From: Campylobacteraceae bacterium
GTDB taxonomy: Bacteria > Campylobacterota > Campylobacteria > Campylobacterales > Sulfurovaceae
Direction of reading: 5' to 3'
Length of the DNA: 35,286 nt
NCBI GenBank assembly: GCA_027024155.1
Contig: JALVTE010000061.1
Span: 1 to 35,286, forward strand
Of the stretch, positions 1-35,286 are shown in pieces. The position numbers and the translations under genes are program-made. Numbering within the stretch: position 1 is the stretch's first letter; every line of letters starts with the position of its first letter. Below the pieces are notes generated by a model. It was not told the origin of the DNA. It worked only from the letters and a program-made list of their open reading frames with translations, and searched no databases.

Positions 1-62
1 GTTTTTATTAACCAATGACAGCGACCTCTTTTATCTTCCTCTTTCTACTTTAGCACCCCTTA

Positions 63-95
63 GTTTAACATGTTTTTTACATTGTCAAACTTTTT
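63..95 (+). terminator. possible weak intrinsic terminator
   Basis: An imperfect inverted repeat (GTTTAACA at 63-70 and TGTCAAAC at 83-90, one mismatch in eight) is followed directly by TTTTTATTTCTTT. This would suit a plus-strand gene ending to the left of the window, converging on gpmA. The stem is AT-rich and the loop is 12 nt, so the call is weak. The rest of 1-162 shows no convincing coding sequence. Confidence 0.28.
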
Positions 96-135
96 ATTTC
101 TTTGGGGTTTTGTATTATACGATGACAACATTAAT

Positions 136-169
136 AAACTTTCAACTCAAAACTTAAAACTTTCAACTC
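136..169. repeat. 13-bp direct repeat at the 3' end of gpmA
   Basis: AAACTTTCAACTC occurs at 136-148 and again at 157-169, a 21-bp period, with the related AAAACTTAAAAC between the copies. The second copy overlaps the last codons and stop of gpmA (minus strand). It could be a short slippage-prone tract or chance in AT-rich DNA. Confidence 0.5.
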
Positions 170-861
170 CTAAGTACATGCTTATTTAAAATTTCAAGCT
201 CTCTATTAATATCATAAACAATCACTTCTCCAGTAGGAATTTCCAATTTACCTATATCTTCTTTAGAAATATTTTCCAAATACATTACAAGAGCGCGCAA
301 AGAGTTTCCGTGGGCTGATATAAAAACTTTTTTATTCTCTTTTAAATATGGAGTAATAACATCGTTATAATACTCCAATACTCTTTTTTTTGTATCCTTT
401 AAAGATTCTGACAGAGGTAAAAGATTATGCTCTATATTTTGATACTTTTTCTCATTCCATGGAACTCTTGGGTCGTTTGTATCCAAAGGAGGAGGCGGGG
501 TGTCGTATCCTCTTCTAATTGCTAAAAATTTCTCTTGCCCATACTCTTTTAAAACTTCGCTTTTATTTCTGCCCTGCCAGGCACCATAGTGTCTTTCATT
601 TAATTTATAACTTTTTAAAACGTCTATATGCTCCCACTCAATCTCTTTTAAAACTATTTGTGCGGTATGAATTGCCCTCTTAAGCCACGAAGTAAAGCAA
701 ATGTCGGGTGAAATACCAGCATTTTTTAAAAGCATTGCAGACTCTTTCGCCTCTTTTACTCCCTTGTTGCTTAAATCCACATCTGTCCAGCCGGTAAAAA
801 GGTTTTGTTGATTATAAACACTCTCTCCGTGCCGCATTAATATAAGCTGTGCAGTTCTCAT
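163..861 (-). CDS. gpmA: 2,3-bisphosphoglycerate-dependent phosphoglycerate mutase
   Basis: This cytoplasmic enzyme interconverts 3-phosphoglycerate and 2-phosphoglycerate in glycolysis and gluconeogenesis through a phosphohistidine. The 232-aa product has the histidine-phosphatase signature LMRHGES with the acceptor His at residue 11. It also has the ERHYGAWQG stretch with Glu89 and the second His at 184 in SAHGNSLRA. These match the spacing of E. coli GpmA (His11, Glu89, His184). The length is normal for the proteobacterial dPGM form. An AAAGGAT ribosome site precedes the ATG. The gene follows the proton ATPase by 12 bp and is probably the last gene of the pyruvate dehydrogenase run. Helicobacter and Campylobacter are known for the unrelated cofactor-independent GpmI, so a dPGM is somewhat unusual if the host is Campylobacterota. 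Enolase, the next step, lies in the opposite operon. Confidence 0.96.
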   Translation of the reverse strand: MRTAQLILMRHGESVYNQQNLFTGWTDVDLSNKGVKEAKESAMLLKNAGISPDICFTSWLKRAIHTAQIVLKEIEWEHIDVLKSYKLNERHYGAWQGRNKSEVLKEYGQEKFLAIRRGYDTPPPPLDTNDPRVPWNEKKYQNIEHNLLPLSESLKDTKKRVLEYYNDVITPYLKENKKVFISAHGNSLRALVMYLENISKEDIGKLEIPTGEVIVYDINRELEILNKHVLRS

Positions 862-873
862 TATTAAATCCTT

Positions 874-3540
874 TTATATTACATCCATTCCTATCTTTTT
901 TCTATAATATCTTAATACAATCATTTTAACCATATCATTAAAGACAAACCAGCTAAATGCATATCCCCATAGAAATAGAGCCCATTGCCAATTTATAGGT
1001 GTCATTAATCCAAAACCAAAAACTCCTATAATTGTTCCTAATATTGCTGTAGAAAACGATGCTAAAGCTAACACCCAAGATGGATATGGTTTTTTAAAGA
1101 ACCAATCGGCAATACGAGTATTAAATATTGTTAAATGTCCTGCAACTATAAGTTTTACAAAAAAGGCAGTTTGAACAAATCCTAAAAATGATTTATCATC
1201 TTTCATATTTATCCATGATGGAACTTCTGGTAAAAACATAGCTGTATCAGGATGTGATTTTAAATATACCATCGTAATATAAAAAATTGTAAAAGAGCTA
1301 AGCACTCCAGCAATTCCTAGCCAAGTTGATAAAACAAACATCTCTTTCATATCCCATCTAACAGGTTTTTCATGCACCTTGGTATTATCATAAGCAATAG
1401 TCATAATAGGTATATCATTAAGAAGTGCCAATACAATAATCATAATAGCTGTAATTGGATAAAAATTAAACACTACAATAGCCAAAGTCATAAAAATAAT
1501 AATTCTAATAGTTTCAGCTATTCTATAAATTACATAGCTTTTCATTCTTTCAAATATGATTCTTGCTTGTTTTATTGCATCAACAATAACCATAAGACCC
1601 GGTGCCATTAAAACTATATCCGCTGCTGCTCTCGCTGCATCAGTAGCACCACTAACAGCAATACCACAATCAGCCTTTTTAAGTGCTGGTGCATCATTTA
1701 CACCATCTCCTGTCATTCCAACAATATGATCCGCTTTCTGTAACTCATCCACAATAAAATATTTATCTTCAGGGAATACTTGTGCAAAACCATCAGCCTC
1801 TTCAATAAGTGATATTATTTCTGACTCATGTTTTTTAATTGTCCCTTTTGGTAATGGTCTGTTATATAACTCTTTTTTTACCTCTTCTACTATACTATAC
1901 ACATTTTTTTGAATATCTTTTTCAGAAGCAAGAGGTTCTAAAGTTTTTGTAATTGCTTTCGATAAAACCTCTGCTAAAAATAGATACTCATCATAACTCT
2001 CACCTTTTAACTCTCTTACATCTTCTATATTTTCACCAATACCTAAAATACCGGCAATATATTTAGCAACCGCAATATTATCGCCTGTTACCATCTTGAC
2101 TTTTACACCTTTTGCCTTTGCTTCTTTTATAGCATCTTTAGAGTCCTCTCTTGGAGGGTCAAACAAAGGTATAAGACCTACAAAGTGATATACATCTTCT
2201 TCACTATTTCTATAAGCAACACCTAATGTTCTAAAGCCTTTAGAAGCAAAATCATTTACCTTTTCATAAGCCTCTTGTTTATTAAATTCATGTTCATCAC
2301 ACTCTTCTATAATTACTTGAGGTGCACCTTTTGTAAATACTTTGCACCCATTTCCTTCATAAACTCCCTCTGTTCTTTTATGAACAGGGTCAAAAGGAAT
2401 AAATTTTTTCAATTTATATTTTACAAGTTCTTTTTTTAAACCATTTTTCTCTAAATATTCAAATATTGGTTTTTCTATAGGGTCTTTATTCTCCTCTTTA
2501 CTAGCAAGTGCCGCATATAACATAAGTTCATTCTCTGTATGATTCTTTGCAATATATGGAGTAGAAAGACTCATTTTATTTTGTGTAAGAGTTCCTGTTT
2601 TATCAGAACATAATATATCCATTCCAGCTAATTCTTCTATAGATGCAAGTCTCGATACAATAGCCTCTTTAGCTGCAAGAGCACGAGCACCTAAAGCCAT
2701 AGTTACAGTTAATACAGCAGGCATTGCTACAGGAATTGCGGAGATAGTAAGAACTAATGCAAATATTAGTAAATCAACAAGTGGTTCATCTCTTTTAATA
2801 CCAAAATACACAATTATAAATATCATTACAACTGTTACTGCTATTAAAAAATTACCCACTTTTATAACCATCTTTTGGAAATGACTTTGCTCCTCTCTTT
2901 GTGCTTTTGCTACAAGTCCAACAGTTTTTCCAAAATAAGTATTAAGTGCAGTTGCAGTAACTTTTGCAATCATTTCACCCTGTTTAACTATAGCATTAGC
3001 ATATAAAGTATCACCCACTTTTTTATTTACCGGTAAAGACTCTCCAGTAAGTGCTGACTGATCAACTTGTATAAAATCACTACCACCTATTAGTTCACAA
3101 TCTGCTGGAACAATATCACCAATTTTTATTTTAATAATATCATCTGGCACAATTTCTCGTGCATCTACTTGTTGCCACTCACCATCTCTTAAAACTGTTG
3201 CTTTTCTAGCTAATTTCTTTTTTAAAACAGCAATGGCATTTAAAGCTTTTGATTCTTGGTAGAAATCTACAAAAGCATTCACTAAAAGCATTACCATAAT
3301 AACAGTAAAATCTTCCCACCTTTTAGCAACTGCTGAGAGTATTGCAGCAATTTCTATCATCCAAGGAATTGGTCCCCAAAAACGTCTAAAGAGTCTATGA
3401 AACCAACTCTCTTCTTTCTCTTTTATCTCATTATAGCCAAACTTTTTCAGCCGTTCTGAAACTTCATCTTGAGTTAAACCTTTAAGATTACTTGTGTTTT
3501 TACTTACACTTACAGCTCTTTTTTTCTTGTTTTTCTTCAT
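874..3540 (-). CDS. P-type (PIIIA) plasma-membrane proton-transporting ATPase
   Basis: This is an inner-membrane cation pump of the P-type superfamily, 888 aa. Visible landmarks are LTGES (164-168), the phosphorylation site DKTGTLT with Asp313, KGAPQ (404-408), TGDN (485-488) and GDGVNDAPAL (611-620). The membrane segment LLNDIPIMTIAYD (706-718) has an Asp at 709 aligned with the proton-carrying Asp of plant and fungal H+-ATPases, which supports the PIIIA proton-pump class. Hydrophobic helices flank the A domain (about 60-95, 225-285) and fill the C-terminal third. The segment of about 80 residues between TGDN and the following FAQVFPEDKY is longer than I expect for plant/yeast PMA. The ATG has an AAAGGAG site and lies 12 bp after lipA. 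The gene is more AT-rich than the pdh genes. Proton specificity is inferred from family resemblance. Confidence 0.9.
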   Translation of the reverse strand: MKKNKKKRAVSVSKNTSNLKGLTQDEVSERLKKFGYNEIKEKEESWFHRLFRRFWGPIPWMIEIAAILSAVAKRWEDFTVIMVMLLVNAFVDFYQESKALNAIAVLKKKLARKATVLRDGEWQQVDAREIVPDDIIKIKIGDIVPADCELIGGSDFIQVDQSALTGESLPVNKKVGDTLYANAIVKQGEMIAKVTATALNTYFGKTVGLVAKAQREEQSHFQKMVIKVGNFLIAVTVVMIFIIVYFGIKRDEPLVDLLIFALVLTISAIPVAMPAVLTVTMALGARALAAKEAIVSRLASIEELAGMDILCSDKTGTLTQNKMSLSTPYIAKNHTENELMLYAALASKEENKDPIEKPIFEYLEKNGLKKELVKYKLKKFIPFDPVHKRTEGVYEGNGCKVFTKGAPQVIIEECDEHEFNKQEAYEKVNDFASKGFRTLGVAYRNSEEDVYHFVGLIPLFDPPREDSKDAIKEAKAKGVKVKMVTGDNIAVAKYIAGILGIGENIEDVRELKGESYDEYLFLAEVLSKAITKTLEPLASEKDIQKNVYSIVEEVKKELYNRPLPKGTIKKHESEIISLIEEADGFAQVFPEDKYFIVDELQKADHIVGMTGDGVNDAPALKKADCGIAVSGATDAARAAADIVLMAPGLMVIVDAIKQARIIFERMKSYVIYRIAETIRIIIFMTLAIVVFNFYPITAIMIIVLALLNDIPIMTIAYDNTKVHEKPVRWDMKEMFVLSTWLGIAGVLSSFTIFYITMVYLKSHPDTAMFLPEVPSWINMKDDKSFLGFVQTAFFVKLIVAGHLTIFNTRIADWFFKKPYPSWVLALASFSTAILGTIIGVFGFGLMTPINWQWALFLWGYAFSWFVFNDMVKMIVLRYYRKKIGMDVI

Positions 3541-3552
3541 TTCATACTCCTT

Positions 3553-4383
3553 TTACAAGTTACTCGCATTATATGAACTTCTTACCAAAACTCCCGATGC
3601 TACGGCTTTAAATCCCATATTGTAAGCCTCTTCTTTTATTTCATCAAAAAAGCTTTGAGGATAATACTTTTTTACCGGGTAATGTTTTGGGCTTGGCTGT
3701 AGATACTGCCCTATTGTTAGTTCGCTCACTCCAACATCTAGCAACTCTTGCATTGTCTCTTTAAGCTCTTGAAGACTCTCACCTAATCCTACCATTAAAG
3801 AGGATTTTACAATTTTTTTAGAGTGCTTTGCATAATAGTTTAACACTTTTAAACTTCTCTCATAATCGCTTTGGGGGCGGATTAATTTGCTTAATCTGCG
3901 CACAGTCTCTTGATTATGTGCCAATTTATGGGCATTAGTTGCGACTATTAACTCTAAAGAATTTAAATTATATCTAAAATCTGGGGTTAAAAGTTCTACT
4001 TTAGTTGCAGGATTTTTCTCTTTTACTGCTGCAACACAATTTACAAAATGCTCTGCGCCGTAATCGCTTAAATCATCCCTATCAACCGAAGTAATTACCA
4101 CATAATCAAGCTGTAAATCATAAATTGCCTGTGCTAAACGGCGGGGTTCTTCTCTGTCCACTTTTTCGCCTTTTCCTGTTTGAACATTACAAAATTTACA
4201 TGCTCTTGTGCAGATATTGCCCAAAATCATAAAGGTAGCGCTTTTTTTAGCATAACACTCGGCTCTATTGGGGCAAAGAGCTGCCTCGCATACTGTATTT
4301 AAGCGGTTTTTTTGCAAAACAGAGACAATTTTTTCTATCTCTTGCGGATTTGGCGCTTTTACTTTCGGTTTATAATAAGTCAT
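3553..4383 (-). CDS. lipA: lipoyl synthase (radical SAM)
   Basis: LipA inserts two sulfurs into protein-bound octanoyl groups to make the lipoyl cofactor of 2-oxoacid dehydrogenases. The 276-aa sequence has the auxiliary-cluster motif CX4CX5C (Cys32, Cys37, Cys43). It also has the radical-SAM motif CX3CX2C (Cys58, Cys62, Cys65) in the order specific to lipoyl synthases. The C-terminal RSSYNA holds the Ser that ligates the auxiliary cluster in studied LipA proteins. The ATG overlaps the lipB stop as ATGA, so translation is probably coupled. Position right after pdhA-pdhB-E2-lpd-lipB says it matures the E2 encoded upstream. Confidence 0.97.
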   Translation of the reverse strand: MTYYKPKVKAPNPQEIEKIVSVLQKNRLNTVCEAALCPNRAECYAKKSATFMILGNICTRACKFCNVQTGKGEKVDREEPRRLAQAIYDLQLDYVVITSVDRDDLSDYGAEHFVNCVAAVKEKNPATKVELLTPDFRYNLNSLELIVATNAHKLAHNQETVRRLSKLIRPQSDYERSLKVLNYYAKHSKKIVKSSLMVGLGESLQELKETMQELLDVGVSELTIGQYLQPSPKHYPVKKYYPQSFFDEIKEEAYNMGFKAVASGVLVRSSYNASNL

Positions 4384-4952
4384 ATAAAACTCTCTTTTAT
4401 AAAATTTACCATCTCTTTATTAACTTCATTTTGTGTTAAAAAAATACCCTCGTTTTTTAGCGATGTCGGAACAATACCGCTTAAATTGCAAGGATTTACC
4501 TGCGAATGAAAATTTAAATCCACATTTACATTCAGGGCAACACCATGCAAAGAAACCCCTTGAGAGTAGCGAAAACCCAAAGAGGCTATTTTTCTCTTTC
4601 CGATATAAAAACCGGGGTTCTTTTTATCAAATTGAACACTTGGCAGATATTTATTAAAAAATTTACCAAACGAATCGATTACCCTTTTATAAAAAAAGGC
4701 AGGGCTTTTTACTTGAAAACAGAAATAGTAAATATTCTGCCCCGGTGAGTGGCAAGTAATAGAACCGCCTCTGTCGCATTTGACGGTATCGACATAAAAG
4801 CTTGCTTTCTCATCATACCCTACGGTAAAAACATTCGGGTGCGAACACAAAATTAAATGGTTCTTTTTATCTTTTAAAGCTTTGCTATGCACTGCCTGCA
4901 TCATTTCGCGCCCCTTGCTATACTCTATTTCGCCCCAATTATGTATAATCAT
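4380..4952 (-). CDS. lipB: octanoyl-[ACP]:protein N-octanoyltransferase
   Basis: LipB moves octanoyl from acyl carrier protein to the lipoyl-domain lysine, giving LipA its substrate. In the 190-aa product I see RGG (61-63), the HSPGQ segment (His68, equivalent to HGPGQ), the catalytic Lys121 in KRKIASLGFR, HGVALNVNVDL (136-146), and the acyl-accepting Cys155 in NPCNLSG. The sequence is divergent (ITCHSPGQNIYYF instead of the usual VTYHGPGQ) but the Lys/Cys dyad is kept. It overlaps lpd upstream and lipA downstream by ATGA on both sides, which implies tight coupling of cofactor synthesis with the complex. Confidence 0.93.
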   Translation of the reverse strand: MIIHNWGEIEYSKGREMMQAVHSKALKDKKNHLILCSHPNVFTVGYDEKASFYVDTVKCDRGGSITCHSPGQNIYYFCFQVKSPAFFYKRVIDSFGKFFNKYLPSVQFDKKNPGFYIGKRKIASLGFRYSQGVSLHGVALNVNVDLNFHSQVNPCNLSGIVPTSLKNEGIFLTQNEVNKEMVNFIKESFI

Positions 4953-6259
4953 AATCTATAAAACGCCCTATCAATAGCTTCAGAAAATGTAGGATGCGCC
5001 AATATAGCTTTTTGCGCCTCTTTTGCATCCATTTCGCCTGCAACTGCCATTGCAACAATTCCAATAAGCTCTTGGGCATTTGGCGCTAAAATCTCTCCGC
5101 CTAAAATAAAGCCCTGCTTATCGCTGTAAATAACAACTAAGCCATTTGTGGCACGGTTATATGCCGAGTAGGTAAATTGGCTAAGCGGCACAATAGTCTC
5201 TTTATACTCATCATCTTTAAGCATAGATTTTATCTCTCCGACATAAGCATAACTCATCGGCAGAGTGTTGATAAATTTTACAACACTATTTAAATTAAGC
5301 TTTTTAGGCGTTTTGCCAAGTATCCTTTGTGTAACATTTAAAACTTCGGCTCTTGCTGCGTGCGCTAACTGCAATTTACCGTTACAATCGCCTACAGCAT
5401 AGTGGTCTTTTAAAGATGTCTCAAAAAATGCATCTGTTTTAATGCTTCTATCAACTTCTATATCTTTGCACTCTATTACATCAATGTTTGCTTTTCGCCC
5501 TGTTGCAACAAGCAGCATTGGTGTATAAATAGTTTTGCCATCTTCAAATACAATATGCACACCCTTTTTAGTATCTTTTGCACTTTTTATCGAATGCTCC
5601 AGCAAAAAGCTTACACCCAGTTTTTCCAACTCTTTTTGGATATGCTGTGCAATCAGCGGGTGTGCTTTTGCTAAAATCTGCTCTTTTCTGTAAATTAGCG
5701 TAACTTCAACTTTTGCACTCGCAAAAAAGCTTGCCATCTCTAAAGCAATGGCACCTGCACCGTAAATTGCAACTTTTTTAGGCAATTCCTGCAATTTCAA
5801 GACTTCATCGCTTGTAATAATATCTTTTTTGTTATACTCTATGCCATCTGGGATAAAAGCACTCGAACCTGTTGCGATAACAATGTTTTTTGCCTCTAAA
5901 ATTTTTCCGTCTGCTTCAACTCTGTAAGGGGCAATTAATTTTGCATCTGCCTCTATTAAATCCACATTGGCACACTGTTTTAGAATAACTTGGGTTACAT
6001 TTTTAAGCAGTTTCTCTTTTTTGCTGACTAACTCTTGCATATTCAGCGAAATTTTGCCCTCTAAAATAGGGTTATCACTCTCGCTTACAATATTTGCATA
6101 ATGCAAAAACATTTTGGAAGGAATACACCCCTTATGCAGACACACTCCGCCAAGCTGAGACATATCTTTTTCGATAAGGGCAACCTTTTTGCCATTTTTT
6201 ACAGCAACTACCGCACCGGCATAATTTAATCCACCACCGATATAGATTATGTCATACAT
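4949..6259 (-). CDS. lpdA: dihydrolipoyl dehydrogenase (E3) of the pyruvate dehydrogenase complex
   Basis: This FAD/NAD disulfide oxidoreductase reoxidises the dihydrolipoyl arm of E2. I start it at the ATG at 6259 (MYDIIYIGGG, 436 aa). That codon sits just behind GAGGAGG, whereas the longer frame opens with a TTG that is part of this ribosome site. The FAD motif is GGG near residues 8-10. The redox pair is in GGVCLHKGCIPSK (Cys40, Cys45). NAD binding is at AIYGAGAIALEMA, and the C-terminal active-site His422 is in AHPTFSE. The ATG lies one base after the E2 stop. The C-terminal motif has AHPT rather than HPHPT, and the essential His remains. A second, different lpd lies at 15218-16618. Confidence 0.94.
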   Translation of the reverse strand: MYDIIYIGGGLNYAGAVVAVKNGKKVALIEKDMSQLGGVCLHKGCIPSKMFLHYANIVSESDNPILEGKISLNMQELVSKKEKLLKNVTQVILKQCANVDLIEADAKLIAPYRVEADGKILEAKNIVIATGSSAFIPDGIEYNKKDIITSDEVLKLQELPKKVAIYGAGAIALEMASFFASAKVEVTLIYRKEQILAKAHPLIAQHIQKELEKLGVSFLLEHSIKSAKDTKKGVHIVFEDGKTIYTPMLLVATGRKANIDVIECKDIEVDRSIKTDAFFETSLKDHYAVGDCNGKLQLAHAARAEVLNVTQRILGKTPKKLNLNSVVKFINTLPMSYAYVGEIKSMLKDDEYKETIVPLSQFTYSAYNRATNGLVVIYSDKQGFILGGEILAPNAQELIGIVAMAVAGEMDAKEAQKAILAHPTFSEAIDRAFYRL

Positions 6260-6260
6260 T

Positions 6261-7553
6261 TTACGCCTCCTCAAAATTTTGCGGATTTTGTATCTCTTCT
6301 TTTAAATCTTTTACAAAAAGAGCCGCTTCGTAACCGTTAATAAGCCTATGGTCAATAGTTAAAGTAATATTTAACTCTTTATTTTCTATTGCTCCTACTG
6401 CAACTATGCCGCTTTCATCTTGGTTTATCATTGCATCAAAACGGTTAATTTTAAGCATTCCAAGATTAGAAATCCCAAAATTCCCACCACTCAACTCTTC
6501 GGGGCGGAAAGTTTTGCTTTGCAATTTGCTTTTAAATGCTTCTAACTTTTGGCTGATTTCTTGAATGCTTAAATTTTGTGCTCCTTTGATAACCGGCATA
6601 TAGAGATTTTTTGCATCTGCTACGGCAACAGAGATATTCGCATTTGGTGAAACTAAAAGCATATTACCATTCATTTTCGAGCGGAAACTCTCATACCGCA
6701 TCATCACTTTTGCAAAAATTTTCACAAGCCATGCGGTAATGCTGTGCTTTTTGTTTTTTTCTAAAAGTTCACTGTTTAGACTCTCGTAAATATGGTAAAT
6801 AGGTTTTTGCGCCGAAGCTGTTACATTTGCAATAATCGCTTTTTGCATCGAATTTATCGGAACCTCTTTAGAGAGATTACGGCTTTGAATAAAGGCTTCA
6901 AGCTCTTGTGTATCTATTTTATGCTCTAGTGTAAACTCTTTAAAATCAATTTTAAAATCATCAAGCAGCTGCCGTGCTTTTGGGGTAAAGTATCTCTCTT
7001 TTATAAATTCGATAACATCTTCGCTATGTATTGTTTCATTTGCATACTTTTTAAAAAGCGCTTTTATATCAACTCCATACTCTTGCACTAACTCTTTAGC
7101 TTTTGGCGAAATTTGGCTCTCTTTTGGAACTTCTAAGTTTTTGGGCACTGCGTTTAACTCTTTTGCAACGGCACTCTCTTTATACTCTGCCGGCTCTTTT
7201 TTATGAGGAGCTTCTTTTGTGGGCTCTTTAAGAGTTTTCTCTTTTTTTTCTTCAGGAACACTCTCTTTTGGCTCTTTTGCCTTATGAACGCTCTCTTCAC
7301 TGCCTTTTACCTCATCTTGGCTCTCTATTTTGGCAATGACTGTTTTTACAGGAACGGTGCTTCCCTCTTTTACAAGCAGCTCTTTTATTACACCAGCGTG
7401 AAATGTCTGCACTTCCATTATCGCTTTATCGCTTTCGACTTCGGCAATAACATCACCGACTTTTACCGTGTCGCCAACCTTTTTCTTCCACTCGATTAAT
7501 TTACCCTCTTCCATAGAGTCGGAGAGTTGAGGCATTACAATATTATAAACCAT
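6261..7553 (-). CDS. aceF: dihydrolipoamide acetyltransferase (E2) with two PSBD-like segments
   Basis: This core subunit of pyruvate dehydrogenase (430 aa) transfers acetyl from E1 to CoA. One lipoyl domain covers residues 1-78, with the lipoylated Lys43 in ESDKAIME. A Lys/Glu/Pro-rich linker follows (81-147). Then come two consecutive subunit-binding-like segments, SPKAKELVQEYGVD (from 149) and TPKARQLLDDFKID (from 190), where most single-lipoyl E2 chains have one. The acyltransferase domain fills about 232-430. The catalytic motif reads DHRLINGYEAA: His402 is present, but the Asp of HxxxDG is Asn406. It overlaps E1 beta by 11 bp and precedes E3 by one base. The neighbouring E1 subunits make pyruvate the likely substrate; a branched-chain or acetoin complex is less likely. 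Confidence 0.93.
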   Translation of the reverse strand: MVYNIVMPQLSDSMEEGKLIEWKKKVGDTVKVGDVIAEVESDKAIMEVQTFHAGVIKELLVKEGSTVPVKTVIAKIESQDEVKGSEESVHKAKEPKESVPEEKKEKTLKEPTKEAPHKKEPAEYKESAVAKELNAVPKNLEVPKESQISPKAKELVQEYGVDIKALFKKYANETIHSEDVIEFIKERYFTPKARQLLDDFKIDFKEFTLEHKIDTQELEAFIQSRNLSKEVPINSMQKAIIANVTASAQKPIYHIYESLNSELLEKNKKHSITAWLVKIFAKVMMRYESFRSKMNGNMLLVSPNANISVAVADAKNLYMPVIKGAQNLSIQEISQKLEAFKSKLQSKTFRPEELSGGNFGISNLGMLKINRFDAMINQDESGIVAVGAIENKELNITLTIDHRLINGYEAALFVKDLKEEIQNPQNFEEA

Positions 7554-8520
7554 TTTTATGCCCCCACTCTATAACTTTTTTTGTAATCGAATCGACTGTT
7601 GGAATAGAAGCTAACTCCAACTTTCTATTATAAGGAATAGGCACATCTTCTCCTGCAATGCGTAGTGGCGGTGCATCAAGAGAGTAAAAGAGCTCTTCGG
7701 CAGCCCAGCTTACAATTTGCGAACCAAATCCGCCGGTTTTATGGTCTTCTTCTACCATAACTAAACGCGAAGTTTTCTTTATCGATTTTGCAAGGGTTTC
7801 GTAATCTATCGGATTTAAAGAGCATAAATCTATAACTTCACAACTGCAGTTTAACTCTTTTTCTATCGCTGCAACACTGGCTGTTACATCATCTAAAATT
7901 TTTAGATAACTCACAATCGTAATATCTTTGCCCTCTTTTACCACTCTTGCTTTAAAGGGGTCTTGTGTATCATTAAAATCAACTTCGCCCTTTTTGTTAT
8001 AGAGCAATTCATGCTCTATAAAAACAACAGGGTCATCTAATAAAATCGCCTTTTTCAAAGCGTGATAAGCGTGATTCACATCCGAAGTGGCAACAACGCG
8101 AAGCCCCGGTACGGCACTGAGCATCTGCTCGTAACTTTCACTATGTTGTGCTGCTAATTGCCGGCTGACACCTTGCGGAAAACGCACAACCATCGGTAGT
8201 TTAATTTTACCATTACTCATATAGTGAAATTTAGACATATGGTTAATAATTTGGTCAAACGCCAGCAGAGAAAAGTTTGCTGTCATAATTTCTGCAACAG
8301 GTCTTAAACCCCCTATTGCCATACCTACCGCATTTCCTACAATACTTAACTCTGCAATGGGCGTATCTATTACCCTCTTTTCGCCATATTTTTCTACCAA
8401 TCCTTCCGTTACTCGGTAACTGCCGCCATAGAGCCCCACATCTTCGCCTAAAATAACGATATTTTCATCTTTTTGCATCAATTCATCTAATGCTCTGTTG
8501 AGTGCTTCACGATACAACAT
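7543..8520 (-). CDS. pdhB: pyruvate dehydrogenase E1 component, beta subunit
   Basis: This is the beta half of the heterotetrameric E1 (325 aa), which decarboxylates pyruvate with thiamine diphosphate. Family markers are GEDVGLYGGSYRVT (25-38), DTPIAELSIVG (52-62) with Glu57 placed to activate the thiamine ring, and AAQHSESYEQM with His126. EEDHKTGGFGSQI in the C-terminal transketolase-type domain is also typical. The ATG follows GAGGAG and overlaps the end of pdhA by 14 bp; the 3' end overlaps E2 by 11 bp. Split alpha/beta E1 differs from the single-chain AceE of enterobacteria. The 2-oxoacid specificity is inferred from the setting, since branched-chain and acetoin E1 beta subunits look similar. 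Confidence 0.92.
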   Translation of the reverse strand: MLYREALNRALDELMQKDENIVILGEDVGLYGGSYRVTEGLVEKYGEKRVIDTPIAELSIVGNAVGMAIGGLRPVAEIMTANFSLLAFDQIINHMSKFHYMSNGKIKLPMVVRFPQGVSRQLAAQHSESYEQMLSAVPGLRVVATSDVNHAYHALKKAILLDDPVVFIEHELLYNKKGEVDFNDTQDPFKARVVKEGKDITIVSYLKILDDVTASVAAIEKELNCSCEVIDLCSLNPIDYETLAKSIKKTSRLVMVEEDHKTGGFGSQIVSWAAEELFYSLDAPPLRIAGEDVPIPYNRKLELASIPTVDSITKKVIEWGHKNGL

Positions 8521-9478
8521 TGTTTAACTCCTCATAAAAAACATGCTCATAGAGTGCTTCGAGCGGAGGCTCTTTGGCATTTGCTGCAAAATCAACCGCT
8601 TCATCTACACACTCATTTGCTTTTTTCTCAAGCGCTTCTACCTCTTCTTGGCTAAAGTTAAAACTGTTTAACATTTTCTCTTTAAAATAGGGTAAAGGGT
8701 CTCTTGCTTTGCAGTGTTTCATCTCTTGCGAACTTCTGTATAAATTGGCATCGCTCATCGAATGCCCCTCGAATCGGCAAGTATAAGCCTCTATAAAGAT
8801 AGGTCCGTGCCCCTTCTCTATTAAACTTTGCGCCTCTTTTACGGCACTGTAAACTTCGTCGGCTTTCATACCGTCGATTGCTTTTGTAAGCATATAGGGC
8901 TCTGCTTTTTTATACTGCTCTTTAAATGGTGCAGCTCTTTTTATATTGGTGCCGATTGCATATTCGTTATTTTCACAAAGAAAAAGTATAGGCAATTTAT
9001 GCGTAGCAGCTATATTTAACGATTCAAAAAATGCGCCCCCGTTTGTAGCACCATCGCCAAATACAACCATTACGCCCTCTAAATTTCCTTGATACTTTCT
9101 AGCATATGCACACCCTACGGCATTAGGGATTTGCCCGCCGACTATCGCATCGCCTCCGTAAAAAAAGTGCGATGGGTCAAAAAGGTGCATAGAACCGCCC
9201 TTTCCGCCACTTACACCGCTTGCTTTGCCAAAGAGCTCCGCCATTACATACTTTGGCTCCATACCTCTAGCTATTGCCATAATATGCTCTCGGTAAGTTG
9301 TAAAAACATCACCTTTTTCAAACGCTTTCATTGCAGCGACACTTAAAGCTTCTTGTCCAATATCTAAATGCAAAAAGCCTGAAATATCGCCTGTCATATA
9401 GTGCTCTTTTGCTTTATACTCAAAAGCACGCCCTAAATACATAAGATAATATATATCCCCGGCAATTAATTTCTCCAT
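8507..9478 (-). CDS. pdhA: pyruvate dehydrogenase E1 component, alpha subunit
   Basis: This is the thiamine diphosphate-binding alpha subunit of E1 (323 aa). The thiamine motif starts at GDGATNGG (141-148) and ends at the ENN of residues 169-171. The segments GQIPNAVGCAYARK (115-128), TYREH (61-65) and RFEGHSMSD (235-243, the E1 alpha loop with His239) are typical of pyruvate dehydrogenase E1 alpha. An AGGAG site precedes the ATG. It is the first enzyme gene of the complex and follows the glycine-zipper gene by 50 bp, a gap that contains a small stem-loop. With E1 beta, E2, E3, LipB and LipA it makes a self-contained pyruvate dehydrogenase module. Such a module is notable because the well-studied Campylobacter and Helicobacter use pyruvate:acceptor oxidoreductase. 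Confidence 0.93.
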   Translation of the reverse strand: MEKLIAGDIYYLMYLGRAFEYKAKEHYMTGDISGFLHLDIGQEALSVAAMKAFEKGDVFTTYREHIMAIARGMEPKYVMAELFGKASGVSGGKGGSMHLFDPSHFFYGGDAIVGGQIPNAVGCAYARKYQGNLEGVMVVFGDGATNGGAFFESLNIAATHKLPILFLCENNEYAIGTNIKRAAPFKEQYKKAEPYMLTKAIDGMKADEVYSAVKEAQSLIEKGHGPIFIEAYTCRFEGHSMSDANLYRSSQEMKHCKARDPLPYFKEKMLNSFNFSQEEVEALEKKANECVDEAVDFAANAKEPPLEALYEHVFYEELNNVVS

Positions 9479-9500
9479 ATTTTAACTCCTTGTGCAGTAT

Positions 9501-9522
9501 AAACACCCTTTTAGAGGTGCTT
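9501..9522 (-). other. stem-loop in the leader between the zipper gene and pdhA
   Basis: On the minus strand, AAGCACC and GGTGTTT can pair (seven pairs, one G-U) around an 8-nt loop. There is no T-run after it beyond TTT, so it is not a convincing terminator. It may act as an RNA processing or stability element that sets pdhA expression apart from the first gene. Confidence 0.3.
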
Positions 9523-9528
9523 ATATAT

Positions 9529-10050
9529 CTATTTTGAATACACTTTTATCTCTTCTGGTTCTATTGCTTCTAACTCTTTTTTAATTTTTTCTAATTCATC
9601 TTTACTCTCAGATTGAACTAAAATAATAATTTTTCCATTTTTTAAATAGTCTGCATATTCATGTGCCTGCACCTCTTCTATACCTAAATCTGTAAGCCAA
9701 GCTACTAAAGCCCCTAAACTTCCTAAAACTTCTGCTCCACCAAGTGCACCCACTAAAGATGACAAAATAGGTCCAGCTGCGACTAATGGACCAAAACCAG
9801 GAATAAAAGCGAAGAAACCTCCAGCTAGAAATCCAAATATTCCACCCCATATAGCACCCTGCTCTCCCCAAAAAATAATATCGCTATTCTCTTTTTCTAC
9901 TTCAAAAGTATCTTTAGGTTCGCCATTTTCTCCTTTACCTAATACAGAAATATAATCTTTACTTATTTTTAACTTATTAGCCAAGGTATCTAATGCCACC
10001 GCTGCTTTATCGTGATTACTATAAACTGCCACCAAACTGTTCTTTTTCAT
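9529..10050 (-). CDS. small membrane-associated stress-type protein with glycine zipper
   Basis: The exact function is not recognised (173 aa). Residues 5-38 (VAVYSNHDKAAVALDTL onward to VLGKG) resemble the N-terminal fold of YflT/general-stress-17M-type proteins. Residues 63-122 are a Gly/Ala/Phe-rich hydrophobic stretch with GxxxG-like spacing (GAIWGGIFGFLAGG, then GALGGAEVLGSLGALVAW), as in glycine-zipper membrane proteins. Residues 133-147 (ADYLKNGKIIILVQ) match the closing strand seen in such families. The tail is a charged helix rich in Lys/Glu. There is no signal peptide. An AAGGAG site precedes the ATG. It is the first gene after the divergent promoter. Like the proton ATPase at the other end of the run, it is more AT-rich than the pdh genes. 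A role in stress or membrane homeostasis is only inference. Confidence 0.72.
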   Translation of the reverse strand: MKKNSLVAVYSNHDKAAVALDTLANKLKISKDYISVLGKGENGEPKDTFEVEKENSDIIFWGEQGAIWGGIFGFLAGGFFAFIPGFGPLVAAGPILSSLVGALGGAEVLGSLGALVAWLTDLGIEEVQAHEYADYLKNGKIIILVQSESKDELEKIKKELEAIEPEEIKVYSK

Positions 10051-10083
10051 AATTCAACTCCTTTATGATTTTTATCAAAAGGA

Positions 10084-10089
10084 ATTATA
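10084..10089 (-). promoter_or_regulatory. -10 element of the leftward (pdh-run) promoter
   Basis: On the minus strand the hexamer reads TATAAT (GGTATATAATTCC context), 34 bp upstream of the first start codon. No -35 hexamer lies at the right distance; the nearby bases belong to the dyad at 10111-10126. The expected start of transcription is near 10077. This is predicted from sequence only. Confidence 0.6.
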
Positions 10090-10110
10090 TACCAAAAAAA
10101 AATTTTTAAA

Positions 10111-10126
10111 TGTTACCTAAGTAACA
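10111..10126. promoter_or_regulatory. Crp/Fnr-type operator shared by two divergent promoters
   Basis: The sequence TGTTACCTAAGTAACA is a perfect inverted repeat (TGTTAC, four bases, GTAACA). It has the same geometry as Crp sites (TGTGA-N6-TCACA, here TGTTA-N6-TAACA). Exactly 21 bp separate it from each flanking -10 hexamer, so its centre would fall near -41.5 for both promoters, the class II activator position. The regulator itself is not in the window, so its identity and its sign of action are unknown. Confidence 0.6.
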
Positions 10127-10147
10127 CTAATTTTTTTTTATTTGAGT

Positions 10148-10153
10148 TATACT
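10148..10153 (+). promoter_or_regulatory. -10 element of the rightward (ppsA-run) promoter
   Basis: TATACT, preceded by a T-rich tract (10131-10143) typical of Campylobacterota sigma-70 promoters and with no TTGACA-like -35 box. The expected transcription start is near 10160, leaving a leader of roughly 75 nt before ppsA. It mirrors the leftward -10 element around the dyad. Predicted from sequence only. Confidence 0.55.
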
Positions 10154-10180
10154 TTCAGTTGAGGTTCGAATTAGCGTCTA

Positions 10181-10201
10181 AAAGCCTTATATAAGTGCTT
10201 T
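10181..10201 (+). other. stem-loop in the ppsA leader
   Basis: AAAGC (10181-10185) and GCTTT (10197-10201) enclose the palindromic CTTATATAAG with one bulged base, so the leader RNA can form a bulged hairpin of about eight pairs, ending 35 nt before the ppsA ATG. It has no T-run after it and does not match a riboswitch class I know. Confidence 0.3.
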
Positions 10202-10236
10202 GAGTAGTTTAATTAACTAAAGAAAAGGTGAAGTAT

Positions 10237-12651
10237 ATGTCTAAAAATATTAAATGGTTTAGCGAAATCGGCATAGAAGATGTGCCAGAAGTTGGCGGGA
10301 AAAATGCTTCGCTTGGCGAAATGTATCGCAACTTAACAAGCGAAGGTGTTTTGGTTCCAAATGGTTTTGCAGTAACTGCATCTGCTTATAAATATGTATT
10401 AGACAGCAACAGTGCATGGGAAAAACTGCATAAAGAGTTGGATAATTTAAATGTAAACGATGTAAATGCCTTGCAAAAAGCGGGTAAAAACTGTAGAGAA
10501 ATTGTTTATAACTGCAAATTGCCGCAAGATTTAAAAGAAGAAATTCTTAACGCTTACGCCAAACTAAAAGAGGAATATGGCGAAGGGCTCTCTTTGGCTG
10601 TGCGTTCATCTGCTACGGCAGAAGACTCTCCCGAGGCTTCATTTGCGGGGCAAAATGATACTTACTTAAATATATCTACAGAAGATGAACTTTTAGATGC
10701 TTATAAAAGATGTTTGGCATCTAACTTTACTGACCGCTCTATACATTATAAATACGATAACGGCTTTGACTATTTAAAAGTCTATCTATCTGTTGTTGTT
10801 ATGAAAATGGTGCGCAGCGATATAGGAGCTAGCGGTGTTATGTTCTCTCTTGATACAGAAACAGGCTTTAGAGATGTTGTATTTATAAATGCCGCTTTAG
10901 GGCTTGGTGAAAATGTTGTGCAAGGAGCTATAAATCCAGATGCATTTTATGTGCATAAACCGACATTTAATAAAGGTTTTAGAGCAGTATTAAAACGCTC
11001 TTTGGGCTCTAAAAAGAAAAAAATGGTATTTGCAGATACGATAAATTTGCACAATATCGCCGTTGAATATACAAAAAATATCCCTACAACAGAGCAAGAG
11101 CAAAACCATTTTTGTATAAGTGACGATGAAGTAATGGTATTAGCCGATTATGCTATTAAAGTAGAAAAGCACTACTCTAAAAAGGCAGGATACCATAAGC
11201 CGATGGATATGGAGTGGGCAAAAGACGGGATTGACGGCAAACTCTATATGGTGCAAGCACGCCCCGAAACTGTGCAGTCTCAGAAGAAAGGGAATGTATT
11301 AGAAGTTTACCGTCTTAAAGAGAAAGGCGAAGTTTTAGTCACCGGGCAGGCAATAGGCACAAAAATCGGAAGAGGAAAAGCACACTATATTAAAGATGTA
11401 AGCGAATTGAATCAATTTAAAGCAGGCGAAGTTTTGGTAGCAGATACTACAAACCCCGATTGGGAACCTATTATGAAAATTGCTTCAGCTATTATAACAA
11501 ACAAAGGCGGAAGAACCTGCCACGCAGCAATTTTAAGCAGAGAGCTAGGCATTCCGGCAGTTGTAGGGTGCGATAATGCAACCGAAGTTTTAAAAGATGC
11601 AGATAATGTTACTGTTAGCTGTGCCGAAGGCGAAGTGGGATATGTTTATAAAGGATTGCTCGATTTCGAAATAGAAAAAACCGATTTAAGCAATCTTCCA
11701 AAAACAAAAACCGAAATTATGATGAATTTAGGAAATCCAGATTTAGCTTTCTCTTTAAGTTCACTTCCAGTTGATGGCATCGGTTTGGCTAGAATGGAAT
11801 TTATAATTAACGAATATATAAAAGCCCACCCAATGGCATTAAAACATCCTGAAAAAGTAGATGAAAAAACAAGAGAAGCACTAGAGAATTTAGCAAGAGC
11901 TTACGATTCTTTAGAAGATTTCTTTGTAAAAACACTCTCTGAAGGTGTGGCTACTATTGCTTCAAGCGTTTATCCAAAAACCTGTGTTGTTAGAATGAGC
12001 GACTTTAAATCTAACGAATATGCATCTTTGCTTGGAGGAAGCTTTTTTGAATTAAAAGAAGACAACCCAATGATTGGCTTTAGAGGGGCTTCGAGATATG
12101 CACATCCAAATTACGAAGAGGGCTTTGCCTTAGAGTGTGCAGCAATGAAGAGAGTGCGCGAAGAGATGGGCTTTGATAATGTTATTTTAATGATACCGTT
12201 TTGCCGAAGAGTTCAAGAGGGGCAAAAGGTTATTGAGACAATGGCAAAATACGGCTTAAAACAGGGTGAAAACGGATTGCAGATTTATGTTATGTGCGAA
12301 ATCCCAAATAATGTTATTCAAATCGATGCATTCAGCAAAATTTTTGACGGATTTAGCATAGGAAGCAATGACTTAACCCAATTAACCCTTGGCGTAGATA
12401 GAGACAGTCAAATTGTTGCTTTCGATTACGACGAACGCGACGAAGGGGTAAAAGAGATGATTAAATTAGCCGTAGAGGGGTGCCAAAGAAATAACCGCCA
12501 TAGCGGTATTTGCGGACAAGCACCATCTGATTATCCTGAAATTGCGGAATATTTGGTAAAACTTAATATCGACTCTATCAGTTTAAACCCAGACAGTGTC
12601 TTAAAGACAATTCAAGACATTAGTAAATTAGAAGAAAAACTTGGGAGATAA
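10237..12651 (+). CDS. ppsA: phosphoenolpyruvate synthase (pyruvate, water dikinase)
   Basis: PpsA converts pyruvate, ATP and water to PEP, AMP and phosphate, the entry step of gluconeogenesis. I choose the ATG at 10237 (804 aa, MSKNIKWF). The AAGGTGA ribosome site covers the upstream in-frame GTG at 10228, which would make that GTG start unlikely. Domains run in the usual order: an ATP-grasp N-terminal domain with GGKNASLGEM and the AVRSSATAEDSPEASFAGQ segment, the swivelling phosphohistidine domain (GGRTCHAAI, His429), and the TIM-barrel PEP/pyruvate domain ending in SGICGQAPSD, which carries the active-site Cys. The length fits the family. It is the first gene of the rightward run and two bases before the aldolase. 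Confidence 0.97.
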   Translation: MSKNIKWFSEIGIEDVPEVGGKNASLGEMYRNLTSEGVLVPNGFAVTASAYKYVLDSNSAWEKLHKELDNLNVNDVNALQKAGKNCREIVYNCKLPQDLKEEILNAYAKLKEEYGEGLSLAVRSSATAEDSPEASFAGQNDTYLNISTEDELLDAYKRCLASNFTDRSIHYKYDNGFDYLKVYLSVVVMKMVRSDIGASGVMFSLDTETGFRDVVFINAALGLGENVVQGAINPDAFYVHKPTFNKGFRAVLKRSLGSKKKKMVFADTINLHNIAVEYTKNIPTTEQEQNHFCISDDEVMVLADYAIKVEKHYSKKAGYHKPMDMEWAKDGIDGKLYMVQARPETVQSQKKGNVLEVYRLKEKGEVLVTGQAIGTKIGRGKAHYIKDVSELNQFKAGEVLVADTTNPDWEPIMKIASAIITNKGGRTCHAAILSRELGIPAVVGCDNATEVLKDADNVTVSCAEGEVGYVYKGLLDFEIEKTDLSNLPKTKTEIMMNLGNPDLAFSLSSLPVDGIGLARMEFIINEYIKAHPMALKHPEKVDEKTREALENLARAYDSLEDFFVKTLSEGVATIASSVYPKTCVVRMSDFKSNEYASLLGGSFFELKEDNPMIGFRGASRYAHPNYEEGFALECAAMKRVREEMGFDNVILMIPFCRRVQEGQKVIETMAKYGLKQGENGLQIYVMCEIPNNVIQIDAFSKIFDGFSIGSNDLTQLTLGVDRDSQIVAFDYDERDEGVKEMIKLAVEGCQRNNRHSGICGQAPSDYPEIAEYLVKLNIDSISLNPDSVLKTIQDISKLEEKLGR

Positions 12652-12653
12652 TT

Positions 12654-13559
12654 ATGAAATTTCAAGATATTCCAGCAGATGTTCCAAAAGAGAAAGTTTT
12701 AGAGTATAAACAAACTCTCGAAGAGGTCACAAACGGCTCAGAGCGTTTAATGCTCTTTGCCGGCGACCAAAAGGTAGAGCATTTAAATAACGATTTTTAC
12801 GGAGAAGGCATCGCAAAAGATGACAACTCTCCGGAGCATCTTTTTAAAATAGCTTCGCAAGCAAATATAAGCGTTTTTGCTACACAATTTGGCTTAATCA
12901 GCAGATATGGAAGAGAGTATAGAGATATTCCTTATCTTGTAAAGTTAAATTCTAAAACTAATATTATTCCTTACGATGCAAAAGACCCGATTTCTCAAGC
13001 GTGGTTGAGTGTAGAAGATGTTGTTGCTTTCAAAAAGAGCAGCGGTTTAAATATAAAAGGTGTGGGTTATACTGTCTATTTGGGGAGTAAATACGAGCAT
13101 ATTATGCTCTCTGAAGCTGCTCAAATTGTGCATAAAGCTCATCAAAATGGACTTTTAGCAGTATTATGGATATATCCAAAAGGCAAGTTTATAGAAGATG
13201 AGCACGACGGGCACTTAATTGCCGGCGCAGCGGGTGTAGGTGCAGCATTGGGCGCGGATTTTATTAAATTAAAAGTTCCGTATGATGATAATGGCAACTT
13301 TAAAGCCCAGCTTTTGCAAGAGGTAACAACAGCAGCTGGGAAAAGCGGTGTTTTATGCGAAGGCGGCAGTAAAACAAATGAAATTCTGTTTTTAAAAGAA
13401 CTTTATGAGCAAATCCATATAGGCGGCAGCAGAGGTAATGGAACAGGAAGAAATATTCATCAGCGCCCGTTACAAGAGGCTATAAAAATGGCAAATGCCA
13501 TTTATGCAATAACATGTGAAGATAAAAGCGTAGAGGATGCCATAAAAATATTGAGTTAA
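12654..13559 (+). CDS. fbaB: fructose-bisphosphate aldolase, class I (DhnA/FbaB type)
   Basis: This enzyme joins or splits fructose 1,6-bisphosphate and triose phosphates by a Schiff base, without metal. The 301-aa product looks like a DhnA-type single-domain TIM barrel: FAGDQKVEH near the N terminus, the ADFIKLKVPY strand carrying the probable Schiff-base lysine (Lys205, or Lys207), and a phosphate-binding end (EGGSKTNE, then GGSRGNGTGRNIHQR). It follows ppsA by two bases. Together with eno, pgi and gap it gives the reversible stem of gluconeogenesis/glycolysis. No phosphofructokinase or fructose bisphosphatase is seen in this window. The broader DhnA/LacD/DeoC superfamily has other aldolases, but the setting favours fructose bisphosphate. 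Confidence 0.9.
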   Translation: MKFQDIPADVPKEKVLEYKQTLEEVTNGSERLMLFAGDQKVEHLNNDFYGEGIAKDDNSPEHLFKIASQANISVFATQFGLISRYGREYRDIPYLVKLNSKTNIIPYDAKDPISQAWLSVEDVVAFKKSSGLNIKGVGYTVYLGSKYEHIMLSEAAQIVHKAHQNGLLAVLWIYPKGKFIEDEHDGHLIAGAAGVGAALGADFIKLKVPYDDNGNFKAQLLQEVTTAAGKSGVLCEGGSKTNEILFLKELYEQIHIGGSRGNGTGRNIHQRPLQEAIKMANAIYAITCEDKSVEDAIKILS

Positions 13560-13580
13560 ATGCAGTATCTTTACTGCATT
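13559..13580 (+). other. perfect hairpin between aldolase and transporter genes
   Basis: AATGCAGTA and TACTGCATT form a perfect 9-bp stem around a TCTT loop, beginning on the last base of the aldolase stop codon. No T-run follows (TAATAATAAAG), so it is unlikely to end transcription on its own. It sits in the longest gap (42 bp) of the rightward run, so an RNA-processing or 3'-end protection role is plausible. Confidence 0.55.
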
Positions 13581-13601
13581 AATAATAAAGAGGTGTAGGT
13601 T

Positions 13602-14861
13602 ATGCAGTTACATTTAAAAGAAAAAATTAAATTAGACATTGCCAAAAATAGAGAACGTATAAAAAAGCTAGGTCCTGGGCTTATTACCGGCGGTGCAGGC
13701 GATGACCCGGCAGGCATAGTAACTTACAGTATTGTAGGGGCTACAACTGGCTTTTCTCAGCTTTGGCTTTTACTGCTCTCTACGCCTATGATGGTAGCTA
13801 TCCAAAATTTAGTAGCAAGAATTGCGATTGTTACAGGCAAAAGTTTACCGGAAATCACAAAAGCATTCTACTCTAAAAAGATAACTGTTTTAATGATTAT
13901 GACTCTTGCTGTTGCTAATTTGCTTACCATTGGAGCCGACTTAAACGGTGTTGCTGCAATTTTGCATATTCTTTTTGGATATAAAAGTGTTCATTTTCTT
14001 ATTCTGGTAACTGCAATTATTGCATATCTTATAACCTTTGGGCAGTATAAAAAGGTAAAAAAAGTCTTTATAACTTTAACGGTTTTACTTGCTGTTTACA
14101 TAGTAGCGGCTATTTTGGCAAAGCCCTCTTTAGTGCTGCTTTTAAAAAGCACTTTTATTCCACACATTAATATGAGCAGTGCCTGGATTATTGCAGCGCT
14201 TGGAATGCTTGGCACAACTATTTCGCCATACCTTCTCTTCTGGCAGGCTGCAGAGGAGAAAGAGGAAAAAAACAGTATTGTGCAAGCTGATGAGGTGAGT
14301 TTTGATACGATTACCGGTATGGCATACTCTAATTTGCTAGCTTACGCAATGATAGTTTCATCTGCCGTAATGCTTTATGGTTCTCATAGCAATATTCAAG
14401 ATATTACAACATTAGCAAAAGCTATTAAACCGGTTGCGGGCGATTACGCCTTTGCTCTTTTTGCAGTTGGCATTATAGTTTCTGGCTTTTTAGCTATACC
14501 AGTGCTTGCAGGTTCTACTGCTTATGCGGTGGCTGATACATTTGGCTGGCGTGAAGGTATGGATTATAAAGTTAGTGATGCGAAGGGATTTTATTTTGTA
14601 TTTTTAGGCTCTCTTATTGTAGGAGATTTTATAAATATAATACCAAATATCACAGTTGTAGATGCATTATACTATTCGCAAGTGCTTGATGGTATGCTAA
14701 TCCCTATACTTATAGGATATGCTCTGGTTATTGGAAACAATAAAACAATTATGGGTGAATTTACAGCTACAAAGTTTCAAAATATTTTTTCACTCTTTGC
14801 TATGGCAGTAACTGTTATTTTAACAGCTGTAATGGTTTGGCAATGGGTCAATCCAAACTAA
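13602..14861 (+). CDS. Nramp-family transporter, non-canonical metal site
   Basis: This is a polytopic inner-membrane protein of 419 aa with about 11 hydrophobic segments, related to the Nramp (Slc11) divalent-metal/proton symporters. The opening GPGLITGGAGDDPAGIVTYS is the family's first helix, but DPGN is replaced by DPAG (35-38). In the sixth helix the MPH motif is replaced by SPY (TTISPYLLFWQAAEE, 205-219). Two of the usual metal ligands (the Asn of helix 1 and the Met of helix 6) are therefore absent, so classical Mn/Fe transport should not be assumed. A GAGGTG ribosome site lies upstream. Its place among carbon-metabolism genes might mean supply of Mg or Mn to PpsA, enolase and Pgm, but that is a guess. 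Confidence 0.82.
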   Translation: MQLHLKEKIKLDIAKNRERIKKLGPGLITGGAGDDPAGIVTYSIVGATTGFSQLWLLLLSTPMMVAIQNLVARIAIVTGKSLPEITKAFYSKKITVLMIMTLAVANLLTIGADLNGVAAILHILFGYKSVHFLILVTAIIAYLITFGQYKKVKKVFITLTVLLAVYIVAAILAKPSLVLLLKSTFIPHINMSSAWIIAALGMLGTTISPYLLFWQAAEEKEEKNSIVQADEVSFDTITGMAYSNLLAYAMIVSSAVMLYGSHSNIQDITTLAKAIKPVAGDYAFALFAVGIIVSGFLAIPVLAGSTAYAVADTFGWREGMDYKVSDAKGFYFVFLGSLIVGDFINIIPNITVVDALYYSQVLDGMLIPILIGYALVIGNNKTIMGEFTATKFQNIFSLFAMAVTVILTAVMVWQWVNPN

Positions 14862-14871
14862 GGAGAAAATT

Positions 14872-15225
14872 ATGAAAAGTGTAAACGAGAAGTTAAAAGA
14901 GATTAAATTATTAATTGGTAGGTTGGAAAAAGATACGCCTAAGCAAATAGAAGCATTTAATAAATTTATGCAAGCAACAGAGAGTTCTAATGCAATAGAT
15001 AGAAAAATGCAAGAGCTTATTAACCTCGCTTTAGCAGTGGCTGCACAGTGTGAATGGTGCATTGCTTTGCATGTAAATGGTGCGATTGATGCAGGGGCTA
15101 GCAAAGAGGAGATTTTAGAATCAGCAATGCAAGCGGTATTGATGCATGGGGGACCGGCATTAATGTATATGATACCTGTTGAAAATGCAATAAATGAACT
15201 ATTGGAGGGTAAAGAAGATGAGTAA
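14872..15225 (+). CDS. AhpD-like (carboxymuconolactone decarboxylase family) protein
   Basis: This small (117 aa) helical protein belongs to the AhpD/CMD family. The CxxC pair is Cys60-Glu-Trp-Cys63, followed by His67 in CEWCIALHVNGA. Glu48 lies 12 residues before Cys60. Mycobacterium AhpD has the proton-relay set Glu118, Cys130, Cys133, His137, with exactly the same spacing, so a thiol peroxidase or disulfide reductase activity is well supported. A GGAG site precedes the ATG. The last 8 bp overlap the start of the second lpd. In Mycobacterium, AhpD passes electrons from lipoyl-E2 and Lpd to AhpC; the fusion-like gene order here suggests a similar chain. The partner peroxiredoxin is not in the window. 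Confidence 0.85.
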   Translation: MKSVNEKLKEIKLLIGRLEKDTPKQIEAFNKFMQATESSNAIDRKMQELINLALAVAAQCEWCIALHVNGAIDAGASKEEILESAMQAVLMHGGPALMYMIPVENAINELLEGKEDE

Positions 15226-16618
15226 AGAGTATGATTTAATCGTAATTGGTGCAGGACCGGCAGGGACACCGGCAGCTATGGCAGCTGGCAAATTTGGTAA
15301 ACGGGTGCTTTTAATAGATAAACGAGAGGCTCCGGGAGGCGAATGCCTTTTTGAGGGGTGTATTCCATCTAAAGTTTTAGAAAATGCAGCGAATAAATTT
15401 GCAGAAGTAAAAAACTCTACTCTTTTTCATATCGATTTAAGCGGAAAAGAGCAGATACATTGGGAACAAGTTATTGCAGATAAAGCAGAAATTGTAAAAA
15501 AACGCTCTATAGCTGCATTAAAATCAATCGAAGCTATGACAAATATTGATTTCTTGCAAGGCGAAGCTGTTTTTACAGATTCGCAAACTATAGAGGTTGC
15601 AGGGGAGCAGTTTAAATTTAAAAAGGCACTCATTGCCTCTGGAGCAAATAGTTTTATTCCAAAGATTGGTGGAAACGGCTTAGATAAGGTTTGGACAAAT
15701 AAAGAGATATTTTATAATAAAGAGTTGCCTAAAGAGTTGCTTTTTATAGGGGCTGGAGCAATTAGCTGCGAATTGGCGCAAATGTTTAATAAACTTGGCG
15801 TTAAATGCACAATTCTTACCCGTTCAGAGAGAATTTTAAAGCATATCTCTAAAGATGCCGCTTTAATTGTTCAAAATCGATTGATTCAAAATGGCGTTAC
15901 AATAGAATTTAATGTTCATTTAGAAAAGATTGATTACGAAAACAGCAATTTTGCACTCTATTTTGAGCAAGATGAAAAAGAAGTTCTTTTAACTGCCCCA
16001 AATATTGTTATGGCAACAGGTCGAAGTGCCAATGTTGAAGGTTTAGGTTTAGAGAAAGCAGGTGTAGAATATGACAGACACGGTGTTATTGTAAATGAGT
16101 ATCTGCAAAGTTCCCAAAGCCATATTTATGCTGCGGGCGATTGTATAAATGCTCCAAAATTTGCACATACTGCATCGTATGAAGCAGGTGTAGTTGTGCA
16201 CAATATGTTTGCACCAAAACCGATGGAAGCAGACTTTAGCAAAAACAGCTGGGTTTTATTTAGCGACCCGCAAGTCGCCGTTGCAGGAATAGATGAGCAG
16301 AGCGCCCAAAAGTTTGGCAGAGAGATAGAGACGGCAATTTATGAATATAAAAGCGATGCCCGTGCACAAATAGATAAAAGAGCCGAGGGTTTTTTAAAAT
16401 ATATTATCGATAAAAAGACAAAAGAGATAATCGGTGCAGAGATAGTAAGTGAAGATGCCTCTTCTTTGGTTGGAGAAGCCTCTTTAATTATTGCGAATAA
16501 AATGAAAGCAACAGATATTTTAAAAGCAATTCATCCGCACCCTACCTTAACAGAATCTTTTGGCAAATTGGCACAAGAGTTGTTTTTTAAACAAATGATG
16601 CAAAATAGGAGAGGATAA
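15218..16618 (+). CDS. lpd: second dihydrolipoyl dehydrogenase
   Basis: This FAD disulfide oxidoreductase has 466 aa from the ATG at 15218 (MSKEYDLIVIGAGPAG). The ATG is placed 8 bp after GGAGGG and overlaps the AhpD-like gene by 8 bp; a longer in-frame extension upstream lies inside that gene and is rejected. The redox motif is GGECLFEGCIPSK (Cys43, Cys48), the NAD motif is FIGAGAISCELA, and the catalytic end is HPHPTLTES with His441 and Glu446. It is closer to the standard Lpd length and C-terminal motif than the E3 of the pdh cluster and is clearly a different protein, not a fresh duplicate. It could serve another 2-oxoacid or glycine cleavage complex, or reduce the AhpD-like partner. Confidence 0.93.
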   Translation: MSKEYDLIVIGAGPAGTPAAMAAGKFGKRVLLIDKREAPGGECLFEGCIPSKVLENAANKFAEVKNSTLFHIDLSGKEQIHWEQVIADKAEIVKKRSIAALKSIEAMTNIDFLQGEAVFTDSQTIEVAGEQFKFKKALIASGANSFIPKIGGNGLDKVWTNKEIFYNKELPKELLFIGAGAISCELAQMFNKLGVKCTILTRSERILKHISKDAALIVQNRLIQNGVTIEFNVHLEKIDYENSNFALYFEQDEKEVLLTAPNIVMATGRSANVEGLGLEKAGVEYDRHGVIVNEYLQSSQSHIYAAGDCINAPKFAHTASYEAGVVVHNMFAPKPMEADFSKNSWVLFSDPQVAVAGIDEQSAQKFGREIETAIYEYKSDARAQIDKRAEGFLKYIIDKKTKEIIGAEIVSEDASSLVGEASLIIANKMKATDILKAIHPHPTLTESFGKLAQELFFKQMMQNRRG

Positions 16619-16619
16619 A

Positions 16620-17897
16620 ATGGCACAGACAACAATTAAAGATATTAAAGCGTTAGAGATTTTGGATTCGAGAGGCAACCCTACTGTTCGTGTTTTTATG
16701 GAATTGGAAGACGGCACGAAAGTAAGCTCTTCTGTGCCATCTGGTGCTAGCACCGGAGAGTATGAAGCGGTAGAGCTTAGAGATGGCGATATGTCTCGAT
16801 ATGATGGGAAAGGTGTATTAAAAGCTGTTAAGAATGTGAATACTAAAATTGCTGATTTTATAATCGGTTTAGATGCAACGAACCAGGCAGAGATTGATTA
16901 TGCAATGATTGAACTTGACGGCACGGAGAATAAGTCTCGGCTTGGAGCAAATGCAATTTTGGGTGTTTCTATGGCGGCAGCTAAAGCAGCAGCGGCATCT
17001 TTAGGAGTAGAGCTGTTTCGCTATTTAGGCGGAACAGATGCACGCAGAATTCCGGTGCCTTGTATGAATATTTTAAACGGCGGGGAGCATGCCGATAACA
17101 GCGTGGATTTTCAAGAATTTATGGCTGTTCCGGTAGGAGCACCTACTTTTAGCGAAGGGTTGCGTTATGTGGCACAAACTTTTCATCAGTTAAAAAAGAT
17201 TTTGGCTTCTAAAGGTTTGGCAACTTCAGTTGGCGACGAAGGTGGGTTTGCACCCAATTTAAAAAGCAATGAAGAGGCGATGGAACTTATTATCGAAGCG
17301 ATAGAAAAAGCCGGTTTCCGCCCCGGCGAAGATATTATGATAGGCATAGACAGCGCTGCTACTTCGTTTTCGACAGATAAAAAAGAGCACTACAATTTAA
17401 AATGGTCAGGACGAGGAGAGATGACAAGCGATGATTTAATCGAATTGGCAAAAGAGTGGGTAGATAAATATCCGATAATCTTTTGGGAAGACCCGCTTGC
17501 CGAAGAGGATTGGAGCGGTTTTGCAAAATTTACCAAAGAGCTGGGCGATAAAATCGAAGTAATCGGTGATGATATTTTTGTTACCAATACAAAATTTATT
17601 AAACGCGGTATTAAAGAGCATACAGCCAATGCCTCTTTGATAAAACTAAACCAAATAGGCACAGTAACCGAAACTATCGATGCAGTCAGATTATGCCGCG
17701 ATAACGGCTGGCGATACCTAATTTCGCACCGTTCAGGCGAAACTGCCGATACATTCTTGGCAGATTTTGCAGTGGCAATGGATGGCGGACACTTAAAAAG
17801 CGGTTCGGCTTCTCGAAGTGAAAGACTAGCAAAATATAACAGACTTTTAGAGATAGAGATGCTACTTGAAGATAGTGCAATTTACACTTGGAAATAG
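16620..17897 (+). CDS. eno: enolase
   Basis: Enolase interconverts 2-phosphoglycerate and PEP with Mg2+. The 425-aa product has the N-terminal ILDSRGNPTVRV segment, the flexible loop SGASTGEYEA, the general acid/base Glu207 in SVGDEGGFAP, the base Lys342 in SLIKLNQIGT, and the signature ISHRSGETADTFLADFAV. Metal ligands lie in IGIDSAATSF and WEDPLAEEDW. Start and length are normal; an AGGAGAGG site and a one-base gap follow the second lpd. It supplies or uses PEP made by PpsA, the first gene of this run, while the mutase that feeds it is encoded at the far end of the opposite run. Confidence 0.98.
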   Translation: MAQTTIKDIKALEILDSRGNPTVRVFMELEDGTKVSSSVPSGASTGEYEAVELRDGDMSRYDGKGVLKAVKNVNTKIADFIIGLDATNQAEIDYAMIELDGTENKSRLGANAILGVSMAAAKAAAASLGVELFRYLGGTDARRIPVPCMNILNGGEHADNSVDFQEFMAVPVGAPTFSEGLRYVAQTFHQLKKILASKGLATSVGDEGGFAPNLKSNEEAMELIIEAIEKAGFRPGEDIMIGIDSAATSFSTDKKEHYNLKWSGRGEMTSDDLIELAKEWVDKYPIIFWEDPLAEEDWSGFAKFTKELGDKIEVIGDDIFVTNTKFIKRGIKEHTANASLIKLNQIGTVTETIDAVRLCRDNGWRYLISHRSGETADTFLADFAVAMDGGHLKSGSASRSERLAKYNRLLEIEMLLEDSAIYTWK

Positions 17898-17908
17898 AGG
17901 GGGATAAA

Positions 17909-20029
17909 ATGATAAATAAAGACCCATCTGTAAATATAGCAATTCCAGAACTTCCAAAAGAGATAGCTGGATTAAAAGATATTGCTCTGAATTTATGGTG
18001 GACTTGGAATCCAGAGGGAAAGAATCTTTTTAAGTTGATAAATCCATATCTATGGAAAGAGTCGCACCATAATCCTATTGCAATGCTTAAAAGTATGTCG
18101 CAAAAAGAGTTGGAGCGCATTTCTAAAGACGAATCGATTATGCGGGCATATAATTTTGCTTATAACTCTTTTAAAATCTATATGGAAGATAAAAATATTT
18201 ATTCCGAAGAGCCCTTACCTATTGCTTACTTTTGTGCAGAATATGGCTTACACCACTCTGTGCCTATCTATTCAGGCGGTTTAGGTTTTTTAGCCGGAGA
18301 TATTTTAAAAGAGTCTAGCGATATGGGTTTGCCGATGGTTGGTATCGGTTTTATGTATCCAAAAGGCTATGTGCGTCAAGTTATGAGTGCAGACGGCTGG
18401 CAAAACGGAGCAGAAGAGCCGATAGAAAAAGATGTAGCACCAATAGAGAGAGTGTTAGATAAAGAGGGTAAACATTTTACCATTAAAGTGCCTTTTATTG
18501 ACCCGCCGGTATATGCAAGTGTTTGGAAGATAAATGTAGGACGCGTAACTCTGTATCTGCTAGATACCGATATAGAGCAAAACGACCCGTGGGATAGAGC
18601 TATTTCATCAAGACTCTATACGCCCGATATGAACCAGCGCTTAAGACAGCAAATTGTTTTGGGTATCGGAGGATACCGGGTGCTTGAAGAGTTGGGAATT
18701 GAATACTCTATATTGCATTTAAACGAAGGGCACCCCGCATTTGCACTTTTTGAAAGGGTGCGCAGTTTTATAGAGAAAGAGAATCTCTCTTTAGAAGATG
18801 CGATAGAGAAAGTAAAGCAGACATCTGTATTTACCACACATACGCCTTTGCAAGCTGCAACCGATGTTTACGGTTTTGATATGATAAGCAGCGCTTTTAA
18901 AGATTACTGGCAAGCTTTAGGAATGAGCAAAGAGCAGTTTATGAATTTTGGTATAAACCCCGATAATCCGACAGCCGGCTTTAATATGACTGTCTTTGGC
19001 ATAAATATGTGCAATAACCGAAATGCAGTAAGCAAAAAGCATTGCAAAGTTGCCAGTGATATATGGTCGCATATTTTACCTAAAGATAAAAGCGGAAAAC
19101 CGGCTATTGATTATGTAACCAACGGTGTGCATATTCCTACATGGCTTAGCGATGAATTGTATGAAATTATAAATGAAAAATTTAGAGACAAATGGAAACA
19201 GATACAAGATATCCCGCTTTCGTGGACTTTTGTAGATGATATTGAAGATAAAAAGCTGTGGGAGTTTTCACAATACAGTAAAAATCTGATGGTCAATTTT
19301 ATCCGCGATAAAATTAGAATGCGTTATGCAAAAGACGGCATAGACCCAACTGTTGCAATGGCAGAAGGGGTTTTGCTTGACCCCGATATTTTAACAATAG
19401 GCTTTGCTAGAAGAATGGCTGCATACAAGCGCCCCGATTTAATTTTAACAGATTTGGACAGATTAGAAAAGATATTGACAAACAAAGAGCGCCCTGTGCA
19501 AATTATCTTTGCCGGCAAAGCCCACCCAGCAGATATAGAGGGTAAAAAACTTTTACAGCATATCTTTAAAACCGCCCAAGAGACCCGTTTTGCCGGGCGT
19601 ATAGCTTTTGTAGAAGATTATGGCGAAAGTGTGGCTAAATATCTGTTGCATGGCGTAGATATTTGGCTGAACAATCCGCAACTGCCTTTAGAAGCGTGCG
19701 GAACAAGTGGAATGAAAGCCTCTATTAACGGTACGCTTCATCTCTCTACTCTTGATGGGTGGTGGCCTGAAGGGTATAACGGCAGTAACGGTTGGGCTTT
19801 TGGAGAGGAGCCTTCCGATAATGTAAAAGATGCTAATGAGCTCTACGAGCTTTTAGAAAATGAAATTATTCCTCTTTATTACAGTGTAAATGACGAGGGT
19901 TATTCACCAAAATGGGTTGCAATGAAAAAGAAAGCAATAAGAACTATTGCACCTCAATTTAGCGCAAGAAGAATGATGAAAGATTATTTAAAGAAGTTTT
20001 ATATACCGATTTCGAATAAATTAAAGTAA
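17909..20029 (+). CDS. glgP: alpha-glucan (glycogen) phosphorylase, short type
   Basis: This GT35 enzyme releases glucose 1-phosphate from glycogen with pyridoxal phosphate. I start at the ATG at 17909 (706 aa), after GAGGGGG; a longer TTG-started frame runs into the eno end. Residues around 10-35 (ALNLWWTWNPEGKNLF) mark the short phosphorylase type with an extra N-terminal domain, distinct from E. coli GlgP/MalP. The cofactor lysine is Lys603 in EACGTSGMKASINGTL, followed by LSTLDGWWPEGYNG. RMAAYKRPDL and AGKAHPAD belong to the phosphate/sugar region. Short phosphorylases of this kind can use maltodextrins as well as glycogen. Its product is handed to Pgm, encoded 12 bp downstream. Confidence 0.94.
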   Translation: MINKDPSVNIAIPELPKEIAGLKDIALNLWWTWNPEGKNLFKLINPYLWKESHHNPIAMLKSMSQKELERISKDESIMRAYNFAYNSFKIYMEDKNIYSEEPLPIAYFCAEYGLHHSVPIYSGGLGFLAGDILKESSDMGLPMVGIGFMYPKGYVRQVMSADGWQNGAEEPIEKDVAPIERVLDKEGKHFTIKVPFIDPPVYASVWKINVGRVTLYLLDTDIEQNDPWDRAISSRLYTPDMNQRLRQQIVLGIGGYRVLEELGIEYSILHLNEGHPAFALFERVRSFIEKENLSLEDAIEKVKQTSVFTTHTPLQAATDVYGFDMISSAFKDYWQALGMSKEQFMNFGINPDNPTAGFNMTVFGINMCNNRNAVSKKHCKVASDIWSHILPKDKSGKPAIDYVTNGVHIPTWLSDELYEIINEKFRDKWKQIQDIPLSWTFVDDIEDKKLWEFSQYSKNLMVNFIRDKIRMRYAKDGIDPTVAMAEGVLLDPDILTIGFARRMAAYKRPDLILTDLDRLEKILTNKERPVQIIFAGKAHPADIEGKKLLQHIFKTAQETRFAGRIAFVEDYGESVAKYLLHGVDIWLNNPQLPLEACGTSGMKASINGTLHLSTLDGWWPEGYNGSNGWAFGEEPSDNVKDANELYELLENEIIPLYYSVNDEGYSPKWVAMKKKAIRTIAPQFSARRMMKDYLKKFYIPISNKLK

Positions 20030-20041
20030 AAAAGGATTAAT

Positions 20042-21685
20042 ATGAACTCACCATTAGCTGGCAAATTACCTGACAAAGAGACACTGCTTGATGTTCCAAA
20101 GCTAATAAGCGCATATTATGAGCTTTCTCCTGATATTTCTAAAGAGGAGCAGAGAGTCTCTTTTGGAACATCAGGGCATAGAGGGAGCGCTTTTAAAAAG
20201 AGTTTTAACCAAGCCCATGTAATGGCAATTACACAAGCTATTTGCGAATATAAAAAGAGTATGCAGTATAAGGGCACGCTTTTTATCGGCAAAGATACGC
20301 ACGCTCTCTCTACACCCGCAGAGATAACTGCCATAAGGGTTTGCTGTGCTAATGGCGTAAATGTTGCTATTTCTGAAAATAACAACCCTACCCCTACTCC
20401 GCTTGTATCTTTTGCAATTCTTGAAAACAATAAAAAGAGTGCGGAAAAATGTGATGGAATTGTAATAACGCCTTCGCACAACCCGCCAGAAGACGGAGGT
20501 TTTAAATATAATCCGCCAAACGGCGGACCGGCAGATACCGAAGTTACAAGCCAAATTGAAAAAAGAGCAAATGAAATTTTGGCAAACGGTTTAAAAGATG
20601 TGCAAAGCATAAGTTATGAAGAGGCTTTAAAATCTCCATATTTAAAAGAGTATGACTTTATTACTCCTTATGTAAAGGCGCTTGGAGAAATTGTCGATAT
20701 AGAAAGCATTCAAAAATCGGGCTTAAAATTAGGAGCTGACCCGCTTGGAGGTTCGGCAATTCCTGTCTATAAAAAGATAAAAGAGTATTACGGTTTAAAT
20801 ATGGATATTATCCACCCTTATGCCGATGCCACTTTTTCTTTTATGACACTCGACAGAGATGGCAAAATACGGATGGATTGCTCTTCGCCTTATGCTATGG
20901 CATCTCTTTTAAAGTTAAAAGAGAGATACGATTTAGCATTTGCAAACGATACCGATGCCGACAGACACGGAATAGTAACGCCAAAAGGCGGATTAATTAA
21001 TCCTAACCACTATTTAAGCGTTGCTATTTGGTATCTGTTTACGCATAGAGAAAATTTTAGCAAAGATTTAAAAGTTGGAAAGACTCTGGTCTCTAGCTCT
21101 ATAATAGACAGAGTTTGCAGCGATTTAGGTTTAAGTGTTTACGAAGTGCCGGTCGGTTTTAAATGGTTTGTAGAGGGGTTATATAACGAGTGGCTTGGAT
21201 TTGGCGGCGAAGAGAGTGCCGGAGCTTCTTATTTAAGAAAAGATGCCACAGTATGGAGCACCGATAAAGACGGAATCATAATGACTCTTTTAGCAGCAGA
21301 GATAACAGCAGTTACAAAAAGAGATATCTACGATATTTACAAAGAGTTCGAAGAGAAATTTGGCATATCTTATTACGAAAGAATCGATGCTCCTGCTACT
21401 TTGCATGAAAAAGAGATATTAAAGAATTTAGACAGTAACGATATAGCAATAAAAAATCTTGGTGGAGAAAAGATAGAAGCAATTCTGACAAAAGCAAACG
21501 GAAACGGCGCTAAAATTGGGGGATTAAAAATAGTTACCAAAAATGCTTGGGTTGCTATGCGCCCTTCTGGAACAGAAGATATTTATAAAATTTATGCAGA
21601 GAGTTTTATCTCTAAAGAGCATTTAAAAGCCATTCAAATAGAGGCAGAGAAGATAGTAAAAGAGATATTTAATACAAAAATATAA
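20042..21685 (+). CDS. pgm: phosphoglucomutase (alpha-D-glucose phosphate-specific)
   Basis: Pgm interconverts glucose 1-phosphate and glucose 6-phosphate, the link between glycogen and central metabolism. The 547-aa protein has the four hexomutase landmarks. FGTSGHRGSAFKKSFN is at the N terminus, and the phosphoserine loop VITPSHNPPEDGGFKYN has Ser145 (E. coli Ser146). The Mg loop is NDTDADRHG, and the phosphate-binding loop is MRPSGTEDIYKIYAE at the C terminus. GFKWFVEGL and GGEESAGAS form the sugar-binding loop. Length and motifs fit the E. coli Pgm type rather than the PMM/PGM bifunctional type. It lies between the phosphorylase and the nucleotidyltransferase fusion, so its substrate is available from both breakdown and synthesis. 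Confidence 0.97.
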   Translation: MNSPLAGKLPDKETLLDVPKLISAYYELSPDISKEEQRVSFGTSGHRGSAFKKSFNQAHVMAITQAICEYKKSMQYKGTLFIGKDTHALSTPAEITAIRVCCANGVNVAISENNNPTPTPLVSFAILENNKKSAEKCDGIVITPSHNPPEDGGFKYNPPNGGPADTEVTSQIEKRANEILANGLKDVQSISYEEALKSPYLKEYDFITPYVKALGEIVDIESIQKSGLKLGADPLGGSAIPVYKKIKEYYGLNMDIIHPYADATFSFMTLDRDGKIRMDCSSPYAMASLLKLKERYDLAFANDTDADRHGIVTPKGGLINPNHYLSVAIWYLFTHRENFSKDLKVGKTLVSSSIIDRVCSDLGLSVYEVPVGFKWFVEGLYNEWLGFGGEESAGASYLRKDATVWSTDKDGIIMTLLAAEITAVTKRDIYDIYKEFEEKFGISYYERIDAPATLHEKEILKNLDSNDIAIKNLGGEKIEAILTKANGNGAKIGGLKIVTKNAWVAMRPSGTEDIYKIYAESFISKEHLKAIQIEAEKIVKEIFNTKI

Positions 21686-21708
21686 ATTTTAAAGAGGAGG
21701 ATATTAAT

Positions 21709-24213
21709 ATGAAAGCAGTAGTAATGGCGGGTGGGTTTGGAACACGCATTCAACCTCTAACACACTCGAGACCAAAGCCAATGTTACCAATTATGAATAA
21801 AGCGATGATGGAATATACAATGATGAGTTTAAAAGAGTTGGGTATTAAAGAGTTTATTGTCCTCCTCTATTTTAAACCAGAAGTTATCCAAAATTACTTT
21901 AAAGACGGAAGTGATTTCGGTATAGATATAACTTATGTTATACCTGATGACGATTACGGAACAGCAGGAGCCGTAAAGTGCGCACAAGAGTATATCGGCA
22001 ATGAAAATTTTGTAATTGTCAGCGGAGATTTGGTTACAGATTTTAATTTTAAAGAGTTGTTTGATTTCCATAATAAAAGAAAATCTAAACTAACAATCGG
22101 TTTAACTTCAGTAGAAAACCCTTTAGAGTTTGGGGTGGTTATATGCAACGAAGATAATGAGATAGAGAAGTTTTTAGAAAAACCTTCTTGGAGCGAAGTA
22201 TTTAGCGATACAATCAATACAGGAATTTATGTAATAGAGCCAGAAATTTTAGACTTTATCCCCCAGAAAGAGAATTTTGATTTTGCAAAAGACCTATTCC
22301 CAACCCTTATGGAAGATAATATTACATTAATGGGTTATACACTTCAAGGCTATTGGAGAGATGTAGGTAACCCTAAAAGTTACCGAGATGTTCATGAAGA
22401 TATCTTTAAGCATGAATTCTCTTTTAAAATACCAGGTAAGAAAAAAGAGTATCCAGAAGGAATACTCTATACCCAAGGTGATAATAATAGTATAGATAAA
22501 ACAGTCGAAATAATTGGTACTGTTGTGCTTGGAGAAAATATTACTATTGAGCAAAATGTTCAATTAAAAAATGTTGTTATCGGGAATAATACAAAAATTG
22601 GTAAATCTAGCAAAATAAAAAATAGTGTTATTTGGAATGATGTTACTATTGAAAAGAGTGTTGTTTTAGATAATTGTGTAATCTGCAATAATAACCATAT
22701 AGGAAAAGGTGTTATTGCTAGTTCAGGATTAATTTTGGCTGAGAATTGTGATATTGGAGAGTTAAGTAAAATAGAACACGATATTACTATTTGGGCTGAT
22801 AAAATTATTGAACCAGCTTCGATAATAACAAATAATATTATATTAGGTCATAGATACAAAAATTCACTTTTTGAACATAGTTTAATTTATGGAAAAAGTA
22901 ATATAGAATTAACTTGTGAAATGGCTATTAAAATTGCAGAAGCATTTGCGGCTCAACTTCCTATAAACTCTACTATTATTGTTGGGAATGATTACGATAA
23001 AAACTCTCGAATGTTAAAAAGAGCTTTTTTAAGTGGAATAGTATCATCAGGAGTAAATGTTTTAGATATTCAAGCTGTAGCACCATCTGTTTTACGATTT
23101 ACTTTGGCAAATTGTAATGAGTTGATAGCAGGTGTGCATTTTAAACGATGCATAGGAGATGCAACAAATTCTGAAATAACTTTCTTTAACGAAGAGTCGA
23201 TGCGAATAGATTCAAATATGGCAAAAAAGATTGAAAAAGCATTTTTTTCAGAAAAATTTAGAAGGGTTGATTTTCAACAAATAGGAGATATAAAAGTTTC
23301 AGAACATAAAAAAGAGATAAAATTATATCAAAAAAGTTTAATGCAAAAAATTGACCATAAAATTATAAAACATGAAAATTTCAAAGTTGCAATCGACCCT
23401 ATGCATGGAATAGCGGCCGATATTTTAAATAGTATTATTAATAAAACAACTATTGAAAATATAGTTTTAAACTCATTTTATGATGAAATAAAACTCTCTA
23501 ACCTTGAAACTTTAGAAAACAAATCTTTTGAAAATGTTTCAAAAATAGTAAAAGCTCTAAATTATAATTTAGGTATTATAATCTACCCAAATGCTCAAAA
23601 ATTACGACTTGTAGATGAAAAAGGGCGAGTGCTTAATAAAATAGAAACACTATATGCTGTTTTAAAACTCTTAAATATGGAAAAAAGTGAAAATAATAAA
23701 AGAGTATTTTTGCCTGTTTGGGCTCCTGATATGATGGATTTTGATAATATTATTATTGAAAAGGGAGCATATAGTAATTTTACATTAGAGCAACTCAAAA
23801 AATATGATTTAATAGCTACCGTAGATGGAAACTATGCATTCACTGAATTCTCTTATACAAGAGATGCAATCTATGCAAGTTTTAAAATTATGGAACTTTT
23901 GAGTATAAATAAAGTAAAACTCTCGACACTAATAGAGAGTTTTGAAGAGTTTTACTACCGACACTTCCATATACCTTGCCCTCAAAAATTAAAAGGCAAA
24001 ATGATGCGCAAATTTTTACAAGAGGCGAAAGATAAAAAATCATCTGCCAAAGTGGGAGTTAAAATTTGGGAAAACGATACAGACTGGATTTTAATGCTGC
24101 CGCATCAATACAGCGAATCACTAAATCTATATATTCAGGCAAAAGATAGTGTAAGCGGAGAGAAAATCTATAATAAATATATTGAAAAAATGGAAAACTG
24201 GAAGAGGGAATAA
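21709..24213 (+). CDS. nucleotidyltransferase / hexapeptide / inactive phosphomannomutase-like fusion
   Basis: This protein has 834 aa in three parts. Residues 1-235 are a sugar-phosphate nucleotidyltransferase: GGFGTRIQPLT (8-18), RPKPM (21-25), SGDLVTD with Asp107, EKP (157-159), and GYWRDVGNP (214-222). Residues about 253-385 form a left-handed beta-helix of hexapeptide type (IGNNTKIG, SVIWNDVTI). Residues about 386-834 resemble phosphomannomutase, but the phosphoserine loop is gone (GVHFKRCIGDATNSEITFF, 475-493) and the metal loop DxDxDR reads YPNAQKLR (626-633). That part is thus probably non-catalytic. Similar fusions in cyanobacteria and actinobacteria are annotated as mannose-1-phosphate guanylyltransferase. 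Within a glycogen cluster lacking glgC, this protein may make the NDP-glucose used by GlgA. The beta-helix and mutase part is visibly more AT-rich than its neighbours. Confidence 0.88.
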   Translation: MKAVVMAGGFGTRIQPLTHSRPKPMLPIMNKAMMEYTMMSLKELGIKEFIVLLYFKPEVIQNYFKDGSDFGIDITYVIPDDDYGTAGAVKCAQEYIGNENFVIVSGDLVTDFNFKELFDFHNKRKSKLTIGLTSVENPLEFGVVICNEDNEIEKFLEKPSWSEVFSDTINTGIYVIEPEILDFIPQKENFDFAKDLFPTLMEDNITLMGYTLQGYWRDVGNPKSYRDVHEDIFKHEFSFKIPGKKKEYPEGILYTQGDNNSIDKTVEIIGTVVLGENITIEQNVQLKNVVIGNNTKIGKSSKIKNSVIWNDVTIEKSVVLDNCVICNNNHIGKGVIASSGLILAENCDIGELSKIEHDITIWADKIIEPASIITNNIILGHRYKNSLFEHSLIYGKSNIELTCEMAIKIAEAFAAQLPINSTIIVGNDYDKNSRMLKRAFLSGIVSSGVNVLDIQAVAPSVLRFTLANCNELIAGVHFKRCIGDATNSEITFFNEESMRIDSNMAKKIEKAFFSEKFRRVDFQQIGDIKVSEHKKEIKLYQKSLMQKIDHKIIKHENFKVAIDPMHGIAADILNSIINKTTIENIVLNSFYDEIKLSNLETLENKSFENVSKIVKALNYNLGIIIYPNAQKLRLVDEKGRVLNKIETLYAVLKLLNMEKSENNKRVFLPVWAPDMMDFDNIIIEKGAYSNFTLEQLKKYDLIATVDGNYAFTEFSYTRDAIYASFKIMELLSINKVKLSTLIESFEEFYYRHFHIPCPQKLKGKMMRKFLQEAKDKKSSAKVGVKIWENDTDWILMLPHQYSESLNLYIQAKDSVSGEKIYNKYIEKMENWKRE

Positions 24214-24214
24214 T

Positions 24215-26233
24215 ATGAAATTAAATTTTATTTGGCATATGCATCAGCCCGATTACAGAGACAAAAACGGCATTATGCAAATGCCGTGGGTTTTTTTACA
24301 CGCCATTAAAGATTATTACGATATGCCGTGGATTTTATCTTTGCATCAAAATGCAAAAGCCACTTTTAATATTACGCCTACGCTTATGGAGCAGTTGCAG
24401 TTATATTATGAAAATCCGCAAAAGTGGGATAAATTTCTTGCTTTATGGATAAAAGAGCCGTTAGAACTTGATGAAAAAGAGAAAGACTGGCTTATAAAAA
24501 TTTGCAAAACTTCGCAATTTAAAACTATGGTAAAACCGTTTAAAAGATATAAAGAGCTCTATGTAAAAGGGGAGTTTTCAGACAGTGAATTAAGAGATTT
24601 AGAGACAGTTTTTATTCTCTCTTGGTGTGGCAATTATTTACGCCAAAAAAACTCTGTTGTTAAACAGCTTATTCAAAAAGAGAGAGCATATACACAAGAA
24701 GATAAAAAGTTGCTGTTTCAAACTTTAAGTTCATTTATTGCAACTATTTTTGATTTTTATAGAGAACTTTATTTAAAAGGGCAAATAAGCATTTGGACTA
24801 CTCCGTATTATCACCCTATTTTGCCGCTTTTAATCGATATGCAAAATGCAAAAAGGGCTAATCCATCTACAAATATCCCTGAAAATTACATCTCTTTGCA
24901 AGATGATGCAAAAGAGCATATCGATAGAGCAAAAAAGAGTTTTTATAATCTTTTTGGATTTGAAGCAAAAGGCTTTTGGCCGGCAGAAGGGGCTGTTGAT
25001 GTAAAAAGTGCAGAGCTTTTTAAAAACAGCGGCATAGAATTTATAGCAACCGATGAAGCAATTCTTTATAAATCTTTGCAAAAAAATGAGAAGAGTCTAA
25101 TATATAATATTTACAATTACAATGGTGTGAATATTCTCTTTAGAGACCACTATTTAAGCGATTTAATCGGCTTTGAGTATAAATATAAAAGTGCCGAAGA
25201 TGCATATGAGCATTTTGTAAAACAGTTAGAGAATATAGAAAAAAGCGATAGCCAAAGCGTTGTATCGGTTATTTTAGACGGCGAAAATGCCTGGGAGTTT
25301 TATCCAAATAACGGCTTTGATTTTTTAAATAAACTCTATGCCAAATTAGAAGCTCTGCCTTGGTGTGAATTGACAAGAGTTGATAATATTGCAAAAACAG
25401 GTGATAAGTTAGATTATTTAGCGCCGGGCTCTTGGATAAACGGCACATTTGATACATGGGTTAGAGAAAAGCAAAAAAGTAAAGCGTGGGAGCTTTTGTT
25501 TTTGACTAAAAGATTTTATCTGCAATATAAAGATGAATTGAGCGATGAAGTAAAAAACAGTATAGAGAATATCTTTTTAAAAGCGGAATCTTCCGATTGG
25601 TATTGGTGGTTTGGAAGCGACCATTACACCGAATATGCCCAAGAGTTTGACAAACTTTTTAGAGAGCATCTTATAGATATTTTCGATTTAATGCAAAAAC
25701 CGGCACCTTCGGAACTTTTCTTGCCAATTATTGAAAACAGAAGCTTTGCCGATTTTTGGATTAGACCGAAATCTTTTATCTCTCCGCTTATAGATGGAAA
25801 AAAAGATTCGTTTTTCGAGTGGCTGGATGCCGGAAGTATAGACGAGAGCAAACTCTTTTCTACAATGAGTAAAAGCGATTTGCCTGTAAAGAAAATATTT
25901 TACGGTGAAGATAAAGAGAAGCTATATTTCTCTTTTGAGGGCGATTTTGACAAATTGTGTAAAAATGGAATGATAAAAGTTGTTATAGAACCTGTAAATA
26001 AAAAATTTACTCTTGCTTTAAACGAAGGCAAAGTTCAAAAAGATGGAATAGATATAGAAATTTACTGCGACTCTATTTTAGAATTGAGCCTTGTAAAAGC
26101 AGATTTAAACGCAAAGAAAATTTTTATCCGTTTTGAATTGACCAAAGAGGATAAAATTATTCAAGTGCTCCCAAGCTTTGGTGAATTAGAAATAATTTTA
26201 AATGATGATTACAGCCGTAACTGGTATATATAG
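24215..26233 (+). CDS. GH57 glycoside hydrolase (alpha-amylase/pullulanase-like)
   Basis: This retaining alpha-glucan-active enzyme of family GH57 has 672 aa. I start at the ATG at 24215 (MKLNFIWHMHQPDYRD), one base after the preceding stop; the longer frame lies inside that gene. Conserved regions seen are WHMHQP (region 1), the YYHPILPLL stretch (region 2), the nucleophile Glu258 in GFWPAEGAVD (region 3), and the acid/base Asp355 in VILDGENAWE (region 4). GSDHYTEYAQEFDKLFREHL follows near residues 467-486. The last 150 residues form an accessory region. There is no signal peptide, so it acts in the cytoplasm on stored glucan. With no glgX in view, a debranching or amylase role in glycogen breakdown is plausible; the exact bond cut cannot be read from sequence. 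Confidence 0.88.
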   Translation: MKLNFIWHMHQPDYRDKNGIMQMPWVFLHAIKDYYDMPWILSLHQNAKATFNITPTLMEQLQLYYENPQKWDKFLALWIKEPLELDEKEKDWLIKICKTSQFKTMVKPFKRYKELYVKGEFSDSELRDLETVFILSWCGNYLRQKNSVVKQLIQKERAYTQEDKKLLFQTLSSFIATIFDFYRELYLKGQISIWTTPYYHPILPLLIDMQNAKRANPSTNIPENYISLQDDAKEHIDRAKKSFYNLFGFEAKGFWPAEGAVDVKSAELFKNSGIEFIATDEAILYKSLQKNEKSLIYNIYNYNGVNILFRDHYLSDLIGFEYKYKSAEDAYEHFVKQLENIEKSDSQSVVSVILDGENAWEFYPNNGFDFLNKLYAKLEALPWCELTRVDNIAKTGDKLDYLAPGSWINGTFDTWVREKQKSKAWELLFLTKRFYLQYKDELSDEVKNSIENIFLKAESSDWYWWFGSDHYTEYAQEFDKLFREHLIDIFDLMQKPAPSELFLPIIENRSFADFWIRPKSFISPLIDGKKDSFFEWLDAGSIDESKLFSTMSKSDLPVKKIFYGEDKEKLYFSFEGDFDKLCKNGMIKVVIEPVNKKFTLALNEGKVQKDGIDIEIYCDSILELSLVKADLNAKKIFIRFELTKEDKIIQVLPSFGELEIILNDDYSRNWYI

Positions 26234-26243
26234 GAGGCGTAAA

Positions 26244-28241
26244 ATGAAAAAGGTATCTCTACTTTTTGGCATACATATGCACCAACCTGTTGATAATTTC
26301 GACGAAACTGTTGCAAAAGCGGTAAAAGAGTGTTATGAGCCTTTTTTTAATATTGTTGCAAAAACTCCTGAATTTAAGTTTTCGCTCCATTGCAGCGGTT
26401 GGTTACTAGAAAAGATACGGCTTGAGTATCCTCAGCTTTTTGAAAAAATGCAATATTTGACAAAAGAGGGAACTATCGAGTGGTTAAGCGGAGGGTATTA
26501 TGAACCGGTTTTGTGCTCTATTCCTTCAAAAGACAGAGTAGCTCAAATTCAGAAATTAAGCCTTTATATTCAAAAGTATATGCAACAAAAGCCAAGAGGT
26601 TTATGGCTTACCGAAAGAGTATGGGACAATGCAATAATAAGCGATTTGAAAAAATGCGGTATTGAGTATGTAATGGTGGATGATTACCACTTTTTAAGCA
26701 ACGGCTACCCAAAAGATAAAATGAATGGATACTATATTACAAATGACGCAAACAGCAATATAAAGCTTTTTCCTATCTCTAAAAAACTGCGTTATGCGCT
26801 TCCGTTTTCTGCACCGCAAGAGTCGCTTGATGCTCTTTTGCACTATGCATCTACAGAGCCTTCGGCTGCAATATTTTTTGATGATGCAGAGAAATTTGGA
26901 TTATGGCCAAAAACAAATGAGTGGGTTTACGGGCAAAAGTGGTTAGAGAGTTTTATACAAAATGTTTTACAAAACAGTGCGGTAGAAACTTTGCATTATA
27001 GTGAATATATCGATAAAAGCAAAGCTTTAGGATTGGCGTATTTAAATGGATGCTCATACAGCGAAATGGGAAAATGGAGCCTGCCTACAAAGCTGGCAGA
27101 GGCGATGGAGGATTTAATAAAAAGAGTCGGAGAGGATTTTTACGAAAATGAGGGAATTGCTCTTATTAAAGGGGGAATTTGGAATAACTTTTTTATTAAA
27201 TACAAAGAGAGCAATTATCTGCATAAAAGAATGCTCTATTTAAGTGCGAAACAAAAAGGGTTTAGTCAAGAAACTTTGGATTGCTTATACAGATTGCAAA
27301 CAAACGATGCTTACTGGCATGGGGTTTTTGGAGGGTTTTATCTCCCTAATTTGCGGGATAATGCTTATAAATATCTTTTGAAAATCGAGAAATCGCTTCC
27401 AAAAAATAAAAAAGAGTTTATCGATATAGATAAAGACGACTTTAAAGAGTTAAAAATTTTAACCGATAATTTAAGCATTGTAATTTCTAAAATCGGGGCG
27501 CAAATGCTAGAGTTTGGCTCTTTGGAAAATTTGTTTAACTGGCAAAACAGTATTATGCGGCGTAAAGAGCTTTATCATAATAAAATTCTGCATCCTAAAA
27601 ACAGAAATAATAATAGACAAAAAGTGGCAACCATTCATAATTTACAAAGGGATGTAAAGAACAATTTTAAAGAGATGCTAATTTATGACGGCTATGCAAA
27701 AAACAGCTTTATAGACCATATCTGCGAGAGTAAATTAACTTTTGAGGATTTTAAAAATTTAACTTACAAAGAGATTGGAGATTTTGTGAATGAGCCTTTT
27801 GAATATAACGGCAAAAGTTTTATAAGAGAGGGAAAAATTGCAAATGAAAATGCGCTCTTGAAGAAAAAGTATCGCTTTAAAGAAAATAAAATAGTGCTTA
27901 AAAGCAAGTTAAAAAGCGATTATGCAAAGATGGCATTTTTTGCACAAGAGTTTAATTTGCACTTTGCCCATCCTGAAAAAATTACAATAAACGGCAAATT
28001 TTTAAATGACGGTCTGGAGCTTGGAGAGTGCGAAAGCGTAACAATTTATGACGATTTTACGCAAAAAGAGCTGTTAATAAGCAGCAGTGAAAAGTGGGAA
28101 GTTTTTGCAGTGCCCGTTATTACGGTTTCGGAATCGGAAAAAGATTATGAAGCAATTACACAAGAGATTAGTTTTATTTTTGCTAAAGAGTTTGCAAAAG
28201 AGTTAAAATTTAAATTTGAATTGGAAGTAAAAGATGTCTAA
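26244..28241 (+). CDS. GH57 4-alpha-glucanotransferase-like enzyme
   Basis: This second GH57 member (665 aa from the ATG at 26244, behind AGGAGG) is of a different subgroup. It has GIHMHQPVDNFDE at the N terminus, GGYYEPVL, the nucleophile Glu124 in GLWLTERVWDN, and the acid/base pair region FFDDAEKFG (Asp213-Asp214). All of these match the order and spacing of Thermococcus 4-alpha-glucanotransferase (Glu123, Asp214; about 659 aa). The C-terminal half fits the beta-sandwich domains of that type. It probably reshuffles linear maltodextrins left by the phosphorylase and the first GH57 enzyme, the job MalQ does elsewhere. It is cytoplasmic, with no signal peptide. Its end overlaps the galT-like gene by 8 bp. 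Alpha-amylase activity is the main alternative. Confidence 0.88.
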   Translation: MKKVSLLFGIHMHQPVDNFDETVAKAVKECYEPFFNIVAKTPEFKFSLHCSGWLLEKIRLEYPQLFEKMQYLTKEGTIEWLSGGYYEPVLCSIPSKDRVAQIQKLSLYIQKYMQQKPRGLWLTERVWDNAIISDLKKCGIEYVMVDDYHFLSNGYPKDKMNGYYITNDANSNIKLFPISKKLRYALPFSAPQESLDALLHYASTEPSAAIFFDDAEKFGLWPKTNEWVYGQKWLESFIQNVLQNSAVETLHYSEYIDKSKALGLAYLNGCSYSEMGKWSLPTKLAEAMEDLIKRVGEDFYENEGIALIKGGIWNNFFIKYKESNYLHKRMLYLSAKQKGFSQETLDCLYRLQTNDAYWHGVFGGFYLPNLRDNAYKYLLKIEKSLPKNKKEFIDIDKDDFKELKILTDNLSIVISKIGAQMLEFGSLENLFNWQNSIMRRKELYHNKILHPKNRNNNRQKVATIHNLQRDVKNNFKEMLIYDGYAKNSFIDHICESKLTFEDFKNLTYKEIGDFVNEPFEYNGKSFIREGKIANENALLKKKYRFKENKIVLKSKLKSDYAKMAFFAQEFNLHFAHPEKITINGKFLNDGLELGECESVTIYDDFTQKELLISSSEKWEVFAVPVITVSESEKDYEAITQEISFIFAKEFAKELKFKFELEVKDV

Positions 28242-29259
28242 AATACGATACGATTTTTTGCATAATGAATATGTTATTATTGCTCCAGAACGCTTGCACC
28301 GCCCGAATGTAAGCTTGCTTAAAAAGAGAGAAAAAATAGAAACAGTTGCAAAATGCCCGTTTTGCAAAGGCAATGAAGCTTTAACGGGGCAAGAGATTTT
28401 TGCAATTTATAAAAACCCTGCCGATAAAAGCTCTTGGCAAATCCGGGTAATTCCCAACCTTTACAAAGCGGTTCAGATAGAAACAGAATTTAAAATGCAA
28501 AGAGAGGGTTTTTTTGAATCAATAAACGGATACGGGGCGCATGAAATTATTATAGACACCCCTTGCCACAACTGCACGCTTGCCGATTTAGAAATTGAAG
28601 ATATAGAGAATTGGTTAAAAACCATCGCTTTTAGAAAAGCCGATTTAACAAAAGATAAGCAGATGAAATATTTTATCGCTTTTAAAAACAGTGACAAAAG
28701 AGCCGGTGCGAGCCAAGAACATCCACATACGCAAATTATCGCCCTGCCTGTTGTGCCAAAAAGCAAAATAGATTTTCTGCAAAGAAACAGTGAATATTAC
28801 CGCAAATTCGGGCACGGTATCCTTGAAGATATAATTTACAACGAAAAAACGGAAAAAGTACGGATTGTAAAAGAGCTTGGCAATTTTATAGCATTCTGCC
28901 CTTATGCAAGCGCTTTTGCTTTTGAAGTAATGATTGCGCCGCTTCAAAACTTTTTTGATTTAAACGACTGCTCCAACAAAGATTTAAGCGATTTGGCTCT
29001 GCTTGTCTCTGATACTTTTAAAGCGCTTTACAGAGAACTTGGGGATTTTGATTTTAATATAAGTTTTGAATTTGCACCGATAAACAGCAATTTTGAAGAG
29101 AAAGCTTATATGCAGGATTTAAGAGACAATTACCGCTTTTATATACGCATAATACCGCGTATTTTTACACTTGCAGGCTTTGAAGTGGCGACAAATATGG
29201 CGATAAATCCAATTATGCCTAAAGAGTGTGCACAATTTTTGCGGGGAGACGGAAAATGA
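28234..29259 (+). CDS. galT: GalT-family nucleotidyltransferase (UDP- or ADP-glucose type)
   Basis: This HIT-superfamily hexose-1-phosphate nucleotidylyltransferase has 341 aa. Zinc ligands appear as Cys41, Cys44 (CPFC), His112 and His163, and the nucleophile is His165 in EHPHTQIIALPVVP. RVIPNLYKAV binds the nucleotide. The C-terminal half (FCPYASAFAFEV, then RIIPRIFTLAGFEVATN) resembles the short GalT branch that also includes the Arabidopsis ADP-glucose phosphorylase. No galK, galE or galM is in the window, and the neighbours are glycogen genes, so a role with glucose 1-phosphate and ADP- or UDP-glucose is as likely as Leloir galactose use. The gene overlaps its neighbours on both sides (8 bp and ATGA). 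The family is certain; the substrate is not. Confidence 0.85.
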   Translation: MSKIRYDFLHNEYVIIAPERLHRPNVSLLKKREKIETVAKCPFCKGNEALTGQEIFAIYKNPADKSSWQIRVIPNLYKAVQIETEFKMQREGFFESINGYGAHEIIIDTPCHNCTLADLEIEDIENWLKTIAFRKADLTKDKQMKYFIAFKNSDKRAGASQEHPHTQIIALPVVPKSKIDFLQRNSEYYRKFGHGILEDIIYNEKTEKVRIVKELGNFIAFCPYASAFAFEVMIAPLQNFFDLNDCSNKDLSDLALLVSDTFKALYRELGDFDFNISFEFAPINSNFEEKAYMQDLRDNYRFYIRIIPRIFTLAGFEVATNMAINPIMPKECAQFLRGDGK

Positions 29260-30098
29260 TACTGCTTATCGATATTGGCGGAAGCTATTTACGTTATGAA
29301 ATACGAGATAACAATAAAGTTATAAAAAAAGGCAAATTAAAAAGTGCCCAAATCGGACTTTGTGCATTTATAGAAAAGATTTTAGAACACGAGAAGATTA
29401 AAACTGTTGCTATATCTTACGCTGGGCAGGTTAATAACGGCAAAATACTCTCTTCGCCACACATTAAAATCGACAGGCACAATATAAAAGAGTATATAGA
29501 GCACAAATATGGAGTAAAGTTATATATAGAAAATGATTTAAACTGTTCTATTTTGGCAGAAGCTGACTGTTTTAAAGCAAAAGATATTGCAAATATTGCC
29601 GTTGGAACAGGCTTGGGGCTTGGAGTTATAAGTTCAGGAACGCTTATAAAAGGCAGTGGTGGAATTGCTACGGAACTTGGGCATATACCTTATAAAGAGT
29701 CGCCCTTTACCTGTTCGTGCGGTAAAAATAACTGTATAGAGCTTTTCGCTTCGGGGAGCGGATTAAAACTTTGGCAAGAGTATTATAAATTTCAAAACTA
29801 TTTAAAATTGGAAGAGTTACAAAAAAGCAGCAGTGAAAATGGCATAAAAATTTATAAGCAATTTCGAGAAGCCTTGCTTTTTGCCTGTGGGGTTGCGGTA
29901 ACACTTTTTAATCCAAAAATTTTGGTTTTGGGTGGAGGTATTATTCAAAGTAATCCACAACTTATAAATTTAATTCAAAAAGAGATAGCAAATTATGCAA
30001 TGCCTTTAAGCACTGAAAATTTAGAAATTAGAAAAAGTTACCTTGATGATGCACCGCTTCAAGGAGCTTATCTATTAACGGAGGATAAAAATGACTAA
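29256..30098 (+). CDS. glk: ROK-family glucokinase
   Basis: This enzyme phosphorylates free glucose (released by debranching or amylase action) to glucose 6-phosphate. I start at the ATG at 29256 (280 aa), which overlaps the galT-like stop as ATGA and has GGGGAG upstream. The phosphate loop is DIGGSYLRYE (6-15), and the catalytic Asp94 is in IENDLNCS. The ROK signature is GLGVISSGTLIKGSGGIATELGHI, split across residues 121-144. The zinc site is His143 with Cys153, Cys155 and Cys160 (CSCGKNNC). ROK kinases also include fructokinases, N-acetylmannosamine kinases and allose kinases; the setting between GH57, GalT and GlgA genes favours glucose. It overlaps glgA by 8 bp. Confidence 0.88.
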   Translation: MILLIDIGGSYLRYEIRDNNKVIKKGKLKSAQIGLCAFIEKILEHEKIKTVAISYAGQVNNGKILSSPHIKIDRHNIKEYIEHKYGVKLYIENDLNCSILAEADCFKAKDIANIAVGTGLGLGVISSGTLIKGSGGIATELGHIPYKESPFTCSCGKNNCIELFASGSGLKLWQEYYKFQNYLKLEELQKSSSENGIKIYKQFREALLFACGVAVTLFNPKILVLGGGIIQSNPQLINLIQKEIANYAMPLSTENLEIRKSYLDDAPLQGAYLLTEDKND

Positions 30099-31557
30099 GA
30101 GAAAATTGAATATACTTTTTGCGGCATCAGAAGTTGCACCATTTGCAAAAACAGGAGGTTTGGCTGATGTAGCTTCGGCACTCCCTAAAGCTTTGCATAA
30201 ATTGGGGCATAATATAAAAGTGGTAATGCCGCGATACTACTTGATTAATCCTGATAATTTAGAAAAACTGCCCGCCCCTCTTGGCGTGCCGATGGGCTGT
30301 ATGGGCGAGCTTTGGGCTGGTGTATATAGAAGCAAATTACCAAACACTGATGTAGAGATTTATTTTATCGACCATGAAAACTATTTTGGCAGAGACGGTC
30401 TATATGATAATGGTTACGAAAGTTACAATGATAATGGAGATAGGTTTATTTTCTTTTCAAAGGCTGTATTTCAGTTGGCTAAAATGCTCAATTTTGTGCC
30501 CGATATTTTCCATGCTAACGATTGGCACACTGCTGCAATTCCTGCTTTGTTAAAAAGCCGTTTTGTGCACGATTTTGCTTATGCAGCTTCGGTTTTAACC
30601 ATTCACAATTTACAGCACCAAGGAATTTTTGATAAAGAGTTAATAAAACTTATGGAGATTGGATGGGAGCATTACAATCCATTTGAATTTGAAAGTATGG
30701 GAAACATCAACCTTTTAAAAGGCGGTATTGCTATGGCAGATGCCGTTACGACAGTCTCGCATAAGTATGCACAAGAGATTCAAACTATGGAGTATGGTTT
30801 TGGATTGCAACAGCATATTCAAGCACATAGTTACAAACTTTTTGGCATTTTAAACGGAGTCGATTACAGCGAATGGGACCCGTCGCACGATAAATATATT
30901 GCTGCAAATTACACTGTTAAAGATATGCAAGGTAAAAAGATTTGCAAAAAAGATTTGCAAAAAACTTTTAATTTACCGCAAAATGAAGATACAGCATTAA
31001 TTGGATTTGTCGGAAGATTTGTTGAGCAAAAAGGAATTGGCTTAATTGCTTCGGTTATTAATTCGCTCTTGGATCATAATATCCAAATTGTTATGCTTGG
31101 CACAGGCGAGAAGTGGGCGGAAGATTTCTTTAACCATATAGCTTTTTATAGAGAAAATTTTGGGATATACATTGGTTATTCAAATGAATTGGCACATAAA
31201 ATCGAAGCAGGAGCCGATATGTTTTTAATGCCTTCGCTTTTTGAGCCTTGCGGACTAAACCAAATTTACAGCTTAAAATACGGCACTCTGCCTATTGTTA
31301 GGGCAACAGGCGGCTTGGATGATACGATAGAAAATTTCGATATAAAAACAGGCAAAGGAAACGGCTTTAAATTTTATGATGCCACAGCGCCAGCGCTTTT
31401 AAATACAGTGCTTTGGGCAGTGGATACTTTTTATAACCATAAAAATGAGTTTAAAGAGATGCAAAAAAGAGCAATGCAAGAACACTTTAGCTGGATAGAT
31501 TCGGCAAAAGAGTATGAAAAAGTGTATGAGTATGCACTAAAGCAAAAAGGCTTGTAA
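30091..31557 (+). CDS. glgA: glycogen synthase (GT5)
   Basis: GlgA extends alpha-1,4-glucan from ADP- (or UDP-) glucose in the cytoplasm. The 488-aa protein has the N-terminal KTGGLADV motif (Lys20-Thr-Gly-Gly), HANDWHTAAIP, TIHNLQHQGIF and LLKGGIAMADAVTTVSH. GFVGRFVEQKG is the nucleotide site, and FEPCGLNQIYSLKYGTLPIVR has Glu385, the conserved donor-binding acid. The ATG follows GGAGG and overlaps the glucokinase gene by 8 bp. It pairs with glgB 11 bp downstream. The usual donor-forming enzyme GlgC is not in the window, which makes the fused nucleotidyltransferase (21709-24213) and the GalT-family enzyme candidates for donor supply. Confidence 0.96.
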   Translation: MTKRKLNILFAASEVAPFAKTGGLADVASALPKALHKLGHNIKVVMPRYYLINPDNLEKLPAPLGVPMGCMGELWAGVYRSKLPNTDVEIYFIDHENYFGRDGLYDNGYESYNDNGDRFIFFSKAVFQLAKMLNFVPDIFHANDWHTAAIPALLKSRFVHDFAYAASVLTIHNLQHQGIFDKELIKLMEIGWEHYNPFEFESMGNINLLKGGIAMADAVTTVSHKYAQEIQTMEYGFGLQQHIQAHSYKLFGILNGVDYSEWDPSHDKYIAANYTVKDMQGKKICKKDLQKTFNLPQNEDTALIGFVGRFVEQKGIGLIASVINSLLDHNIQIVMLGTGEKWAEDFFNHIAFYRENFGIYIGYSNELAHKIEAGADMFLMPSLFEPCGLNQIYSLKYGTLPIVRATGGLDDTIENFDIKTGKGNGFKFYDATAPALLNTVLWAVDTFYNHKNEFKEMQKRAMQEHFSWIDSAKEYEKVYEYALKQKGL

Positions 31558-31568
31558 AGGAGCTTATT

Positions 31569-33482
31569 ATGAATAAAATTTATTACGATGTATCACTCTT
31601 TAGCGATGAAGATATATACTATTTTAAAGAGGGGACACATCGAAAACTTTATGAGCATTTCGGTTCTCACCCCATACAAAGGGATGGAGTTTATGGAGTC
31701 TATTTTGCTGTATGGGCGCCAAATGCTTTAAATGTTGCAGTTGTCGGAGATTTTAACCATTACGACCCCAAAAAGCACTATTTAAAAAGAAGAGAAGATA
31801 CTTCGGGCATATGGGAAGGGTTTATAACAGATATTCCAATCGGAAGTTCGTATAAATATTACATTTACTCCGATAATGATTATATAGAGCATTACAAAGC
31901 AGACCCATATGCAATTTATGCAGAGCGTAAACCGAAATCTGCTTCGATTATTTGGGATTTAGAAGGTTACACTTGGAGCGATAAAAGCTGGATGCACAAT
32001 AGAAAAAAGTTTAACTCCCATAAAAAGCCGATTTCGATTTACGAAGTGCATTTAGGCTCGTGGAGACGAAAGTTAGAAGAAAATAACCGCTATTTAACTT
32101 ATATAGAAGCGGCAAAAGAGTTAGCACAATATCTTAAAGATATGCATTATACGCATATTGAGCTTATGCCGGTAATGGAACACCCATTTGACGGCTCTTG
32201 GGGGTATCAAATTACGGGTTATTTTGCACCGACTTCACGCTATGGAACTCCGCAGGAATTTATGGAATTTGTCGATATTATGCACCAAAACGGAATCGGT
32301 GTAATTTTAGATTGGGTGCCTTCGCATTTTGTAAACGACGGACACGGCTTAAGTAATTTTGACGGAACTTGCCTTTATGAGCATAAAGACCCACGGCAGG
32401 GGTATCATCCGGAGTGGAAAAGCTCTATTTTTAATTACGACAGAAATGAAGTAAGGGCTTTTTTAATTAGTTCGGCAATGTATTGGTTCGATAAATACCA
32501 TATAGACGGTATCCGTGTGGACGGCGTGGCTTCGATGCTTTATTTAAATTATGCAAGGGATGATGGAGAGTGGATTCCTAACGAAGATGGGAGCAATATC
32601 AATAAAGGGGCTGTAAAATTTTTGCAAGATATGAATGTGGCAGTTTACGGCACTTTTAAAGATATTTTTACTGTGGCTGAGGAATCAACCAACTACCCGC
32701 AAGTTACCGGAATGGTAAAAGATGGCGGGCTAGGCTTTGGCTATAAATGGAATATGGGCTGGATGCACGATATTTTAAAATATATGAAATGTGACCCCTA
32801 TTTTAGAAAAGACCACCATAAAAATTTAATTTTCAGTTTTGTTTATATGTTTTTTGAAAATTACATTTTGCCTTTAAGTCACGATGAAGTGGTGCATATG
32901 AAAGGCTCTTTAATTAATAAAATGCCGGGCAGTTACGAGCAAAAATTTGCAAATTTGCGCGCTTTATACGCTTTGATGACAGCACATCCGGGCAAAAAGC
33001 TGCTTTTTATGGGCGGAGAGTTTGCCCAATTTGCCGAATGGAATTATGAGCAGAGTTTAGATTGGCACCTTTTGGAATATCCGGCGCACAAAGGGGTGCA
33101 AAAATGCGTGCAAACCCTTAATAAGCTTTACAAAGATATGCCTTCTCTTCACAGAAACGATGTAGAACCGGAAGGTTTTTCGTGGATTGAAGAGAATGAT
33201 GCAAATGCAAATGTTATCGCATTTATTAGAAAGGGGGCGCGGAACCAAAAAGCTATTATTATTGTTTGCAATTTTTCAGGTAAAGAGCATATTGGCTACC
33301 CTATTGGAGTGCCTGCACGAGGCATCTATAAAGAGTTTTTCAACTCTAACTCAAAAGAGTTCGGCGGAGAGTGCAAAGAGTTTATAGAGTATAAAACAAT
33401 AACAAAGGAGTCGCATGGAAAGAAACAGAGAATCGAGGTAACACTGCCTCCATTAAGTGTGGTTTATTTAATTAAGAATTAA
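31569..33482 (+). CDS. glgB: 1,4-alpha-glucan branching enzyme (GH13)
   Basis: GlgB makes alpha-1,6 branches in glycogen. The 637-aa protein starts with a CBM48 domain (about 20-120; WAPNALNVAVVGDFNHYD). The GH13 barrel follows: YEVHLGSWRR, ELMPVMEHPFDGSWGYQ, DWVPSHF, the nucleophile Asp318 in IRVDGVASML, and the acid Glu371 in VAEESTNYP. LSHDEVVHMKGS holds the third acid. The C-terminal beta domain ends with LPPLSVVYL. It lacks the extra N1 domain of E. coli GlgB, which is common. It follows glgA by 11 bp and precedes pgi by 10. Confidence 0.97.
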   Translation: MNKIYYDVSLFSDEDIYYFKEGTHRKLYEHFGSHPIQRDGVYGVYFAVWAPNALNVAVVGDFNHYDPKKHYLKRREDTSGIWEGFITDIPIGSSYKYYIYSDNDYIEHYKADPYAIYAERKPKSASIIWDLEGYTWSDKSWMHNRKKFNSHKKPISIYEVHLGSWRRKLEENNRYLTYIEAAKELAQYLKDMHYTHIELMPVMEHPFDGSWGYQITGYFAPTSRYGTPQEFMEFVDIMHQNGIGVILDWVPSHFVNDGHGLSNFDGTCLYEHKDPRQGYHPEWKSSIFNYDRNEVRAFLISSAMYWFDKYHIDGIRVDGVASMLYLNYARDDGEWIPNEDGSNINKGAVKFLQDMNVAVYGTFKDIFTVAEESTNYPQVTGMVKDGGLGFGYKWNMGWMHDILKYMKCDPYFRKDHHKNLIFSFVYMFFENYILPLSHDEVVHMKGSLINKMPGSYEQKFANLRALYALMTAHPGKKLLFMGGEFAQFAEWNYEQSLDWHLLEYPAHKGVQKCVQTLNKLYKDMPSLHRNDVEPEGFSWIEENDANANVIAFIRKGARNQKAIIIVCNFSGKEHIGYPIGVPARGIYKEFFNSNSKEFGGECKEFIEYKTITKESHGKKQRIEVTLPPLSVVYLIKN

Positions 33483-33492
33483 GGAGTGAGTA

Positions 33493-34761
33493 ATGTTATA
33501 TTTTGAAGAAGATTTAAATTGGCAAGTAACAGCAGAAGCAAAAAAATTAATGCAAAAAGCTTATGAAAAGTTACGGCAAGAGAAAGAGAGTAAAAGTGTT
33601 GGATATTACACTTTGGGAAAAGATTCTCTTCCTTTAGTGCAAGAGGTAAAAGAGTATCAAAAGAATAGTGAATATTTACAAAATATTGAGTGTGTCGTGG
33701 TTGTAGGAATTGGTGGTTCTTCACTAGGAACAAAAGCTCTGCACTCTATTTTTAAAGAGAAGTGTCCAAATTGTAAAGATATGCTATTTTTAGAAAACCC
33801 CGATGAGATTGATTTAAGTAAAAAATTCGCAAGAATAAAAAAAGAGAAAACAGTTTTTGTAATTGTTTCAAAATCGGGAAATACTGTAGAGACAATTTCT
33901 ATTTTTAAAAAGATTATAGAAGTGTTTAATTTGGATTATAAAAAAGATGACAAAGAAAAGTTAATAATTGTTACCGATAACGATTCTAATTTGCATAAAT
34001 TTGCAAATTATTACAACATTAAATCTTATACAATCCCATCAAATGTTGGTGGACGCTTTTCTGTTTTAAGTGCAGTTGGTGTCGTGCCTTTAACATTGGC
34101 GGGCTTTGAAATATCTTCTGTTTTGCAGGGTGCATCAGAGATGATAGATAGTTTTTTTGCAGGAGAAAAAGAGAATATTTTAAAAAAAGCAGCATTTTAT
34201 GTTTTGCATAAAAAGCTTTATCCAATGAATGTTCTCTTCTCGTATGCAAACTGTTTAGAAGATTTCACCAAATGGTATGTACAGCTTTGGGGTGAATCGT
34301 TAGGAAAAATAGATACAAAAGGCGAACATGTAGGTTTAACGCCGATTGGGCATATAGGCTCCGTTGATCAGCACTCTTTTTTGCAATTAATTATAGAGGG
34401 GTGCCGTGATAAAACGGTAACTTTTATTAAGCTGGAAAATTTTGAAAAGAGGTTAAAAATCCCAAATATAAAGTTGAAATTTCTTGAAAAAACAGACTTT
34501 ATAAACGGTTACACATTTAATGAATTAATCGACGGAGAGTGCGAAGCGACAAAAGAGAGTATCATACAGCAAAATATCCCTGTTGATATGATAACTATTA
34601 GTAAAATTGATGGGGAGAATATAGGAAAGCTTATAGCATATTATGAGTTGCTCACTTCTGCATGCGGGAATATGATGGATATAAACCCGTATAATCAGCC
34701 TGGAGTTGAGCTTGGCAAGAGAATATTAGTTACAAAGTTCACTAAAGGAGAAAAATTATGA
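33493..34761 (+). CDS. pgi: glucose-6-phosphate isomerase
   Basis: Pgi interconverts glucose 6-phosphate and fructose 6-phosphate. The 422-aa product is a short prokaryotic form (E. coli Pgi is about 550). It has GIGGSSLG (72-79) for phosphate binding, VSKSGNTVET, NVGGRFSVLSAVG (the family signature), WGESLGK, GHIGSVDQHSFLQLI with its His, and GVELGKRI near the end. An AAGGAG site precedes the ATG, 10 bp after glgB. It joins the glycogen branch (glucose 6-phosphate) to the aldolase branch. The stop overlaps the gap start as ATGA. Confidence 0.96.
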   Translation: MLYFEEDLNWQVTAEAKKLMQKAYEKLRQEKESKSVGYYTLGKDSLPLVQEVKEYQKNSEYLQNIECVVVVGIGGSSLGTKALHSIFKEKCPNCKDMLFLENPDEIDLSKKFARIKKEKTVFVIVSKSGNTVETISIFKKIIEVFNLDYKKDDKEKLIIVTDNDSNLHKFANYYNIKSYTIPSNVGGRFSVLSAVGVVPLTLAGFEISSVLQGASEMIDSFFAGEKENILKKAAFYVLHKKLYPMNVLFSYANCLEDFTKWYVQLWGESLGKIDTKGEHVGLTPIGHIGSVDQHSFLQLIIEGCRDKTVTFIKLENFEKRLKIPNIKLKFLEKTDFINGYTFNELIDGECEATKESIIQQNIPVDMITISKIDGENIGKLIAYYELLTSACGNMMDINPYNQPGVELGKRILVTKFTKGEKL

Positions 34762-35286
34762 AAAAAAGAGTTGCAATCAATGGATTAGGAAGAATAGGTA
34801 ATCAAGTTTTACGACACTATATTAACAATTTACCGCAAAATTGCGAAATTGTTGCTGCAAATACTTCTAGCGTAGAAGATGCAGCGTATCTTTTAAAATA
34901 CGATTCTGTGCATGGAAGAGCCGATTTTGATATTCAAACAGCAGATAATAAGCTTATTATAGATGGGCACGAAATAACCATTGTAAGCAGTCATAATCCG
35001 CTGGAACTGCCGTGGAAAGAGCTTGGAATTGATATTGTTTTAGAGTGCACCGGGCACTTTACCGATGGAAATTTGGCAAAAGAACACCTTACGGCAGGAG
35101 CTAAAAAGGTGCTAATTTCTGCACCGGGGAAAAATGTTGATTTGACTATCGTTAAAGGAGTAAACGAAAAAGAGTATGATACAAACAAGCATCATATTGT
35201 CTCTAATGCTTCATGCACCACAAACTCTTTAGCGCCTGTAATGAAAGTTTTAGAAGAGCGATTTGGCGTAGAGTATGCAATGATAA
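34758..35286 (+). CDS. gap: glyceraldehyde-3-phosphate dehydrogenase (3' end outside window)
   Basis: This enzyme interconverts glyceraldehyde 3-phosphate and 1,3-bisphosphoglycerate with NAD(P). The first 176 residues are present. The dinucleotide motif is INGLGRIGNQVLR, the EIVAAN segment precedes LLKYDSVHGR, and the catalytic Cys153 is in SNASCTTNSLAP. The residue after the second strand (VAANTSS, where Asp binds the NAD ribose in many GAPDHs) is Asn, so NADP use is possible but cannot be judged from this part. The ATG overlaps the pgi stop and follows AAGGAG. The frame is open to the window end, so the gene is cut by the window and shows no sign of being broken. Confidence 0.95.
   Translation, partial: MKKRVAINGLGRIGNQVLRHYINNLPQNCEIVAANTSSVEDAAYLLKYDSVHGRADFDIQTADNKLIIDGHEITIVSSHNPLELPWKELGIDIVLECTGHFTDGNLAKEHLTAGAKKVLISAPGKNVDLTIVKGVNEKEYDTNKHHIVSNASCTTNSLAPVMKVLEERFGVEYAMI

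Follow-up and report, generated by a model that had tools for sequence, protein, structure and literature searches.

Two divergent gene runs in the window studied here, a 35,286-nucleotide stretch of a Campylobacteraceae genome (G000), are separated by a spacer that holds a perfect 16-bp dyad with a -10 box on either side. This arrangement raises the question of which protein would read the palindrome and what it would do for the genes in both directions. The first-pass annotation had taken the dyad for a class II site of a Crp/Fnr-family activator, one dimer of which could drive both runs together and so decide what happens to pyruvate.

The dyad and the gene runs that flank it

Re-reading of the sequence confirmed the dyad and both hexamers at the positions given in Table 1, with exactly 21 bases on each side. 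If the transcription starts are placed 7 bp past each -10 box, the dyad centre (10118.5) would lie 41.5 bp from either start. A scan for a conventional sigma70 -35/-10 pair found none beyond chance at the window promoters, in agreement with the earlier remark that neither carries a -35 box. In C. jejuni and H. pylori, sigma70 promoters as a rule have none (PMC3847290), so the absence is unremarkable.

Table 1 Features of the window, Crp/Fnr proteins and genes behind the sites of G000
Feature	Position or locus	Strand	Remark
Perfect 16-bp dyad TGTTACCTAAGTAACA	10111..10126	none	Predicted operator of a Crp/Fnr-type activator; kept in G004
-10 box TATAAT, leftward promoter	10084..10089	-	21 bp from dyad; start inferred near 10077
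-10 box TATACT, rightward promoter	10148..10153	+	21 bp from dyad; start inferred near 10160
YflT-like small protein, 173 aa	9529..10050	-	First gene of leftward run; own PF11181 match weak (E 0.05)
Pyruvate dehydrogenase E1alpha, E1beta, E2 and lipoamide dehydrogenase	4949..9478	-	Overlapping genes
Lipoate ligase-like, radical SAM and plasma-membrane-type H+-ATPase genes	874..4952	-	Leftward run
PEP synthase	10237..12651	+	First gene of rightward run; ATG at 10237
Aldolase, Nramp-type transporter, CMD protein, flavin oxidoreductase, enolase	12654..24213	+	Rightward run; closely spaced
Glycogen phosphorylase, phosphoglucomutase, nucleotidyl transferase genes	within 12654..24213	+	Rightward run; closely spaced
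C120-type protein	G000:C120:24668-25345 (L154)		Candidate activator
P0001, C121 paralog	C121:37355-38068		Crp/Fnr
Second C121 paralog	C121:40444-41142		Crp/Fnr
Pyridine-nucleotide oxidoreductase	L001		Site with -10 at 21 bp
Thioredoxin 2	L016		Site with -10 at 21 bp
YfdX, then DUF308 (HdeD-like) gene	L017		Site with -10 at 21 bp
Amino acid permease	L018		Site with -10 at 21 bp
Bax-inhibitor-like gene	L019		Site with -10 at 21 bp
AMMECR1	L022		Site with -10 at 21 bp
YfdX	L060		Site with -10 at 21 bp
Hsp20-like protein, divergent from rhodanese	L062		Site with -10 at 21 bp
DnaK	L063		Site with -10 at 21 bp
Rhodanese	L064		Site with -10 at 20 bp

The pyruvate dehydrogenase genes start 50 bp behind the YflT-like gene, whose homolog in G039 matches the YflT "heat induced stress" domain (PF11181) at 2.9e-11. 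Gaps within both runs are short (no more than 50 bp), which is compatible with two operons but does not prove them.

The gene order around the site is kept in the sister species G004. The first-pass annotation had tied its reading to conservation of the dyad in relatives of the same gene order, and the intergenic alignment bears this out: the core (10084-10160) is 97% identical between G000 and G004 and the whole spacer 95%, both above the flanking genes at 86 and 91%. The G004 dyad reads TGTTACCTAGGTAACA, with a single change that falls at a free position of the motif.

Copies of the motif and their distance to the -10 box

The element is not confined to the window. The genome scan for the 16-bp dyad returned three matches to TGTTACN4GTAACA in the 2.15-Mb genome and none for the reversed control. 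Comparison of the matches revealed a fixed central TA; the degenerate form TGYWACNTANGTWRCA has 12 matches in G000 with a reversed-pattern control of zero, and TGNNACNTANGTNNCA has 14, again with a control of zero. Every one of the 12 genus genomes has one or more matches to TGYWACNTANGTWRCA. The fixed central TA is needed, as a scan of the genome with two mismatches was noisy (176 matches versus 110 for the control), and within the window such matches numbered 43 where 32 were expected. Across the order, 63 of 399 genomes contain the composite of site, N21 and TANNNT, whereas the control pattern matched once over the whole set.

Two further groups of matches were observed. The window dyad recurs without change, on the other strand, within a 384-aa gene (L002, G000:C18:27332-27347). 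This copy has no -10 box at the right spacing and may be a chance match or a decoy. In family f8 (L184-L186), a different Crp-type protein is found near TGTAACATATGTTACA-type sites, with a gene for a small DUF2892-like membrane protein behind the site in two of these loci (L185 and L186). The f8 sites may represent a separate system with a similar operator, and some motif matches therefore need not belong to one system.

The distance to the promoter is strongly constrained. The flanks of 56 genus sites were read, taking any hexamer with a match of at least 5/6 as a -10 box. Of the 111 flanks, 45 have such a box exactly 21 bp away, compared with 2.8% at other spacings, and 43 of the 56 sites have one on at least one side. 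In G000 alone, 11 of the 24 flanks of 12 sites show it against a background of 2.9% (binomial p ~2e-11), whereas the pooled genus p-value is inflated because the sites include orthologs. Only the window site and its G004 ortholog have a -10 box at 21 bp on both sides. An inverted repeat centred near -41.5 from the inferred starts, at a fixed and preferred distance from the -10 box, is the geometry of a class II site for a Crp/Fnr-family activator, which lends support to this part of the first reading.

Two other accounts of the palindrome can be judged by these counts. The region is AT-rich and two-mismatch matches are common in the window, as would be expected if the palindrome had fallen by chance between two unrelated -10-like hexamers; however, the exact and degenerate counts with their zero controls, the exact spacing and the conservation leave this account a negligible probability. 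Alternatively, the dyad could be the operator of a repressor, of the Crp/Fnr type or of the MarR, TetR or another family, lying over the -35 region of both promoters. A perfect palindrome that overlaps the polymerase contact region and -10 boxes near consensus would suit repression, and C. jejuni does control heat shock by repressors (PMC7464140). A repressor needs no exact spacing, however, whereas 21 bp is strongly preferred here, and the motif tracks a Crp/Fnr protein with a fitting helix, which makes repression quite improbable. Overall, the 16-bp palindrome almost certainly belongs to a set of about a dozen predicted sites in this genome for a Crp/Fnr-type activator.

Genes behind the sites and the candidate regulator

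The genes that follow the sites of G000 are listed in Table 1. Hsp20 is a frequent target in the relatives. Among the loci read across the order, the site precedes DnaK in family f4; YfdX, HdeD-like, Hsp20 and ClpB-like genes in f6; an HdeD-like gene in f9; and rhodaneses in f18 and f22, the names having been assigned by eye from N-terminal sequences and from likeness to the profiled genus proteins. This gene content suggests that the sites mark a protein-quality-control regulon with a role in stress. A conserved gene of about 265 aa with a LEDIE..HPSDF motif was also seen, located between the regulator and YfdX in f6 (L205-L208 and L211) and divergent from YfdX across the site in the own genus (L060 of G000). 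HrcA (PF01628) was found in none of the 12 genus genomes, whereas a control search of 14 named genomes was positive in 7. Open-licence papers describe no heat-shock regulon under a Crp/Fnr protein for this group as far as they were searched, which is weak evidence.

Across the genus, and in several families beyond it, chaperone and thiol-stress genes carry this element at this spacing, which speaks against a dedicated pyruvate switch. In addition, for the ten remaining genomes of the genus, several of the 12 being incomplete, no site that was read precedes PEP synthase or the pyruvate dehydrogenase genes, so that this member of the regulon appears to be limited to G000 and G004. A site that decides what happens to pyruvate is thus not supported in that form; a better description is that two sister species have drawn metabolic operons into a stress regulon.

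G000 encodes five Crp/Fnr proteins. The C120-type protein is present in 12 of 12 genus genomes, and three of these (71-82% complete) have no other Crp/Fnr match. Outside the genus, the motif occurs in 38 of 78 genomes with a C120-type protein and in 12 of 60 without one (Fisher p 6e-4, kinship ignored). The co-occurrence is loose, given that the remaining 40 of the 78 genomes have no exact motif match. In genus g2, which is without the C120 type, three of the four inspected matches lie inside genes. Gene order also associates the regulator with the site: five f6 loci read regulator, one gene, site and YfdX, and one f9 locus reads regulator, site and HdeD-like gene. In G063 (genus g3), the regulator is upstream of YfdX, the site and Hsp20, two genes from the site. 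In the own genus, the flanks read of the C120 gene hold no motif.

Other family members of G000 were considered. The FNR-like proteins of C91 and C35 were set aside: their helix is VTPETFSR, and TTGAT-type sites precede their own genes. These two near-identical genes (L065 2191 and L066 950) are each preceded by TTGAT-N4-ATCAA and adjoin near-identical undecaprenyl-phosphatase-like genes, forming a duplicated block. P0001 adjoins a site but is not the first choice, as its distribution does not match that of the motif; a search of the named genomes with it returned a single distant protein. P0001 and the second C121 paralog lie within 3 kb of each other, and one of them adjoins a YfdX/HdeD-like pair and a motif match (L017 1501-2318).

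The window site could still be used by one of the C121 paralogs, instead of or alongside the C120 type. Both keep R180 without E181, their helices reading R-T-L and R-A-M at positions 180, 181 and 185; P0001 and a YfdX gene diverge from a motif match between them; and G000 and G004, both of which have the TGTT-type window site, belong to the small number of genomes with such paralogs. Within the genus, the paralogs are confined to G000 and G005 plus a fragment in G004, however, and cannot explain the whole regulon because most genus genomes carry the motif without them. We regard their use of the window site as unlikely.

The properties of the C120-type protein agree with its being the regulator. 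PF00027 and PF13545 both score over the cut-off, placing it in the Crp/Fnr family, and PDB profile hits and Foldseek agree on the Crp/Fnr fold, the structure model being moderate (pLDDT 74, pTM 0.60) and used for the fold only. In the alignment of 30 orthologs, R180 and H181 are each present in 30 of 30, with R or K at 185. The residue-base rule reported in PMC1274295 pairs position 180 with G3 of the site and position 181 with A6. Arg180 and His181 would thus fit a motif that keeps TG at its ends and does not keep TGTGA. An FNR-type Fe-S cluster is excluded by the lack of cysteine in 26 of the 30 orthologs and the presence of just one in the other four.

The ligand pocket also differs from the one in CRP. 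In an alignment with M. tuberculosis CRP, the 30 orthologs have an invariant His92 at the place of Arg82 and T, V or L at the place of Glu72, so that neither of these cAMP contacts (E. coli CRP numbering) is present. His92, at the place of the Arg that binds the cAMP phosphate in CRP, is a candidate sensing residue. This His, position 92 of L154, does not vary among the C120-type proteins, and the C121 paralogs have it too. Overall, the dyad is probably the site of a homodimeric Crp/Fnr activator, most likely of the C120 type, acting in class II position within a stress regulon.

Proposed mechanism and comparison with known systems

We propose that a C120-type dimer, bound at -41.5, would contact RNA polymerase directly at promoters that have a -10 box only, and would activate them in response to protein-folding or thiol stress. 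In the window, one dimer would serve both divergent promoters. With no more than 83 bp between the predicted starts, there is unlikely to be room for two polymerases at a time, and they would probably exclude each other. By analogy with bidirectional promoters, where strong activation one way may limit the other (PMC12825309), the two promoters are more likely to compete for polymerase than to fire at the same time. The dimer is placed for both directions, as first described. Under stress, pyruvate dehydrogenase and the proton pump would rise with the chaperones in one direction, and PEP synthase with the sugar-phosphate and glycogen genes in the other.

On balance, we lean towards an order-wide proteostasis regulon with a dedicated Crp/Fnr activator and a new operator, TGYWACNTANGTWRCA, in a genus in which no HrcA was found, to which two sister species would couple central carbon metabolism via one symmetric bidirectional class II promoter. 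If true, relatives without HrcA would use a positive Crp/Fnr regulator for their chaperones, a solution unlike the repressors of C. jejuni and H. pylori, and a large group of unnamed Crp/Fnr proteins would gain a function. The proposal supplies a precise operator and a target list that are open to testing. Moreover, the window site would illustrate how one 16-bp element read both ways could wire central metabolism into a stress regulon.

E. coli CRP at class II promoters likewise has a 16-bp inverted repeat at -41.5, the same fold and an Arg180 that goes with TG. A single CRP dimer or site common to divergent promoters, placed between them as in the window, is known (PMC3105977, citing El-Robh and Busby 2002). 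However, the CRP operator is TGTGA-N6-TCACA and its helix R180/E181/R185, whereas here the half-site is TGYWAC, the helix reads R/H/R with His181, the Glu72 and Arg82 contacts are absent, the promoters are without a -35 box and the targets include chaperones. NssR of Campylobacter jejuni, likewise a Crp/Fnr activator of stress genes, has the operator TTAACnnnnGTTAA and A180/Q181 (PMC1274295); both its operator (TTAAC-N4-GTTAA) and its specificity residues differ from the motif and helix found here. The earlier statement that the half-site is unlike those of Crp and NssR therefore holds.

In HcpR2, also of the Crp/Fnr family, Arg180 is kept and Glu181 lost (PMC1274295). Its consensus GTAACnnnnGTTAC is contained in the motif; the operator GTAAC-N4-GTTAC falls within the degenerate form, but the window site itself reads GTTAC. 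The similar motif and the same loss of E181 would be expected of an HcpR/NssR-like nitrosative-stress site, but residue 181 of HcpR2 is Pro, Ser or Gln and not His (PMC1274295), the motif here has a fixed central TA, and the targets read are chaperone and thiol genes, with no hcp or globin among those profiled. Such a site is very unlikely.

For the C120-type activator, parallels in function are found in other phyla. DdrI of Deinococcus radiodurans is a Crp/Fnr protein needed for tolerance to heat and other stresses, but it binds CRP-like sites without cAMP (PMC11253593). FnrN of Rhizobium drives a small heat-shock protein, but from the operator TTGA-N6-TCAA (PMC11784457). Closer to this group, HrcA and HspR repress the heat-shock genes of C. 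jejuni; these systems (HrcA/CIRCE and HspR/HAIR, in C. jejuni and H. pylori) likewise cover DnaK and other chaperones, but as repressors (PMC7464140). Finally, the tLST island overlaps in gene kinds, with Hsp20, YfdX, HdeD and thioredoxin. Whereas tLST is one mobile island of beta- and gammaproteobacteria, the genes described here are scattered over the chromosome and tied together by a common operator (PMC8290217).
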